From Burkholderia pyrrocinia (GTDB lineage: Bacteria; Pseudomonadota; Gammaproteobacteria; Burkholderiales; Burkholderiaceae), in the NCBI RefSeq assembly GCF_001028665.1, contig NZ_CP011503.1, forward strand, positions 2,914,001 to 2,978,000: a DNA stretch of 64,000 nt, in the 5' to 3' direction. The translations under genes and the position numbers were made by a program. The notes under the pieces were generated by a model, which did not search any database, had not been told where the DNA came from, and saw nothing but the letters and a program-made list of their open reading frames with translations. Shown here one piece after another: positions 1-64,000 of the stretch. The stretch's first letter is position 1. Every line of letters starts with the position of its first letter.

Positions 1-1134
1 GAAGTCCGCATAGCGGCCCTTGAGCTGGGCGCGCAGCGCGCCGCCGTCGAAGATCGGCAGGTGGATAGCCGGGCCGAACTGCGCCTGGCGGCTCGCGAAG
101 TTCAGGAATTTGCCCCAGCCGAACGCATCGAAGCCGAAGCCGGCCGCGAGGTTCACGTCGGGGTAGAACTCGGCCTTCGCTTCCTTCACGTCGTGCATCG
201 CGGCCTCGACCTGCCAGCGCGCGGCGACGATGTCGGGGCGGCGCGAAACGAGGTCGGCCGGCAGGTTGCCGGGCAGTGCGACCTCGCCGCTCGGGTTCAC
301 CACGGGCGCTGCGATCTGCAGTCCGCGATCCGGGCCCTTGCCGAGCAGCGCGGCGAGCTGGTAGCGCACCGTCGTGATCTGGCCGTCGAGATCCGACAGC
401 GAAGCCTGGGTCGTCGCGATATTGCCGCGGGCCGTCTGGCGTTCGACGTTGGTGTCGAGGCCGGCCGAGACGCGGCCGTCGGTGATCTTGCCGACCGTCT
501 CGCGGTTGGAGATCTCGCGTTGCGCGATGTCGCGCAGCGCATAGAGCTGCGCGAGCGAGTTATAGGTACGCGCGACCGACGACGCGAGCGTGATGCGCGC
601 CTGCTGCATGTCGGCTTCGGCGGCCTTTTCCTGCGACACGGCGGTGTGCAGGCGTTCGCGGTTCTTGCCCCACAGGTCGAGTTCCCACGATGCGCTCGCA
701 AGCGCGTTGTTCTCGCTGTACCACTGGCCGCCGAACGGGGGCGGGAACAGCGCGTTCGACGAATACAGCTCGCGCGTCCACGAATAGCTGGCTTCGGCCT
801 TCGGCAGCAGGTTCGAACGCGACGATTCGATGTACGACGATGCCTTCGCGATACGCGCCTGCGCCTGCGCGATCGACGGATTGCCCTGGAGAGCTTCGTC
901 GATCAGCTTCGGCAATTGCGGATCGCCGAACTGGTTGGCCCAGTCGAGCGCCGGCCACTGGCCGCCCTGGGCCGGCAGGCTCTGCGCGGATTCGAATTGC
1001 GACGCGGGGGCGATCTGCTTGTCGCTCTTGATGCCGATGTAATTTGCGCAGCCCGCCAGCGCCAGTGCGGCGACCGCCGCGGCGACGGCGGCGCGGCACG
1101 ACCCGGCGCGCACGGACAACGGGGAGGATTTCAT
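1..1134 (-). CDS. NodT-family efflux outer-membrane lipoprotein (3' end outside window)
   Basis: Outer-membrane channel of a tripartite drug efflux pump, of the OprM/NodT type. The reading frame begins with ATG at 1132-1134 and runs off the left edge, so about 378 residues are visible. The N-terminus has a signal peptide ending in a lipobox (LALAGC), followed by NYIG. The body shows typical family words such as WPALDWANQFGDPQL near residue 55 and GLDTNVERQTARGNIATTQ in the first repeat. It is preceded on the same strand by a MarR regulator 87 bp upstream, a common emrR-like arrangement. The pump and adaptor genes would lie to the left and are not seen, so an MFS or RND partner cannot be chosen. 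Confidence 0.9.
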   Translation of the reverse strand, partial: MKSSPLSVRAGSCRAAVAAAVAALALAGCANYIGIKSDKQIAPASQFESAQSLPAQGGQWPALDWANQFGDPQLPKLIDEALQGNPSIAQAQARIAKASSYIESSRSNLLPKAEASYSWTRELYSSNALFPPPFGGQWYSENNALASASWELDLWGKNRERLHTAVSQEKAAEADMQQARITLASSVARTYNSLAQLYALRDIAQREISNRETVGKITDGRVSAGLDTNVERQTARGNIATTQASLSDLDGQITTVRYQLAALLGKGPDRGLQIAAPVVNPSGEVALPGNLPADLVSRRPDIVAARWQVEAAMHDVKEAKAEFYPDVNLAAGFGFDAFGWGKFLNFASRQAQFGPAIHLPIFDGGALRAQLKGRYADF

Positions 1135-1202
1135 CGCGCTGACCCCTGACTCGGAATGAATGATGGACACTGCAAGGATTTCCTTACATTAATCTGTCAA
1201 AA

Positions 1203-1225
1203 GTAATTGTTATGGCAACTATTAC
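1203..1225. promoter_or_regulatory. Candidate MarR operator upstream of the efflux gene
   Basis: Imperfect inverted repeat with arms GTAATTGTT and AACTATTAC around the spacer ATGGC (8 of 9 arm positions match). It overlaps the stop codon of the marR gene and lies upstream of the efflux gene. Its right half contains GCAACTATTAC. The reverse complement of that word closely matches GCAATAGTTGC at 1249-1259 and GCAATAGTTGAC at 1728-1739, suggesting one regulator binding around its own gene. The site is seen; the regulator assignment is inference. Confidence 0.45.
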
Positions 1226-1713
1226 GTGAGGCTGCCGCCGGCCGTCTCGCAATAGTTGCTGAGAATGCGGCGCAGCATGCTCTTCAGGAACCCGACTTCT
1301 TCCGGCGTAAACCCGTCGAGCACCTGGTCGAGCACGCTGCGGAAAATGGGCGGCAGCCGCTCGGCCAGCGCGCGGCCTTCGTCGGTCAGTTCGAGGCGCA
1401 CGACCCGCCGATCCTCGATGCTGCGCACGCGGGACAGCAGGCCGCGTTTCTCGACCCGGTCGAGCAGGCGCGTGACCGCGCTCGCGTCGATCCCGTATTC
1501 GCGCGCGAGCTCGGCGGCCGTCGAGCACTTGCCGACCGCGATCATGAACAGCATGCTCGCCTGCGTGCCCGTGATGCCGAGCTCTTCCTGCGTGCGTTGC
1601 GTGACGAGGTTGGTCATCACGGACTTCACGCGCGACATCAGATAACCGACGCTGTCGTTCATCTGATACGTGGACAGCGGTGAAACGGGCGGTTGAGTAG
1701 GAGAATCCGACAT
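1222..1713 (-). CDS. MarR-family transcriptional regulator
   Basis: Winged-helix repressor of about 163 residues, starting MSDSPTQPP. A longer open frame exists upstream, but the ATG at 1711-1713 gives the usual family length. The DNA-binding core is visible: CSTAAELAREYGIDASAVTRLLDRVEKRGLL followed by the wing RVRSIEDRRVVRLELTDEG, here described in parts (helix roughly residues 70-100, wing 100-120). It lies directly upstream of the NodT-family efflux gene on the same strand, so it probably represses that operon and responds to phenolic or drug ligands, as known for EmrR-like proteins. Repeated GCAATAGTTG boxes on both sides of the gene suggest autoregulation. Confidence 0.9.
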   Translation of the reverse strand: MSDSPTQPPVSPLSTYQMNDSVGYLMSRVKSVMTNLVTQRTQEELGITGTQASMLFMIAVGKCSTAAELAREYGIDASAVTRLLDRVEKRGLLSRVRSIEDRRVVRLELTDEGRALAERLPPIFRSVLDQVLDGFTPEEVGFLKSMLRRILSNYCETAGGSLT

Positions 1714-1727
1714 AAAACCCTGAAGCT

Positions 1728-1739
1728 GCAATAGTTGAC
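1728..1739. promoter_or_regulatory. GCAATAGTTGAC box upstream of marR
   Basis: Short sequence 15 bp upstream of the marR start codon that repeats the GCAATAGTTG word found at 1249-1259 and, inverted, at 1215-1225. It is a candidate operator for autorepression. The rest of the 330-bp gap between marR and typA (1714-2044) holds divergent promoters but no gene I can support. Confidence 0.4.
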
Positions 1740-1985
1740 TAGGCAGCAGTATAGGCACAATTGCTTGCCGCGGCAAATGTTAATCGAACGGCAAGGGGCG
1801 CGCTTCGTGTTGCAAGAATCCCTTGTGCCGATAAGGTTTTTCGGCCTGCCGGCGACAGGGCCGTCGGCCGACGTGTGCGTTCGCGGAGAGGGCAGGGATG
1901 CCCGGCTGGCTGCGTCGCAACGTGCCGGTCAGCTCTCGACACTCTCACGTGCTATAATTTGAGGCTTTCCAAGCTGCAATGTGCG

Positions 1986-2017
1986 CGCGCCCGTGAAAAA
2001 CACGAGCGGGCGCGTTT
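1986..2017 (+). promoter_or_regulatory. Leader hairpin before typA
   Basis: Arms CGCGCCCG (1986-1993) and CGGGCGCG (2007-2014) with an A-rich loop, then TTT. It lies about 30 bp before the typA start codon. It could be a weak attenuator or a 5' UTR stem of typA mRNA. Confidence 0.35.
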
Positions 2018-2044
2018 GCGCGTTCAAACGATTTCCAGGTTTCT

Positions 2045-3871
<1,827 letters not shown>

Positions 3872-3900
3872 GCGTTTCGACCGTTCCCGTGCATCACGGA

Positions 3901-3927
3901 AAAGGCTGCCTCCGGGCAGCCTTTTTT
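3901..3927 (+). terminator. Rho-independent terminator of typA
   Basis: Ten-base stem AAAGGCTGCC / GGCAGCCTTT with loop TCCG and a run of T. The following 260 bp up to sucA (3928-4190) hold the sucA promoter region and leader; no gene is seen there. Confidence 0.9.
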
Positions 3928-4190
3928 GCATCCGCGCTATGCGCAATCGGGCCGTCTGCAAAACACTGTTCCTGCGGCCGGTGGCAATCCGGCAAAACCC
4001 CGTCGCGCGGTGCTTTCAGGCACATTTCGCCGTGAACTCCGGTATCGGTTCTGTGATATGCTGCGCGCACGCAAGTTTTAGGTCCTTCCAAGCAAGACTT
4101 GATTCGCAATCCGCTAAACGGTCAGGCCGTGTCGCGGAAGGTTGAGTAACCCGCTATTTCTCGAGAAGCTCGAAGAAAGGTGAGCGTAAA

Positions 4191-7055
4191 ATGTCAGATG
4201 TAATGAAGCAGTTTCAGCTGAACTCCTATCTGTTCGGCGGCAATGCTTCGTACGTTGAAGAACTGTACGATGCATATCTCAACAATCCGGCGTCAGTGCC
4301 AGAGAACTGGCGAGAGTATTTCGACGCGCTGCAGAATGTGCCTGCAACGGACGGTTCGAATGCCAATGACGTCGCGCATTTCCCGATCGTCGAGTCGTTT
4401 GCCGAGCGTGCGAAGGCCAATGCCTTCATCCCGCGCGAAAGCGGCACCAATCTGGCTGCAGCGCGCAAGCAGGTTCACGTCCAGTCCCTCATCAGCGCTT
4501 ATCGCTTCCTTGGTTCGCAATGGGCCAATCTGGATCCGCTGAAGCGTCGCGAACGTCCCGCCATTCCCGAACTCGAACCCGCGTTCTACGACTTCTCCGA
4601 AGGCGACCTCGACCAGACGTACAGCGCGAGCAATCTGTATTTCGGTTTCGACCAGGCTTCGCTGCGCGACATCGTCAAGGGTCTGCGCGACACGTACTGC
4701 GGCACGATCGGCGCCGAGTACATGTACATCAGCGATCCGGAGCAGAAGCGCTGGTGGCAGGAACGCCTGGAATCGACCCGTGCGACGCCGAACTTCTCGA
4801 CGGGCGAGAAGAAGCACATCCTGAATCGCCTCACGGCCGCTGAAGGCCTCGAGCGCTACCTGCATACCAAGTACGTCGGCCAGAAGCGCTTCTCGCTCGA
4901 AGGCGGCGAAAGCTTCATCGCGGCGATGGACGAAGTCGTCCAGCATGCGGGCAAGCGCGGCGTGCAGGAAATCATCATCGGCATGGCCCACCGCGGCCGT
5001 CTGAACGTGCTGGTCAACACGCTGGGCAAGATGCCGGCCGACCTGTTCGCCGAATTCGAAGGCAAGCACGTCGACGACCTGCCGGCCGGCGACGTGAAGT
5101 ACCACAAGGGCTTCTCGTCGGACGTGTCGACGCAAGGCGGCCCGGTTCACCTGTCGCTCGCGTTCAACCCGTCGCACCTCGAAATCGTCAACCCGGTGGT
5201 CGAAGGTTCCGCGAAGGCGCGGATGGACCGTCGCGGCGACGAAGACGGCCTGCAGGTGCTGCCGGTGCAGATCCACGGCGACGCGGCCTTCGCGGGCCAG
5301 GGCGTCGTGATGGAAACGCTGAACCTCGCCCAGACGCGCGGTTACGGCACGCACGGCACGCTGCACATCGTCATCAACAACCAGATCGGCTTCACGACGT
5401 CCGACCCGCGCGATGCGCGTTCGACGCTGTACTGTACCGACGTCGTCAAGATGATCGAGGCGCCGGTGCTGCACGTGAACGGCGACGATCCGGAAGCCGT
5501 GATCCTTGCGACGCAAATCGCGATCGACTACCGGATGCAGTTCCACAAGGATGTCGTGATCGACATCGTCTGCTTCCGCAAGCTGGGTCACAACGAGCAG
5601 GACACGCCGGCCGTCACGCAGCCGCTGATGTACAAGAAGATCGCGCAGCACCCGGGCACCCGTGCGCTGTACGCCGAGAAGCTCGTGCAGCAGGGCGTGA
5701 TCACCGCGGAAGACGCCGACAACTTCGTGAAGGCGTACCGCAAGGCGATGGACGACGGTCACCACACGGTCGACCCGGTCCTGTCGAACTACAAGAGCAA
5801 GTACGCGGTCGACTGGGTTCCGTTCCTGAACCGCAAGTGGACGGATGCAGCCGACACGGCCGTGCCGCTCGCCGAACTGAAGCGCCTCGGCGAACGCATC
5901 ACGACGGTCCCGGAAAACTTCAAGGTCCACCCGCTCGTCGAGCGCGTGATCAACGACCGCCGCAACATGGCGCGCGGCGACCAGCCGCTCGACTGGGGCA
6001 TGGGCGAGCACCTCGCGTTCGCGTCGCTCGTCGCATCGGGCTACTCGGTGCGCCTGACGGGCCAGGACTCGGGCCGCGGCACGTTCACGCACCGTCACGC
6101 GGTGCTGCACGACCAGAACCGCGAGCGCTGGAACGACGGCACGTACGTGCCGCTGCAGAACATCGCCGAAGGCCAGGCGAAGTTCACGGTGATCGACTCG
6201 GTGCTGTCGGAAGAAGCGGTGCTGGGCTTCGAATACGGTTACTCGACCGCCGAGCCGAACACGCTCGTGCTGTGGGAAGCGCAGTTCGGCGACTTCGTCA
6301 ACGGCGCGCAGGTCGTGATCGACCAGTTCATCTCGTCGGGCGAAGTGAAGTGGGGCCGCGTGTCGGGTCTCACGATGCTGCTGCCGCACGGCTACGAAGG
6401 CCAGGGTCCGGAGCACTCGTCGACCCGTATCGAGCGTTTCCTGCAACTGTGCGCGGATCACAACATGCAGGTCGTCCAGCCGACGACGCCGGCGCAGATC
6501 TTCCACCTGCTGCGTCGCCAGATGATCCGCCTGTTCCGCAAGCCGCTGATCGTCGCAACGCCGAAGTCGCTGCTGCGTCACAAGGAAGCGGTGTCGGACC
6601 TGTCGGAACTGGCGAAGGGTTCGTTCCAGCCGGTGATCGGCGAAACCGACGGCGGCATCGACGCGAAGAAGGTCAAGCGCGTGCTGGCATGCTCGGGCCG
6701 CGTGTATTACGACCTCGTCGCACATCGCCGCGAAGCGAAGGCGAACGACGTCGCGATCATCCGTATCGAGCAGCTGTATCCGTTCGCGCACAAGCAGTTC
6801 GAAGCCGAAATGAAGAAGTACGAGAACGCGACTGAAGTGGTCTGGGTGCAGGACGAGCCGCAGAACCAGGGCCCCTGGTTCTACGTCGAGCACCATCTGA
6901 AGGAAGGCATGAAGGAAGGGCAGAAGCTGGCATACAGCGGCCGTCCGGCTTCGGCCTCGCCGGCGGTTGGCTACTACGCGAAGCACTACGAGCAGCAGAA
7001 GGCCCTGATCGAAGGTGCTTTCGGCCGCCTGAAGAGCGCATCGATCGCGAAATAA
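4191..7055 (+). CDS. sucA: 2-oxoglutarate dehydrogenase E1 component
   Basis: Thiamine-diphosphate-dependent decarboxylase that starts the conversion of 2-oxoglutarate to succinyl-CoA in the TCA cycle. It has 954 residues, full length. Visible are the N-terminal E2-binding stretch (NSYLFGGNASYVEELY near residue 10), the active-site region HRGRLNVL in GMAHRGRLNVL, the ThDP/Mg region around HGDAAFAGQG and INNQIGFTTSD, and the C-terminal transketolase-like domain (GTFTHRHAVLHDQ). The start has the ribosome site GAAAGGTGAGCG. It is followed by sucB after 135 bp, in which a terminator-like hairpin sits, and then by lpd. This is the classical odhA-odhB-odhL order of Burkholderia. Confidence 0.98.
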   Translation: MSDVMKQFQLNSYLFGGNASYVEELYDAYLNNPASVPENWREYFDALQNVPATDGSNANDVAHFPIVESFAERAKANAFIPRESGTNLAAARKQVHVQSLISAYRFLGSQWANLDPLKRRERPAIPELEPAFYDFSEGDLDQTYSASNLYFGFDQASLRDIVKGLRDTYCGTIGAEYMYISDPEQKRWWQERLESTRATPNFSTGEKKHILNRLTAAEGLERYLHTKYVGQKRFSLEGGESFIAAMDEVVQHAGKRGVQEIIIGMAHRGRLNVLVNTLGKMPADLFAEFEGKHVDDLPAGDVKYHKGFSSDVSTQGGPVHLSLAFNPSHLEIVNPVVEGSAKARMDRRGDEDGLQVLPVQIHGDAAFAGQGVVMETLNLAQTRGYGTHGTLHIVINNQIGFTTSDPRDARSTLYCTDVVKMIEAPVLHVNGDDPEAVILATQIAIDYRMQFHKDVVIDIVCFRKLGHNEQDTPAVTQPLMYKKIAQHPGTRALYAEKLVQQGVITAEDADNFVKAYRKAMDDGHHTVDPVLSNYKSKYAVDWVPFLNRKWTDAADTAVPLAELKRLGERITTVPENFKVHPLVERVINDRRNMARGDQPLDWGMGEHLAFASLVASGYSVRLTGQDSGRGTFTHRHAVLHDQNRERWNDGTYVPLQNIAEGQAKFTVIDSVLSEEAVLGFEYGYSTAEPNTLVLWEAQFGDFVNGAQVVIDQFISSGEVKWGRVSGLTMLLPHGYEGQGPEHSSTRIERFLQLCADHNMQVVQPTTPAQIFHLLRRQMIRLFRKPLIVATPKSLLRHKEAVSDLSELAKGSFQPVIGETDGGIDAKKVKRVLACSGRVYYDLVAHRREAKANDVAIIRIEQLYPFAHKQFEAEMKKYENATEVVWVQDEPQNQGPWFYVEHHLKEGMKEGQKLAYSGRPASASPAVGYYAKHYEQQKALIEGAFGRLKSASIAK

Positions 7056-7069
7056 CCGACGGAAGCGAA

Positions 7070-7103
7070 ACGGGAAGGCGCGCTGCGCTTTCCCGTCTCT
7101 TTT
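7070..7103 (+). terminator. Attenuator-like hairpin between sucA and sucB
   Basis: Stem ACGGGAAGGCGC (7070-7081) with GCGCTTTCCCGT (7085-7096), a three-base loop, one G-T pair, then CTCTTTT. It has the form of an intrinsic terminator but lies inside an operon that must be co-expressed. It may lower sucB-lpd transcription relative to sucA or protect mRNA 3' ends. Confidence 0.6.
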
Positions 7104-7190
7104 GGCCTGCCGGGCGCGTCGCGCGCCGCATCGGCCGAAGGAATCGCACGAACCTCGTCATACCCCAGATTAAGCATCCAGGAAAATCAC

Positions 7191-8462
7191 ATGGCTATCG
7201 TAGAAGTCAAAGTCCCCCAGCTTTCGGAGTCGGTTTCGGAAGCCACCATGCTGCAGTGGAAGAAGAAGCCGGGCGAAGCAGTCGCGCAGGACGAAATCCT
7301 GATCGAACTCGAGACCGACAAGGTCGTGCTCGAAGTGCCGGCACCGGCCGCGGGCGTGCTCGCGCAAGTGCTGCAGAACGACGGTGACACGGTGGTTGCC
7401 GATCAGCTGATCGCGACGATCGACACCGAAGCGAAGGCAGGCGCAGCCGAAGCAGCGGCGGGCGCTGCCGAAGTCCAGCCGGCAGCAGCGCCTGCTGCAG
7501 CCGCGCCGGCAGCGCAGCCGGTCGCCGCAGCGGCATCGTCGGCCACCGCATCGCCGGCCGCATCGAAGCTGCTGGCCGAGAAGGGCCTGTCGGCGGGCGA
7601 CGTCGCAGGTTCGGGCCGCGACGGCCGCGTCACGAAGGGCGACGCGCTGGCTGCAGGCAGCGCACCGAAGGCCGCTCCGGCCGCCGCACCGGCCAAGGCC
7701 GCTGCGAAGCCGTCGCTGCCGGACGTGAAGGTGCCGGCGTCGGCGACGACCTGGCTGAACGACCGTCCGGAACAGCGCGTGCCGATGTCGCGCCTGCGTG
7801 CGCGTATCGCCGAGCGTCTGCTCGAGTCGCAGCAGACCAACGCGATCCTGACGACGTTCAACGAAGTCAACATGGCTCCGGTCATGGAGCTGCGCAACAA
7901 GTACAAGGACAAGTTCGAGAAGGAACATGGCGTGAAGCTCGGCTTCATGTCGTTCTTCGTGAAGGCGGCCGTGCATGCGCTGAAGAAGTTCCCGCTCGTG
8001 AACGCGTCGATCGACGGTAACGACATCGTCTACCACGGCTATTTCGACATCGGTATCGCCGTCGGCTCGCCGCGCGGCCTCGTGGTGCCGATCCTGCGCA
8101 ATGCGGATCAACTGAGCCTCGCCGACATCGAGAAGAAGATCGCCGAATTCGGCCAGAAGGCGAAGGACGGCAAGCTGTCGATCGAGGAAATGACGGGCGG
8201 TACGTTCTCGATCTCGAACGGCGGCGTGTTCGGCTCGATGCTGTCGACCCCGATCATCAACCCGCCGCAGTCGGCCATCCTCGGCGTGCACGCGACGAAG
8301 GAGCGTCCGGTCGTCGAAAACGGCCAGATCGTGATCCGTCCGATCAACTACCTCGCGCTGTCGTACGACCACCGCATCATCGACGGCCGCGAAGCCGTGC
8401 TGTCGCTCGTCGCGATGAAGGATGCGCTCGAGGATCCGGCACGCCTGCTGCTCGATCTGTAA
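7191..8462 (+). CDS. sucB: Dihydrolipoyllysine-residue succinyltransferase (E2 of 2-oxoglutarate dehydrogenase)
   Basis: Core acyltransferase of the 2-oxoglutarate dehydrogenase complex; it passes succinyl from the lipoyl arm to CoA. It has 423 residues with one lipoyl domain. The lipoylated lysine is K44 in ETDKVVLEV. Ala/Pro-rich linkers flank a peripheral subunit-binding domain (about residues 118-160, with [13 protein letters not shown]). The catalytic domain ends with [12 protein letters not shown], containing the active-site His and Asp. It sits between sucA and lpd on the same strand. Confidence 0.98.
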
Positions 8463-8543
8463 GCCAGGTTCACTGCATTGACCCGCTCCGCACGGGTGCG
8501 CGAAACGCGCGCCCGTGCGGATGCACAAGAAGAAAGGATTGTC

Positions 8544-9974
8544 ATGTCCAAGGAATTTGACGTCGTCGTGATCGGCGCCGGCCCCGGCGGCTACATCGCA
8601 GCGATCCGCGCCGCACAGCTCGGCAAGACCGTTGCCTGTATCGAGAAGTGGAAGAACCCGGCCGGCGCGCTGAAGCTCGGCGGCACCTGCCTGAACGTCG
8701 GTTGCATCCCGTCGAAGGCGCTGCTCGCGTCGTCGGAAGAGTTCGAGAACACGTCGCATCACCTGGCCGATCACGGCATCGAAGTCGAAGGCGTGAAGCT
8801 CGACATCGCGAAGATGCTCGGCCGCAAGGATGCGATCGTCGAGAAGATGACGAGCGGGATCGAGTTCCTGTTCAAGAAGAACAAGATCACCTGGCTGAAG
8901 GGCCATGGCAAGTTCACCGGCAAGACCGACGCCGGCGTGCAGATCGAAGTGAGCGGCGAGGGTGAATCCGAAGTCGTCACCGCGAAGAACGTGATCATCG
9001 CGACGGGCTCGAAGGCGCGTCACCTGCCGGGCGTCCCGGTCGACAACAAGATCGTGTCGGACAACGAAGGCGCACTGACGTTCGACTCGGTGCCGAAGAA
9101 GCTCGCCGTGATCGGCGCAGGCGTGATCGGCCTCGAACTCGGCTCAGTGTGGCGTCGCCTGGGCGCCGAAGTGACGGTGCTCGAAGCGCTGCCGGCGTTC
9201 CTCGGCGCAGCCGACGAAGCGCTCGCGAAGGAAGCGGCCAAGCTGTTCAAGAAGCAAGGCCTCGACATCAATCTCGGCGTGAAGATCGACGAAGTGAAGA
9301 CGACCGCGGACAGCGTGTCGATCGCCTACACGGACAAGGACGGCAACGCGCAGACGCTCGACGCCGACCGCCTGATCGTGTCGGTCGGCCGCGTGCCGAA
9401 CACCGACAACCTCGGCCTCGAGGCGATCGGCCTGAAGGCGAACGAGCGCGGCTTCATCGACGTCGACGACCACTGCCGCACGGCGGTGCCGAACGTGTAT
9501 GCGATCGGCGACGTGGTGCGCGGCCCGATGCTCGCGCACAAGGCGGAAGACGAAGGCGTGCTGGTCGCGGAAGTGATCGACGGCCAGAAGCCGCACATCG
9601 ACTACAACTGCATTCCGTGGGTGATCTACACGTACCCGGAAATCGCGTGGGTCGGCAAGACGGAGCAGCAACTGAAGGCGGAAGGCCGCGAGATCAAGTC
9701 GGGCAAGTTCCCGTTCTCGATCAACGGCCGTGCGCTCGGCATGAACGCACCGGACGGCTTCGTGAAGATGATCGCGGACGCGAAGACGGACGAACTGCTC
9801 GGCGTGCACGTGATCGCTGCGAACGCGTCGGACCTGATCGCGGAAGCCGTGGTGGCGATGGAATTCAAGGCGGCGTCGGAAGACATCGCCCGCATCTGCC
9901 ATCCGCACCCGTCGATGTCGGAAGTGATGCGCGAAGCGGCGCTCGCCGTCGACAAGCGCTCGCTGAACAGCTAA
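8544..9974 (+). CDS. lpd: Dihydrolipoyl dehydrogenase (E3)
   Basis: Flavoprotein that reoxidises the lipoyl group using NAD+. It has 476 residues when started at the ATG at 8544, which follows AAGAAAGGATTGTC; a longer open frame upstream adds an Arg-rich stretch without family similarity and was not used. The FAD motif GAGPGGYIAA is at the N-terminus, the redox disulfide is in CLNVGC, the NAD motif is GAGVIGLELGS, and the C-terminal catalytic His lies in HPHPSMSE. It is the third gene of the sucA-sucB-lpd operon; this E3 may also serve other complexes. Confidence 0.97.
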   Translation: MSKEFDVVVIGAGPGGYIAAIRAAQLGKTVACIEKWKNPAGALKLGGTCLNVGCIPSKALLASSEEFENTSHHLADHGIEVEGVKLDIAKMLGRKDAIVEKMTSGIEFLFKKNKITWLKGHGKFTGKTDAGVQIEVSGEGESEVVTAKNVIIATGSKARHLPGVPVDNKIVSDNEGALTFDSVPKKLAVIGAGVIGLELGSVWRRLGAEVTVLEALPAFLGAADEALAKEAAKLFKKQGLDINLGVKIDEVKTTADSVSIAYTDKDGNAQTLDADRLIVSVGRVPNTDNLGLEAIGLKANERGFIDVDDHCRTAVPNVYAIGDVVRGPMLAHKAEDEGVLVAEVIDGQKPHIDYNCIPWVIYTYPEIAWVGKTEQQLKAEGREIKSGKFPFSINGRALGMNAPDGFVKMIADAKTDELLGVHVIAANASDLIAEAVVAMEFKAASEDIARICHPHPSMSEVMREAALAVDKRSLNS

Positions 9975-10026
9975 CGCGCACTGACCGACGCGCCGGCCCG
10001 TTCCGTGGCCGGCGCCGCGGTTCTAC

Positions 10027-10062
10027 GACGAAGGCGGGCGGGATTTCCCGCTCGCCTTCGTC
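10027..10062 (+). terminator. Strong hairpin between lpd and zapE
   Basis: A stem of about 16 base pairs (10028-10043 with 10046-10061, one G-T pair, loop of two to four bases). It is followed by TCATTTCC rather than a clean T run. It lies 18 bp before the zapE start codon, so it could end the suc operon transcript or reduce zapE translation. Confidence 0.55.
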
Positions 10063-10079
10063 ATTTCCGGTTTGCCCCG

Positions 10080-11177
10080 ATGAACGTCACCGAATACTAC
10101 ACGCGCGAGCTGACCACGCGCGGCTATCAGTCCGATCCCGCGCAGCGCGCGGCCGTCGATCGCCTGCAGCGCTGTTTCGACGAGTGGGTCGAATACAAGT
10201 CGCGCCGATCGAACGCGTTCAAGAAGCTCATCATTCATCCGGACCTCCCGCGCGGCGTCTACATGTGGGGCGGCGTCGGTCGCGGCAAGAGCTTCCTGAT
10301 GGACAGCTTCTACGCGGTCGTACCCGTGCAGCGCAAGACGCGCCTGCATTTCCACGAATTCATGCGCGAAGTGCACCGCGAGCTCGAGGAGCTGAAAGGG
10401 CAGGCCGATCCGCTCGACGAACTCGCGCGGCGCATCGCGAAGCGCTACCGGCTGATCTGCTTCGACGAGTTCCACGTGTCGGACATCGCCGACGCGATGA
10501 TCCTGTACCGTCTGCTCGATCGCCTGTTCAACAACGGCGTGCAGTTCGTGATGACGTCCAACTACGATCCCGACGACCTGTATCCGGACGGGCTGCATCG
10601 CGATCGCATGCTGCCGGCGATCGCGCTGATCAAGGACAAGCTCGACGTGCTCAACGTCGACGCGGGTGTCGACTATCGCCAGCGCACGCTCGCGCAGGTG
10701 AAGATGTATCACACGCCGCTCGGTGCCGACGCCGATCGAGAATTGCGCCATGCATTCGGAAAGCTCGCCGCGGTACCCGACGAGAGCCCGATCCTGCATA
10801 TCGAGAAGCGCGAGCTGAAGGCGCTGCGCAAGGCGGACGGCGTCGTATGGTTCGACTTCGCGACGCTGTGCGGCGGCCCGCGATCGCAGAACGACTATCT
10901 CGAACTCGCGAGCCGTTTCCACGCGATCGTGCTGTCCGAGGTGCCGCAGATGTCGCCGCGGATGGCGTCCGAGGCGCGCCGCTTCACCTGGCTGATCGAC
11001 GTGCTGTACGACCACAAGGTCAAGCTGCTGATGTCCGCGGCGGTGCCGGCGGAGCAGTTGTACGTCGAAGGCCCGATGGCCAACGAATTTGCGCGCACGG
11101 TCTCGCGTATCGTCGAGATGCAGTCGAAGGAGTATCTTGAAACGCCGCGCCGTATCGTCGATACTTCGCTGACCTGA
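10080..11177 (+). CDS. zapE: Cell-division ATPase ZapE (AFG1 family)
   Basis: AFG1/LACE1-type AAA ATPase; in Escherichia coli ZapE binds the Z ring under stress. It has 365 residues from ATG at 10080 (MNVTEYYTRELTTRGYQ). The in-frame extension upstream lies across the strong hairpin and was rejected. Walker A is GGVGRGKSFLMD, Walker B is CFDEFHVSD, and sensor-like TSNYDPDDLYPDGL follows. In beta-proteobacteria it commonly follows lpd, as here. Confidence 0.95.
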   Translation: MNVTEYYTRELTTRGYQSDPAQRAAVDRLQRCFDEWVEYKSRRSNAFKKLIIHPDLPRGVYMWGGVGRGKSFLMDSFYAVVPVQRKTRLHFHEFMREVHRELEELKGQADPLDELARRIAKRYRLICFDEFHVSDIADAMILYRLLDRLFNNGVQFVMTSNYDPDDLYPDGLHRDRMLPAIALIKDKLDVLNVDAGVDYRQRTLAQVKMYHTPLGADADRELRHAFGKLAAVPDESPILHIEKRELKALRKADGVVWFDFATLCGGPRSQNDYLELASRFHAIVLSEVPQMSPRMASEARRFTWLIDVLYDHKVKLLMSAAVPAEQLYVEGPMANEFARTVSRIVEMQSKEYLETPRRIVDTSLT

Positions 11178-11321
11178 TTGCGATTCTCGTTAATTGGCGC
11201 GATTCAAACGTCAATTCCGGTCAAATCCATGCAATCTCGGGGTATTTTCGGATTTGTCTTATATTCATCGTTGAGGTGAGCCGATATCGTTGTGTCATGG
11301 TTACCAAGGCTGGAGATGTCC

Positions 11322-11732
11322 ATGACACCGTATCGCGATCTGACCGACCACGAGTGGCGCTGCGTCGCGCCGCTTCTGCCCGAAATGCAGCCGCGCACCG
11401 AGTTGCGCGGCCGACCGCTGGCCAATACGCGTGCCGTACTGAACGGCGTGCTCTGGGTGATCTACAGCGGCGCAACGTGGTCCGCCATGCCGCGCCGTTA
11501 CCCTTCGTATCAGACATGTCATCGCCGCTTCAAGGTCTGGCACGAGACGGGCACGTTGTTGAACGTGATGCGTGAGCTCTATGGCGATTCGGGCGTGAGT
11601 CTGTGCAACGAATTGTCCACACGGATGCGCAAGCACGCGCAATCGAAGGCAGCGGAGGCGCGTAGCAACGTGGCGCCCGCGTGTCGCACACCGGGCGGCT
11701 ATGCGCCGGACGCGCTGAAGCACGCGGCATGA
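11322..11732 (+). CDS. Stand-alone IS402-like transposase N-terminal domain (DUF4096) protein
   Basis: A 136-residue protein whose first 85 residues match the head domain of IS5-family/IS402 transposases: LTDHEWRCVAPLLPE, then GRPLANTRAVLNGVLW, SGATWSAMPRRY and CHRRFKVWHETG. After this the family would continue into the DDE nuclease domain, but here there is an unrelated basic tail rich in Ala, Lys and Arg and then a stop. Start ATG follows GGAG at a good distance. I see no terminal inverted repeats. It has its own upstream AT-rich promoter zone and a strong terminator, so it looks like a maintained gene rather than a fresh remnant. Function unknown; a DNA-binding role is inference. Confidence 0.7.
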   Translation: MTPYRDLTDHEWRCVAPLLPEMQPRTELRGRPLANTRAVLNGVLWVIYSGATWSAMPRRYPSYQTCHRRFKVWHETGTLLNVMRELYGDSGVSLCNELSTRMRKHAQSKAAEARSNVAPACRTPGGYAPDALKHAA

Positions 11733-11766
11733 TGTCCGTCGCTTGCTTCTACGCACGCACCAAAAG

Positions 11767-11806
11767 AAAATCGGCCTGACGACTCCGTCGCAGGCCGATT
11801 TTTTCA
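11767..11806. terminator. Bidirectional terminator
   Basis: Stem AAAATCGGCCTG / CAGGCCGATTTT with a 12-base loop, T run on one side and A run on the other. It separates the convergent IS402-like gene and the DUF2147 gene. Confidence 0.9.
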
Positions 11807-11835
11807 TTGAGTCGCGCGTTTCAGCGCGTGCTGCG

Positions 11836-12297
11836 TTATTGCTGGCGAACCCAGGTCTGTGAACGGCCGAGCAGCGACACGCCGATGTAACCGCGCACGA
11901 CGAGCTTCTGGCCGCCGTCTTCAAGCGTCATCTTGCACTTGTAGACCTTGCCGTTCTCAGGGTCGAGAATGTTGCCGCCGTCCCAGTGGTCGCCTTCCTT
12001 CTTCATCGCCTTGATGATCGTCATGCCCTTGATGAGCTGATCCTTGCGCTCGTCCGTGCAGGCGGTGCAGCGGCGATCGGGCGTATCGTTCGCGCCGAGA
12101 CCCTTGACGACCTTGCCCGTCAGCGCACCGTCGCCGTCCTCGGCGATCTGCACGAGTGCCTTCGGTTGATGGGTGTTGTCGTCGATCGTCTGCCACATGC
12201 CGAGCGGGCTGTCGGCTTGAGCGAACGTGGGTGCTGCGCAGGCGAGCAGTGCGCCGGCGATGGCCATTGCACGCAACGGGCGGGTCAGTTGAATCAT
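11836..12297 (-). CDS. DUF2147 secreted protein
   Basis: Exported protein of about 153 residues with a signal peptide ending in CAAPTFAQA. The mature part begins SPLGMWQTIDDNTHQPKALV and carries DRRCTACTDERKDQL with a CxxC pair, then GGNILDPENGKVYKCKM, which are the family words of DUF2147. Two ATGs lie six bases apart at the start. The ribosome site AAGGAGG touches the first (12301-12303) and sits six bases before the second (12295-12297), so the second is chosen. Role unknown; it is probably a periplasmic beta-barrel protein. Confidence 0.85.
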   Translation of the reverse strand: MIQLTRPLRAMAIAGALLACAAPTFAQADSPLGMWQTIDDNTHQPKALVQIAEDGDGALTGKVVKGLGANDTPDRRCTACTDERKDQLIKGMTIIKAMKKEGDHWDGGNILDPENGKVYKCKMTLEDGGQKLVVRGYIGVSLLGRSQTWVRQQ

Positions 12298-12426
12298 TGT
12301 CATCCTCCTTGTTTTGCATGTCGTGTTCGATTCGCTCGCACGACCGTCTGCATGGGGCGGGCATGTTGCGAGCTTCGCCAGAATACGTGAATCCGCGCGC
12401 CACGTTTGATAGAGGGGACTCTAATC

Positions 12427-12452
12427 GAAACAGCCCGCGTGACGCGGGCTGT
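12427..12452 (-). terminator. Terminator of the TpsB gene
   Basis: Perfect ten-base inverted repeat ACAGCCCGCG / CGCGGGCTGT with loop TGA. On the minus strand it is followed by TTCGATTAG. It ends the leftward lipoprotein-TpsB transcript. Confidence 0.75.
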
Positions 12453-12463
12453 GTGCCGACCGA

Positions 12464-14149
12464 TCAGTTGAGCTGATACGAGAATGCGGCGTTGATGCGC
12501 GGGCTGCGCGATGCGCTTTCGACGGGGGCGTCGCCCACCGGTTTCGCGACGTTCAGGTCGAGGCTGTAGTAGCGGCTGTCCGTGAACCGCACGCCGATGC
12601 CGACCGACGACAGGCGGCTCGGCGACGGCGTGCCCGCGTGCAGGTACACGCGCGCCATGTCGTACGCGATGTACGGCGTGACGGATTTCAGATACGTCCA
12701 GCCCGGCGTGAAGCCGCGGTTGACCTCCAGCGACATCCCCCAGCCCGAGTCGCCCGACGTTTCGCCGGGCTGGTAGCCGAGCGCGTAGCGGGTCGAGCCG
12801 AACGAGATCTGCTCGGACGTCGGCAGCGAATCGGGGCTGTATTGCCCGGTCAGCGAAACCGACGTGCCGATCCGGAACGGCCATTCGTTCGTTTGCGTGA
12901 AGGTCGCACCGGTGCGGACGAAGGTCAGCGAAATCGGGTCTGCATAGGTAGTCGTGGTGCCGCCATTCGTGCCGATCTGCGATTTTGACGCACCGAGGAT
13001 GTCGAATGCCTTGGCGACGTTGACACTCAGTTTCCGCACCTGCTTCGGCTCGACGCTCGTGTAGTCGAGTTGCAGTTGCATCACGCGCACTTGCGATCGG
13101 TTATCGAGGGTCGCGCCGTTGATTTTGTTCTGGTAGCGGTCTTCGTTGTGCGATGCATAACCCGACACGGTGCCGAGCAGGCTGCGCTGGTTGTTCAGCA
13201 GCAACGGATAGGATGCCGAAAGACCGAGTTTTTCGTTCTTGACGGTCCGCTCGACGGTCGACGGCAAGCCCGGGTTGTCGGTCGGCTTGCCGCGATACGT
13301 GCTTGCGTCGAGGCGCGTGATCAGGCCGCTGCTGCCGACGGGTACCGCGCCGCTGAACGCGAAGTAGGTCTGCTTGTCACGCCCCGGCGGCGCCAGCGCG
13401 GAGATGCTCAATTGCTCGCCGAACGACGTGAGGCCGTTTTCGGTCGCGGTGATGAGGCCCTGGACGCCCGGGTGGTTGAAGTCGATACCGGTGCTGACGT
13501 TGAACGGCTTGCGGTCGACCGCGAGTTCGAGCGTCGTTGCACCGTCGGTGGTTTGCGGCGGCGGCACATTCGCTTTCACCGTGAGGCCGGGCAGCAGGCC
13601 GAAGGTATTCACGTAGCGCTCGAACGTCGCGCGGCGCAGCGGGCGATCGGCAGTGATATGCGCGGCGATCGCGCGAATCTTCGGTTCCATCGCGCCGGGT
13701 TTGCCGGTGACCTTGACGTCCGACACATAACCTTCGACAACCGTGATACGCACGACGCCGTTCTCGAATGTCTGCGCGGGAACGAACGCGAACGACAGCG
13801 CGTAGCCGCGATCCTGGTACAGCTTCGTCACGCCGTTGGCGGTTTCGATCAACTGGCCGATCGTGATGTCCTTGCCGACGAGGGGCGTGAAGCGCTGCGA
13901 GATTTCCTCGAACGGTACCGACTTGACGCCTTCGACCTGGAACGTCGTCGGCGTCAGGTGTCGCGACAGCAACTCCTGCAGTTGCGGCGCCTGGGGTGCG
14001 ACCTGCACGGTGACGTTAGGGCCCGTCTTCGGTGCGTTGATCTGGGGAAGGGAGTCGAGCGGGTTACCCGCGACGCGCGTTTGTGCATGTGCCGTGCTTG
14101 CTGCCGCGATGGCGAGCAGCATCATCCATCTGTCGAGTCTGGATTGCAT
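12464..14149 (-). CDS. TpsB-type (ShlB/FhaC/HecB) outer-membrane exporter
   Basis: Outer-membrane beta-barrel of the two-partner secretion/Omp85 superfamily, 561 residues from ATG at 14147-14149, preceded by GAGGAAGAAC. A longer frame upstream exists but lacks such a site. Residues 1-23 are a signal peptide (STAHAQ). A POTRA domain spans about residues 64-145 (TFQVEGVKSVPFEEIS to VVEGYVSDVKV). The barrel follows. In the loop-6 position the usual RYSVRGF is replaced by RYALGYQPGE, so the conserved Arg of the VRG motif is absent, while GDSGWGMSLEVNR downstream is conserved. No TpsA with a TPS domain is adjacent; instead two repeat lipoproteins lie upstream in the same direction, so they are candidate substrates (inference). 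Confidence 0.88.
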   Translation of the reverse strand: MQSRLDRWMMLLAIAAASTAHAQTRVAGNPLDSLPQINAPKTGPNVTVQVAPQAPQLQELLSRHLTPTTFQVEGVKSVPFEEISQRFTPLVGKDITIGQLIETANGVTKLYQDRGYALSFAFVPAQTFENGVVRITVVEGYVSDVKVTGKPGAMEPKIRAIAAHITADRPLRRATFERYVNTFGLLPGLTVKANVPPPQTTDGATTLELAVDRKPFNVSTGIDFNHPGVQGLITATENGLTSFGEQLSISALAPPGRDKQTYFAFSGAVPVGSSGLITRLDASTYRGKPTDNPGLPSTVERTVKNEKLGLSASYPLLLNNQRSLLGTVSGYASHNEDRYQNKINGATLDNRSQVRVMQLQLDYTSVEPKQVRKLSVNVAKAFDILGASKSQIGTNGGTTTTYADPISLTFVRTGATFTQTNEWPFRIGTSVSLTGQYSPDSLPTSEQISFGSTRYALGYQPGETSGDSGWGMSLEVNRGFTPGWTYLKSVTPYIAYDMARVYLHAGTPSPSRLSSVGIGVRFTDSRYYSLDLNVAKPVGDAPVESASRSPRINAAFSYQLN

Positions 14150-14291
14150 TGTTCTTCCTCGTAGGCCTTTTTTCATCTTCTTTCTAATGCCGTCGCGCGA
14201 CACAAAGGTGTCGCGCGACGCGTGCCGCAATGCCGGTTGTATTTGTACGGCCGCGCCACTCGCTCCGGCTGCGAAGGTGCGACCGTCCTTC

Positions 14292-15719
14292 TTACTTGCC
14301 AACGCTACCCAGCGTACCCAGCAACCCCGTTACCGGCGCCAGCAGCCCCGTCGAACCGCCGCCCGACGATGCCGTACCCGACACGCCGCCGACCAGCGAC
14401 GTGACCGGCGCGAGCGGGCTCGCGCCCCCGGATCCCGCTGCACCGCCGACTGCTCCGGTGACAGTATTCAGCAAACCGGTGACAGGCGCGAGAGGGTTTG
14501 CACTGCCTGCGCCACCCGTTGCGCCGCCGAGCGTGCCCGTGACCGTCGACACGAGATTCGTGACGGGGGCGAGCGGGCCGCCGCTGCCGCCTGCCGCGCC
14601 ACCGAGTGCACCGGTGACCGTCGACACGAGGCCGGTGACGGGAGCGAGCGGGCCGCTGCTCGTGCCACCGGTTGCGCCGCCGAGTGCGCCCGTGAGCGAG
14701 CCGAGCGGCGTCGAGCCGAGACCCGACAGCAGGCCGCCGAGCGGGTTCGTCGAACCGGAGCCCGACGACGTGCCGTTCTGGACGCCAGCGGTCGAGCCGC
14801 CGACGAGGCTCGTGATCAGGCCGGGGATCGGTGCCGCACCGTTCGGGCCGTTCGGGTTGACGAGACCGCCCGCGTTGGTCACGGTGTTGCCGACCGCGGT
14901 CACGAGTTGACCGACATCGCCGACGAGCGGCTGGTTCGACGTGCTGCCGACCTGCTTGCCCGCCGAGCTGATCGCGCCGCCGACCTGGCCGAGCAGGCCC
15001 GAGACGGGTTGGCCGAGGCCGGTCGTCGTGCCGACCTGTTGCGTGACCTGGCCGGCGGTGATTACGAGCGGCGTGATCGCCGAGCTGAGCGGCTGCGTGA
15101 CCTGCTGCACGGCACCCGACGACAGCGTCGAGCCGATCGTCGTGCCGGCGGCCGTCAGGCCGTTGGCGACCGTGTCGAGCACGGTGCCGACCGGGGTCGT
15201 GACGGGCGCGAGCGGCGCGAGCGGGCCCGTGCCGAGCGCCTTGACCGTCGAGCTCAGGCCGGACACCGTGTTGCTCGTCGCGCCGACGACATTGCCGAGA
15301 CCGGCAACCGTCGTGCCGACCGGATCCTTCGTCGAGCCGATCTGCCCCAGCCCGTTGCTTACGGCATCGGCGGCTGCGCCGACGATCGTGCCGGTGCTGG
15401 AGAGCGTGCTGCCGACACCCTTCGTCACGCCGTCGCCGAGGCCCGGCAGGCTGATGTTGCCGACCGTGCTGCCGAGGTCGGTGGCCGTCTGGCCGACCGT
15501 GCTGACGACACCTTTGGTGCCGGTGGTCGTGCCGCTGGTGCCGCTCGTGCCGGACGTACCGCTGGTGCCGCTGGTCGAACCGCTGTTGTTGCTGCTGGTC
15601 GGCGGCGAGCTGACGCCGCCGCCGCCGCAGGCGGCCAGCAGGCAGGCTGCGGCGAAGGCGGTGAGGGGCATGCGCCACTGGCGCAGGGCGGTCGTCGTGA
15701 GAGAACGTTGCTGGGACAT
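14292..15719 (-). CDS. Repeat-rich lipoprotein (collagen-like/Gly-Ser-Thr repeats), copy 1
   Basis: A 475-residue protein with a lipoprotein signal (CLLAAC, Cys about residue 30, Gly after it, so probably outer-membrane). It then has a Gly/Ser/Thr tract (SGTSGTSGTSG), a middle region with valine/threonine-rich periodicity, and five to six C-terminal repeats of about 25 residues of the form PLAPVTGLVSTVTGALGGA. It ends in Gly-Lys like its neighbour. Start ATG follows GAGGAG. It lies between a second lipoprotein of the same design and the TpsB exporter, all on the minus strand. Automatic pipelines tend to call such proteins collagen-like; no Gly-X-Y triplet is regular here. Function unknown, adhesin or matrix component suspected. 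Confidence 0.85.
   Translation of the reverse strand: MSQQRSLTTTALRQWRMPLTAFAAACLLAACGGGGVSSPPTSSNNSGSTSGTSGTSGTSGTSGTTTGTKGVVSTVGQTATDLGSTVGNISLPGLGDGVTKGVGSTLSSTGTIVGAAADAVSNGLGQIGSTKDPVGTTVAGLGNVVGATSNTVSGLSSTVKALGTGPLAPLAPVTTPVGTVLDTVANGLTAAGTTIGSTLSSGAVQQVTQPLSSAITPLVITAGQVTQQVGTTTGLGQPVSGLLGQVGGAISSAGKQVGSTSNQPLVGDVGQLVTAVGNTVTNAGGLVNPNGPNGAAPIPGLITSLVGGSTAGVQNGTSSGSGSTNPLGGLLSGLGSTPLGSLTGALGGATGGTSSGPLAPVTGLVSTVTGALGGAAGGSGGPLAPVTNLVSTVTGTLGGATGGAGSANPLAPVTGLLNTVTGAVGGAAGSGGASPLAPVTSLVGGVSGTASSGGGSTGLLAPVTGLLGTLGSVGK
14300..14680 (-). repeat. Degenerate 75-78-bp tandem repeats in lipoprotein 1
   Basis: Five to six diverged units each coding PLAPVTGLVSTVTG-type blocks at the C-terminal end of the gene. 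They are the same unit as in the neighbouring gene but less uniform. Confidence 0.75.
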
Positions 15720-15759
15720 GAAGGACTCCTCGCTGTCTTGTCGATGAATGGATATTGGC

Positions 15760-17430
15760 TTACTTGCCGTGCGTGCCGCCGAGCAGGCCGCCGATCAGCG
15801 ACGTGACAGGCGCGAGCGGATTCGACGACGAGCCCGAGTTCGTGACGGCACCCGTGCCGCCGCTCAGTGCCGGTACGCCGACCGTGCTGGTGACCGTGGA
15901 CACGGCATTCGTCACCGGAGCGAGCGGGCTGCTGCCGCCTGCGCCGCCCGTCGCGCCGCCGAGTGCGCCCGTGACTGCACCGAGGAGACCCGTGACCGGC
16001 GCGAGCGGGCTGCCGCTCGTACCGCCTGTTGCACCGCCGAGCGCGCCCGTGACCGTCGAGACGAGGCCCGTGACCGGCGCGAGCGGGCTGCCGCTGCCGC
16101 CTGCAGCGCCACCGAGTGCGCCGGTGACCGTGGAGACGAGGCCGGTGACCGGGGCGAGCGGGCCGCTGCCGCCACCCGTTGCGCCACCGAGTGCGCCGGT
16201 AACCGTGGAGACGAGGCCGGTGACCGGAGCGAGCGGGCCGCTGCCGCCACCCGTTGCGCCGCCGAGTGCGCCGGTAACCGTCGAGACGAGGCCGGTGACC
16301 GGAGCGAGCGGGCCGCTGCCGCCACCCGTTGCGCCGCCGAGTGCGCCGGTAACCGTCGAGACGAGGCCCGTGAGCGGTGCGAGCGGGTTGGTCACGCCGC
16401 CGGTGCCGCCCGTGAGCAGGCCGCCGACGGCCTTCACGGTATTGCCCGTCGCCGAGACGGTGTTGCCGAGGCCCGTCGTCACGGGGTTGCCGCCTGCAGA
16501 CGCGAGCAGCGCGCCGGCCTGGTTCAGGCCGTTGCCGACCGTACCGAGCAGCGTGTTGACGGGGGCGCCGAGGCCGGTCGCCGTGCCGATCGTCTGGGTC
16601 GTCTGGCCAACCATCGTCGTGATCGGCGTGATGGCCGAGCTGACCGTCTGCGTGACCTGCTGGATCGGGCCGGTCGACAGCGCGTTGGTGAGGGTGGTGC
16701 CGCCGTTCGACACGGCGCCGCCGAGCGTCGACACGAGGCCGCCGACTGCACCCGTGACCGGGGCGAGCGGCGACAGCGGGCCGCTGCCGAGGCTCGTGAC
16801 CAGGTTGCCGGTCTGCGTGACCGCACCGCCGAGCTGATTGACCACGCCGCCCGTGCTGGCGACCGTGGTGCCGATCGGATCCTTCGTTGCGCCGAGCTGG
16901 CCGAGACCATTGCCGAGGCCGTTGCCGAGTGCGGTCACCGCACCGCCTACGCTTTGCACGATGCCGCCCGCCGCTTGCGTGGTGGCCGGGTTCACGCCCG
17001 GCAGCGACTGGCTGGCGATGACGGAGCCGAGACCCGAGACGGTTCCGCCGACACCCGTAACGAGATTGCTGCTGTTTGCGAGGATAGTTCCCACCGCGTT
17101 CGACGACACACCCGAGGTGCCGCTCGTGCCGCTGGTCGTTCCACTCGTCGAGCCGCTGGTGCTGCCGCTCGTCGAACCGCTCGTGCTGCCGCTGGTCGAG
17201 CCGCTGGTGCTGCCCGACGTGCTGCCGCTCGTCGAACCCGACGTGCCGCCCGAGGTGCCGCCGCCGGACGTCGAGATCGAATCGCCGCCGCCCGAGCTCG
17301 AGTGGCCACTGCCGAGGCCCTGGCTGATGGAACCGGAGCCGCCGCACGCGGAGAGGGAAAGCATGGCTGCAACGGTGGCCGCGATCAGAGTCGTCCGGAA
17401 CACGCCATGAGGGATAACCTTAATGTCCAT
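15760..17430 (-). CDS. Repeat-rich lipoprotein (collagen-like/Gly-Ser-Thr repeats), copy 2
   Basis: A 556-residue protein with lipoprotein signal LSLSAC (Cys 29, then Gly). Residues about 60-110 are a tetrapeptide ladder of SGST units. The middle is homologous to the next gene (ALGNGLGNGLGQLGATKDPIG, compare QIGSTKDPVG in copy 1). The last 200 residues are about seven repeats of 25-26 residues built on PLAPVTGLVSTVTGALGGATGG, ending GGTHGK. Start ATG follows GAGGAA. It is the first gene of a leftward operon with lipoprotein 1 (40 bp apart) and TpsB, 63 bp downstream of an exact sigma-54 promoter. The pair arose by gene duplication. Likely surface-exposed; the role is inference. Confidence 0.85.
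   Translation of the reverse strand: MDIKVIPHGVFRTTLIAATVAAMLSLSACGGSGSISQGLGSGHSSSGGGDSISTSGGGTSGGTSGSTSGSTSGSTSGSTSGSTSGSTSGSTSGSTSGTTSGTSGTSGVSSNAVGTILANSSNLVTGVGGTVSGLGSVIASQSLPGVNPATTQAAGGIVQSVGGAVTALGNGLGNGLGQLGATKDPIGTTVASTGGVVNQLGGAVTQTGNLVTSLGSGPLSPLAPVTGAVGGLVSTLGGAVSNGGTTLTNALSTGPIQQVTQTVSSAITPITTMVGQTTQTIGTATGLGAPVNTLLGTVGNGLNQAGALLASAGGNPVTTGLGNTVSATGNTVKAVGGLLTGGTGGVTNPLAPLTGLVSTVTGALGGATGGGSGPLAPVTGLVSTVTGALGGATGGGSGPLAPVTGLVSTVTGALGGATGGGSGPLAPVTGLVSTVTGALGGAAGGSGSPLAPVTGLVSTVTGALGGATGGTSGSPLAPVTGLLGAVTGALGGATGGAGGSSPLAPVTNAVSTVTSTVGVPALSGGTGAVTNSGSSSNPLAPVTSLIGGLLGGTHGK
15913..16391 (-). repeat. 75-bp tandem repeats in lipoprotein 2
   Basis: Units of 75 bp (25 residues). The copies starting at 16141, 16216 and 16291 differ at only a few bases, and flanking copies of 75-78 bp are more diverged. 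Near-identity of the central copies points to recent expansion and a possible length polymorphism between strains. Confidence 0.9.
17130..17262 (-). repeat. 12-bp tandem repeats coding Ser-Gly-Ser-Thr
   Basis: About ten 12-bp units coding SGST/SGTT near the N-terminus of lipoprotein 2. Silent differences between units (CTGGTG/CTCGTC alternation) show that the peptide is conserved more strictly than the DNA. Confidence 0.85.
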
Positions 17431-17492
17431 TTCTTCCTCGCATTAAAAATGTGTTGTGAACTGCGTTGTGTTGAGTGATGCGAGGTCTACTC

Positions 17493-17508
17493 TGCAACTG
17501 TCGTGCCA
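17493..17508 (-). promoter_or_regulatory. Sigma-54 (-24/-12) promoter of the lipoprotein-TpsB operon
   Basis: On the minus strand the sequence reads TGGCACGACAGTTGCA, an exact match to TGGCACG-N4-TTGCA. Transcription would start near 17480, giving a leader of about 50 bases before the lipoprotein 2 start codon at 17430. The rest of the 677-bp gap (17431-18107) is AT-rich for this genome and holds the flp promoter side; I see no gene in it. Confidence 0.85.
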
Positions 17509-17637
17509 TTTCGATGCCCGACGGTTCGACAACAGGTTTTAAACGAGGCAATTCCTTGTCGGAAAAGGAAGTTATGGAAATTGAAAGATTGTTGAATCTG
17601 TTTAAGTGCAGACGAATGAGAACGGTTTCGGCCGTTT

Positions 17638-17682
17638 CGTAACGTAACGTCACAACATTGGCGTTACGCGTGCGGCGTAACG
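17638..17682. promoter_or_regulatory. Cluster of four CGTWACG heptamers (candidate enhancer)
   Basis: CGTAACG at 17638-17644, 17643-17649 and 17676-17682, and CGTTACG at 17662-17668. The cluster lies 130-175 bp upstream of the sigma-54 promoter, the normal place for activator sites, and also upstream of flp. A weaker -24/-12-like match on the plus strand (TTGGC...TGC, 17658-17673) overlaps it. The binding protein is not known. Confidence 0.5.
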
Positions 17683-18107
17683 TGGGGTGCGCGGAGGCTT
17701 GGTGGACGAGGCAATTGTTTTACTGGTGGATTAGGTGTGCACATCTAACCTATCGTAAATCCTATGTGTAAGACGTACCGAAACGCCGTACAAATACGTT
17801 GTGTTCCAGGTCATTTTTTTCGATCCGAGCGGTTAAAAGAGGTTGGAAAGTAAATAGGATCGGATATAGAATCGGGAGCAGATGTAAGCAAATGTACGGT
17901 TCGGTACACGACGTTCGAGGAGGGTTGCTATCGCGAATGTTAACTTGCATCAAATCGTGAGACATGCCCTTTGGGGCGACCTATAAAGAAAGCGCACTCG
18001 GTTGTCGCTGCAGAAGATGTGGCGAACGACATGGGGCAACGGCCAATATGCGGGGATGTACTACGTATAAAAGGCCAAAGAACGTAAATTCAGGCACGAG
18101 GAATAAA

Positions 18108-18314
18108 ATGAAAGCAATCATCAAGCGTTTCCTTAGGGAAAACAACGGGGTTACCGCGATCGAGTACGGTCTGATTGCGGGTCTTATCGCTGTCGCGATC
18201 CTGGCTGGTGCTTCGTCGATCGGCACCAGTCTCGGCAATATGTTCACGAATCTCGGGTCATGTATCACCACCCCGGGCGGCGCGAACTGCACGGTTGCCA
18301 AAATCTTTACGTAA
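18108..18314 (+). CDS. flp: Flp-family type IVb pilin
   Basis: Major subunit of the Tad pilus, 68 residues. The ATG at 18108 follows CACGAGGAATAAA and gives the usual short leader. The leader MKAIIKRFLRENNG ends in Gly and is followed by VTAIEYGLIAGL, with the obligatory Glu at +5 and Tyr at +6, then a hydrophobic helix. The C-terminus has two Cys (SCITTPGGANC), possibly a disulfide. The CpaA peptidase that would process it is encoded 115 bp downstream, after a strong hairpin. First gene of the Tad locus. Confidence 0.97.
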   Translation: MKAIIKRFLRENNGVTAIEYGLIAGLIAVAILAGASSIGTSLGNMFTNLGSCITTPGGANCTVAKIFT

Positions 18315-18368
18315 CCCACCTGGCGTTAATTGGTACGACCTCGAAACAAGGGGTCGTCTTGGTGTTGT

Positions 18369-18401
18369 GGTGGGCGGATTACCCTTGGTAGTCCGCCCAC
18401 C
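18369..18401 (+). terminator. Hairpin between flp and cpaA
   Basis: Perfect ten-base inverted repeat GGTGGGCGGA / TCCGCCCACC with a 13-base loop, followed by GCGACATTTTTGG. A smaller stem (ACGACC / GGTCGT, 18335-18357) precedes it. It probably ends or thins most flp transcripts, leaving the pilin more abundant than the assembly proteins. Confidence 0.7.
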
Positions 18402-18428
18402 GCGACATTTTTGGCAGGTTGCGGTGCG

Positions 18429-18929
18429 ATGGCACATTTCATTTTCAGCGGGATGTTCCTGGTCTGGGCTGCGTTCGTCGCAACCAGCGACATCCGCTTT
18501 CGGCGCGTTTCGAATTCGCTCGTCCTGGCGGGGTTGGCCTGTGGCTTGAGCGGAGCGTATTTGAACGCCAGTCCGTTCGGCATTCTCCCGGCGCAGGCCA
18601 TGATCGGCCTGCTGGTCGGGTTGGTCGCCTTTTTCCCGCTCTTTTTGCTTCGCGTCATGGGCGCGGCGGACGTAAAGATCTTTGCCGTGATCGGCGTGTG
18701 GTGCGGCGCGAATGCGCTGCTGTGGATCTGGGTTGCCGCCAGTCTCGTCGCCGGTTTTCATGCCCTTGCGCTGATGCTGTTGTCGCGCACGTCGATCGGC
18801 GCGTTGCGGCGGCGGGGCAAACCGGCAATGGCGCTCGGCGGATACCGGGCAACACCCTATGCGGCATGCCTCGCGGCGCCGGCTGCTGCGTGGGTCGTTT
18901 TTCTTGTCGCAACGGGGGGCGTGCGATGA
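18429..18929 (+). CDS. cpaA: Prepilin peptidase CpaA/TadV
   Basis: Integral-membrane aspartic peptidase (A24 family) that cleaves the Flp prepilin leader. It has 166 residues from ATG at 18429. The two catalytic Asp are seen in SDIRFRRVSN (about residue 20) and in the GxxDVK-type motif GAADVKIF (about residue 80). There are five to six hydrophobic segments. It overlaps the next gene by four bases (ATGA), so translation is coupled. Confidence 0.93.
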   Translation: MAHFIFSGMFLVWAAFVATSDIRFRRVSNSLVLAGLACGLSGAYLNASPFGILPAQAMIGLLVGLVAFFPLFLLRVMGAADVKIFAVIGVWCGANALLWIWVAASLVAGFHALALMLLSRTSIGALRRRGKPAMALGGYRATPYAACLAAPAAAWVVFLVATGGVR

Positions 18930-19372
18930 AACGACAGATGCAGCCGCGTGGACGCCGGCGGCAGCGTGGCGCGACGGCGGTCGAGTTTGCGATCGTATTC
19001 CCGCTGTTGTTCGTGATTTTCTACGGCATCCTCAGTTTCGGGATGATTTTCACGATCCAGCAGAGCCTCACGTTTGCTGCCAGCGAGGGCGCACGGGCCG
19101 GGTTGAGTTACGCCCCAAGTCTTGCTGCACGCATGACGAACGCAACGACGACTGCACAGAGCGTCGTGGCCTGGCTGAATGTCGGCACGCCACAGGTCGT
19201 GGCGCTCCAATGCAGTTATGACAAGTCGACTCCGCCGTCGTTGTACTGCCTGTCGGTCACGGTGAACTACACCCCCCAGAGCTGGATAACGAGCATGCCA
19301 CTTTTGGGATCGATACTGACTCAACCGTTGACGAGCACGGCGGTCGTGCAAATTCCGCAGTCGATGCTGTGA
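18926..19372 (+). CDS. tadE: TadE-like minor pseudopilin
   Basis: A 148-residue protein with a basic leader, RRRQRGATAVEFAIVFPLLF, and one hydrophobic helix. The TadE/TadF signature GATAVEFA contains the Glu expected at +5 after prepilin cleavage. The C-terminal part is short and has two Cys. It starts inside the cpaA stop codon. It is a minor component of the Tad pilus, inserted in the inner membrane and processed by CpaA. Confidence 0.92.
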   Translation: MKRQMQPRGRRRQRGATAVEFAIVFPLLFVIFYGILSFGMIFTIQQSLTFAASEGARAGLSYAPSLAARMTNATTTAQSVVAWLNVGTPQVVALQCSYDKSTPPSLYCLSVTVNYTPQSWITSMPLLGSILTQPLTSTAVVQIPQSML

Positions 19373-19461
19373 AGTACTCATCGTGACGCGACGGGCACGC
19401 TGACTCGCGAATCGGGCAAAAAGAACTTATCGGACTTTTATTCCGGCATCCATACGACAAC

Positions 19462-20388
19462 ATGGCCAACAATTTAACGAAGATCATCGCGGGGCTGCTG
19501 ATTGCGATCGCCGTATTGCTCGGAATCTACGCATGGATGCTCGGACGCAGTACGCCGAATCCCGTGCCGGTCCAACAAACCGTTGCGGCCAGTCCGGTTC
19601 CGGTCGTGGTCGCGACGCGTGTGTTGCCCGTCGGCCAGCCGATCACGGCCGACGCGCTGAAGATTCAGCCGACCACGCCGGCGCCGACGGGCGCATTCAC
19701 CGATCCGTCCGCACTCGTTGGACGGGTGCCGGCGGCGGACATTCCGGCATCGTCGCCGGTCGTCGCGGGTGCACTGGTCTCGGGGCTTGCCGAGGATGTG
19801 CAACCGGGCGAGCGTGCGGTCGCAGTGCGTGTCGATGAAACCAATGCGGTCGGCAACCGGCTGCGTCCCGGCAATTTCGTCGATGTGTTCCTGAACCTGA
19901 AGCGCGAAGGCGGCACGATGCTTGACGGCGAAGTGTCGCAGACGCAGGCGCGGCTACTGTTGTCGAGGGTGCGGGTGCTGTCGTTCGGCGATGCGACACC
20001 CGATCGCGACAGCGGCAATAACAACACCGGCAACAACGGTCAAGCGTCCGGCGCCCGCATCGCGGTGCTCGCGGTGCCGACCGCGCAGGTCGATGCGTTG
20101 ACGCTCGGCGAGGCGAGCGGCCGCCTGACCTTCGCGTTGCGAAATCCGCGCGACGACGAGCTTGCGATACAGACGGTCGCGGTGCGTACGGACAACAAGC
20201 TGTCGCCGTCGGCAATTGCCGCCGCCGGCGTCTCGCTGCAACAGCTGTCCGGCACACCGAGAACGCCGGTGGCCAACGTGAACGTGCCGCCGTTGCCGTC
20301 GCGTCTGCCGCCGGCGGTTCGGCCGAGCGGGAGCGGCGGCGGCATCGAGGTGATCCGTGGCGGCCGGTCGGAAACGGTTGCCTATTGA
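19462..20388 (+). CDS. cpaB: Tad pilus assembly protein CpaB/RcpC
   Basis: A 308-residue periplasmic protein with an N-terminal membrane anchor (KIIAGLLIAIAVLLGIYAW) and a SAF domain at about residues 45-110 (VATRVLPVGQPITADAL). A second RcpC domain follows (AVAVRVDETNAVGNRLRPGNFVDV). It probably links the secretin to the inner-membrane platform. The C-terminus is Pro/Gly-rich. Followed by cpaC. Confidence 0.93.
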   Translation: MANNLTKIIAGLLIAIAVLLGIYAWMLGRSTPNPVPVQQTVAASPVPVVVATRVLPVGQPITADALKIQPTTPAPTGAFTDPSALVGRVPAADIPASSPVVAGALVSGLAEDVQPGERAVAVRVDETNAVGNRLRPGNFVDVFLNLKREGGTMLDGEVSQTQARLLLSRVRVLSFGDATPDRDSGNNNTGNNGQASGARIAVLAVPTAQVDALTLGEASGRLTFALRNPRDDELAIQTVAVRTDNKLSPSAIAAAGVSLQQLSGTPRTPVANVNVPPLPSRLPPAVRPSGSGGGIEVIRGGRSETVAY

Positions 20389-20453
20389 ACGACATCGACG
20401 GCCATTGACATCAGCGACGACAAGTAAAGGGCCGCGCGACGGTCTACCAAACA

Positions 20454-21785
20454 ATGAAAAACACACTGATTGCATTCGCGATTGCTATCTGCGCCATGAC
20501 TTTCGCATCGTTCGCGAGTGCGAGCGGCACAATCGAGCTCGCGGTCGGCGCGCAACGGCAGATTTCGGCGGGCCGCACGCTGCAGCGCGTCGCGGTCGGC
20601 GATCCGGCGATCGCCGACGTGCTGATCATGAAAGGCAGCCGCTCGGGTTCCGTGCTGCTGACCGCGAAGGCGCCTGGCGCGACGAACGTGATGCTGTGGG
20701 AGCGAGGTCATGACGAACCGACGGTCTGGAACGTCGCAGTCGTCGACGCGGCAGCGCAAGCGGTGCTCGATGGCTCCACGCCGCGCGTGAATGCATATGG
20801 CGGCACGGCGGTGTTGCAGGGATCGTCGGCGTCGCTCGATGCGCATGCGCGCGCCGCCGCGGTCGGCAAGAACATGAGCGGGAAGGGCGTCGTGATCGAC
20901 CGTTCGACGGTCACCGGCAAGAATGTCGTACAGGTCGACGTGCGGGTCGTCGAATTCAGCCGCTCGGTGCTCAAACAGGTCGGGTTCAATTTCTTCAAGC
21001 AGAGCAACGGCTTCTCGTTCGGATCGTTTTCGCCGGGCGGCGTGCAGTCTTATAGCGGCGGGGCGGGTCCCGGTACCGCGGGTTACATTCCGACGCTCGG
21101 GTCACCCGTCGCGTCCGCGTTCAACCTGGTCGTCAATGCTGCGGGACGCGGCATCTTTGCCGACCTGTCACTGCTCGAGGCGAACAATCTCGCGCGCGTG
21201 CTGGCGGAGCCGACGCTGGTCGCGCTGTCGGGGCAGAGCGCGAGCTTCCTTGCGGGCGGCGAGATTCCGGTGCCGTCCCCGCAAGGGCTCGGTTCGACCG
21301 CGATCCAGTGGAAGCAATACGGCGTCGGGCTTTCGCTGACGCCGACGGTCCTGAGTCCCAGCCGGATCGCGCTGAAGGTCGCACCCGAGTCGAGCCAGCT
21401 CGATTTCGTGAACAGCGTGACGATCAGCGGCGTCGCGGTACCGGGCATCACGACTCGCCGCGCGGACACGACCGTCGAACTCGGCGACGGCGAGAGCTTC
21501 GTGATCGGCGGCCTGATCGATCGTCAGACGATGTCGAACGTGAGCAAGGTGCCGTTGCTCGGCGATCTGCCGATCATCGGCACCTTCTTCAAGAATTTGA
21601 GCTATCAGCAGAACGACAAGGAACTGCTGATCATCGTGACGCCGCATCTCGTCGCGCCAATCGCGAAGGGGGCGGTGCTGCCTGCCACGCCGGGTGAGCT
21701 GTCCGAACAGCGCAACGGGCCGGTATGGCAGTCGTATCTGGGTGGTGCCGCTTCGCCGGACGCCGCACCGGGGTTTTCGAAATGA
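20454..21785 (+). CDS. cpaC: Tad pilus secretin CpaC/RcpA
   Basis: Outer-membrane secretin through which the Flp pilus leaves the cell, 443 residues. Signal peptide (FASFASASG), N-terminal pilus-formation domain (GAQRQISAGRTLQRVAVGDP), a BON-like segment, then the secretin core around residues 230-410, with VLAEPTLVALSGQSASFLAGGEIPVP and the end motif VPLLGDLPIIGTFF. It has the normal domain order for the family. Confidence 0.95.
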   Translation: MKNTLIAFAIAICAMTFASFASASGTIELAVGAQRQISAGRTLQRVAVGDPAIADVLIMKGSRSGSVLLTAKAPGATNVMLWERGHDEPTVWNVAVVDAAAQAVLDGSTPRVNAYGGTAVLQGSSASLDAHARAAAVGKNMSGKGVVIDRSTVTGKNVVQVDVRVVEFSRSVLKQVGFNFFKQSNGFSFGSFSPGGVQSYSGGAGPGTAGYIPTLGSPVASAFNLVVNAAGRGIFADLSLLEANNLARVLAEPTLVALSGQSASFLAGGEIPVPSPQGLGSTAIQWKQYGVGLSLTPTVLSPSRIALKVAPESSQLDFVNSVTISGVAVPGITTRRADTTVELGDGESFVIGGLIDRQTMSNVSKVPLLGDLPIIGTFFKNLSYQQNDKELLIIVTPHLVAPIAKGAVLPATPGELSEQRNGPVWQSYLGGAASPDAAPGFSK

Positions 21786-21789
21786 GTGC

Positions 21790-21814
21790 GAAGCATCGCG
21801 TGTTGCGATGCTTC
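21790..21814 (+). other. Intra-operon RNA hairpin
   Basis: Perfect ten-base stem GAAGCATCGC / GCGATGCTTC with loop GTGTT, right after the cpaC stop codon and without a T run. It is more likely an mRNA stabiliser or processing point than a terminator. Confidence 0.55.
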
Positions 21815-21845
21815 GGCACGCCTTGCGTAATCGGGGGTGTTCAGC

Positions 21846-23120
21846 ATGAACGCGCGAATCCAATCATTGTGTGAACCCGCCGTGACCGACTATTTCGTTT
21901 GCGCATCTCAACAGGAGGCGCATGTCCGCTGGCTGGCCGATACGCTCGTGTCGGCCGGTGCGGTCGAGGCCGCATCGCTCGAACCGGGCGTGCTTGCACA
22001 GCGCATCACGGGTCTCAATCCGGCGCTCGTCTTCATCGATTTCTCGGATGGCGGCACGGCAGCGAGCATTGCCGCCGCCGCAGTTCGCGCCACGCATCCG
22101 GGGTTGCCGATCGTCGCGCTCGGTTCGCTCGCACAGCCGGAGAGCACGCTTGCCGCATTGCGCGCCGGCGTTCGCGATTTCATCGACGTGTCGGCACCAG
22201 CCGAGGATGCGTTGCGCACGACGCGCGGGCTGCTTGCGAACGTCGCCGAGCCGGCGAGCCGCCACGGCAAGCTCGTCGCGTTGCTGGGTGCGCGTACCGG
22301 CATGGGCGTGAGCACGCTCGCGGCGAATCTCGCCGTATGGCTGCAGAAGCGCGCGGCGAGCCCGGGGGCGGGCGGTGTGCCGAATGGCGGCACACCGGCC
22401 GGTCGCCAGACCGCGCTCGTCGACCTGGGGCTGCCGGCAGGCGATGGCGCGTTGTTCCTGAATACCCGCTGCGAATTCCATTTCATCGATGCGGTTCACA
22501 ACCTGCGCCGCATCGACCGCACCTTCGTGAATACCGCTCTGACCCGGCATGAGAGCGGCGTCGCATTGACGACGCTGCCGCCCGATCTCGGCGGGCTGCG
22601 CGACGTCTCGTACGCGTCGTGTGCCGGTTTGCTGAACCGGTTTCGCGCATTCTTCGATCAGCAGATCGTCGATCTCGGCGGCTTTTCGAACCGCGAGTTC
22701 GTCGCCCAGATCGCGAGCTCGGCCGACGAAGCGTGGCTCGTCTGCGATCAGGGCGTCGCGTCGATCGTGTCGGCAGCCGATCTGCTTACCGGGCTGCGCG
22801 ACGCGGGCGTCGATACCGATCGCGTACGGCTCGTCGTCAACCAGTACGACCCTGCACTCGACCTGACACCCGCGCAGATCGCCGAGCGCCTCGGCCTGTC
22901 GCTGGTCGGTACCTTGCCGTCGCGCCGCGTCACGATCGGACGTGCGGCGAACCAGGGCCGGCTCATCGTCGATATGGCGGAGCGCGACCCGTACGTGCGC
23001 GCGCTCGAGTCGCTCGCCGCACGGCTGCCAGGCGTGTCGGTCGGATCGGCGGCACCACGTCCGGCGTCCGGCCTGTCTGCGCTGAAGCGTTTCATTCAAC
23101 CCTCGTCCAAGCGGTCGTAA
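21846..23120 (+). CDS. cpaE: Tad pilus localisation protein CpaE/TadZ
   Basis: MinD/ParA-like protein that places the Tad machine, 424 residues from ATG at 21846 (a GTG nine bases earlier is the alternative; GGGGG precedes both). The N-terminal third resembles a receiver fold without a clear phosphorylation site. The nucleotide loop is degenerate: GARTGMGVST at about residues 148-157 where MinD proteins have KGGVGKT, so the catalytic Lys is Val. Later parts such as DLGGFSNREFVAQI follow the family. Gene ends four bases before cpaF. Confidence 0.9.
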   Translation: MNARIQSLCEPAVTDYFVCASQQEAHVRWLADTLVSAGAVEAASLEPGVLAQRITGLNPALVFIDFSDGGTAASIAAAAVRATHPGLPIVALGSLAQPESTLAALRAGVRDFIDVSAPAEDALRTTRGLLANVAEPASRHGKLVALLGARTGMGVSTLAANLAVWLQKRAASPGAGGVPNGGTPAGRQTALVDLGLPAGDGALFLNTRCEFHFIDAVHNLRRIDRTFVNTALTRHESGVALTTLPPDLGGLRDVSYASCAGLLNRFRAFFDQQIVDLGGFSNREFVAQIASSADEAWLVCDQGVASIVSAADLLTGLRDAGVDTDRVRLVVNQYDPALDLTPAQIAERLGLSLVGTLPSRRVTIGRAANQGRLIVDMAERDPYVRALESLAARLPGVSVGSAAPRPASGLSALKRFIQPSSKRS

Positions 23121-23123
23121 GCG

Positions 23124-24494
23124 ATGGCACACGACATTCAATTCGCCGACGGCGCAGCGCCGTTCTCCCAGACACAGCAATTCCACGACATCAAGAATGC
23201 CGCGCACGAGCACTTGCTGACGCGCATCGAAGAACTGGGCGCCGAGTTCGGCCGATGGTCCCGCCAGGCGATCAACCAGTTCGTCGATCTCGAGATCGAC
23301 AGCTTCGTGCGCCTGCGCCGCATTCCGCTCAACGAGACGGAGGTGCGTGCGATCGCCGAGGCGCTGACGAAGGAGCTCGCGGGCTTCGGGCCGATCGAGG
23401 ACCTGCTCGCGGACCCTGCTGTCGAGGACATCCTGATCAACGGCTACAACGACGTGTACGTATCGCGTCACGGGATCCTCGCGAAGTTGCCGGTGCGTTT
23501 CACCGACAACGCGCACCTGTTGCGGATCGTGCGTCGCATCCTCGCGCCGATCGGCCGGCGTCTCGACGAGTCGAACCCGATGGTCGATGCGCGGCTGCCC
23601 GATGGTGGCCGCGTGAACGTCGTGATCGAGCCGCTGTCGATCGACGGCCCGGTCGTATCGATCCGGAAATTCCGCAAGGATCCGCTGAAGCCGTCCGACC
23701 TGCTCGGCAACGGGACCTTCAACGAAGAGATCAACACGCTGCTCCAGGCGGCGGTCGAGGCACGCTGCAACATTCTCGTGTCGGGCGGGACGAGTTCCGG
23801 CAAGACGTCGCTGCTCAACGCGCTGGCGTTCCACATTCCCGAGATCGAGCGTGTCGTGACGATCGAGGATACGGCGGAACTGTCGCTGAACCACCCGCAC
23901 GTCGTGCGGCTCGAGAGCCGGCCGGGCGGCTTCGACGGCACCGGCGTCGTGTCGATTCGCGACCTGCTGCGCAATACGCTGCGGATGCGCCCGGACCGGA
24001 TCATCGTCGGCGAAGTGCGCGGCGGCGAAGTGCTGGAAATGCTGCAGGCGATGAACACCGGTCACGACGGTTCGATGGGCACCGTGCACGCGAGTTCGCC
24101 GCGAGAGTGCCTGTACCGTCTCGAGATGCTGGCGGGCTTCGCGGGCTTCCAGGGGACCGAGTCGAGCCTGCGCCGGCAGATCGCGAACGCGATCGACTTC
24201 ATCGTGCAGATCGGGCGCCTGTCGAACGGGCGGCGGCGGATCCTGTCGATCACCGAAGTGACCGGGCTGTCCGACAACATCATCGCGACGCAGGAGCTTT
24301 ATCGCTACGAAGCGCGGGTGACGCCGGAGGGCGAGGAGGTCGACCACTGGGAAACGCTGGGCATTCATCCGCATTCGCCGAAGCTTGCGCGCTTCCGCCA
24401 GACGCTGACGAGCGGCGGATTCGGCGATGGCGGGTTTGGCGGCGGCTTTGGCGGTGGCGGGTTCGGCCGTGGCGGCGGGGGCTTCAATGTATAG
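23124..24494 (+). CDS. cpaF: Tad secretion ATPase CpaF/TadA
   Basis: Hexameric ATPase of the type II/IV secretion superfamily that drives pilus assembly, 456 residues. Walker A is SGGTSSGKTS, the Asp box is TIEDTAELSLNHPHVVRLE, Walker B is DRIIVGEVRGGE, and the His box is TGHDGSMGTVHASS. The last 25 residues are almost pure Gly/Phe (GGFGGGFGGGG), unusual for the family and of unknown use. Overlaps tadB by eight bases. Confidence 0.97.
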   Translation: MAHDIQFADGAAPFSQTQQFHDIKNAAHEHLLTRIEELGAEFGRWSRQAINQFVDLEIDSFVRLRRIPLNETEVRAIAEALTKELAGFGPIEDLLADPAVEDILINGYNDVYVSRHGILAKLPVRFTDNAHLLRIVRRILAPIGRRLDESNPMVDARLPDGGRVNVVIEPLSIDGPVVSIRKFRKDPLKPSDLLGNGTFNEEINTLLQAAVEARCNILVSGGTSSGKTSLLNALAFHIPEIERVVTIEDTAELSLNHPHVVRLESRPGGFDGTGVVSIRDLLRNTLRMRPDRIIVGEVRGGEVLEMLQAMNTGHDGSMGTVHASSPRECLYRLEMLAGFAGFQGTESSLRRQIANAIDFIVQIGRLSNGRRRILSITEVTGLSDNIIATQELYRYEARVTPEGEEVDHWETLGIHPHSPKLARFRQTLTSGGFGDGGFGGGFGGGGFGRGGGGFNV

Positions 24495-25485
24495 CGCGAT
24501 GGTGTGGGCGCTGGCGTGCGCGATGCTGTGCGTCGCGGCGGCGATGATGCTGTGGCGTCACGCGGAGACCCGGCGCGTGCGGACCGACGCAAAGCGTTTT
24601 ATCGACAGCCGGCTCGAACCCGGCGCACGTGCCGGTGCCGCGGCACAGCCGGCACGGCAGTCCGCGGCCGGTGCGGCGCGTGCCGTGCCGCAACCGGGCG
24701 CGGCACGGAATGTATCGTCCGACGCATTTTGGGCGCACTGGTATGCGGTGGCATCCGAGTATCTGACGAACCTCGCGAGTCGCGCGGGGATCGAGGATGC
24801 GCGGGGCAAGACGCTCGTCGCACTCGTCGTGCTGGTGGTTGTCGCGGGATTCGCGGGCAGTCGCGGCGGCGCGCTTGCGTGCTTCGCGGCGCTCGCGTGC
24901 GGCAGCTCGATACTCGGCGTGTGGCTCGCGTCGCGAATTCAGCGGCGCAGATTGAAGATTGTCCGGCAGATCCCGTCGTTCCTCGACGGGATCGTGCGTC
25001 TTGTGACGCTCGGCAATAGCGTGCCAGCGGCATTCCAGTCCGCGCTGCTGACGACCGAGGAGCCGCTGCGCGGTTGTCTCGACCACGTGTCGCGGATGTT
25101 GCGCGGCGGTGTCGAAATCGATCGCGCAATGGTCCACATCGCAAAGATCTACCGAACCGAGGAGTTCGAACTTGTCGGCTCCGTGTTGCGTTTGTCGGTC
25201 AAGTATGGCGGCCGCGCGGACGTGATGCTCGAACGCATGGCCGTGTTCATGCGCGATCTCGAACAGGCGGAGCGCGAGCTGACCGCGATGTCGGCCGAGA
25301 CACGGTTGTCGGCGTTTGTGCTCGTGATGTTGCCGATCGCGATCGGCAGCTTTATCGTCGTCAACAATCCGAAATATCTGCATGGCATGTGGAACGATCC
25401 GGGTGGACGGACGCTCCTCATGTTCGCGTTCCTGTTGCAATTGGCCGGCAGTGTCTGGCTGTATCGAATGGCTCGGCTCAGGTGA
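24487..25485 (+). CDS. tadB: Tad pilus platform protein TadB
   Basis: Inner-membrane platform protein of the GspF (T2SSF) family, 332 residues, starting MYSAMVWAL inside the end of cpaF. It has an N-terminal membrane segment, two central hydrophobic stretches (about residues 115-150), the T2SSF domain (QIPSFLDGIVRLVTLGNSVPAAF) and a last hydrophobic pair. It pairs with TadC directly downstream. Confidence 0.95.
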   Translation: MYSAMVWALACAMLCVAAAMMLWRHAETRRVRTDAKRFIDSRLEPGARAGAAAQPARQSAAGAARAVPQPGAARNVSSDAFWAHWYAVASEYLTNLASRAGIEDARGKTLVALVVLVVVAGFAGSRGGALACFAALACGSSILGVWLASRIQRRRLKIVRQIPSFLDGIVRLVTLGNSVPAAFQSALLTTEEPLRGCLDHVSRMLRGGVEIDRAMVHIAKIYRTEEFELVGSVLRLSVKYGGRADVMLERMAVFMRDLEQAERELTAMSAETRLSAFVLVMLPIAIGSFIVVNNPKYLHGMWNDPGGRTLLMFAFLLQLAGSVWLYRMARLR

Positions 25486-25489
25486 TGCT

Positions 25490-26482
25490 ATGACAGCGAC
25501 TCAGATCGGAGCGATTGCCCTGGCGAGCGGCGCACTCGGCGTGCTGCTGTTCGGCATGATCGCGTTGTTGCGCGCGAGTGCCGCGACGCGTGCCGAGCGC
25601 GCGCTTGTCGATGCGCTGAACCGGCGCATGGCTGCGCTCGAGGCAGCGAAAGCGCGGACCGCGCCGGATGGCGATGCGCCCGCGAAGCCCGACGTGCGCG
25701 GCAGGCAGCGTGTCGAACGTTTTCTCGACCGGCTGTCGGCTGCGGGCGTGCGCTGGCTCGATACCGGGCTCGGCAAATACGTTGTCGCGGAGGAGGATCG
25801 CCGCCTGCTCGAGCAATGCGGTTATGTCGACGCCCGGACGCGCGGGCTGTTCCTGAGCGCGCGCGTCGCGTGCGGGATCGGACTGCCGCTGCTGTTCGCG
25901 ATCCTCGCGAGCGGGCGCATGAAGGGCGGTATCTGGACGATCGGCATGTTCGCCGCGTTCGGGCTCGGCTTCATGTTGCCGAAGCTCTACGTGCAGCGCC
26001 GTGCGACGGCGCGGCGGCAGAGCGTGGTCGATGAACTGCCGTTGTTCGTCGACATGCTGCGCTTGCTGCAAGGCGTCGGCTTGTCGCTCGATCAGAGCCT
26101 GCAGGTCGTGACGAACGATTTTCGCGGGATGATGCCGGTACTGTCGTCGGAGATGGGGATTGCGCAGCGCCAGTTCGCGGCGGGCCGGACGCGCGAACAG
26201 TCGTTGCAGCGGCTATCCGGCGGATTCGACAATGAGGATTTGCGCGCGATCGTGCGATTGATGGTCCAGGTCGACAAGCATGGCGGCGCGGTACAGGAGC
26301 CGCTCAAGCAGTTCGGCGACCGGTTGCGCGAGACACGTCGTGCGATGCTGCGCGAACGGATCGGCCGGTTGACCGTGAAGATGACCGGGGTGATGGTGCT
26401 GACGTTGCTGCCCGCATTGCTGATCGTGACGGCCGGGCCGGGCTTGTTGGCGGTGACGCACGCGCTGTCGTCGCGTCATTGA
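25490..26482 (+). CDS. tadC: Tad pilus platform protein TadC
   Basis: Second GspF-family platform protein, 330 residues from ATG at 25490, four bases after tadB. Membrane segments are near residues 10-30, 125-170 and at the C-terminus. The T2SSF domain contains ELPLFVDMLRLLQGVGLSLDQSL. With TadB it forms the inner-membrane base that the CpaF ATPase acts on. Confidence 0.95.
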   Translation: MTATQIGAIALASGALGVLLFGMIALLRASAATRAERALVDALNRRMAALEAAKARTAPDGDAPAKPDVRGRQRVERFLDRLSAAGVRWLDTGLGKYVVAEEDRRLLEQCGYVDARTRGLFLSARVACGIGLPLLFAILASGRMKGGIWTIGMFAAFGLGFMLPKLYVQRRATARRQSVVDELPLFVDMLRLLQGVGLSLDQSLQVVTNDFRGMMPVLSSEMGIAQRQFAAGRTREQSLQRLSGGFDNEDLRAIVRLMVQVDKHGGAVQEPLKQFGDRLRETRRAMLRERIGRLTVKMTGVMVLTLLPALLIVTAGPGLLAVTHALSSRH

Positions 26483-26499
26483 CGGTGGAAGGAAAGACG

Positions 26500-27342
26500 A
26501 TGAAGCGGATCAGCGAAATGGCAGTGCGAGCGGGCGTGGCGGCAGCGGTGCTGCTGCTCGGCGCGTGCGCGACCAAGGAAAACGGGTACGGCGTCAGCGC
26601 GCAGACCGAGCGCGCGTCGCTGTTGCAGGCGGCCGATCAGAAACAGTCGGTCCCGGATACACCGGGGATGTATCTGGGCCTGATCCAGCGGATGCAGGCG
26701 CAGGGCCTCTACTTTGCGTCGCTCGCGCACATCGACTCATACGACAGGACATATGGAGCGATCCCGGAGTCGGTCCTGTTGCGCGCGGACGCACTGCGAA
26801 TGACTGACCAGGCGGCCGCGAGTGCGGCCGCCTACACGCAACTGCTGAAAACGCCGCTTGCCGCGCGAGGCTATCGCGGGCTCGGATTGATCGCGGGCGC
26901 GGCAGGCGATTTCGATCGTGCGGCGCAGGTGCTCGCGCAGGCGTCGGATCTCGCGCCGACCGATGCGTCGCTGCTGTCCGATCTCGCGTACGCGAAGCTA
27001 CGCAGTGGCGACGTCGTCGGTGCGCGGGTACCGTTGATGAAGGCGGCCGAACTGGACCAGCGCAATCCGAAGATCGTCAGCAATCTCGCCCTTTACCTGA
27101 TTGCGGCGGGGCGCGCACAGGATGCGCAACGGTTGATGAACCAGCAGCATCTGCCGGCGGACATCCGCAAGGACATCAACGGCGACGCCGCGAAGATCGT
27201 CGCGGCGGTGCGTGCGCAGCAGCGCGCGGTTGCGACGCCGCCGGTGGTGTCGCGCCGTGCCGCCGCGACCCCGATTACACCTTTGGCGAACAATTTCGGC
27301 TACGACCAGACCGTGCCGCTGTTGCAGCGCTTTGCACAATGA
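26500..27342 (+). CDS. tadD: Tad TPR lipoprotein TadD
   Basis: A 280-residue lipoprotein (LLLGAC, Cys about residue 22) made mostly of tetratricopeptide repeats, for example GYRGLGLIAGAAGDFDRAAQVLAQA and LLSDLAYAKLRSGDVVGARVPL, each shown in part. Start ATG at 26500 follows GGAAGGAAAG; a TTG 21 bases earlier is less likely. TadD-like pilotins help secretin assembly. Confidence 0.93.
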   Translation: MKRISEMAVRAGVAAAVLLLGACATKENGYGVSAQTERASLLQAADQKQSVPDTPGMYLGLIQRMQAQGLYFASLAHIDSYDRTYGAIPESVLLRADALRMTDQAAASAAAYTQLLKTPLAARGYRGLGLIAGAAGDFDRAAQVLAQASDLAPTDASLLSDLAYAKLRSGDVVGARVPLMKAAELDQRNPKIVSNLALYLIAAGRAQDAQRLMNQQHLPADIRKDINGDAAKIVAAVRAQQRAVATPPVVSRRAAATPITPLANNFGYDQTVPLLQRFAQ

Positions 27343-27362
27343 ACAGACATCCGGGGAACGAC

Positions 27363-27692
27363 ATGAACAACAAACATGACCGAAACATGCACGTCGGCCG
27401 GATTGCGGTGCTGGGCGCGATCGTCTTGCTGGTAGCGGGCTCGACGGTCGCATACGCGCAAGATGTCGACGCACCGCGCGCATCCGACGTCGAGCGCTCT
27501 GCGAAGGAATGGCTCGCAATGCAGCGCGACAATCGCGCGGCGGCGCCAACGCAGCCGATGCTCGGAGAGGTTGCGACGCTCGTCTATCAGCGCTATCTCG
27601 ACTCGTTCAAGAACCGGATTCCGGACACGATGAATTCGCAGCTCGGTTCTGCCAGCGGCATGTCGGGTGGCGGGCAAGGTGCGCAGCAGTAG
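27363..27692 (+). CDS. DUF3613 small exported protein
   Basis: About 110 residues with a signal peptide (VLLVAGSTVAYAQ). The mature part has SDVERSAKEWLAMQRDNRAAAP and YQRYLDSFKNRIPDTMN, the DUF3613 core, then a Gly/Ser/Gln tail. The ATG at 27363 follows CCGGGGAACG. The ATG at 27339, overlapping the tadD stop, is the alternative. The family is commonly found in Tad loci of beta-proteobacteria; role unknown. Confidence 0.8.
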   Translation: MNNKHDRNMHVGRIAVLGAIVLLVAGSTVAYAQDVDAPRASDVERSAKEWLAMQRDNRAAAPTQPMLGEVATLVYQRYLDSFKNRIPDTMNSQLGSASGMSGGGQGAQQ

Positions 27693-27703
27693 GCGAGGCG
27701 GCG

Positions 27704-29785
27704 ATGCGCACAGATCAATCACATGTAGCTCGGCGGCGCCGAGCCGGCTGCTCACGGAGACGTCACCAGCGTGGCGGCGCTGCGATCATGGTGACGATCT
27801 TCCTGGCGATCGCGGTCATCGTGCTGGGCGCGACAGATATCGGCCGCTACTATGCCGAACGACGCCATATGCAGGCGGCCGCCGATGCGGCCGCGCTTTC
27901 CGCTGTTACGCAGGTTGCCAGCGACGCCACTTGCACCGCGGCAACGACTGCGGTCAATCAAGTCACAAACGTGCCGGCGAGCCTGCTGTCGGGAAAACCG
28001 TCCGCAACCGTGACGTGCGGCATCTGGGCCGCGCCGCAAAGCAGCGGCGGCAGCGCACAGTTCACCCGCACGTCGGGCGCACCGCTGCCCGCCAATAATC
28101 AATGTGCCGGCTTGTCGGGCGGAGTCGTCAGCAACGGTCAATCGGTCAACGCCGTGTGCGTTACCGTCTCCGAACCCGTGACCGGGCTTTTTATCAATGG
28201 AGTGACGATCAGCGCGTCGGCCATTGCCAAGAGTGCACCTTCCGACAGTTTTACGCTCCTCACGTCGCTTGCCACGTTGCAGGGTGGCCTGGTCAATCAG
28301 TTGCTTACGGCACTCACAAATTCCCCCAATCCGTTGACGCTGTCGGTAGCCGACTATCAGGGGCTGGCGCAGGTCAACCTGAACATGGCTGGCATTCTTG
28401 CCAATTTACCGATCGGTTCCAGCACGTCCGTGCTATCGGGTACCGTGACACTCGGCCAACTGCTCAATGCCGAATTGCAGGCGGCGACGCAACAGAATGT
28501 AGCAGCCGCGAATCTGACCGTTCTGAGCGCAATCGTCGCTACGATCTGCCCCAATTCCCAGAACTGTGGTGGTCCTTCAGTCTCGCTTGGAAATCTCGTT
28601 CAAACCGCTGTCTCAAGTGGAGCCAGCGCGGTTAATGCCAGCGTCAACGCGCTCGGATTGTTGACAACGGCGTTACAAGTCGCGAACGGCACGACCCCGG
28701 TCGGCATTCAGTCCATACAGGTCCAGACACCGACTGCGCTTGCGCCGCTGTTGAATGCGACCGTGAAAGGTTCGGTGTCGCTTGCAGGTAATCAGCCGGC
28801 TACGGCGAGCGGTCCACCCGGCCCGTCGACTTGTGGGACGACGGATTGTACGACCCATGCAACGGCTTCGCAGGGGACAATATTCCTCAATACGACGCTG
28901 TCGCTGCTGACGACGTGCTCCGATGGCTCGCTGACCTACGGTAACAATAGTTGTGCGACAGGTAGCCCGACGTCGGTGGCGACCGTGCAATTGCCGGTCA
29001 CCATCTATGTGGCGCCCGCGACGGCTGGTTTGCAGTCTGTTGTATGTAGTGCGAACCAGAAAATCGCAAAAGTGAACGTTCAGACCGGGGCACTTGCCGC
29101 CTATTTGGGCGGCTCCTCGAGCGCGCCGGCACAGATCAATCTCACTGCTCCTGCCGGTTATGCTCCCGACGGTAGCGGAACGGTTCCGCTGCTGACCGTC
29201 AATTTACAGAATCTGCTTACTCTGTTGGGCAATCAGCCTAGTCTCGGCGGCCAGACAAATTTGACGACGGTGCTCGGTAATCAGCTGGGCAGCGGTGGCT
29301 TGCTATCCACTTTGATTTCGTTGCTTGTTCAGCAGATCACGGTCACAGTCAGCCTGAAATCCGGGCAACTGTCGGTTCCCGTCGCCAATCAAAGCCCGCA
29401 GACGCTTACGTTCAAGTCATCGGATTCACCACCGGATATACAGGGCCCGGTCAAGACGACCCAATTTTTGGCGCCCGCAGTGCAGGGAATCGCAAATAGC
29501 GGCCTGACGCTATCGCTGCAGGTGAGCGGCGGTATAACGGGAGCATTGCTGAACTTGCTGAAGTTATTGGGATTGGATGTGAGTTCGATATTGAGCCAGT
29601 TGCTGTCTACGTTGACCGGACCGCTTTTGACCGCGCTCGGGAACACGCTCGTTCCGCTCCTTCTGCAGCCGGTCGATTCAATTCTGACCTCGGTCACGGG
29701 TGTTCTGGGACTCGGATTGGGTAACGCCTATGTCGCAAACTCGCCGCTCGCGATCAAATGCGGCGATCCTGTGCTTGTTCGTTGA
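27704..29785 (+). CDS. tadG: TadG-like Tad pilus protein
   Basis: A 693-residue inner-membrane anchored protein. The N-terminal basic stretch and helix RGGAAIMVTIFLAIAVIVLG, then YAERRHMQAAADAAALSA, are the TadE/TadG signature. The large periplasmic part is Ser/Thr/Gly/Leu-rich with several CxxC-like and other Cys pairs. Its middle part (about 28200-29700) uses more A/T in third positions than neighbouring genes, which suggests faster evolution or separate origin. RBS is AGGCGAGGCGGCG. Last structural gene of the Tad operon. Confidence 0.85.
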   Translation: MRTDQSHVARRRRAGCSRRRHQRGGAAIMVTIFLAIAVIVLGATDIGRYYAERRHMQAAADAAALSAVTQVASDATCTAATTAVNQVTNVPASLLSGKPSATVTCGIWAAPQSSGGSAQFTRTSGAPLPANNQCAGLSGGVVSNGQSVNAVCVTVSEPVTGLFINGVTISASAIAKSAPSDSFTLLTSLATLQGGLVNQLLTALTNSPNPLTLSVADYQGLAQVNLNMAGILANLPIGSSTSVLSGTVTLGQLLNAELQAATQQNVAAANLTVLSAIVATICPNSQNCGGPSVSLGNLVQTAVSSGASAVNASVNALGLLTTALQVANGTTPVGIQSIQVQTPTALAPLLNATVKGSVSLAGNQPATASGPPGPSTCGTTDCTTHATASQGTIFLNTTLSLLTTCSDGSLTYGNNSCATGSPTSVATVQLPVTIYVAPATAGLQSVVCSANQKIAKVNVQTGALAAYLGGSSSAPAQINLTAPAGYAPDGSGTVPLLTVNLQNLLTLLGNQPSLGGQTNLTTVLGNQLGSGGLLSTLISLLVQQITVTVSLKSGQLSVPVANQSPQTLTFKSSDSPPDIQGPVKTTQFLAPAVQGIANSGLTLSLQVSGGITGALLNLLKLLGLDVSSILSQLLSTLTGPLLTALGNTLVPLLLQPVDSILTSVTGVLGLGLGNAYVANSPLAIKCGDPVLVR

Positions 29786-29821
29786 ATCGACAGCAATACA
29801 ACGCCACTCGTCAATTACTGA

Positions 29822-31228
<1,407 letters not shown>

Positions 31229-31282
31229 TTAATGAGATAAAATCGCGCAGAATTACAACGACACGGGCGGGAATAAAACTTC

Positions 31283-31990
31283 ATGAGCCATATGACGGGG
31301 TTGGGGCGGGCGTGCGTGTTGCTCGCCGTGGTGGGAGGCATGCAGGGCGCTTACGCGCAAGGGCTGGCAGGCAGCGATTCGCCGGCGGTGCAGCAGGCAT
31401 CGGCGCCGGTGGCCGCGATTCCGGTGATCGATTCGCAGGTCCAGACGTCGGTGCAGCCGCAGGCGGGCGAGTCGACCGGGCCGAGCACGGTCGATGACCT
31501 GCAGCGCCAGATCCAGGCGCACTCGCTGACGGAAATGCGCACGAGCTACAACGGCAGCTACGGTGCGAGCCTGCTATTCAACGTGAAGGACGGGGCATAC
31601 TTCGTCGCGCTGTTCCAGCAGAAGGCGTTCTGGCGCGTGATCAAGACTTACGACGAAACGCGCGCGGAAGCGATCTATCGCGATTTCTCGCGCCAGGCGG
31701 AGCGGCTGGCCGTCAACGAACTGCGGGCGGCGAAGCTGGAATCGCAGAAGACGCAAATGGACAAGCAGATCGAAGTCACGCAGGACCGGGCGCGGCGCTT
31801 GCAGGCCGATATCTCGATCGCACGCCAGCAGCAGGCAGCGGTCGCGGATCGCCAGAAGAGCGTACGCAGCGAGACGGCCGCGTTGCAGGCGCAACAGGCC
31901 GAGCTCCAGTCGCAACTGCGCGCGTTGCAGCAGCAGGTGCGTTCGCTGCAGCGCGAGGCCAACGCGGGCCTGCCGACGGCGGCACGCTGA
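31283..31990 (+). CDS. DUF2968 exported coiled-coil protein
   Basis: A 235-residue protein with a signal peptide (VVGGMQGAYAQG). The domain core is STVDDLQRQIQAHSLTEMRTSYNG then YGASLLFN and YFVALFQQKAFWRVIKTY. The C-terminal half is a long coiled coil rich in Gln, Arg and Glu (LQAQQAELQSQLRALQQQV). A possible promoter GATAAAAT lies between the activator gene and its start. Function unknown; next to the Tad locus in this window. Followed by a terminator. Confidence 0.85.
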   Translation: MSHMTGLGRACVLLAVVGGMQGAYAQGLAGSDSPAVQQASAPVAAIPVIDSQVQTSVQPQAGESTGPSTVDDLQRQIQAHSLTEMRTSYNGSYGASLLFNVKDGAYFVALFQQKAFWRVIKTYDETRAEAIYRDFSRQAERLAVNELRAAKLESQKTQMDKQIEVTQDRARRLQADISIARQQQAAVADRQKSVRSETAALQAQQAELQSQLRALQQQVRSLQREANAGLPTAAR

Positions 31991-32036
31991 GCTGAGAGTA
32001 GCGGTGCGGCGACATGCCGCGCCGGCCGCACAAGGA

Positions 32037-32066
32037 AAAAGGGCAAGCCAGTTGGCTTGCCCTTTT
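32037..32066. terminator. Bidirectional terminator
   Basis: A fourteen-base stem AAAAGGGCAAGCCA / TGGCTTGCCCTTTT, loop GT, serving the convergent DUF2968 and hfq2 genes. Confidence 0.92.
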
Positions 32067-32069
32067 GTT

Positions 32070-32651
32070 TTACTGGCCGTCCGGCACGATTCGCCGGCGG
32101 CGCGTAACGATCACTGGCCCGTTGCCGCCACGTGCATCCGACGGCGACGTGTTGCCGGATGCATCGCCGGTGTCGCGCGGCGCGCCGTAGCTTTCGCGCG
32201 GTTCACGGGGTTCGCGCGGTGCGCCGTACCCTTCGCGCGGTTCACGCGAGCCGTAACCCTCGCGCGGCTCGCGGGAGCCATAGCCTTCACGCGGTTCGCG
32301 GGAACCGTAGCCGCCGCCGTCGCCACGCGATTCGCGCGGGCCGCCGTGCGAGCCGTACGGGCTGTGACCGCCGCCTTCACGGCCGCCGGGGCGCCCGCCG
32401 GTGCGCGGCCCGCGGGGGCCGCCGCCGCCCGGGCGCGCGCCGCCCGTGTCGAGCTGGATCGTGGAAATCGCGCGCTTGTAGATGCCTTGCAGACCCACGG
32501 GGGTGCGCAGCATCACCAGATACTGGTCGAACGACTCGATACACCCCGTCAGACGAATGCCGTTGACGAGATAAATTTCAACGCGCTTACGTTCCTTGCG
32601 CGCCGAATTGATGAAGTCGTTTTGCGGATGGGATTCTGCGGGATTGGCCAT
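32070..32651 (-). CDS. hfq2: RNA chaperone Hfq2 with long Arg/Gly-rich tail
   Basis: Second Hfq of Burkholderia type, 193 residues, twice the usual size. Start ATG at 32649-32651 ([10 protein letters not shown]). The Sm core spans residues 12-67: [21 protein letters not shown] and [19 protein letters not shown], shown in parts. The Sm2 motif reads YKRAIST, so the His of the usual YKHAIST is Arg. Residues 68-193 are low complexity: Gly/Pro/Arg, three exact GYGSREPRE units, more PRE repeats, then a basic end VTRRRRIVP. The tail may bind RNA or phase-separate (inference). Confidence 0.93.
32232..32312 (-). repeat. Three 27-bp units coding GYGSREPRE in hfq2
   Basis: Three tandem copies of nine codons with silent differences, followed by a diverged fourth ([10 protein letters not shown]). 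Confidence 0.9.
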
Positions 32652-32839
32652 TGAGGTGCGGCAGGAGCCTGCGTCAGAGAATATGTTGTGCGTGTGTGTG
32701 ACGGGTTCGTCCACAAGGCGTTTGGCGGAATTCTACCCTGTTCGATGGGGAAGCGCGCAGTCGTGATTGTGTCGAACCGTAACCCACTATAGACGTTCCA
32801 GCGCATTTTCGCGATTCGGCCTAACGGCCAGGGCTGTTT

Positions 32840-32894
32840 CGTTACGTCGCGTTACGACTCTCGCAGCGCCGTATCACCTTGGTGCGCGCGCTGC
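32840..32894 (+). promoter_or_regulatory. CGTTACG pair and weak -24/-12-like sequence
   Basis: CGTTACG at 32840-32846 and 32850-32856, ten bases apart. They are followed at 32879-32894 by TTGGTGCG...CTGC, with GG and GC ten bases apart as in sigma-54 promoters but with several mismatches to the consensus. It precedes the small exported protein at 32947. The same heptamer clusters near the exact sigma-54 promoter at 17.5 kb. Confidence 0.3.
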
Positions 32895-32946
32895 GCCTAC
32901 ATTACTCGCGCGAGCCGGATGGGCCGGCATATCAGGGATCCAGAAC

Positions 32947-33231
32947 ATGAACAAGAGGCGATGGGCAGGGTGGGTCGGCGGCGTGGCGTTGCTGGCTTCC
33001 GGCAGTGCAATGGCGGGGCATGTCGACCTGTCGGTCGGCATCGGCGTACCGGTCGCACCGGTCTATGTCGAGCCGGCGCCGGTCTATGTGGCGCCGCAGC
33101 CGGCCGTGGTCGCCTATCCGGGCTACGGATACGGCTACTACGGCGATGACGACGACGATCGTTACCGGAAGTGGCGCAAGCACTATTACAAGCATTGGCA
33201 CAAGCACCACGGCGACGACGATGACGATTGA
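32947..33231 (+). CDS. Small exported PXPV-repeat, His/Asp-rich protein
   Basis: A 94-residue protein with a signal peptide (LLASGSAMAG). The mature part has PVAPVYVEPAPVYVAPQP (PXPV-like repeats), a Gly/Tyr segment YPGYGYGYYG, then a highly charged tail with DDDDD, WRKHYYKHWHKHH and a final DDDDD. The clustered His and Asp could bind metal ions (inference). ATG at 32947 is chosen because it starts the signal peptide; an open frame reaches 180 bp further upstream without protein-like sequence. Confidence 0.75.
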   Translation: MNKRRWAGWVGGVALLASGSAMAGHVDLSVGIGVPVAPVYVEPAPVYVAPQPAVVAYPGYGYGYYGDDDDDRYRKWRKHYYKHWHKHHGDDDDD

Positions 33232-33258
33232 TCCCGAGGCCGGCCCCGCCGGCGCGAG

Positions 33259-34176
33259 TCAGAACGCGTAGTCGGGGTTTTTCGGGTCGAATGCGGTGTC
33301 GTCGAGCGTCGCCGGCGCGATTTTCTCGATGACGATCCGCTCGAAGATCCTGCCGTCGTTGTCGTAGGACTCGACGGTCCGGAAATAGGGGGCGTGCAGG
33401 TCGAGCCCGAGGACTTCCTTCTTCGCGTAGAACTGCGGCCGGCCGGTCGGCGTTTCGTAGGTGAGCGCGACGACGCGCACGCCGCCGATCGTTTTTGCCT
33501 CCACCCGGGTCGGTCGTTGCACGCCGGCTTCCACGTATTTCTTCCCTTCGGTCAGGTACAGGCTCGTGATGAACTCGGTGCCGAGATCCTTCACCTGGTG
33601 ATTCGACTGGGCGCGTGCGAGCGCGCCGTCGAGCGCCGTCCACAACGGAATCTTGCCGAGCAGGCCGCCGAGATGGCCATACATCTCGTCCTTGCGCTGC
33701 GTCGTGTCGTAGATCGTCTCCTGTCCGGCATGCGCGCCGCCCGGCAGCCATTTCGCATACACCCGCAGCGGCTCGCGCGTGGTTTTCACGAGCATGCGGT
33801 CGGGGGTGTCGGACCATTTCCCGCTGATGCGCTCCTGACGCACCATCGTGAACTGGTACGCCGGATAGCCGTTAGGACCATTACGGATATAGAGCGGCAC
33901 GGCGAGCGGATCGAGCGCCTTGAAGAGCGTCGTGAGCGTCGCGTCATCCAGCTGCGCGAGCGTCCCGCGGTGTGCAGCCGTCCGCAGCCAGTGCGCCTGT
34001 TGCGCGACCGGCTCGCGCGTGACTTTCGCCAGGTCCGCCGGCAGCGCGACCTCCTGTGCCGCGCTTGCGGCCTCGGCCGTTTCCTGCGCATGCAGGCCCG
34101 GCTGCGCGAGCGACAACATGCATGCGACTGCCGCGGCGGCCGCATGCCGCGCGCTGCGCTTCTTTCCTTCGTTCAT
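33259..34176 (-). CDS. DUF1571 exported protein
   Basis: About 305 residues with a signal peptide (LSLAQPGLHAQ) and the DUF1571 core (LQRQ-type sequence replaced here by QFTMVRQERISGKW, then YDTTQRKDEMYGHLGG). Two ATGs are possible. The site GGGAG touches the one at 34183-34185 and lies nine bases before the one at 34174-34176, so the second is preferred. It lies 29 bp behind fadD on the same strand, so it may be co-transcribed. Function unknown. Confidence 0.8.
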   Translation of the reverse strand: MNEGKKRSARHAAAAAVACMLSLAQPGLHAQETAEAASAAQEVALPADLAKVTREPVAQQAHWLRTAAHRGTLAQLDDATLTTLFKALDPLAVPLYIRNGPNGYPAYQFTMVRQERISGKWSDTPDRMLVKTTREPLRVYAKWLPGGAHAGQETIYDTTQRKDEMYGHLGGLLGKIPLWTALDGALARAQSNHQVKDLGTEFITSLYLTEGKKYVEAGVQRPTRVEAKTIGGVRVVALTYETPTGRPQFYAKKEVLGLDLHAPYFRTVESYDNDGRIFERIVIEKIAPATLDDTAFDPKNPDYAF

Positions 34177-34205
34177 CGACAGCATCTCCCGGAGCGATGG
34201 AGCGT

Positions 34206-35960
34206 TCAGCCTTGCTTCGCGGCCTTGATCCTGGCGAGTTCCTCGTCGCGCAGCGCGCGGCGCAGGATCTTGCCGACGTTCGTCTGCGGCAGCGCGTCAC
34301 GGAACTCGACGAACTTCGGCATCTTGTAGCCGGTCAGGTTCTTGCGGCAGTGCGCGAGCACGTCGTCGGCCGTGAGCGACGGGTCGCGGCGCACGACGAA
34401 CACCTTGATCCGCTCACCCTGCACCTCGTCCGGAATGCCGATCGCGGCGGCCTCGCTGATGCCCGGATGCATCACGAGCACTTCCTCGATCTCGTTCGGA
34501 TACACGTTGAAGCCGGACACGAGGATCATGTCCTTCTTGCGGTCGATGAGGCGAATGAAGCCGCGTTCGTCCATCACGCCGATGTCGCCGGTGCCGAGCC
34601 AGCCGTCGGCGTCGATCACCTTGGCCGTCTCGTCGGGACGCTGCCAGTAGCCGCGCATCACCTGCGGCCCATGCACGCACAGCTCGCCCGGTTCGCCGAT
34701 GGCGGCCCAGGTGCCGTCCTCGCGGCGAAAGCGCACGACGGTGGACGGGGCGGGCAGGCCGATCGAACCGCTGAACGAGGCCATGTCGTTCAGGTTCACG
34801 GGGTTCATCGTGACGATCGGCGAGCATTCGGTGAGGCCGTAGCCTTCGACCACCGGCCGGCCCGTCACCTGCTGGAAGCGCTCCGCGACCGCGCGCTGCA
34901 TCGCCATCCCGCCCGCCATCGCGAGCTTGAGCTTCGAGAAGTCGCGCTTGCGGAATTCCTCGTTGTCGAGGAACGCGTTGTACAGCGTGTTGATGCCGGT
35001 GATCCCGGTAAACGTTTCGTTGCGGATGATCTTCATCACCATCTTCATGTCGCGCGGGTTCGCGATCAGGATATTGCGCCCGCCGAGTCCCATGAAGATG
35101 AACGCGTTCACCGTCAGCGAATAGATGTGATAAAGCGGCAACGGCGTGAGCACGGTTTCGACATCGCCCGAGACCTGGTCGGCGATCCACGCCTTCGCCT
35201 GCAGCAGGTTCGCGATCAGGTTGCCGTGCGTGAGCATCGCGCCTTTCGCGACGCCGGTCGTGCCGCCCGTGTATTGCAGGAACGCGAGGTCGTCGCGCGT
35301 CGTCTGCACGGGCTGCGGTTTGCCGCGCGTGCCGAGCGCGAGAGCGGAGCGCAGCCGGATCGCCTGCGGCAGGTGGTAGGCCGGCACGAGCTTCTTCACG
35401 TGCTTCAGCACGAAATTGATCAGGCGTCCTTTCGCATTGAAGCCGTCGGCGAGCAGGTCGCCGAGCGCGGTGACCACGATGTTCTTCACCTGCGTTTCCG
35501 GCAGCGCCTCCTGCAGCGTGCTCGCGAAGTTCTCGAACACGACGATCGTCTGCGCGCCGCTGTCCTTCAACTGGTGCGCGAGTTCGCGCGCGGTGTAGAG
35601 CGGGTTGACGTTGACGACGATCGCGCCGGTCTTCAGCGTGCCGAACAGTGCGACCGGATACTGGAACGTGTTCGGCAGCATGATCGCGACGCGGTCGCCG
35701 GGCTTCACGCCGAGGCTTTGCAGATACGACGCGAACGCGTCGACTTTCTGCGCGAGCGTGCGATAGGTCATCGATGCGCCTGCGCTCACGTAGGCGACGC
35801 GCTCGGCGAAGCGTGTCGTGCATTCGTCGAAGAACTGCACGAGCGACGCGTATTGCGCGACGTCGATTTCGTGCGGTACGCCGGGCGGGTATGACGCGTA
35901 CCAGATGCCGTCGGTGTTCGGCGGAACCTGGGCCGCTGCGGTTGCTGCGGAAGATGACAT
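34206..35960 (-). CDS. fadD: Long-chain fatty acid-CoA ligase
   Basis: Acyl-CoA synthetase that activates imported fatty acids for beta-oxidation. It has 584 residues from ATG at 35958-35960 (MSSSAATAA); an upstream in-frame extension was not used. AMP-binding signature YTGGTTGVAKGA, then EGYGLTECSP, GWLGTGDIG, and the FACS motif around DRKKDMILVSGFNVYPNEIE. The C-terminal catalytic Lys is in NVGKILRR. The TetR/PsrA-like regulator is directly upstream on the same strand, which fits control by acyl-CoA. Confidence 0.95.
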   Translation of the reverse strand: MSSSAATAAAQVPPNTDGIWYASYPPGVPHEIDVAQYASLVQFFDECTTRFAERVAYVSAGASMTYRTLAQKVDAFASYLQSLGVKPGDRVAIMLPNTFQYPVALFGTLKTGAIVVNVNPLYTARELAHQLKDSGAQTIVVFENFASTLQEALPETQVKNIVVTALGDLLADGFNAKGRLINFVLKHVKKLVPAYHLPQAIRLRSALALGTRGKPQPVQTTRDDLAFLQYTGGTTGVAKGAMLTHGNLIANLLQAKAWIADQVSGDVETVLTPLPLYHIYSLTVNAFIFMGLGGRNILIANPRDMKMVMKIIRNETFTGITGINTLYNAFLDNEEFRKRDFSKLKLAMAGGMAMQRAVAERFQQVTGRPVVEGYGLTECSPIVTMNPVNLNDMASFSGSIGLPAPSTVVRFRREDGTWAAIGEPGELCVHGPQVMRGYWQRPDETAKVIDADGWLGTGDIGVMDERGFIRLIDRKKDMILVSGFNVYPNEIEEVLVMHPGISEAAAIGIPDEVQGERIKVFVVRRDPSLTADDVLAHCRKNLTGYKMPKFVEFRDALPQTNVGKILRRALRDEELARIKAAKQG

Positions 35961-35989
35961 GACGTGTCTCCGGTCTTTGCTTTCGGCGG

Positions 35990-36013
35990 GGGCAGGCGCT
36001 TCAACGCCTGCCC
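35990..36013 (-). other. Hairpin in the fadD leader
   Basis: Nine-base stem GGGCAGGCG / CGCCTGCCC with a six-base loop, 30 bp before the fadD start, in the 157-bp gap after the regulator gene. No T run; perhaps a partial terminator of the regulator transcript. Confidence 0.4.
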
Positions 36014-36117
36014 GTGCCCCATGCTTCACGGGCGATCAATGCGGGCGCCTCGACGCGCCGCATGACCCCGCGTACAAATCGATTCGTGAACAGGAAGTCG
36101 CGCGTGGCCTCGCGCGT

Positions 36118-36936
36118 TCAGTTCGCGGAATGCAGCGTCGCCGTATCGGCGGTCGCCGCACTGGGCGGCAGCCCGAACGCTTCGCTTGCTCCCGCGTCGT
36201 CGAGCACCGCCGCGAAGATCGACAGTTGCGCGCTGTCGGGCATCGGCGCCTTCAGCGCGGCGACGATCAGCGACGACAGCCGCGCGATCATCTGTACGTC
36301 GTTCATCGTGCGGCCTTGCGAGAACTCGTCGATCAGGCTTTCCGTCTCGGCCCCCGCGAGCGCGCCGGACAGCGCGCCGATCGCGAAGTGCAACCGCCAG
36401 CCGAGCTCCGTGCGCGGCAGGTGCGGCAATGCGCGCTGGAACGCGTCGAAGAAGCGGCCCGCGACGCTCGCGTAGTGCGCGGTCAGGAAGTTGCGCACGA
36501 ACGGCGACGGATCGGTGTACGCGCGGCCGATCAGCCGGAGGAACCCGGGCCCGCCGCGGTCCGGGTTGCGCGATGCCTTCAGCGCGGGAATGAACATCGC
36601 GCCGAGCACGTGCTCGCAGGTGATGTGCGTGCCGAGCTGCGCATCGAAGCGGTCGAGGATGCCGAGGCGCTCCTGGTTGAGCTGATCGAGCCGGCGCGAC
36701 AGCATCGCGTGGATCAGCGCTTCCTTGCTGCCGAAGTGGTAGTTGACCGCCGCGAGGTTGACCGCCGCGCGCGACGTGATCTGCCGCATCGACATCGCCT
36801 CGAAGCCATGCTCGATGAACAGGTCCTCGGCCGCATCGAGGATGCGCGCCTTCGTCCCGCCGGTCTGCCGAGTGCCGGGCGACCGTGCCCCGGACGGCCG
36901 TCCCGCGGATGGCCGCCCCTCCTGACTTACTGCCAT
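36118..36936 (-). CDS. TetR-family regulator, PsrA-like
   Basis: A 272-residue TetR repressor. After a Gly/Arg-rich start of 25 residues, the helix-turn-helix is KARILDAAEDLFIEHGFEAMS to AVNLAAVNYHFGSKEALIHAM (residues about 28-75, shown in parts). The ligand domain with LRLIGRAYTDPSPFVRNFL is typical of regulators of fatty-acid genes such as PsrA. It lies upstream of fadD. A CAAAC-N4-GTTTT site 57 bp upstream of its start matches the published PsrA core G/CAAAC-N2-4-GTTTG/C and suggests autoregulation. Confidence 0.88.
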   Translation of the reverse strand: MAVSQEGRPSAGRPSGARSPGTRQTGGTKARILDAAEDLFIEHGFEAMSMRQITSRAAVNLAAVNYHFGSKEALIHAMLSRRLDQLNQERLGILDRFDAQLGTHITCEHVLGAMFIPALKASRNPDRGGPGFLRLIGRAYTDPSPFVRNFLTAHYASVAGRFFDAFQRALPHLPRTELGWRLHFAIGALSGALAGAETESLIDEFSQGRTMNDVQMIARLSSLIVAALKAPMPDSAQLSIFAAVLDDAGASEAFGLPPSAATADTATLHSAN

Positions 36937-36992
36937 GTTCCGCCTCCCATGCCGGTCGCCCGGCCGCGAACAGGTGATTTGATTATCTGATT

Positions 36993-37006
36993 CAAACAGT
37001 CGTTTT
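36993..37006. promoter_or_regulatory. Candidate PsrA-type operator
   Basis: CAAAC AGTC GTTTT; on the minus strand AAAAC-GACT-GTTTG. It sits in an AT-rich patch upstream of the TetR/PsrA-like gene. The published PsrA core is G/CAAAC, two to four bases, GTTTG/C. Confidence 0.5.
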
Positions 37007-37151
37007 TATTAAGATAAAAAATCGCGGGCCGAGCGGGCAAGCGGGGAATCTGGACAAATTCCTCTAGTTCGATGTGCGAATGCGGAAAGTATCGCGCGCG
37101 GCCCCGGCGGGACGGGGCACGCGCGATGGTGCGATGCGGCAATGCGCAGGT

Positions 37152-38372
37152 TCAGCCGACCGCGCTACGCGTATTGACCGATTGCGTCATGTCGATGCCG
37201 CGCCGCTCGCGGCTGAACAGGATCAGCACGGCGATCACGACGGCGACGATGCCGGCCACGAGCGCGAGCGCCAGGCTGTAATTGTTGCCGTGCGAAACGG
37301 CGAACGAGGCCTGCATCGTCGCGTTGCCGGACGCGAGCAGGTTGCCGAGCTGGTAGACGACGCCGGGGAAGGTCGCGCGGATCTCGTCGGGCGAGATCTC
37401 GTTCAGGTGAACCGGAATCACGCCCCACGCACCCTGTACCGAGATCTGCATCAGGAACGCGCCGGCGGCGAGGGCAAGCGGGCCGCTCGAGAACGCCCAC
37501 AGCGGCAGCACGGGTAGCGCGATCAGCGCGGCGATGAAGATCGTGCGACGCCGGCCGATGCGCTCCGAGAGCGTGCCGAACGTCAGCCCGCCGACGATCG
37601 CGCCGATGTTCAGCACGATCGTGATCCATGACACGGTATGCGGATCGAAGTGATGCTGTTCGCGCAGGAACGTCGGATAAAGATCCTGCGTGCCGTGCGA
37701 GAAGAAGTTGAACGCCGTCATCAGCACGATCGCGTAGATCGTGAGCTTCCAGTTCTGCTTCAGCGTGGCCCCGAGGCTCGGGCGCGGGCGCTTCTCCATC
37801 TGTTTCCACGCCGGCGATTCGGGCACGTGCGTGCGCACGTACAGCACGAGCAGCGCGGGCAGCACGCCGATCATGAACATCCCGCGCCAGCCGATGTACT
37901 GGTAGAAGAGGCCGAACACGACGGACGCGAGCAGATAGCCGCTCGGATAGCCGGCCTGCAGCAACCCCGACACGAAGCCGCGCGCATGGGTCGGCACGGT
38001 TTCCATCGTCAGTGCGGAGCCGACGCCCCATTCGCCGCCCATCGCGATGCCGAACAATGCGCGCAGCACCAGCAGCGCGGTCAGGCTCGGCGCGAAACCC
38101 GACGCGAGCTCGAGCAGCGAATAGCATGCGATGTTGATCATCAGCGTCGGGCGGCGGCCGAAGCGGTCGGCGAGCCGGCCGAAGATCAGAGCGCCGAGCG
38201 GGCGCATCGCGAGCGTCAGCGTGAGCGCGAACGCAACGGCTGGGATCGTCGACGCGAATTCGGCGGCGATGTCCTTCAGCACGAAGACCATCAGGAAAAA
38301 ATCGAACGCATCGAGCGTCCAGCCCAGGTAGGCGGCGATCGTGACGTTGCGTTGTTCGCGGGTCCAGCTCAT
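37152..38372 (-). CDS. MFS transporter (sugar acid/carboxylate type)
   Basis: Major facilitator superfamily carrier, 406 residues from ATG at 38370-38372, preceded by GAGGAGACCTCGGAC. Twelve hydrophobic segments are visible. The signature between helices 2 and 3 is GRLADRFGRRPTLM, and the repeat half has GTLSERIGRRRTIF. Motifs such as GWTLDAFDFFLMVFVL and GGEWGVGSALTMETVP are typical of the NanT/JEN/aromatic-acid branch. Substrate not assignable; no neighbouring catabolic gene gives a hint. Confidence 0.88.
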   Translation of the reverse strand: MSWTREQRNVTIAAYLGWTLDAFDFFLMVFVLKDIAAEFASTIPAVAFALTLTLAMRPLGALIFGRLADRFGRRPTLMINIACYSLLELASGFAPSLTALLVLRALFGIAMGGEWGVGSALTMETVPTHARGFVSGLLQAGYPSGYLLASVVFGLFYQYIGWRGMFMIGVLPALLVLYVRTHVPESPAWKQMEKRPRPSLGATLKQNWKLTIYAIVLMTAFNFFSHGTQDLYPTFLREQHHFDPHTVSWITIVLNIGAIVGGLTFGTLSERIGRRRTIFIAALIALPVLPLWAFSSGPLALAAGAFLMQISVQGAWGVIPVHLNEISPDEIRATFPGVVYQLGNLLASGNATMQASFAVSHGNNYSLALALVAGIVAVVIAVLILFSRERRGIDMTQSVNTRSAVG

Positions 38373-38652
38373 GTCCGAGGTCTCCTCGTTGGCTTGCGCG
38401 CTCACGATGTGCATGCGAATGCCGGCCCGGCTTGCGCGCGGTGCGGGGGCACGGATCGAGTGTAGGCCGTGGCGTCGTGCGATGTGGGGCGCGATAACGC
38501 CGAATCGGGAATAATCCCTACGAAATGAACTGTTTCGGAAACTGAAACGGAGTCGCGCCGGACCGGCGGCTGGCGTCTGTATCATTCCGGAAGGTTTTCG
38601 TATTTGTTCTGTAATGCGTTCGATACGCATCGTCACCGAATCAGGAATCCCG

Positions 38653-39195
38653 ATGAACGAACGTTCCGCCGCCGCGTTGCCGGTGCTCGAAACCGCCAGG
38701 CTGTGGCTGCGTCCGCGCGTGCTGGCCGATCTCGATGCATGCGTCGCGATGGATCGGGATCCCGAGGTCACGCGGCACATCGCGGGCCCGTGGCACGATC
38801 CCGACGAGCATCGCCGCTTCGTCATGCACCGGATCACGCGCGACTACCCGCCGGGCCTCGGCTACTGGTCGATCTTCGAGAAGGCTGCACCCGATGCGTT
38901 CATCGGCTGGGTCCTGCTGATTCCCGACTATGCGGACGGTGCGCGCGACGTCGAGATCGGCTGGCGGCTCGTGCGGACGACATGGGGGCGCGGTTTCGCG
39001 AGCGAGGCTGCGGCCGCTGTCGTGCGTCACGCATTCGATACCGTGCGCCTGCCGCGCGTGATCGCCGATATCGCCGAGGCCAACAGCGCTTCGCTGAACG
39101 TCGCGCGCAAGCTCGGGATGCGTCGCGTGAGCGTCGTGCACGACGGCATTCCTTACATACGTCATCGTCTCGAGCGCAACGATCTGCGCGCCTAG
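38653..39195 (+). CDS. GNAT-family N-acetyltransferase (RimJ/RimL type)
   Basis: A 180-residue acetyltransferase. ETARLWLRPRVLADLDA at the start, WVLLIPDYADGARDVEIGWRLV in the middle, and the acetyl-CoA loop region WGRGFASEAAAAVVRHAFD followed by NSASLNVARKLGMRRV are family signatures. ATG at 38653 follows AGGAATCCCG. Target unknown. It is transcribed away from the MFS gene; the 280-bp gap between them contains a GTTTC-G-GAAAC palindrome at 38532-38542. Confidence 0.9.
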   Translation: MNERSAAALPVLETARLWLRPRVLADLDACVAMDRDPEVTRHIAGPWHDPDEHRRFVMHRITRDYPPGLGYWSIFEKAAPDAFIGWVLLIPDYADGARDVEIGWRLVRTTWGRGFASEAAAAVVRHAFDTVRLPRVIADIAEANSASLNVARKLGMRRVSVVHDGIPYIRHRLERNDLRA

Positions 39196-39325
39196 TGTCG
39201 CGTCGTGCGCGTGTGCGGGCGGTTGTCAGAGATCGTCAATCGCCGGCGTATCGAGGTCATGACGTATTAACGGCACGTGCGATCAGGAGTATCGTTGCCG
39301 GAATTTCGCAACATGGGGTACGACC

Positions 39326-39952
39326 ATGGCACTCGGCAGAGATGTTCATCTGATTCCCGTCAGGCTCGACGCGCTGCGTCCGACGCAGATGACGGTGGGC
39401 TATCGCGAAGTCAAGGCGAAGCGCAAGCATTGGAAGACGCTCGACAAGCGTGCGCGCAAGGCCGCGATCGAATCGCACTGGTTCCCGGCCGTCATCGGCC
39501 CGGACGGGTTGCACTACATCACCGACCACCACCATCTCGGCCTGGCGCTGATCGAGGAGGGCGAGTCGCGCGTGAACGCGATGCTGCTGAAGGATCTGTC
39601 GTGGCTCGACGACACGATCTTCTGGCGGATGATGGAGCACAACCAGTGGGTGCATCCGTTCGGCGCGGACGGGTCGCGCCGCGACTACGCGCATTTGCCG
39701 AAGGCGCTGACGGGGCTCGAGGACGATCCGTACCGCAGCCTCGCAGGCGAACTGCGTACGGCGGGCGGTTATGCGAAGGACGCGACGCCGTTCAGCGAAT
39801 TCCTGTGGGCCGATTACCTGCGCCAGCACGTGACGCTCGACCAGATCCGCAAGAACTTCGCGAAAGCCCTCGACGTCGCGCTGCACCGCGCGCATGAGCA
39901 GGATGCGCGCTACCTGCCCGGCTGGTCGGGCGTCATCGCCGTCAAACCCTGA
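39326..39952 (+). CDS. ParB-like (ParB/Srx fold) protein
   Basis: A 208-residue protein of the ParBc_2 type (putative ParB-like nuclease). Recognisable words are IPVRLDALRPTQMTVGYREV at the N-terminus and GLHYITDHHHLGLALIEEG, where a three-His cluster occupies the place of the ParB GxxRxxA box. There is no helix-turn-helix or ParA partner, so a partition role is unlikely. It is followed after 17 bp by a SulP transporter, which suggests an operon. Function unknown. Confidence 0.8.
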   Translation: MALGRDVHLIPVRLDALRPTQMTVGYREVKAKRKHWKTLDKRARKAAIESHWFPAVIGPDGLHYITDHHHLGLALIEEGESRVNAMLLKDLSWLDDTIFWRMMEHNQWVHPFGADGSRRDYAHLPKALTGLEDDPYRSLAGELRTAGGYAKDATPFSEFLWADYLRQHVTLDQIRKNFAKALDVALHRAHEQDARYLPGWSGVIAVKP

Positions 39953-39969
39953 CCGGCACAGAACGCCTC

Positions 39970-41700
39970 ATGACGAGCGCCCCGATCCGCCCCGATGCCG
40001 GCCCGCAGCATGCCGACCATTTCTCCGCGCTCGACGCGGCCCCGCCGCCGCCCACGCGGCGCATCGGCCTCGATGCGCTGGCCGGCCTGTCGATCGCCGG
40101 GTTGCTGATACCCGAGGCGGTCGCGTATGCGGGGCTGGCGAACCTGCCGCCGCAGGCCGGTCTCATCGCGCTGCTGTCGGGGCTCGTCGTCTATGCACTC
40201 ACGGGCAGCAGCCGCTTCGCGATCGTGTCGTCGACGTCGTCGTCGGCCGCCGTGCTCGCGGCGACCGTGCTCGCCGAATCGGGGATGGCGCTGGCCGCGC
40301 AACTCGCGCTGGCGGCGGCGCTGGTCGCGATGACGGGCGTGCTGTTCATCCTGGCGGGCGCCGCGCGGCTCGGCGGCATGTCGGATTTCGTCGCACGGCC
40401 CGTGTTGCGCGGCTTCACGTTCGGCCTTGCGCTGACGATCGTCATCAAGCAGTTGCCGAAGATTCTCGCGATTTCCGTGCAGCACAGCGATGCGCCGCGT
40501 GTCGCGCTCGACCTGGTCACCGGTGCGCCGCATGCGAACCTCGCGAGTGTCGTGGTCGGCGCGACCGCGCTGGCGCTGCTGTTCGTGCTCGGGCGCCGCT
40601 CGCGCGTGCCCGCGACGCTCGTCGTGATCGTGCTGTCGATCGCGGCCGGCTACGCGGTCGACTGGCAGCGATACGGGATCGCGATCGTCGGCCATATCGA
40701 CTTTCGTCACCTCGAATTCGGCCTGCCGACTCTCGACCGCAATGCGTGGATGCAGACGGTCGAGCTCGCGTTCGCGCTGATGCTGATCCTGTACGCGGAG
40801 TCGTACGGGTCGATCCGCAACTTCGCGCTGAAGCACGGCGACAGCGTGTCGCCGAACCGCGACCTCGTCGCGCTCGGCTGCGCGAACCTCGTGTCGGGCC
40901 TGCTGCACGGGATGCCGGTCGGCGCCGGTTATTCGGCGACCTCGGCGAACGAAGCGGCCGGCGCGCAGTCGCGCTTCGCCGGCCTGTGGGCGGCCGGCGT
41001 GGTCGCGCTGATCGTCTGGCTGCTGCTGCCGCAGCTCGCGCGCACACCGGAGCCCGTGCTCGCGGCGATCGTGATCTTCGCGGTCAGCCACTCGCTGCAT
41101 CCGTCCGTATTCAAGCCGTACTGGGCCTGGCATCGCGACCGGCTCGTCGTGATCGCCGCATTGCTCGCGGTGCTCGTGCTCGGCGTGCTGCACGGGCTGC
41201 TCGCGGCCATCGGCGTGAGCCTGCTGCTGACGCTGCGCAAGCTGTCCGAACCGAACGTCAGCGTGCTCGGCCGGCTGCGCGACAGCCATGACTTCGTCGA
41301 CGTCGCGAGCCATGCCGAAGCGAAGCCGGTGCCGGGCGTGCTGATCGTGCGGCCCGAGGCGCAACTGTTCTTCGCGAACGCGGACCGGATGCTGAATCGT
41401 GTGCGTGCGCTGATGAAGGCCGCGCCGGATACGCATACCGTGCTGCTGAGCCTCGAGGAGACGCCGGATGTCGACGGTACGACGATCGAATCGTTGCGCA
41501 CGTTCGCGGCCGAATGCACGGCGCGCGGGCTGCGGCTCGCGATCGTGCGGCTCAAGATGCACGCACTGCATGCGTTGCACCGCGCGGCGGACGATACGCT
41601 GCGCGACGGCGCGATGTCCGAACTGAGCGTCGACGAGAGCCTGCAACTGCTGCAGGCCGGCATGCCGCCGGGCGGCAGCGGCGGAACGACCGCCGCGTGA
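39970..41700 (+). CDS. SulP-family inorganic anion transporter with STAS domain
   Basis: A 576-residue SLC26/SulP transporter. The N-terminal signature is LAGLSIAGLLIPEAVAYAGLANLPPQAGL. Ten or more membrane segments follow up to about residue 430. A STAS domain occupies about 440-555 (GVLIVRPEAQLFFANADRML and LLSLEETPDVDGTTIESLR). Substrates of the family are sulfate, bicarbonate or dicarboxylates; not decidable here. Probably co-transcribed with the ParB-like gene. Confidence 0.92.
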   Translation: MTSAPIRPDAGPQHADHFSALDAAPPPPTRRIGLDALAGLSIAGLLIPEAVAYAGLANLPPQAGLIALLSGLVVYALTGSSRFAIVSSTSSSAAVLAATVLAESGMALAAQLALAAALVAMTGVLFILAGAARLGGMSDFVARPVLRGFTFGLALTIVIKQLPKILAISVQHSDAPRVALDLVTGAPHANLASVVVGATALALLFVLGRRSRVPATLVVIVLSIAAGYAVDWQRYGIAIVGHIDFRHLEFGLPTLDRNAWMQTVELAFALMLILYAESYGSIRNFALKHGDSVSPNRDLVALGCANLVSGLLHGMPVGAGYSATSANEAAGAQSRFAGLWAAGVVALIVWLLLPQLARTPEPVLAAIVIFAVSHSLHPSVFKPYWAWHRDRLVVIAALLAVLVLGVLHGLLAAIGVSLLLTLRKLSEPNVSVLGRLRDSHDFVDVASHAEAKPVPGVLIVRPEAQLFFANADRMLNRVRALMKAAPDTHTVLLSLEETPDVDGTTIESLRTFAAECTARGLRLAIVRLKMHALHALHRAADDTLRDGAMSELSVDESLQLLQAGMPPGGSGGTTAA

Positions 41701-41722
41701 CGAGGCGGTGCGTCGGCGCGGT

Positions 41723-42658
41723 CTATTGCGAAAGCACGGTGTCGGCAGCGCGATCGATCATGTCGGCCACTTCCGCAGCCGTCGGCGCATAGGCGCCTGC
41801 GTGCGCACAGGCGACGGCCGCGCACGCGGCTGCGTAGCGCAGATGCTCGGCGGCCGATGCATCGGGCCGCGCAAGCTGGCTCGCGAGCCAGCCGCCGATG
41901 CTGGCGTCGCCGCAGCCGACCGTGTCGGCGACCTCGGTCGGGAACGCGGGCTGGAACAGCACGGTGTCGCGATGCAGGAGCTGCATGCCGGATGCGCCGC
42001 GCGTGACGAGCATCGTCGCGTCGGGCGCCCACGCGCGCAGTTGCGCGAGTGCGGCCGCTTCGTCGAGTTCGGGAAACAGCCCGTGCAGATCTTCGTCGGA
42101 TACCTTGATCCAGTCGGCGAGCCCGGCCAGCCGGCGCAGCGTGTCGCGATACGACGGCGCGGCCATCGGCGCACGGTAGTTCGGGTCGAACGAGATCCGC
42201 TTGCCGGCCGCGCGCGCGGCCTGCGCCACTTCGATCAGGCGCGACGCGAGCGGTTCGCGCACGACGCCGAGCGAGCCGATGTGCACGACCTCGGCCGCGT
42301 CGAACGCGCCGGCGGGCAGGTCTGCCGGATCGAACGCGAGATCGGCGCTGTTCTCGCCGATGAAGAAATAGTGGGGCGGCTGCTTCGACACGACCATCGC
42401 GAGCAGCGGCGCGCGGTCGACCTGCCGGACGAAGCGCATGTCGAGCCCCGCGTCGGCGCTCTTGCGCATCAGTTCGTCGCCGAAGATGTCGCGGCTGACC
42501 GTGCCGGCGAATGCCGTCGGCACGCCGAGTCGCGCGCCGACGCGTGCGACGTTCCAGCATGAGCCGCCGGCGACGCTGTGCCAGCGCTGCGCGTCGTCGC
42601 GGATGAAATCGGTCAACGCTTCGCCGAATACGATCAGGCGGGGGAACGTCGTCGTCAT
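41723..42658 (-). CDS. PfkB-family sugar kinase (fructokinase/ribokinase type)
   Basis: A 311-residue kinase from ATG at 42656-42658. Signatures are GGSCWNVARVGARLGVPTAF near residue 40 and the C-terminal DTVGCGDASIGGWLA, where the catalytic Asp lies in GCGDA (usual form GAGDA; here Cys replaces Ala). It is the last gene of the sugar ABC operon, so it likely phosphorylates the imported sugar. Fructose or ribose are the best guesses. Confidence 0.88.
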   Translation of the reverse strand: MTTTFPRLIVFGEALTDFIRDDAQRWHSVAGGSCWNVARVGARLGVPTAFAGTVSRDIFGDELMRKSADAGLDMRFVRQVDRAPLLAMVVSKQPPHYFFIGENSADLAFDPADLPAGAFDAAEVVHIGSLGVVREPLASRLIEVAQAARAAGKRISFDPNYRAPMAAPSYRDTLRRLAGLADWIKVSDEDLHGLFPELDEAAALAQLRAWAPDATMLVTRGASGMQLLHRDTVLFQPAFPTEVADTVGCGDASIGGWLASQLARPDASAAEHLRYAAACAAVACAHAGAYAPTAAEVADMIDRAADTVLSQ

Positions 42659-42782
42659 GTTGAAACCTTGTGGCGCGGCCATGCAGCGGTTGAAGTGAGC
42701 GGGCGAGCGGCGCCGGCCGTCGCACGCGGCGACGTGGCCCGGCACCGCCCGGTTCCGTGGGTGAGCAGAGCGATCGGCGCGA

Positions 42783-43727
42783 TCAGCGCGGGGAGCTCCA
42801 GCCCTTGTAGGTCTTCACGTTGTCGCGCGTGATGAGCGTCGGCTCGATCAGGATCATCGGATTGGCCGGCTTCTGGCCGTTCATGATCCCGTAGCCGACG
42901 TTGACGGCCTGCTGCGCCATCGCCCACGGGTCCTGGCTCGACGACGCCTGCACGAGCGTGTTGGACTTGAGCGCGACCTCGATGTCGGGCGCGCCGTCGA
43001 CCGACGTGATCACGATGCCCGGACGGTTCAGCTGTTTCGCGGCGAGATCGCTGCCGATCGCCTGCGGATCGTTGATCGTGAACACCGCATCGAGCTTCGG
43101 AAAGCGCGTCAGGTAGCCCTGCATCGCGTTCATCCCGCCTTCGCGCGAGCCCTTGCCGTCCTGGTCGCTCGACAGCAGCTTGATGCCCGCGTTTTTCGCG
43201 AGCACGGTCTTGCAGCCGTTGACGCGATCGATCACGGCCGATACCTGCGGGCCATTCTCGATGATCACGTTGCCCTTGCCGTTGAGTTTCTTCGCGATGT
43301 AGTCGCACGCCAGTTCGCCGGCCTTCACGTTGTTGGTCTGCACGGTCGCGTTCGCGCCGGCCGCCGCAACGTCGACCGCGACGACCGTGATGCCGGCCGC
43401 CTGCGCCTTCTTCACCGCCGGCTCGATCGCCTTCGGGTCGGTCGCGTTGAGCAGGATCATGTCGACGTGAGCGGAGATGAAGTTGTCGATCTGCGTGAAT
43501 TGCTTGTTCAGGTCGTAGTCGGCCGACACGGCCGTGACCTTCGCGTTCGGGTTGAGCTGCCTGGCGCGCGCTTCAGCGCCCTTGACGATCGTGACGAAGT
43601 ACGGGTTGCCGAGCGACCCGACCGTGACGCCGATCGATTTGAGCGGCTTGTCGGCTGCGTGCGCGGCGGAAGCGCCGCATGCGAGCGCGCAGGCGATGGC
43701 GGTCAGGGCGGCTTTGTGCTTGAACAT
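42783..43727 (-). CDS. Sugar ABC transporter substrate-binding protein (RbsB/FrcB type)
   Basis: A 314-residue periplasmic binding protein with signal peptide (GASAAHAADK). The type-1 periplasmic fold is shown by GVTVGSLGNPYFVTIVKGAE, LLNATDPKAIEPAVKKA and AVFTINDPQAIGSDLAAKQL. The sugar is ribose- or fructose-like. It is upstream of the PfkB kinase and downstream of the permease in the same operon; there are 84 bp between permease stop and its start. Confidence 0.92.
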   Translation of the reverse strand: MFKHKAALTAIACALACGASAAHAADKPLKSIGVTVGSLGNPYFVTIVKGAEARARQLNPNAKVTAVSADYDLNKQFTQIDNFISAHVDMILLNATDPKAIEPAVKKAQAAGITVVAVDVAAAGANATVQTNNVKAGELACDYIAKKLNGKGNVIIENGPQVSAVIDRVNGCKTVLAKNAGIKLLSSDQDGKGSREGGMNAMQGYLTRFPKLDAVFTINDPQAIGSDLAAKQLNRPGIVITSVDGAPDIEVALKSNTLVQASSSQDPWAMAQQAVNVGYGIMNGQKPANPMILIEPTLITRDNVKTYKGWSSPR

Positions 43728-43811
43728 GACGTTGTGTCTCCGTGAGGTCTGTGGGCGAATGGGCGCAGGAGGACCTGCCTGCGCCGCAAGGTTGAATGGA
43801 ATGGAAGGGTG

Positions 43812-44849
43812 TCAGGTGCGCGCCGAATCGCGCTGGCGGTAGCGATCGAGCGCGACGGCGCCGATGATCACGAGCCCCTTGATGATGTATTGCCAGATGT
43901 CGGACACGCCGAGCAGCACGAGTCCGTTCGTCAGTACCGCGATGATCAGCGCGCCGATCAGCGTACCGACGATCGAGCCGACGCCGCCGACGAAACTCGT
44001 GCCGCCGAGGATCACCGCGGCGATCGCATCGAGTTCGTAGGACTGGCCGAGCTGCAGGCCGTTGGCCGCATAGAGCCGTGCGGCCGACATCACTGCGCCG
44101 AGGCCCGCGAGCAGCCCCGACGCCGCATACACGAACATCTGGATCGCCCGCACGTTGATGCCCGACAGGCGTGCGGCTTCAGGATTGCCGCCGACCGAGT
44201 AGATCCGCATCCCGAGCACGGTACGGCGCAGGATGAACCACGAGATCGCGATCACCGCGCACGCGATCACGACGAGCCACGGCACACCGAGGATCGTGCC
44301 GTTGCCGATGAACGCGAACGGCAACTGCGGATTGAACACGGTCGTGTCGTTGCCGATCAGGCGCGCGACGCCGCGCACGGCCGTCATCGCACCGAGCGTG
44401 ACGATGAACGGCGGCAGGCGCAGGAACGAGATCAGGCCGCCGTTGATCGCGCCGAACACGAGGCCGACGACGAGCGCGAAGGGCACGCCGAGCCAGCCCC
44501 AGCCCGGGATGGTTGACGCCAGCAGCGCGGCGACCGCCGCGGCGGCGAGCACCGAGCCCACCGACAGGTCGATGCCGCCCGTCAGGATTACGAAGGTCAT
44601 GCCGGCGGCGAGCACGATGTTGATCGACGCCTGCTGCGTGACGATCGACAGGTTCTGCAGCGTGAAGAAGCCGTCGGTCAGGAGGCCGAAGCCGACGCAC
44701 AGGACCAGCAGAACCGGCAGCATGCCGGCGGTGCGTATCAGCGACTGCATGCGTGCGCGATGATCGGCGGCGCGCACCTGGGGCGTACGATCGCCCACCG
44801 GATGGGCCGTCGCGGAAGCGAGATTCCGCTGCTTGGTCGGGTTGATCAT
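43812..44849 (-). CDS. Sugar ABC transporter permease (RbsC type)
   Basis: A 345-residue inner-membrane permease from ATG at 44847-44849, the first Met that gives the RbsC length; the frame is open far upstream, antisense to nothing useful. Signatures are MTFVILTGGIDLSVGSVLA, PPFIVTLGAMTAVRGVA and the conserved ARLSGINVRAIQMFVY cytoplasmic loop that contacts the ATPase. About ten membrane segments. Confidence 0.93.
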   Translation of the reverse strand: MINPTKQRNLASATAHPVGDRTPQVRAADHRARMQSLIRTAGMLPVLLVLCVGFGLLTDGFFTLQNLSIVTQQASINIVLAAGMTFVILTGGIDLSVGSVLAAAAVAALLASTIPGWGWLGVPFALVVGLVFGAINGGLISFLRLPPFIVTLGAMTAVRGVARLIGNDTTVFNPQLPFAFIGNGTILGVPWLVVIACAVIAISWFILRRTVLGMRIYSVGGNPEAARLSGINVRAIQMFVYAASGLLAGLGAVMSAARLYAANGLQLGQSYELDAIAAVILGGTSFVGGVGSIVGTLIGALIIAVLTNGLVLLGVSDIWQYIIKGLVIIGAVALDRYRQRDSART

Positions 44850-44890
44850 TTCGGTAACCTGAATGTAAGAGTCGAATGAAAGAGCGCGGC

Positions 44891-46444
44891 TCAGTGCGCG
44901 TCGGCGAGTTCGGCCTGCGAGCCGGTCGCGAGCGCGATGATGGCTTCCTGCGTGATGGGGGTATGCGTGTGGCCGCCGAGTTCGCCCGCGATCTCGCCTT
45001 CGCGCATCACGAGCACGCGGTCGGCGACGCCGATGATTTCCGGCAGCTCGCTCGAGATCACGATCACGCCTACGCCGGCACGGGCCAGTTCGTTGATGAT
45101 CCGGTAGATCTCGGATTTCGCGCCGATGTCGACGCCGCGCGTCGGTTCGTCGAGGATCAGCACGCGCGGCTTCGTCTCCAGCAGGCGCGACAGCAGCACT
45201 TTCTGCTGGTTGCCGCCCGACAGCGCGCCGACGTTGACGTTCGCGTGGGGCACACGGATCGACAGCGACGCAATCGCGTCGCGCGCACGTTCGGCGCCGC
45301 GTGCGAGGTCGAGCGCGCCGAGCCGTGCATCGCGGTTGCAGACGGAGATATTGATGTTGTCGCGCACGCTCATGTCGAGGAACAGGCCCTGGCGCTTGCG
45401 GTCTTCGGTCAGGTAGACGAGGCCCGCATCGATCGCATCGCGCGGCGAGTGCGCGCCGAACGTGCGGTCGCCCAGCTTCACGTCGCCGCGCACGCGCGAT
45501 TCGGCGCCGAAGATCAGCCGCGCGAGTTCGGTGCGGCCCGCGCCGACGAGCCCGGCGATGCCGAGCACTTCGCCGGCATGCAGGTCGAGACTGCAGCCGC
45601 GTACGCGCGCGCCGTCGGCGATGTCGCGCACCGACAGCAGCAGGTGGCCGGGATCGTACGGCGCGTGTTCCTTCTTGTAGAAGCCGGAGATGTCGCGGCC
45701 GACCATCATCGAGACGAGACGCTCCGCCGACAGCGATTCGCGCTCGAGCGTGCCGACGTACGCGCCGTCGCGCAGCACCGACACGCGGTCGGACAGTTCG
45801 TAGATCTCCGCCATCCGGTGGCTGATGTAGATGATCGCCAGACCTTCCTCGCGCAACTGGCGGATCAGGCGGAACAGGTGTTCGGTCTCGCGCGACGACA
45901 GCGGCGTCGTCGGCTCGTCCATCACGAGGATGCGTGCGCGGGTGTGCACGGCGCGCGCGATCTCGACGAGCTGCTGTTCGGCGATCGACAGCGTATCGAC
46001 GAGCGTTTCGGGCCCGAACGATGCGCCCAGGCGCGCGAGCACGTCCTGGCAGCCGCGCGCCATCGCCGCGCGGTCGATGGTGCCCCAGCGCCGGTTGCCA
46101 CGTCGAAGTTCGCGGCCGACGTAGATGTTTTCCGCGACGGTCAGGTTCGGCGAGAGGCACAGTTCCTGGTAGATCACCGCGACACCGGCATCGCGCGCGG
46201 CGAGCGGGCCGTCGATGTCGATGCGTTCGCCGTCGATCAGGATTTCGCCGCCGGCGTCGGCACGGTACGCGCCCGACAGGATCTTCATCAGCGTCGATTT
46301 GCCCGCGCCGTTCTCGCCCATCAGCGAATGGATCTCGCCCGGGTAGACGGTCAGGCTGACGTTGTCGAGCGCACGCACGGCCGGGAAAGTCTTGCTGATC
46401 CGGCGCATTTCGAGCAGCGGGCGGGGCGACTCAGATCGCGACAT
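44891..46444 (-). CDS. Sugar ABC transporter ATPase (RbsA type, double)
   Basis: A 517-residue ATPase with two ATP-binding halves. First half: Walker [13 protein letters not shown] and signature [14 protein letters not shown]. Second half: [12 protein letters not shown] (degenerate Walker A, normal for RbsA/MglA) and [13 protein letters not shown]. Start ATG at 46442-46444 overlaps the end of the ROK regulator gene by 14 bp, so the two are translationally coupled. The operon order regulator-ATPase-permease-binding protein-kinase resembles rhizobial frc loci. Confidence 0.94.
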
Positions 46445-47678
46445 GGTTGACCTCCTGCGAATCGGTGCGGGCGCCCTGGAGGATGCCGGCCCGCGGGGAG
46501 AAGTTGAAGAACATCGGCAGCGTGGCGGCGCCGATCGCGCCGGCGTCGGCGCCGAACGTGCCGCGCACGAGCGTCGGCGTGCCGCGCGCTTCGGGCGCGG
46601 TGGCAACCAGGGCCGAGCGCAGGCGCGTCGTGACCGCGTCGAGCAGGCCGGCGTCGGTATCGGCGTCGATCACGACCACCGGCGCATCGACCACGCATAG
46701 CACCGCGCGCAAGGCCGGCGCGAGCGCATCGACGCAGTCGTCGATCCATTCGTCGACGGCCGGCAGGCCGCGGGCGATGCACGCTTCGAGATCGGCGCGG
46801 TTCTCGACCGTCTCGCCGTGATGGCGCAGATGGCGCACGAGCGCATGCAGCGAAGCGCGCGCGAGCAGGATGTCCCACGGGCCGCGCGGCGGCGGCGCGG
46901 ATGCCAGCCGGCTCGGCGGTACGGGAATCACGGCGATGTCGCCTGCATTGCCGGTCACGCCGCGCAGGCAGTCGCCGTCGATCGCGATGCCGCCGCCGAT
47001 CGCCGGCCCGATGAACAGGTAGACGAAGTCGTCGCACTGCCGGCCGTATCCGTAGAACAGCTCGGCGATCGCGGCCGCGTTGCCGTCGTTTTCGCCGAAC
47101 ACGGGCAGCGACAGCGCGCGACCGAGATCGCTCGCGAAATCGACGTCTTCCCATGCGCGGAACGTGTCGGGTGCGAGGCCGAGTTCGCGCATCCACGCGC
47201 CGAGGTTGTACGGCTGCGCGACGCCGATGCCGGTCAGGCGGGCGCGCTCGTGGTCGGGGAGCAGGGCCTGCATCGCTTCGATGTCGTGACGCACGATCTC
47301 GAGCACGTCGGCGGGCGGGGGCAGAAGCGTGTCGTGCGAGCGGCGGCCGAGCACGTCGCCCGCGAAGTTGACGAGCGCGGTCTCGATGCGCATCCGGTCG
47401 AGATGGACGCCGATGCCGAATGCACCGCGCGGGTCGAGGCGGATCAACGACGCGGGCTGGCCGCGCTGGCCTTCGGTGCGGCCCGCGAATTCGATCAGCT
47501 TCGCGTCGGCGAGCGACGCGATGATGCTGCCGACCGCCGTGCCCGTCATGCTCGCGAGACGCGCAAGGTCGGCCTTCGATGCGCTGCCTGCGCGGCGCAG
47601 CGTCTTCAGCAACAGGCGCTCGTTGTAACGGCGCACGTTGGCCGAATTGCTTCCCTGGCCGATGTGCGGGCTTCTCAT
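46431..47678 (-). CDS. ROK-family transcriptional repressor
   Basis: A 415-residue regulator. N-terminal winged helix ([32 protein letters not shown] in parts, residues about 20-60), then a sugar-kinase-like domain with [13 protein letters not shown] and [14 protein letters not shown]. The zinc motif CxCGxxGC of most ROK repressors is absent: the region reads [13 protein letters not shown]. Start ATG at 47676-47678 has AAGGAG at ideal distance; the ATG five codons upstream does not. It heads the sugar operon and faces a perfect palindrome upstream. Confidence 0.9.
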
Positions 47679-47714
47679 GGCGTCTCCTTCCATGTTGCGT
47701 CGCTTGGCGGCGCA

Positions 47715-47741
47715 TTAAATAAATCACGTTGATTTATTTAA
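47715..47741. promoter_or_regulatory. Perfect palindromic operator of the ROK repressor
   Basis: Arms TTAAATAAATC and GATTTATTTAA, 11 bases each, perfectly complementary, with spacer ACGTT. It lies 37 bp upstream of the ROK start codon in otherwise GC-rich DNA. AT-rich palindromes of this kind are typical for ROK repressors such as NagC, Mlc and XylR. The next 250 bp (47742-47990) contain nothing I can identify. Confidence 0.8.
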
Positions 47742-47990
47742 CCGCGTGAGCGCCGGCATGTCAGCCTAGGGAAATCCCGGTTTTTGCCGTGGGTGAAGGG
47801 GGCGGTGCGGGTGTAGGGAAATGGGGATGGGTCGCGGATGCCGGGGGCGAAAACTTTGGGATTCGCCAGATGGGCGTGTGTTCGCCGCCGAAGCGACAAT
47901 GATTTGTCCGTCCGGAGGATGGCAAGGGAAGGGGATGTCACCCCGCGTGGATCAACGGGGCGGTGTGAGTGATGCCGGACCGGAAATGAA

Positions 47991-48017
47991 AAAAGGCCGG
48001 CTAGAAGCCGACCTTTT
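47991..48017 (-). terminator. Terminator behind tRNA-like element A
   Basis: Stem AAAAGG-CCGGCT / AGCCGA-CCTTTT, loop AGA. On the minus strand the odd pair is G-T, which shows that the RNA is read leftward. Same terminator type as behind the three tRNA genes. Confidence 0.8.
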
Positions 48018-48025
48018 CAAATAAG

Positions 48026-48132
48026 CGGTGCCCAGGAGAGGACTCGGTCACACATGCGCGACCCCGGCTGCGCTTGCAAGCGCAGCCTTTCGAGTCCTCG
48101 CGCAAAGCGCGCAGGCGCTTTGCTTCCTGGGC
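48026..48132 (-). ncRNA. tRNA-like structured element A (103 nt plus ACCG end)
   Basis: Read leftward it starts GCCCAGG and ends CCTGGGC-ACCG, so its ends are the tRNA-Leu acceptor stem with CCA changed to CCG. The last 21 bases equal the tRNA-Leu 3' end. Inside, the tRNA body is replaced by four inverted repeats: a nine-base stem with GCAG loop (48102-48110/48115-48123), a nine-base helix GAGGACTCG / CGAGTCCTC (48038-48046/48091-48099), a perfect 22-base palindrome within it (48066-48087), and a small GGTC/GACC stem. Placed just after the tRNA-Leu terminator. Whether it is transcribed is unknown; it may instead be a mobile or recombination scar. Confidence 0.55.
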
Positions 48133-48141
48133 CTGAAAAAG

Positions 48142-48170
48142 AAAAAGGCCGGCTAGAAGCCGACCTTTTT
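48142..48170 (-). terminator. Terminator of tRNA-Leu A
   Basis: Thirteen-base stem AAAAAGGCCGGCT / AGCCGACCTTTTT with one position that pairs as G-T only on the minus-strand RNA, loop AGA, T run. Begins 8 bp after the tRNA CCA end. Confidence 0.9.
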
Positions 48171-48177
48171 AAATAAG

Positions 48178-48264
48178 TGGTGCCCAGGAGAGGACTCGAA
48201 CCTCCACGATGTTGCCACCGCTAGGACCTGAACCTAGTGCGTCTACCAATTCCGCCACCTGGGC
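48178..48264 (-). tRNA. tRNA-Leu(CAG), copy A
   Basis: 87 bases including encoded CCA. Acceptor GCCCAGG/CCTGGGC, D arm GCGGAATTGGTAGACGC, anticodon loop TTCAGGT (anticodon CAG, plus strand 48228-48230), long variable arm as in class II tRNAs, T loop TTCGAGT. All stems pair. Confidence 0.98.
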
Positions 48265-48296
48265 ACGTTTCGCTTGCTGCGATGCGAAAGACCGCA

Positions 48297-48324
48297 ATTA
48301 TAGCGTGCCCGAACGGCTTGTCAA
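48297..48324 (-). promoter_or_regulatory. Sigma-70 promoter of tRNA-Leu A
   Basis: On the minus strand TTGACA, 16 bases, TATAAT; the -10 lies about 32 bp before the tRNA 5' end. Confidence 0.88.
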
Positions 48325-48644
48325 CAGATTTTGCGCAGACTTTGGGGCGGGCGAGAAAGAGGCGCGTGCCTGATGCGCCTGTTTGGATATCGCCGCCGGG
48401 TCGATCCTGATGCGAAGGATTGCCACCGGAGACGAACGAGCGAATTTCCAGATCGCATGTTCAAGTCCGTTGCCGGAGAAGTTATCGTCGGTGGGTGCCT
48501 GTCGTGCCGCGCTGACTCGCGAATGCAGGCAGCGGGCGCTGCAATTGTCCGCTCGCTTGGCGGCCCATGCGCATCGTGTATTCGCCGGCCGCAATGGAGC
48601 GCGCGGCGCATGCAAGCGAAGGCATTTGCATCGCGATTATTTAT
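48325..48644. other. Gap without recognisable gene
   Basis: 320 bp between the tRNA-Leu A promoter and the operator of the flavodoxin-like gene. Open frames of about 105-125 codons exist on both strands, but their products are rich in Arg/Ser without family similarity and they overlap each other. I see no gene, and no HxlR regulator that would be expected beside such an operator. Confidence 0.6.
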
Positions 48645-48661
48645 GTTACCATCGCAGTAAC
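48645..48661. promoter_or_regulatory. GTTAC-N7-GTAAC palindrome
   Basis: Inverted repeat 35 bp before the start of the flavodoxin-like gene. GTAAC-type palindromes are typical of HxlR-family operators, but no such regulator is adjacent. Confidence 0.4.
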
Positions 48662-48696
48662 TTTTTTGCGGAATGGTCCGCGCCAAGGAGTTCCTC

Positions 48697-49260
48697 ATGT
48701 CTGAAATCGCAGTGGTTTTTCATAGCGGCTACGGCCATGCGGCCGTCATTGCGGACGCAGTCGCACGTGGTGTCGAGAAAGTCGATGGAGCGTCGGTCAA
48801 GCTGATCCCCGTCGACGCAATCGACGAACATTGGGAGTACCTGGAGCGCGATGCCAAGGCGATCGTCTTTGGTTCGCCGACCTACATGGGCAGCGCGTCT
48901 GCGCAGTTCAAGGGCTTCATGGATGCATCGTCGAAGCATTGGGGCAAGTGGCGAGACAAACTGGCGGCCGGCTTTACGGTGTCGGCTTCGCAAAGCGGCG
49001 ACAAACTGGCGACATTGCAGCAACTGGCTGTCTTCGCTGCCCAGCATCAGATGCTGTGGGTCAGCCTCGGCCTGATGCCCGGCAACAACAACAGCAAGGG
49101 TTCGGTCAACGATCTGAATCGGCTCGGGTCGTTCCTCGGTGCGATGGCGCAGGCGAATGCGGACGAGGGTGGCGACGCGATTCTCGAGAGCGATCGAAAG
49201 ACGGCCGAACTGCTGGGCGAGCGCGTCGCGATTGCCGCGAAACGCTGGAACGGTGCCTGA
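48697..49260 (+). CDS. Flavodoxin-fold NAD(P)H:quinone oxidoreductase (WrbA-like)
   Basis: A 187-residue flavoprotein. The FMN phosphate loop VVFHSGYGHAAVIADAV is at the N-terminus, then IVFGSPTYMGSASAQFKGFMD and the flavin-contacting SASQSGDKLATLQQLAVFA. ATG at 48697 follows AAGGAG. Probably a two-electron quinone reductase for redox defence. It stands alone between two tRNA-Leu units, transcribed against them. Confidence 0.9.
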   Translation: MSEIAVVFHSGYGHAAVIADAVARGVEKVDGASVKLIPVDAIDEHWEYLERDAKAIVFGSPTYMGSASAQFKGFMDASSKHWGKWRDKLAAGFTVSASQSGDKLATLQQLAVFAAQHQMLWVSLGLMPGNNNSKGSVNDLNRLGSFLGAMAQANADEGGDAILESDRKTAELLGERVAIAAKRWNGA

Positions 49261-49416
49261 AATCGATGGCCGGGCGGCCGTGTCTCGACGGTCGTCGGGC
49301 TGGCGGATGGGTGGGGCCGAGACGTGATCGAAGTGCTTGACGCGTGCCGGCTACGTTCGCTGAATATCTCGAATTCGCGGCCCGGATCGCGCTTGGTGTT
49401 CCGGGCTGGAAATGAA

Positions 49417-49442
49417 AAAAGGCCGGCAAAAGCCGACCTTTT
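49417..49442 (-). terminator. Terminator behind tRNA-like element B
   Basis: Stem AAAAGG-CCGGC / GCCGA-CCTTTT with an AAAA loop; same type as the other terminators of this tRNA family. Confidence 0.75.
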
Positions 49443-49453
49443 CTGAAAACAGA

Positions 49454-49560
49454 TGGTGCCCGGGAGAGGACTCGGTCACACATGCGCGACCCCGGCTGCG
49501 CTTGCAAGCGCAGCCTTTCGAGTCCTCGCGCAAAGCGCGCAGGCGCTTTGCTTCCTGGGC
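49454..49560 (-). ncRNA. tRNA-like structured element B (103 nt plus ACCA end)
   Basis: Second copy, identical to element A across the interior. Here the CCA end is intact, but the 3' acceptor half is CCCGGGC, so one base pair of the acceptor stem is lost. Again it lies just after the terminator of a tRNA-Leu gene. The two copies together with their tRNA genes form a direct repeat of about 260 bp (48030-48290 and 49458-49717). Confidence 0.55.
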
Positions 49561-49569
49561 CTGAAAAAG

Positions 49570-49598
49570 AAAAAGGCCGGCTAGAAGCCGACCTTTTT
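49570..49598 (-). terminator. Terminator of tRNA-Leu B
   Basis: Identical to the terminator of copy A: AAAAAGGCCGGCT / AGCCGACCTTTTT. Confidence 0.9.
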
Positions 49599-49605
49599 AA
49601 ATAAG

Positions 49606-49692
49606 TGGTGCCCAGGAGAGGACTCGAACCTCCACGGTGTTGCCACCGCTAGGACCTGAACCTAGTGCGTCTACCAATTCCGCCACCTGGGC
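49606..49692 (-). tRNA. tRNA-Leu(CAG), copy B
   Basis: 87 bases with CCA, anticodon CAG (49656-49658). It differs from copy A in the variable arm by one base (CACCG against CATCG), which keeps the fold. Confidence 0.98.
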
Positions 49693-49723
49693 ACGTTTCG
49701 CTTGCTGCGATGCGAAGACCGCT

Positions 49724-49751
49724 ATTCTAGCGTGTCTTCGAAGACTGTCAA
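49724..49751 (-). promoter_or_regulatory. Sigma-70 promoter of tRNA-Leu B
   Basis: On the minus strand TTGACA, 16 bases, TAGAAT. The -10 is one base off consensus, so perhaps weaker than copies A and C. Confidence 0.85.
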
Positions 49752-49802
49752 CACAATTTCATCCGAAACGATAAAAATATTGCGCTCTTGTGCGACGGGG
49801 GC

Positions 49803-50792
49803 TCACGCGCCGACCGGATCCGCGCGTTTTGCTGCGAAATTCCAGCGCAGCGCCTGTCCCGTATCGATGCGGGCCGGCAGCAGTCCGGCCGCGAGGAACG
49901 TGTCGGCGATATTCTGTTGTTCGCCGAAGTTTTGCGCGACGACTGCGCGGACGAGGTAGCTGCGTCGCGCGTTCGCGCGCACGATCGTCGCCGCGTCGAG
50001 TCCCCAGGTCGGCGCGAGCGTATTCGCGGCCTCCTGTTGGTGGTCGTGCAGCCACGTGCCGGCCTGCGACAACTGGTCGAACAGGATCTGGACGACGTCC
50101 GGCCGCGCGGCGGCAAAACTGCTCGATGCGAGGTAGTAGCGCTGGTACGACGCGAGTCCGCTGCCGTCGGCGAGAATCCGCACGTCGGGATTCCGGTCGA
50201 CCGACGCGACGTAGGGATCCCACGTAATCCATGCATCCACGCTGCCGCGCTCGAACGCCGCGCGGCCGTCCGCGGGCGTCAGGTAGTGGATCGCCGCATC
50301 GGCGGGCGCGAGCTTCGTGCGTGCGAGCGCGGCGAGCAGCAGGTAGTGGCTGCCGGCGGCCTTCGTGACCGCGATGCGCTTGCCCTTGAGATCGGCGAGC
50401 GTGCGCAGTGCGCTGTCCTGCTTCACGACGATCGCCTGTGCTTTCGGCGACGGCGCTTCCTGCGCGACGTACACGAAACGTGCATGCGCGGCTTGCGCAA
50501 AGACCGGGACCGTGTCGGCGACGTCGGCGCTGAAATCGACGGCGCCGACGTTGAGCGCTTCGGTCAGCGGCAGTCCGCTCGCGAACTCATGCCACGACAC
50601 GCGCAGGCCGAGCGGCGCAAGCGCCTGCTCGAGCGTGCCGCGTGTCTTGAGCAGCGTGATGAGCGTCGACGATTTCTGGTAGCCGATGCGCAGTGCGGCA
50701 GGCGCGTTCTCGGCGTGCGTTCGGACGCCCGCGACAGCGAGGCCTGCGGCCAGCATTGCGCGCGCGAACGCGCGACGGTTCATCGACGTCAT
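49803..50792 (-). CDS. Aliphatic sulfonate ABC substrate-binding protein (SsuA-like)
   Basis: A 329-residue periplasmic protein with a Tat/Sec-like leader (NRRAFARAMLAAGLAVAGV). LRIGYQKSSTLITLLKTRGTLE, WHEFASGLPLTEALNVGAVDF and WITWDPYVASVDR are typical SsuA-family words. Start ATG at 50790-50792 with GAGGGG eight bases before; a second ATG three codons later has no site. No permease or ATPase gene lies beside it, so it must use a transporter encoded elsewhere or is isolated by insertion between tRNA copies. Confidence 0.88.
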   Translation of the reverse strand: MTSMNRRAFARAMLAAGLAVAGVRTHAENAPAALRIGYQKSSTLITLLKTRGTLEQALAPLGLRVSWHEFASGLPLTEALNVGAVDFSADVADTVPVFAQAAHARFVYVAQEAPSPKAQAIVVKQDSALRTLADLKGKRIAVTKAAGSHYLLLAALARTKLAPADAAIHYLTPADGRAAFERGSVDAWITWDPYVASVDRNPDVRILADGSGLASYQRYYLASSSFAAARPDVVQILFDQLSQAGTWLHDHQQEAANTLAPTWGLDAATIVRANARRSYLVRAVVAQNFGEQQNIADTFLAAGLLPARIDTGQALRWNFAAKRADPVGA

Positions 50793-50912
50793 GAGTCTTG
50801 CCCCTCGTTGGGTTCGTTGCGGTGAATCGAGCCGGCAAACGTACCAACGGGAAGGGCAGACGATAACCGATAAATTCTGCTATCGATCCGACTGGCGGGC
50901 ATATGGAAGCGG

Positions 50913-51287
50913 ATGCCCGCCGGTATCAAGGCGCGACGGTATGCGGCATGGAAGGATCTCGACATTACGACTCGGCAGAGGGGCATGCTGTTGTCGATAC
51001 GGATCGGCTGCGCGACGACCCCTTTCGAGTTGTCGAAGTTGCTCGGGGTCGACGCGGGGTTGGTGACGCGCCTGCTCGACAAGCTGGAGAGCAAGGGGCG
51101 CGTCGAGCGTTCGCGCAGCATGAGCGATCGGCGGGTCGTGAGCGTGGCACTGATGGAAGCGGGGCAGGCAGTCGCCGCGCAGATTCCGGAGATCGCACCG
51201 AAGGTGCTCAATGTCCGCCTGCGGAAATTTACGAAGGCCGCGTTCGACGAGCCGTGCCGGTTACTGCGCAACTTCATCGGCGAGTAA
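50913..51287 (+). pseudogene. Truncated MarR-family regulator
   Basis: A 124-codon frame with a good MarR core (TTPFELSKLLGVDAGLVTRLLD, LESKGRVERSRSMSDRRVV) but without the usual first dimerisation helix; the same frame continues upstream for 13 codons (LLSIRLAGIWKR) to a stop at 50871. This looks like a regulator that has lost its start. It could still be made from the ATG at 50913 (GGAAGCGG before it). Transcribed away from the SsuA-like gene, so it may once have controlled it. Confidence 0.6.
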
Positions 51288-51316
51288 GCCGCGCCTTTTC
51301 CCGGGCCGGAAATGAA

Positions 51317-51343
51317 AAAAGGCCGGCTCGAAGCCGACCTTTT
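51317..51343 (-). terminator. Terminator of tRNA-Leu C
   Basis: Stem AAAAGGCCGGCT / AGCCGACCTTTT with loop CGA. No tRNA-like element follows this copy. Confidence 0.88.
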
Positions 51344-51353
51344 CAAAAACAGA

Positions 51354-51440
51354 TGGTGCCCAGGAGAGGACTCGAACCTCCACGATGTTGCCACCGCTAG
51401 GACCTGAACCTAGTGCGTCTACCAATTCCGCCACCTGGGC
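51354..51440 (-). tRNA. tRNA-Leu(CAG), copy C
   Basis: 87 bases with CCA, anticodon CAG (51404-51406), identical to copy A over the tRNA body. Flanks differ from A and B. Confidence 0.98.
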
Positions 51441-51476
51441 ACGTTTTGCAGTAGCTGCTTGCTGCAAAGAAGCGGA

Positions 51477-51504
51477 ATTATAGCGCCCCAATTATTCGTG
51501 TCAA
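51477..51504 (-). promoter_or_regulatory. Sigma-70 promoter of tRNA-Leu C
   Basis: On the minus strand TTGACA, 16 bases, TATAAT, followed by a different spacer sequence from copies A and B. Confidence 0.88.
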
Positions 51505-51634
51505 CACTTTTTTGCGATGCATCGCAAACCGGCTGCCGTCGCGGCTGCCCGCGGCATTCCCGTCATTTGGCGACACAGGCGGATGATAGAATGACCCGCC
51601 GCCGTCAATATAGAACTGTCTGACGGACACCTCT

Positions 51635-51724
51635 ATGTTGATGCCGTGCACCATCAGTCAACGCAACGAGAACAATCATCGACAAACCCTTGAGCAAATA
51701 TCCGTACCCCATTCCGAGCCGTGA
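51635..51724 (+). other. Possible 29-codon upstream ORF overlapping the rnr start
   Basis: ATG at 51635 opens MLMPCTISQRNENNHRQTLE and stops at 51722-51724, inside the first codons of rnr in another frame. No strong ribosome site. It could couple or dampen translation of rnr, whose own start is TTG. Confidence 0.3.
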
Positions 51725-54182
51725 AGAAATTCTCGGCGTGCTGCGTACGAGCGACGCGCCGCTGGCTGCCAACGACATCGCCGAAGCACTGTCGATCAAG
51801 CGGCAGGAGCGCGAGGGGTTCTTCCGGCGTGTCGCCGCGATGGAGCGCGACGGCCAGATCCGCCTCGACAAGCGCGGCCACTACCAGTTGACCCATCCGT
51901 CGAATTTCGTCGCCGGGCGCGTGCAGGGGCATCGCGATGGCTACGGGTTCGTGATCCGCGACGACGGCCAGGACGACCTGTTCCTGCCGAACGGCGAAAT
52001 GCAGAAGGTGATGCACAACGATCGCGTGCTCGCGCGAATCGTCGGCTACGACCGCCGCGGCCGGCCGGAAGGGCATGTCGTCGAAGTCACCGAGCGCGCG
52101 AACAAGCGCGTGATCGGCCGCCTGCTCAACGAGAACGGTGCGCTGATCGTCGCGCCGGAAGACAAGCGCATCGGCCACGACATCCTGATCACGCAGAACG
52201 TGAAGAAGGCGAAGGTCGGGCAGGTCGTCGTCGTCGAGCTGACCGATTTCCCGAGCCGTCATTCGCAGCCGCTCGGCCGTGTCGTCGAAGTGCTCGGCGA
52301 CATCGACGATCCGGGCATGGAAATCGAAATCGCGGTGCGCAAGTACGGCGTGCCGCATGAATTCAGCCAGCCGGCGCTCGACGAAGCCGCCGCGCTGCCC
52401 GACAAGGTACGGCCGGCCGACCTGCGATTCCGTGTCGACCTGCGCGACGTACCGCTCGTGACGATCGACGGCGAGGACGCACGCGACTTCGACGACGCCG
52501 TCTACTGCGAACCGGTCAAGGTCGGCCGCGGCGACGGCTTCCGGCTGATCGTCGCGATCGCCGACGTGTCGTACTACGTACAGCCGGGCAACGGGCTCGA
52601 TGCCGATGCGCTCGAACGCAGCACGTCGGTGTATTTCCCGCGCCGCGTGATCCCGATGCTGCCGGAGAAACTGTCGAACGGCCTGTGCTCGCTGAACCCG
52701 CAAGTCGACCGCTGCGTGCTCGCGTGCGACATGGTGATTACCGCGCGCGGCGAGATCAAGGCGTACCAGTTCTATCCGGCCGTGATCCATTCGGCTGCGC
52801 GCCTCACGTACACCGAAGTCGCGGCCGTGCTGTCGAACACGAAAGGGCCGGAGGCCGCGCGCCGCGCGGACCTGCTGCCGCACCTGCAGAACCTGTACGG
52901 CGTCTACAAGTCGCTGTTCGCCGCACGGCAGAAGCGCGGCGCGATCGACTTCGACACGACCGAGACCTACATCGTCTGCAACTCGCAGGGCAAGATCGAG
53001 CAGATCGTGCCGCGTCAGCGCAACGATGCGCACAAGCTGATCGAGGAATGCATGCTGGCCGCGAACGTCTGCGCGGCCGACTTCCTGAAGCGCAACAAGC
53101 ATCCGGGCCTGTACCGCGTGCACGCGGGGCCGACGCCGGAAAAGCTCGAGAACCTGCGCGCGTTCCTGCGCGGCATGGGCCTGTCGCTCGGCGGCGGCGA
53201 CAAGCCGCATGCGAGCGACTACGCGGCGCTGATGGCGCAGATCCGCGACCGGCCCGACGCGCAGATGCTGCAGCCGATGCTGCTGCGTTCGATGCAGCAG
53301 GCTGTCTACAGCCCGGACAACATCGGCCACTTCGGTCTCGCGTACGAGGCGTACGCGCACTTCACGAGCCCGATCCGCCGTTATCCCGACCTGCTCACGC
53401 ACCGCGCGATCTACTCGATCCTGTCCGGCAAGAAGTATGTGCCGAAGGCGCCGGAAGGCTTCGAACTGAACACCGCGCTGTCGCCGCGCGCCCGCGCGAT
53501 GCAGCAGGCCGACGACGAGGCGCGCAATCGCTCGCGCTCGAACACGGCGATCTGGGAAGAGCTCGGCCTGCACTGCTCGGCGAACGAGCGGCGTGCGGAC
53601 GAAGCGTCGCGCGACGTGGAGGCATGGCTCAAGTGCTATTTCATGCGCGACAAGCTCGGCGAGGAGTACGGCGGGATGGTGAACGGCGTCACGTCGTTCG
53701 GCATCTTCGTGCAACTCGACACGCTGTTCATCGAAGGGCTCGTGCACGTCACCGAACTCGGCTCGGACTACTTCCAGTACGACGAGATCAAGAACGAGCT
53801 GCGCGGTGAACGGACGGGCATCCGCTATCGCCTGTCGGACCGTGTGCGCGTGCAGGTGAGCCGCGTCGATCTCGACGCGCGCAAGATCGATTTCCGCCTC
53901 GTGCGCGATACGCCGGTGAAGGTGCCGCGCCCGGCGTCCGCGCCGGCTGCCGCAGGTGCCGGTGCCGGTGCCGGTGCCGATCGCAACGGCCCGCGCGTCC
54001 GCGCGTTGCCGCCGGCGGAGGAGTTCGCGCCGCGTCGCAAGAAGGCCGCGAGCGCGCCGAGCGCCGCGGTGAAGGAAGCGCAGGCTGCACGTGCCGCCGC
54101 GAAGAAGAAGAGCAGCGGTGGCAGCGGCGGCGCGGCGGCGAAACCGACCGCGAAGAAGCCGCGCGCCCGCAAGAAGTATTGA
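51690..54182 (+). CDS. rnr: Ribonuclease R
   Basis: 3'-to-5' exoribonuclease that degrades structured RNA, 830 residues. N-terminal winged helix, cold-shock/OB domains (NFVAGRVQGHRDGYGFV), then the RNB domain with the metal-binding Asp cluster GEDARDFDDAVY, and an S1 domain (GMVNGVTSFGIFVQLD). The tail is Lys/Ala-rich with KKKSSGGSGG. The start is TTG at 51690 with a weak ribosome site; no ATG exists in frame back to the stop at 51639. Followed by rlmB after a terminator. Confidence 0.95.
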   Translation: MSKYPYPIPSREEILGVLRTSDAPLAANDIAEALSIKRQEREGFFRRVAAMERDGQIRLDKRGHYQLTHPSNFVAGRVQGHRDGYGFVIRDDGQDDLFLPNGEMQKVMHNDRVLARIVGYDRRGRPEGHVVEVTERANKRVIGRLLNENGALIVAPEDKRIGHDILITQNVKKAKVGQVVVVELTDFPSRHSQPLGRVVEVLGDIDDPGMEIEIAVRKYGVPHEFSQPALDEAAALPDKVRPADLRFRVDLRDVPLVTIDGEDARDFDDAVYCEPVKVGRGDGFRLIVAIADVSYYVQPGNGLDADALERSTSVYFPRRVIPMLPEKLSNGLCSLNPQVDRCVLACDMVITARGEIKAYQFYPAVIHSAARLTYTEVAAVLSNTKGPEAARRADLLPHLQNLYGVYKSLFAARQKRGAIDFDTTETYIVCNSQGKIEQIVPRQRNDAHKLIEECMLAANVCAADFLKRNKHPGLYRVHAGPTPEKLENLRAFLRGMGLSLGGGDKPHASDYAALMAQIRDRPDAQMLQPMLLRSMQQAVYSPDNIGHFGLAYEAYAHFTSPIRRYPDLLTHRAIYSILSGKKYVPKAPEGFELNTALSPRARAMQQADDEARNRSRSNTAIWEELGLHCSANERRADEASRDVEAWLKCYFMRDKLGEEYGGMVNGVTSFGIFVQLDTLFIEGLVHVTELGSDYFQYDEIKNELRGERTGIRYRLSDRVRVQVSRVDLDARKIDFRLVRDTPVKVPRPASAPAAAGAGAGAGADRNGPRVRALPPAEEFAPRRKKAASAPSAAVKEAQAARAAAKKKSSGGSGGAAAKPTAKKPRARKKY

Positions 54183-54225
54183 GTATTCGGGGCGGCGCAT
54201 GCGCACGCCCTGCAGTATCGAGAGA

Positions 54226-54270
54226 CGCCGCGTCACCGGTCATCGGCCGGCAACGCGGCGCTTTCCTTTT
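54226..54270 (+). terminator. Terminator-like hairpin between rnr and rlmB
   Basis: Stem CGCCGCGT (54226-54233) with ACGCGGCG (54253-54260), an inner CCGG/CCGG pairing, then CTTTCCTTTTCC. Confidence 0.6.
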
Positions 54271-54330
54271 CCATGGATCGCGGCTGCGCGCGTCGCGCGG
54301 CCGCACGTTTGATCGAAGGTTGTTCCAGTC

Positions 54331-55074
54331 ATGTCACGTCTGAAGGTTCTTTACGGTTTTCATGCGGTGACCGCACGTTTGCGGCACGATGCATCGACGG
54401 TTGCGGAGGTGCTGTACGACCAGACGCGCCGCGACCGCCGCATGCAGGACTTCCTGCACACCGCGAAGGAAGCGGGCGTGCGGCTGATCGCGGCCGACGA
54501 AACGCGCCTGTGGGGCCTCGCCCATACCGAGCGCCACCAGGGCGTCGTCGCGCGTGTCGAGGACGTGCCGCTCGCGCAGAACCTGTCCGAGCTGCTCGAC
54601 GGCATCCAGGGGCCCGCGCTGCTGCTCGTGCTCGACGGCGTCACCGATCCGCACAACCTTGGCGCGTGCCTGCGCGTTGCCGATTCGGCGGGCGCGCACG
54701 CGGTGATCGCGCCGCGCGACCGTGCGGTCGGCCTGAACGCGACCGCGGCCAAGGTGGCGAGCGGCGCAGCCGATACGGTGCCGTACATCACGGTGACGAA
54801 CCTCGCGCGCGCGCTGCGCGAGCTGAAGGAAGCCGGCGTGTGGATCATCGGCACGTCGGACGAGGCATCGGCGACGCTCTACGATACGAAGCTCGACGGC
54901 CCCGTCGCGCTCGTGATGGGTGCGGAAGGCGAAGGCATGCGCCGGCTCACGCGCGACACCTGCGACGAAGTGATGAGCATCCCGATGGCCGGCAGCGTGG
55001 AAAGCCTGAACGTGTCGGTCGCCAGCGGCGTATGCCTGTACGAAGCCGTGCGCCAGCGGCGCGTGAAGGGCTGA
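54331..55074 (+). CDS. rlmB: 23S rRNA (guanosine-2'-O-)-methyltransferase RlmB
   Basis: SpoU/TrmH-family knotted methyltransferase for G2251 of 23S rRNA, 247 residues. N-terminal ribosome-binding domain ([11 protein letters not shown]), then [20 protein letters not shown] (motif 1), [15 protein letters not shown] (motif 2) and [22 protein letters not shown] in part (motif 3). It follows rnr, as in many proteobacteria. Confidence 0.96.
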
Positions 55075-55171
55075 CGCAACCTGTCTCGCGCGATGTGCGC
55101 GGGCGTGGGATGACCCGAACGACGCGCGCCGCGACGCGATGCGGCACGCGGTTCTCCGGAACTCGTGACCG

Positions 55172-56044
55172 ATGACCCTGTTTCGCCTCGGCGCATCATG
55201 CGCCGTGCTATGCCTGCTGGCTGCCTGCACGTCGCCGTCGCTCGTCGAACGCAGCACCTACTACGCCGACACGAGCCTGCACGCACGCGGTGCCGATTCG
55301 CGGATCCGCTTTCTCGTGATGCATTACACCGAAAGCGACGAAGCGAAATCGCTGCGCACGCTGACAGGCGATTCGGTCAGCGTGCATTACGTCGTGCCGC
55401 CGCAGCCGCGCATCGAGCACGGGATGCCCGTCGTCTACCAGCTCGTTCCGGAATCGAAACGCGCATGGCACGCGGGCGTCAGCGAGTGGCAGGGCACGAC
55501 CGAGCTGAACGCGGCGTCGATCGGCATCGAGAACGTAAACCGCGGCCCGCTCGATCCGCAGAATCGCACGTGGCAGCCGTATCCGCCCGAACAGGTCGAT
55601 GCGTTGATTCGCCTGTCGAAGGACATCGTCGCACGCTACGCGATCCCGCCGACGCGGGTGGTCGGGCACAGCGACATCGCACCGCAACGCAAGATCGATC
55701 CGGGTCCGCTGTTCCCTTGGCATGCGCTCGCACTGGCCGGTGTCGGTGCATGGCCGGACGATGCGACCGTGGCCGCACGGCTCGGCGGCCGCGATCCGCA
55801 CGCACTGGTCGACGTGCACGAACTGCAGCTCAAGCTCGCGCGCTACGGTTACGAAGTGCCGACCGACGGCGTGCTCGACGCACGCACGCGGCGCGTATTC
55901 GCGGCGTTCCAGATGCATTTCCGGCCGTCCGACTATGCGGGCAATCCGGACGCCGAAAGCGACGCGATCGCGCAGGCGTTGCTCGACAAATACTTCCCCG
56001 GCACGCAACCGGCGGACAACGCGCCCGCGGCGGACGCACCCTGA
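55172..56044 (+). CDS. N-acetylmuramoyl-L-alanine amidase lipoprotein (AmiD-like)
   Basis: Peptidoglycan amidase of the amidase_2 family, 290 residues, anchored as a lipoprotein (CLLAAC, Cys about residue 19). Zn-site words are [26 protein letters not shown] and [19 protein letters not shown] peptidoglycan-binding domain covers about residues 205-270 ([19 protein letters not shown]). Likely recycles muropeptides at the outer membrane. Confidence 0.93.
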
Positions 56045-56135
56045 ACGCACGGCGCACCGCGCGCCGAAAAACGCGGGCCGTCATCCGAGTCCGGTAAACT
56101 GGCGGTTTTCCGCAATCCTGCAGCATTACTACGCC

Positions 56136-56837
56136 ATGACTCAAGACGAACTCAAACGCCTCGTCGGCCAGGCCGCCGCCGATTATGTGATCCAGAACGT
56201 GCCGGAAGGCGCCGTGATCGGTGTCGGCACCGGCTCGACTGCCAACTGCTTCATCGACGCGCTCGCCGTCGTCAAGTCGCGTTATCGCGGCGCCGTGTCG
56301 AGCTCCGTCGCCACGACCGAACGCCTGAAATCGCACGGCATCAAGGTGTTCGACCTGAACGAGGTCGACTCGCTGCAGGTGTACGTCGACGGCGCCGACG
56401 AGATCGACGCGAGCGGTGCGATGATCAAGGGCGGCGGCGGCGCGCTGACGCGCGAGAAGATCGTCGCGTCGGTGGCCGACACGTTCGTCTGCATCGCCGA
56501 TGCCAGCAAGCGCGTGCCGGTGCTCGGCGCGTTCCCGCTGCCCATCGAGGTCGTGCCGATGGCGCGCACGGCGATCGGCCGGCGCGTGACCGCGCTCGGC
56601 GGCGTGCCCGTGCTGCGCGTGACGAAGGACGGCGCGCCGTACATCACCGACAACGGCAACGAGATCATCGACGTGAAGGGGCTGCAGATCGCCGATCCGC
56701 GCGGTTTCGAAGCGCAGGTGAATGCATGGCCTGGCGTCGTGACGGTCGGCCTGTTTGCCGAGCGCGGTGCGAATCTGTGCTTGCTCGGCACGGAAAACGG
56801 TGTTGAAAGGATCGTTTATTCGGCCGAATTGAGTTGA
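56136..56837 (+). CDS. rpiA: Ribose-5-phosphate isomerase A
   Basis: Interconverts ribose-5-P and ribulose-5-P, 233 residues from ATG at 56136. Motifs: [21 protein letters not shown] and [12 protein letters not shown] with the catalytic Glu; all present. Alone in its transcript, closed by a terminator. Confidence 0.97.
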
Positions 56838-56905
56838 ATGAGAAGCAGTCCGTAATGGTGTCAGCGACCCGTAATGGATTGCATGTTTAAATCTTGTGGA
56901 ATTCG

Positions 56906-56943
56906 AGGCCCGGCAAGCGCAGCGCGCTTCCCGGGCCTTTTTT
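56906..56943 (+). terminator. Terminator of rpiA
   Basis: Stem AGGCCCGG / CCGGGCCT with inner AAGCGC / GCGCTT and a run of six T. Confidence 0.92.
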
Positions 56944-57027
56944 GTAGCCTTATAAATCACCCCGTCAAAAAGAGGGATAACCCTGTCAGGTGTTTACCAG
57001 ATAGCGAAATATCCTCGAACTCATCAA

Positions 57028-57042
57028 CTTATAGATCATAAG
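57028..57042. promoter_or_regulatory. Inverted repeat upstream of the GntR gene
   Basis: CTTAT-AGATC-ATAAG, 68 bp before the regulator start in an AT-rich patch; candidate autoregulatory site or promoter part. Confidence 0.35.
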
Positions 57043-57110
57043 AACAGTAGTAACCAGGGCCGGCGGAACTGCGGAGCAGGTGTTCGCAAATCGACGCACG
57101 GGGAGGTGTC

Positions 57111-57827
57111 ATGGAGCAGGGCAAAGACCGGTCACTGGTCGCCAAAGTGATGGATGGGCTTGTCTCGGGTATCGTCGAAGACAAGTACGGCGGCATCTTG
57201 CCGCCGCAGGACGTGCTGTCGAAAGAGTTCGACGTGAGCCGCACTGTGATGCGGGAAGCGTTGTCGATGTTGCTTGCGCGCGACATGCTGGACGTGCGGC
57301 CGAAAGTCGGCACGCGCGTGCGGCCGATGCGCGACTGGCGCATGATCGACGAAGACGTCGTGAGCTGGCGGTTTCGGGCAAAACCCGATCCGCAGTTCAT
57401 GCGCGACGTCATCGAATTCCGGATGCTGATCGAACCGCGCGCGACTGCGCAGGCGGCCGTGCGCGCGACGGCAGCCGACATCGCGGGCATCCGCGAAGCA
57501 TTCGATGCGTTCAAGGTGCTGCAGCCGGGCGATTCCGGCTACGACACGGCGGACGAGTTGCTGCACACGCGGATCGTGCAGGCGAGCGGCAATCAGTTCT
57601 TCCAGCAGATGGCGGCGATCGTGCGCGGTGCGGTGCGCCTCGTGAATCCGCGCGTCGTGAAGAAGGAGGGCGCACACGAAATCGCCGTCAAAGCGCATGC
57701 GCGTGTCGTCGACGCGATCGAGCGGCGCGATCCGCGCGAAGCCGAAGCGGCCTCGCTCGCGCTGATCGATTTCAGCGCCGACGAGATATCGCGCGATTTC
57801 TCGGTCGACGTGCCCGTGCGCGCCTGA
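57111..57827 (+). CDS. GntR/FadR-family regulator (FCD domain)
   Basis: A 238-residue regulator. Winged helix at residues about 10-75 (LPPQDVLSKEFDVSRTVMREALSML in parts, RPKVGTRVRP), FCD ligand domain afterwards (EFRMLIEPRATAQAA, HTRIVQASGNQFFQQ, HARVVDAIERRDP with metal-binding His). Similar to regulators of sugar-acid genes such as DgoR. The next gene is a sugar-type oxidoreductase on the same strand, which fits. Confidence 0.9.
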   Translation: MEQGKDRSLVAKVMDGLVSGIVEDKYGGILPPQDVLSKEFDVSRTVMREALSMLLARDMLDVRPKVGTRVRPMRDWRMIDEDVVSWRFRAKPDPQFMRDVIEFRMLIEPRATAQAAVRATAADIAGIREAFDAFKVLQPGDSGYDTADELLHTRIVQASGNQFFQQMAAIVRGAVRLVNPRVVKKEGAHEIAVKAHARVVDAIERRDPREAEAASLALIDFSADEISRDFSVDVPVRA

Positions 57828-57928
57828 CGCTGTTCGTGTCGCTCATCCGTGTGCCGGCGAGCCGTTTATCATGACGGCCGGTCGGCAGCGTGCCGGCCAT
57901 CGTCATACGACCGACACGGAAGATCAGG

Positions 57929-58915
57929 ATGAACGACAACGACCATCGCCCGGTGCGCTTCGGCATCGTCGGTGCAGGCAGCATTGCGCGCCGCTTCGCG
58001 CAAAGCCTCGCACACGTGCCGGGCGCCACGCTCGCCGGCGCCTGGGCCCGCCGCGCCGACGCAGCGGCAGCCTTTTGCGAGACATGCGGCGGCACGCCTG
58101 CCGCGAGCCTCGAAGCGCTCCTCGCGAGCGATCTCGACGCGATCTACATCGCGACGCTCCATGACAGTCACGCGCAGTACACGCTGGCCGCGCTCGCCGC
58201 CGGCAAGGCCGTGCTGTGCGAAAAACCCGCGACGCTGAACGCGGCGCAACTCGATACCGTGCTGCGTGCGGCACGCGACGCCGGGCGGCTCTTCATGGAA
58301 GCGATGAAGCCGCCGTTCTTTCCGCTGTACCGTCAGTTGCGTGCGCGCCTGCATGACGATCCTATCGGCGAGATCCGGCTCGTGCGCGCGGGGTGCGCAT
58401 CGTCGTCGGTACCCGGCGACCATTCCGTCTATCGCCTCGATCGCGCGGGCGGCGCGCTGCTCGATATCGGGATCTACGAGGCGTTTCTCGCGGTCGACTG
58501 GCTCGGCGCGGCGCTCGACGTGCAGACGCTCGGCCGCGTCGGTACGACGGGTGTCGACATGTTCGCGAGCCTGAACAGCCTGCATGCAAACGGCGGGATC
58601 GCGCAGCTCTTTTGCGGGCTCGACGTGATGGGGCGCGGCGACGCGCTGATTGCCGCAGCCGGCGGGCACGTGACGATTCACGAAAAGTGGTGGAACCCCT
58701 CGCGCGCGACGATTCGCTATGCGGACGGGCGTACCGTCGAACTCGACGCGCCGGTCGACGGCGGCGGGCTGAACTACGAGACCGCGCATTTTTGCGACCT
58801 GCTGCGCGCGGGCGAAACCGAAAGCCCGATCATGACGCACGACCATTCGCGGCAGATGATCGCGATGACCGATGCCGCGCGTGCCGCGCTCGGCGTGCGC
58901 TATTCGGGCGAGTAG
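57929..58915 (+). CDS. Gfo/Idh/MocA-family oxidoreductase
   Basis: NAD(P)-dependent dehydrogenase of sugars or inositols, 328 residues from ATG at 57929, which follows AGATCAGG. Rossmann motif FGIVGAGSIARRFA, then CEKPATLNAAQLD with the EKP signature and the conserved Lys. The C-terminal domain (GGALLDIGIYEAFLAVDW) follows the family. Substrate unknown; lies 102 bp behind the GntR gene. Confidence 0.9.
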   Translation: MNDNDHRPVRFGIVGAGSIARRFAQSLAHVPGATLAGAWARRADAAAAFCETCGGTPAASLEALLASDLDAIYIATLHDSHAQYTLAALAAGKAVLCEKPATLNAAQLDTVLRAARDAGRLFMEAMKPPFFPLYRQLRARLHDDPIGEIRLVRAGCASSSVPGDHSVYRLDRAGGALLDIGIYEAFLAVDWLGAALDVQTLGRVGTTGVDMFASLNSLHANGGIAQLFCGLDVMGRGDALIAAAGGHVTIHEKWWNPSRATIRYADGRTVELDAPVDGGGLNYETAHFCDLLRAGETESPIMTHDHSRQMIAMTDAARAALGVRYSGE

Positions 58916-58929
58916 GCGGAAAGGACGGT

Positions 58930-58954
58930 GCCGGGCCCGCGTGCGCGGCCCGGC
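58930..58954. terminator. GC-rich hairpin between convergent genes
   Basis: GCCGGGCC / GGCCCGGC with inner CGCG pairing; no T run. Separates the oxidoreductase and the amino-acid permease genes. Confidence 0.45.
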
Positions 58955-58967
58955 GGAAGGCGTGCGC

Positions 58968-59660
58968 TCAGTGTCGCGACGGCAGCGACAGGCGCTTTTC
59001 GTACCAGCGCTGCGCCCATTCGAGGATCTGGCACAGGATCCAGTACACGGCCGCGGCGGCGAGATAGAGCGGCAGCGGCTGGTAGGTCGCCGCGATCACT
59101 TCCTGCGCGCTGCGCAGCAGTTCGGTCACGGTGATCACGGACACGAGCGACGTGTCCTTGATCAGGCTGATCAGGCTGTTCGACAGGCTCGGCACCGCGA
59201 TGCGCAGTGCCTGCGGGCCGATCACGTAGCGCAGCGTTTGCCCCCACGACAGCCCCAGGCTGTATGACGCGAGCCATTGGCCGCGGTGAATGCCGTTGAT
59301 CGCGCCGCGCATGCTTTCGGACATGTAAGCCGCGACGTTCGCGGACAGCGCGATGACGCCGGCCGGCGTCGGGTCGAGCGAGATGCCGAGGCTCGGCAGC
59401 CCGTAGTAGATGACGAAGATCTGCACCAGCAGCGGCGTGCCGCGCATCAGGCTCACGTACGCGCGCGCGAGCCCCGCGAGCGCGTTGACCCAGATGCGTT
59501 CGAAGCCGTCGAGCGGCTCGCTTTGCCGGATGCCCATCATCGCGAGCACGACGGCGCCGAGCAGGCCGAACACCATCGACAGCACGGCGAACTTGACGGT
59601 CAATACGGCGCCCTGGGCGAGCACCGGCAACGATTGGACGAGCAGGGACGTTGTCGACAT
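58968..59660 (-). CDS. Polar amino acid ABC transporter permease
   Basis: HisM/TcyB-type permease, 230 residues. The N-terminal leader GAVLTVKFAVLSMVFGLLGAVV, YVSLMRGTPLLVQIFVIYYGLP and the EAA loop (SYSLGLSWGQTLRYVIGPQALR in parts) are family signatures. It lies 122 bp behind the binding-protein gene, with a terminator-like hairpin between. No ATPase gene follows. Confidence 0.93.
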   Translation of the reverse strand: MSTTSLLVQSLPVLAQGAVLTVKFAVLSMVFGLLGAVVLAMMGIRQSEPLDGFERIWVNALAGLARAYVSLMRGTPLLVQIFVIYYGLPSLGISLDPTPAGVIALSANVAAYMSESMRGAINGIHRGQWLASYSLGLSWGQTLRYVIGPQALRIAVPSLSNSLISLIKDTSLVSVITVTELLRSAQEVIAATYQPLPLYLAAAAVYWILCQILEWAQRWYEKRLSLPSRH

Positions 59661-59719
59661 GGAATACGAATCGAATGCGAGCGCGAAAGCGCAATCATAA
59701 ACCGGACGAATAAAACAAA

Positions 59720-59745
59720 GGGCGGCATCGTTGCGGATGCCGCCC
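59720..59745 (-). terminator. Attenuator between binding protein and permease
   Basis: Perfect ten-base stem GGGCGGCATC / GATGCCGCCC with a six-base loop, followed on the minus strand by TTTGTTTTATT. It probably makes the binding protein more abundant than the permease. Confidence 0.82.
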
Positions 59746-59782
59746 TGTCCGGCCCGCCGTCAGGCGGGAAATGCAGGCGTGC

Positions 59783-60574
59783 TTACTTGATCGGTTTCGT
59801 CACGTCGATGCCGAACCACTTGTCCGAGATCTTCGTGAACGTGCCGTCGGACGCGAGTTGCGCCATCGCGTCGTCGATGGCCTTCTGGAACTTCGGGTTG
59901 CCCTTCTTGAACGGGATGCCCGACGGGTTCGCCGAGCCGACGTTCGCGCCCGGGCGCAGCGGCAGCTGCGAATTCTTCGTCAGGTACGCGAGCATCAGGC
60001 GATCGTTGAGCGCTGCGTCGAGACGGCCGGCCGCGAGATCGCGCAGGTACTCGGGCGCACCCGGGTACGTCTTCACGTCGATGCCGGGCACCGACTTCGC
60101 CATGTCCATGTAGTTCGTGCCGAGCGCGACGCCGAGCTTCTTGCCCTTCAGGTCTTCCAGCGACTTGAACTCACGCGAATCGTCCTTGCGCTGGATCAGC
60201 TGCGCGGACGAGTACGTGTATGCCGGCGAGAAGTCGAGCGTCTCCTTGCGCTTGTCGGTGATGCCGACCTGGTTGGCGATCACGTCGAACTTGCCGGCCT
60301 GCAGGCCCGCGATGATGCCGCTCCATTCGGTCGTCACGAACTCGGCTTTCACGCCGAGCTTCGCGGCGACGGCCTTTGCGATGTCGACGTCGAAGCCGAC
60401 GAGCTCGCCTTGCGGGTTCTTCGCGTTGAACGGCGGGAACGTACCTTCGAGGCCGACCCGCAGCGTGCCGCGTTGTTTCACCTGGTCGAGGAGGTCGGCC
60501 GCATGCGCGGTGGCGGCGAACGACGTGCCGATCAGGCCGGCAACCAGCAGCTTCTTCAGCAGCGCAAATTTCAT
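59783..60574 (-). CDS. Polar amino acid (cystine-like) ABC substrate-binding protein
   Basis: A 263-residue periplasmic protein with signal peptide (FAATAHAADL). KQRGTLRVGLEGTFPPFNA, GFDVDIAKAVAAKLGVK and WSGIIAGLQAGKFDVIANQV are family-3 binding protein signatures, closest in wording to cystine binders (FliY/TcyA). Ligand assignment is a guess. Confidence 0.9.
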   Translation of the reverse strand: MKFALLKKLLVAGLIGTSFAATAHAADLLDQVKQRGTLRVGLEGTFPPFNAKNPQGELVGFDVDIAKAVAAKLGVKAEFVTTEWSGIIAGLQAGKFDVIANQVGITDKRKETLDFSPAYTYSSAQLIQRKDDSREFKSLEDLKGKKLGVALGTNYMDMAKSVPGIDVKTYPGAPEYLRDLAAGRLDAALNDRLMLAYLTKNSQLPLRPGANVGSANPSGIPFKKGNPKFQKAIDDAMAQLASDGTFTKISDKWFGIDVTKPIK

Positions 60575-60674
60575 CGTGTGTTTCCTTGCCCTGTCCGGGT
60601 CAATGATTCTGATAGTGGAGCCGATGATAGCAAAAATGCAATCGATAGCTAAATATCGTTTGTTTATGCCTATA

Positions 60675-61712
60675 TTACGTGGTGCGCTCGCGGGCGATCG
60701 CCTTCACGCATTCCGAGACGAGCGCGGGGCCGCGGTAGATGAAGCCCGTATAAAGCTGGACCAGTGACGCACCGGCCGCGAGCTTCGCCCGGGCGTCCTC
60801 GCCCGAGAAAATGCCGCCGACGCCGATGATCGGCACTTCGCTGCCGACTTCGGCGTGCAGCTTGCGGATCACCTCGTTCGACGCGTCGAACACCGGGCGG
60901 CCCGACAGGCCGCCGGCTTCGTCCGCATGCGGCAGGCCCTGGACGGCCGCGCGCGACAGCGTGGTGTTGGTGGCAATCACCGCTTCGATCTTGTGGCGCA
61001 GCAGCGTGTCGCCGATTTCCTTGACCTGTTCGTCGTCGAGGTCGGGTGCGATCTTCAGCGCGAGCGGCACGAGCTTGCCGTGCAGGTCGGCGAGACGCTG
61101 CTGCTTGTCCTTCAGCGCGGCGAGCAGTGCGTCGAGCTCGCCCGCGCCCTGCAGCTGGCGCAGGTTCTTCGTGTTCGGCGACGAGATGTTGATCGTCACG
61201 TAGCTCGCGAACGGGTACACGCGTTCGAGGCAGTACAGGTAGTCCTCGGCGGCGCGTTCGATCGGCGTATCGGCGTTCTTGCCGATGTTCAGGCCGAGGA
61301 TGCCGCGATAGCGGGCGGCCTGGACGTTCTTCACGAACTGGTCGACGCCGTGGTTGTTGAAGCCCATCCGGTTGATCAGCGCTTCGGCCTGCGGCAGGCG
61401 GAACATCCGCGGGCGCGGGTTGCCGGGCTGCGCGCGCGGCGTGACGGTGCCGACCTCGATGAAGCCGAAGCCGAGCGCCGCAAGGCCGTCGATGGCCGCG
61501 CCATCCTTGTCGAGGCCGGCCGCGAGGCCGACCGGGTTGCGGAACGTGAGCCCCATCACGGTGCGCGGCGCGTCGGGCACGCGGGCCGACAGCGCGCAGG
61601 CGAGGCCGGTGCGGCCGGCCGCGCCGAGCGCGCGCAGCGTGAGGTGGTGAGCGTCTTCCGCATCCATCTTGAACAGGGATGCGCGGGCCAGCGGATAGAG
61701 GGAACTGAACAC
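60675..61712 (-). CDS. pyrD: Dihydroorotate dehydrogenase (quinone), class 2
   Basis: Membrane-associated enzyme of pyrimidine synthesis, 345 residues. The chosen start is GTG at 61710-61712 ([20 protein letters not shown]), giving the family N-terminus. A TTG 11 codons earlier is the alternative. FMN/orotate motifs: [38 protein letters not shown] with the catalytic Ser, [12 protein letters not shown]. Last gene in the minus-strand series nudix-aat-bpt-pyrD, 98 bp behind bpt. Confidence 0.95.
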
Positions 61713-61810
61713 GGGAATTGGGCGGACGGCCGGTATGAATGACAACCCGCTATTTTACCGGGAGTTGCGCGGCAGGGGCGCGCTTCGCTTCGTCGCCCCC
61801 GCGGCGCGCG

Positions 61811-62644
61811 TCAGCCCGAGCCGGAATGCCCGCCCGGCAACGGTGCGCGCGGGGCCAGCGCCGCGTCGACGGGCGGCAGGTCGACCCGATCCGGATCGAG
61901 TATCTTCCAGCGGCCGTCGATCAGCCCCTCGAGCGGATGGAAGTTCGCCTTGTACGCCATCTTCGGGCTCTCGCGGATCCAGTAGCCGAGGTACACGTAC
62001 GGCAGCCCGAGGCTCTTCGCCTGCTCGATCTGCCACAGGATGTTGTAGGTGCCGTAGCTCGTGTGCCGGTCGTCGGGCTCGAAGAACGTGTAGACCGACG
62101 ACAGCCCGTCGCCGAGGATGTCGATCATGCTGACCATGCGCAGCTTGCCGGGCTCGCCGCCCGGCGCGTCGAGATCGCGGAATTCGACGAGGCGCGAGTT
62201 GATCCGGCTCTGCAGCAGGAACTGTTCGTACTGGTCGCGGCTGTCGCGATCCATCCCGCCGCCCGCGTGGCGCGCGGACTGGTAGCGCATGTAGAGCGCG
62301 TAGTGTTCTTCGTCGTAGTGCAGCGGCGAGACCGTCGCGACGAGCGCGCGGTGCCGCTTCCACATCCTGCGCTGCGTGCGCGACGGCACGAACGCGTCGA
62401 TCGGCACGCGCACCGGCACGCAGGCGCGGCAGCCGTCGCAGTACGGGCGATACGTGAAGACGCCCGAGCGGCGGAAGCCGGCCTTCACGAGTTCGGTGTA
62501 GATGTCGGAGTTGATCAGGTGGCTCGGCGTCGCGACTTGCGAGCGCGCGATACGGCCGTCCAGATAGCTGCACGGATAGGGCGCCGTTGCATAGAATTGC
62601 AGCGCCGAAAGCGGTGAAAGCGGCAGCTCAGTCGGGTGAGTCAT
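61811..62644 (-). CDS. bpt: Aspartate/glutamate leucyltransferase (Bpt)
   Basis: Transfers leucine from Leu-tRNA to N-terminal Asp or Glu, marking proteins for ClpAP (bacterial N-end rule). It has 277 residues. The Cys-rich start [15 protein letters not shown] and the C-terminal [20 protein letters not shown] are diagnostic of the ATE/Bpt family. It lies 33 bp behind aat; the two enzymes act in the same pathway. Confidence 0.95.
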
Positions 62645-62677
62645 GGGCAGCTCTCGATGCAGGGAAGGAGTGCCGCG

Positions 62678-63442
62678 CTAGCGCTCGATCCCGGAGGGCG
62701 CCGCCGTTTCGGCGGGGCCCGTCAGCGCGGCGAGCACGCGCTTGTCGAACTGCCACGGAATCGGCGGTTCGGCTACCGCGCTGCGCACGTGAGCGACAAA
62801 GGCCTTGCGTGCGATCTCGCGGCCGCCGAGCGACGCTAGATGCGACGTATTCTGCTGGCAGTCTATCATCTCCAGCCCCTGGCCGCGAAGGTGGGCGACG
62901 AGCGTGGCCAGCGCGATTTTCGATGCGTCGGTGGCATCCGCATACATCGACTCGCCGAAAAACATCCGCCCGAACGACACGCCGTACAGGCCGCCGACAC
63001 GGCGCCCGTCGTGCCACGTCTCGATGCTGTGCGCGTTGCCGGAGCGGTAGAGCGTGGTGTAGGCGTCGATGATCTCGGCCGTGATCCACGTGCCGCGCTG
63101 CCCGCGGCGCGGCGCCTGCGCGCAGGCGCGCATCACGCCCGGGAAGTCGTGATCGACGCGCACTTCCCATGCAGGGTCGCGCTGCACGCGCTTAAGCGTC
63201 TTGCGCAGCGACGGCGACACCTTGAATTCGGTCGGCACGAGGATCATGCGCGGGTCGGGGCTCCACCACAGCACCGGCTGGCCGTCCGAGTACCACGGGA
63301 AGATGCCGCGCAGGTACGCGTCGATGAGGCGCGACGGCAGCAGGTCGGCGCTCGCGGCGAGCAGTCCGGGCGCGCCGGTCGCGGGACCGAGCGCGCGTTC
63401 GATGGGTGGAAACGGATCGTCCGGGCCGAGCCAGGGGACCAT
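62678..63442 (-). CDS. aat: Leucyl/phenylalanyl-tRNA-protein transferase
   Basis: Adds Leu or Phe to N-terminal Lys/Arg of proteins (N-end rule). It has 254 residues from ATG at 63440-63442 ([13 protein letters not shown]). [38 protein letters not shown] and [15 protein letters not shown] are conserved blocks. It starts 11 bp behind the NUDIX gene, so they share a transcript. Confidence 0.96.
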
Positions 63443-63453
63443 GGGGGGCGGGC

Positions 63454-63999
63454 TCAGCCGTTGCGCAGCGAGCGGAAGATATCGCCGGTGTGCACGCCGT
63501 AGTCGCCCGCGGCGCGATCGGCGAAGAAGAATCGCAGGGTCTGGCTGACGGTCGGGAACGCAATTTCGTCCCACGGGATGTCGGCCTCGTCGAACAGCTT
63601 CACTTCGAGGCTTTCCTCGCCAGCTTCGAAACCCGGATCGGTGAGCCGCGCGAGGTAGAACAGGTGAACCTGGTGCACGTGCGGCACGTTGAGCAGCGTG
63701 AACAGGTTCTGCACCTCGACGCGCGCGCCGGCTTCCTCGAGCGTTTCGCGCGCGGCGGCTTCGGCCGTCGTCTCGCCCATTTCCATGAAGCCCGCGGGCA
63801 GCGTCCAGAACCCGTAGCGCGGTTCGATCGCGCGGCGGCACAGCAGGATCTGATCGCCCCAGACCGGGACCGTGCCGACGACGTTGCGCGGATTCTGGTA
63901 ATGGATCGTGCCGCAGTGATCGCAGACGAATCGCTCGCGGTTGTCGCCGGGAGGAATGCGCGCGATGACTTCGTGACCGCAGACGGAGCAGAATTTCAT
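63454..63999 (-). CDS. NUDIX hydrolase with N-terminal zinc ribbon
   Basis: A 181-residue hydrolase; complete, with its ATG at the last bases of the window. The zinc ribbon is CSVCGHE plus CDHCG, as in NudC-like NADH pyrophosphatases. The NUDIX box is G-x5-E-x7-RETLEEAG in the segment beginning GFMEMGETT. Substrate is a nucleoside diphosphate derivative, not assignable. First visible gene of the nudix-aat-bpt-pyrD series. Confidence 0.93.
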
Positions 64000-64000
64000 G

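Follow-up and report, generated by a model that had tools for sequence, protein, structure and literature searches.

What does a TpsB-type exporter carry when the genes beside it encode repeat lipoproteins and no protein with a TPS domain? The question is raised by a locus of Burkholderia pyrrocinia within a 64,000-nucleotide stretch of DNA, here called the window, whose positions 12464-17508 (minus strand) correspond to the Bcc locus BCAL1524-1522 and lie beside a Tad pilus cluster. Judged by gene order, lipoprotein 2, lipoprotein 1 and the exporter are the orthologs of BCAL1524, BCAL1523 and BCAL1522, respectively. We think it likely that the exporter represents a TpsB branch dedicated to the surface display of Tad-linked Collagen_mid lipoproteins without TPS domains, the export itself being a step that we infer.

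The gene set and its surroundings

The ORF list of the window places the exporter gene and the two lipoprotein genes at the positions and on the strand given for them in a preliminary description of the sequence (Table 1). BCAL1524-1520 has already appeared in print as a putative operon (PMC2753556), and the excerpted text of Estevens et al. 2023 likewise names bcal1520-1524 a possible operon (PMC10224339). The DUF2147 gene, on the same strand as the exporter gene, may be the last gene of this operon, and it also adjoins the exporter gene in loci L106, L108, L110, L114, L159, L191 and L199. The preliminary description had closed the operon with a terminator; this was not confirmed, as a terminator scan was negative downstream of the exporter. 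By eye, a GC-rich hairpin with a weak T-run can be seen 3' of the exporter stop codon. A promoter scan found no sigma-70 promoter for the operon on the operon strand, and a plasmid search with the locus returned one record, covering 2% of the query.

Table 1. Positions of the genes and regulatory elements within the window and the basis of each assignment.
Feature	Coordinates	Strand	Basis
DUF2147 protein, BCAL1520 ortholog by gene order	11836..12303	-	Pfam
Exporter, TpsB-type Omp85, 561 aa	12464..14149 (ATG at 14149, stop 12464-12466)	-	Pfam, PDB sequence hits, AlphaFold2 model, loop-6 alignment
Lipoprotein 1, Collagen_mid, 475 aa	14292..15719	-	ORF, Pfam, repeat analysis
Lipoprotein 2, Collagen_mid, 556 aa	15760..17430	-	ORF, Pfam, repeat analysis
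Predicted sigma-54 promoter TGGCACG-ACAG-TTGCA, TGGCACGACAGTTGCA	17493..17508	-	Exact motif match; conservation
Candidate upstream activator array, GTTACG-N7-CGTAAC + GTTACGTTACG	17638..17681	-	Conservation, genome scan
Divergent Tad (Flp) pilus cluster	18108..29785	+	ORFs; Pfam for four genes; relatives in other genomes
gtrR, sigma-54 enhancer-binding protein, GSFTGA loop, Fis-type HTH	29837..31228	+	Pfam, sequence

The exporters as a distinct TpsB clade

The exporter matches POTRA_2 at 73.9 bits and ShlB at 69.8 bits (Pfam cut-offs 24 and 22.7), and begins with a signal peptide. In its AlphaFold2 model (mean pLDDT 78.6) two POTRA domains are joined to a barrel with about 16 strands, as assigned by DSSP. 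A fold search with this model ranked CdiB (6wim) first with a TM of 0.67 and placed FhaC among the top folds; PDB 6t1w, BamA with RcsF, was also among the matches. The exporters group as a separate TpsB clade, apart from 14 other TpsB proteins, with a support of 1.000. Distant members score more weakly; a PF03865 search at E 1e-8 missed the exporter of genome G480 (L152).

The loop-6 motif of the window's exporter is ALGY rather than VRGY/F. Aligned Burkholderiales exporters carry [AG][LQ][GA]Y at this position and six exporters from outside the order carry GRGY. The arginine, kept by 14/14 other TpsB proteins, is gone from the Burkholderiales exporters inspected, the window's included; it is a hallmark of the family rather than a strict criterion. 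Its loss could signify an altered function and counts against the display reading. In the excerpted text of PMC10224339, BCAL1522 is listed as a heme-utilization-related protein, with neither an export route nor the word TpsB.

The lipoproteins are Collagen_mid proteins

Both lipoproteins contain PF15984 (Collagen_mid), with Pfam scores of 228.3 and 216.3 bits against a cut-off of 31.1. The Gly/Ser/Thr ladders already pointed out in the preliminary description are present in both sequences, as are lipoboxes: lipoprotein 2 has the lipobox LSAC-GGSG, a ladder, 25-residue PLAPVTGLVSTVTGALGG repeats and a C-terminal Lys, and lipoprotein 1 has LAAC-GGGG, a short ladder and a C-terminal Lys. The 25-residue repeat is real, as the identity autocorrelation of lipoprotein 2 is 0.29 at lag 25. 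A collagen triple helix was ruled out, the longest Gly-X-Y runs being 3 and 5 triplets, and the Collagen_mid proteins are also set apart from known bacterial collagen-like proteins in the excerpted text of PMC10224339.

By one rule a lipobox is present in 133/140 ORFs, and by a second, which leaves residue +2 free, in 186/197. Amongst 182 distinct mature lipoproteins residue +2 is G in 156, A in 15, S in 11 and Asp in none; K, R and H together make up 0.9% of the lipoprotein body, but 169 of the proteins end in one of these three residues. Under the Lol rule of E. coli, lipoproteins without Asp at +2 are expected to be sorted to the outer membrane and, having a lipobox and no Asp at that position, both window proteins are predicted outer-membrane lipoproteins. 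The confidence of the Collagen_mid domain model (mean pLDDT 57) is too low for naming a recognition surface. Experimental work places BCAL1524 in OMVs, a location compatible with its facing either side of the membrane, and gives it a role in autoaggregation, which is lowered upon its loss (PMC10303873, as excerpted).

Exporter and Collagen_mid genes are kept together

The conservation of the gene set anticipated in the preliminary description is evident across genomes. Profile searches of 200 family genomes found Collagen_mid in 109, the exporter in 109 and both in 108 (Fisher p = 2.5e-55, uncorrected for shared ancestry); either gene occurs in 110 genomes, and each stands alone in one. Both exceptional genomes are apparently decayed: the one with only Collagen_mid has a single 242-residue frame without a lipobox, and the one with only the exporter has an in-frame stop in the exporter gene, matches GtrR only in part and gave no Collagen_mid match at E 1e-3. 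The two genes adjoin in 79/80 named loci, always on the same strand, with the exception lying at a contig edge and one of the 79 (L049) having only a partial frame; counted by genome, they adjoin in 74/75 of the sample genomes with listed matches. A phylum-wide sample gave at least one adjacent pair in 13/13 genomes, including 6/6 from outside the order, where the exporters are 27-33% identical to that of the window. The soil strain Paraburkholderia xenovorans LB400 is among the carriers of the locus (L055). This pairing across many related bacteria suggests a so far undescribed way of placing repeat lipoproteins at the cell surface.

Genus g11 departs from the pattern, for there the exporter and Collagen_mid genes lie apart yet both are kept; the exporter was alone in 4/4 intact g11 loci examined, which counts against the display reading. 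One might also suppose that the genes are plain neighbors, sharing a promoter because both act in the envelope and having no functional contact, with the exporter serving another or an unimportant role. Co-operon membership alone proves no interaction, and three of the five Collagen_mid genes in the window's own genome have no TpsB nearby. Against this, the pairing persists at about 30% exporter identity and with the genes separated in g11, and in the exceptional genomes both look decayed or lost together. We judge plain neighborhood very unlikely.

No TPS-domain partner is linked to the exporter

Two-partner secretion is defined by a TpsA with an N-terminal TPS domain. The preliminary description saw no TpsA at the locus, and this absence is general: a profile built from only seven own-genome domains found no TPS domain beside any exporter in the 125 loci scanned, the sole TPS match among them belonging to a separate TpsA locus (L119), and on the exporter's own replicon the closest TPS domain lies at a distance of 111 kb. 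Absence of a nearby TPS domain is not peculiar to the exporter, because another TpsB of the same genome (L120) likewise has none in its 18-kb stretch.

A partner encoded elsewhere was sought with PF05860 in the window's own genome and in the 200 genomes, and is disfavored because 12/108 pair-bearing genomes lack a TPS match at E 1e-3; four of the 12 are assembled in 1-3 contigs. The preliminary description had named an always co-occurring TPS partner as the finding that would overturn its reading, and none emerged. The same 12 genomes speak against the notion that the lipoproteins serve the TpsB protein in an accessory role, the true cargo being a distant TPS-domain protein. Such a role has a precedent in BcpO of the BcpAIOB system, a lipoprotein predicted to sit in the inner leaflet of the outer membrane, without which a Burkholderia TPS system does not function fully (PMC3415462, as excerpted). 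The window's genome moreover holds 8 TPS-domain matches to 6 TpsB proteins, L119 has a TPS-domain gene without a TpsB in its 19-kb stretch, and TPS domains are commoner in exporter genomes (97/109) than in the rest (60/91). L119, however, sits among chaperone-usher genes, and BcpO has 73-74 aa in many alleles whereas the lipoproteins have 475-556 aa and adhesin-like repeats; the autoaggregation defect described above also speaks against a mere helper. Of the alternatives we weighed, this is the one we regard as least probable.

A conserved sigma-54 promoter and candidate activator array

The exact sigma-54 element reported in the preliminary description is there, and no second exact TGGCACG-N4-TTGC exists in the window. 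With one mismatch allowed the window holds 3 sites where 2.28 would be expected; one site by itself therefore says little, and it is conservation that carries weight. Counting sites that score at least 13 and lie at most 150 nt from the start codon, a sigma-54 site precedes the operon in 68/73 loci, which are related, whereas base shuffles would give 2.3. The candidate activator array lies further upstream, at about 130-173 bp from the -24 element. GTTACG/CGTAAC hexamers occur in 68/68 loci with a sigma-54 site, in 281 copies, compared with about 11/68 loci in base shuffles, and the 7.96-Mb genome contains GTTACG-N6..10-CGTAAC at a single place (control 0). With conserved -24/-12 GG/GC elements and upstream enhancer-like sites, the sequence has the makings of a sigma-54 dependent promoter. 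The regulation is not universal, since the six loci outside the order yielded neither a sigma-54 site (score 13) nor an array hexamer.

GtrR is the candidate activator of this promoter. The published gtrR primers (PMC8174753) match the first and last 20 bases of the gene in Table 1 with 2 and 1 mismatches, and gtrR, exporter and Collagen_mid are all present in 106/200 family genomes. GtrR (BCAL1536) has been described as a global regulator with cepI among its targets, in a paper whose excerpted text makes no mention of the operon's array (PMC12838280).

The link to the Tad pilus

Four genes of the Tad cluster match Pfam families (T2SSE, T2SSF, TPR and Tad); from gene order we take the whole to be Flp, TadV, TadE, CpaB, CpaC, CpaE, CpaF, TadB, TadC, a TPR protein and TadG. 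The tie to the pilus extends beyond the window's genome: 20/23 exporter-lipoprotein loci have one or more Tad-gene matches within their stretch, and GtrR, the enhancer-binding protein encoded in the Tad cluster, co-occurs. The operon and the Flp pilus genes are induced together on contact with host-membrane vesicles (PMC7970998).

These links raise the alternative that the exporter assists Tad pilus assembly or moves other cargo, the lipoproteins reaching the surface by a general route. A candidate for such cargo is the non-lipidated P0122, encoded elsewhere in the genome behind the same kind of promoter and array: it has 644 aa, a signal peptide by eye, the same PLAPV...TGALGG repeats and a C-terminal Lys. 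The g11 exporter, away from Collagen_mid genes, would also fit. Collagen_mid is nevertheless the tightest partner, in 108/110 genomes, and stays paired with the exporter at the loci L147-L149 outside the order, where the stretch has no Tad matches. We consider this alternative unlikely.

Proposed display system

The display reading draws on co-occurrence, adjacency, the missing TPS domain, the separate clade, the CdiB/FhaC fold, the composition of the cargo and the shared regulation. GtrR, which reportedly acts in concert with RpfR, a receptor for BDSF and c-di-GMP, would bind the GTTACG/CGTAAC array and switch on the sigma-54 promoter. Both lipoproteins would be lipidated and, following the Lol rule, sorted to the outer membrane, where the exporter's POTRA domains may recognize the Collagen_mid domain and/or the basic C-terminus in place of a TPS domain. 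The almost charge-free, probably disordered chain would then be threaded through the exporter barrel, leaving its N-terminal lipid in the outer membrane, with the Gly/Ser/Thr ladder acting as the tether. Once displayed, the lipoproteins could act alongside the Tad pilus, in a putative division of labor, to attach cells to one another and to surfaces. Collagen_mid lipoproteins encoded away from the operon may also be served by the exporter in trans. More tentatively, an ancient TpsB branch may have been re-tooled as surface-lipoprotein exporters with TPS-free recognition, perhaps of a basic C-terminal tag, threading out the disordered chain as the lipid stays behind, and joined to the Tad pilus, and perhaps to exopolysaccharide genes, in one sigma-54/GtrR attachment program; we rate this broader scheme as possible, a little short of even.

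The preliminary description called the route undescribed. As to the lipoproteins this falls away, since they are the described Bcc collagen-like proteins, with the operon, the Flp co-induction, the OMV location and the autoaggregation all published; as to the exporter, we found no paper in the open-licence literature on a TpsB with lipoprotein cargo or on the exporter in such a role. If true, the proposal would mean that, contrary to the rule, a TpsB protein can do without a partner that has a TPS domain. It would then also provide a compact system that lends itself to study in harmless soil bacteria, and GtrR, reported to act with the c-di-GMP-responsive RpfR, would gain a clear output in the Tad pilus, adhesive lipoproteins and possibly exopolysaccharide.

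Comparison with known systems

The main routes known to take lipoproteins across the outer membrane are Slam and those linked to BAM; a TpsB branch with lipoprotein cargo, if real, would add an Omp85 route. Slam resembles the proposed system in that surface lipoproteins depend on an outer-membrane protein, and to our knowledge it is not an Omp85 protein. RcsF with BamA likewise combines an Omp85 barrel with a lipoprotein, but BamA is a general machine and the TpsB protein here is dedicated and co-encoded. With two-partner secretion (type Vb; FhaC, CdiB, ShlB) the exporter shares its POTRA_2 and ShlB domains, two POTRA, a barrel of some 16 strands and its best folds; it differs in its putative partner, a lipoprotein without a TPS domain, in its separate clade and in the replaced loop-6 arginine of its Burkholderiales members. 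Both window lipoproteins are members of the Bcc collagen-like proteins defined by PF15984 (PMC10224339, as excerpted). BcpAIOB of Burkholderia CDI also joins a TpsB and a lipoprotein in one operon and has an autoaggregation phenotype (PMC3415462, in the portion cited above); there the cargo is a TpsA, BcpA, and BcpO is small, whereas the present locus has no linked TpsA and encodes large repeat lipoproteins.

Conservation of the lipoprotein–exporter set

The lipoprotein–exporter set is a real, conserved module. The sigma-54 promoter, two lipoproteins and exporter that a preliminary description had placed on the minus strand are all present, and by gene order the locus corresponds to BCAL1524-1520 of B. 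cenocepacia J2315.

Features of the window operon and its surroundings, matches to the composite promoter pattern in the host genome, and loci mentioned in the text
Feature	Coordinates	Strand	Context
Sigma-54 site	17508-17493	-	first element in transcription order
Lipoprotein 2	17430-15760	-	after sigma-54 site
Lipoprotein 1	15719-14292	-	after lipoprotein 2
Exporter, 561 aa	14149-12464	-	after lipoprotein 1
DUF2147 gene	12303-11836	-	downstream of exporter
Tad pilus cluster			divergent from the operon
gtrR, sigma-54 enhancer-binding protein	29837-31228		after Tad cluster
Near-palindrome	~17720-17790		between divergent operons
Composite match 1			window operon
Composite match 2			41 bases before unlinked Collagen_mid lipoprotein
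Composite match 3			55 bases before P0122; sigma-54 site with upstream GTTACG copies
Composite matches 4 and 5	L216 (G000:C3:94000-113000)		657 and at least 376 bases before two exopolysaccharide genes
P0122, 644 aa	L215:4694-6628 (G000:C1:2151693-2153627)		host genome
TPS-domain protein	L119:8766-12131	+	separate TpsA locus
Lipoprotein–TpsB fusion	L196:9129-11810	-	single open frame
LRR protein	L190:15733-18987	-	near lone exporter, genus g11

Among the best 80 of 211 exporter relatives, the closest named ones are those of Burkholderia cepacia and B. puraquae (96% identity), which suggests that the window belongs to the B. cepacia complex or to a close neighbour of it. These 80 named loci, drawn from Burkholderia, Paraburkholderia, Caballeronia and one unassigned Burkholderiales MAG, were scanned for Collagen_mid (PF15984), the domain of both lipoproteins. 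The conservation that the preliminary description proposed to look for is evident: Collagen_mid frames lie upstream of the exporter and on its strand in 79 of the 80 (one of them, L049, with a partial frame only), at least two such frames are found in 64, and in the single unpaired locus the exporter is at a contig edge. In a family sample of 200 genomes (thresholds E 1e-10 for Collagen_mid and E 1e-40 for the exporter), 109 have Collagen_mid, 109 have the exporter and 108 have both. The Collagen_mid-only genome (G177) carries one 242-residue frame without a lipobox; the exporter-only genome (G117), in which no Collagen_mid was found, has an in-frame stop in the exporter and a partial match to GtrR, the enhancer-binding protein of the Tad cluster. 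The two genes lie at most 3 kb apart in 74 of the 75 genomes with listed Collagen_mid matches, the remaining exporter being close to a contig end. Ten of the 34 further genomes were fetched and gave five adjacent pairs, G117, and four genomes of genus g11 with the exporter alone and no Collagen_mid within ~8 kb on either side. The g11 genomes retain Collagen_mid genes elsewhere, adjoining Tad-gene matches in both g11 regions fetched. Near one lone g11 exporter we observed an LRR protein whose C terminus carries a NEL (E3 ligase) domain.

In a sample spanning the phylum, Collagen_mid occurs in 13 of 398 genomes, and in all 13 (own window included) at least one copy stands beside an exporter. 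Six of the 13 are outside the order and in the same class, presumably gammaproteobacteria, and their exporters are 27-33% identical to the window exporter. At L196 a single open frame fuses a Collagen_mid lipoprotein to a TpsB part that is without a signal peptide and stops before the last barrel strand; this locus is apparently broken, and its genome has no GtrR match.

The Tad pilus was correctly described as next door. In addition to the divergent cluster in the window, at least one Tad-gene match falls in the same stretch at 20 of 23 loci holding both exporter and Collagen_mid (a set separate from the 80 named loci), support being thin at L150 (one weak CpaC match) and L112 (TadV only); the stretches of L147-L149 have no Tad-gene match.

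Excerpts of PMC10224339 class the lipoproteins as collagen-like proteins of the Bcc that carry PF15984, point out their GTS repeats and disorder, doubt their kinship to known collagen-like proteins, treat bcal1520-1524 as a possible operon and enter BCAL1522 as heme-utilization-related. Passages of other papers report BCAL1524 in outer-membrane vesicles and a role for it in autoaggregation and in the Galleria model (PMC10303873), joint induction with Flp pilus genes upon contact with host-membrane vesicles (PMC7970998), and a quorum-sensing influence on two putative operons (PMC2753556). In the open-licence literature we found no publication linking the exporter to the lipoproteins.

TPS domains and candidate cargo

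The module is best read as a TpsB branch for surface display, in which the exporter would place lipoproteins without TPS domains on the cell surface. The locus was said to lack a TpsA, and this holds: a separate TpsA locus, L119, is the only one of 125 loci matched by a profile seeded with seven TPS domains from the host genome. The L119 protein has ESPR and GLUG motifs and is flanked by chaperone-usher fimbrial genes, and no TpsB was found in that stretch. Absence of a nearby TPS domain is not unique to this exporter, as the 18-kb stretch of L120, another TpsB of the host genome, likewise has none. TPS domains occur in 157 of the 200 family genomes and are commoner in those with the exporter (97/109 vs 60/91, p = 1e-4); this counts against the lipoprotein-display reading, and we put it down to genome size as the putative cause. 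An always-co-occurring TPS-domain partner, which the preliminary description had set against its own reading, did not emerge: 12 of the 108 genomes with exporter and lipoprotein have no TPS domain, and four of these 12 are in 1-3 contigs.

The 204 Collagen_mid frames yielded 182 distinct mature proteins once we had set aside 4 duplicates, 7 frames lying at the end of a stretch and 11 in which the rule applied detected no lipobox (visual inspection reveals one in several of these). In the 182 proteins G, A or S follows the lipidated Cys; basic residues account for 0.9% of the body, but 169 of the proteins end in K, R or H. Charged residues (D, E, K, R) total 15 in lipoprotein 1 and 8 in lipoprotein 2. 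We infer that the lipoproteins are exported by the TpsB protein, and the basic end of these chains, which otherwise carry almost no charge, is a candidate signal for their export or assembly. The predicted structure of Collagen_mid is helical, at low confidence. Elsewhere in the host genome, the repeat protein P0122 has the same PLAPV...TGALGG repeats and a C-terminal Lys; it is non-lipidated, has by eye a signal peptide of the ordinary type, and matches no Pfam family at E 1e-3.

Promoter, hexamer array and GtrR

Promoter conservation, another proposed check, was scanned in 73 of the 80 named loci, the seven without a usable start being left out. A sigma-54 site (score at least 13, at most 150 nt upstream) is present in 68 of 73 loci vs 2.3 in base shuffles, the exceptions being L054, L070, L076, L093 and L095. 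All 68 also carry GTTACG/CGTAAC hexamers (281 copies; about 11 of 68 in base shuffles), and in the 19 loci printed the array mostly reads GTTACG-N7/8-CGTAAC, then GTTACGTTACG, 130-190 bp upstream. Because the loci are related, this conservation of promoter and hexamers is partly shared ancestry.

The paired hexamer form occurs in one place in the 7.96-Mb genome, the window operon. The composite pattern (GTTACG, 118-146 bases, sigma-54 site) has five matches there and one in the control. The two exopolysaccharide genes among them encode a sugar transferase and a Wza-like exporter; these matches may be chance or may reflect a joint attachment regulon. A scan of genera other than g11 shows the combination of sigma-54 site and hexamers in front of Collagen_mid genes in eight more genera (score at least 13) and in a ninth, g15 (12.5). 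Some paralogs have no such site, for instance L116, L157, L158 and the lone gene at L111; the same holds for all six loci from outside the order. In genera g3 and g24 (L101, L103, L105, L156, L201) the regulatory region lies between two divergent Collagen_mid genes, each with its own sigma-54-like site. The near-palindrome TTAGRTGTGCACAYCTAA, seen by eye in several Burkholderia loci, is possibly a second regulator's site.

The gtrR primers printed in PMC8174753 match both ends of the enhancer-binding gene in the window, and an excerpt of PMC12838280 has GtrR (BCAL1536) acting with RpfR. GtrR relatives (E 1e-90) occur in 108 of the 200 family genomes, 106 of which have exporter and Collagen_mid as well. 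One genome (G006) has GtrR without either; in two (G167 and G179) GtrR alone is missing, and both have a stop in the exporter. We infer that GtrR binds the GTTACG/CGTAAC array; a different activator of the operon, e.g. BerB, is possible.

The exporter compared with known TpsB proteins

In a tree of 20 exporters and 14 other TpsB proteins (from the host genome and five others), a branch with local support of 1.000 separates the 20 from the 14. All 14 other TpsB proteins retain the loop-6 arginine, as do the six exporters of genomes outside the order (GRGY); the Burkholderiales exporters inspected have lost it. PDB 3njt is the R450A mutant of FhaC, a substitution that we take to be at the same site as the loop-6 arginine of the exporters. 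The predicted exporter structure combines two POTRA domains with a ~16-stranded barrel, and its best fold matches are CdiB and FhaC.
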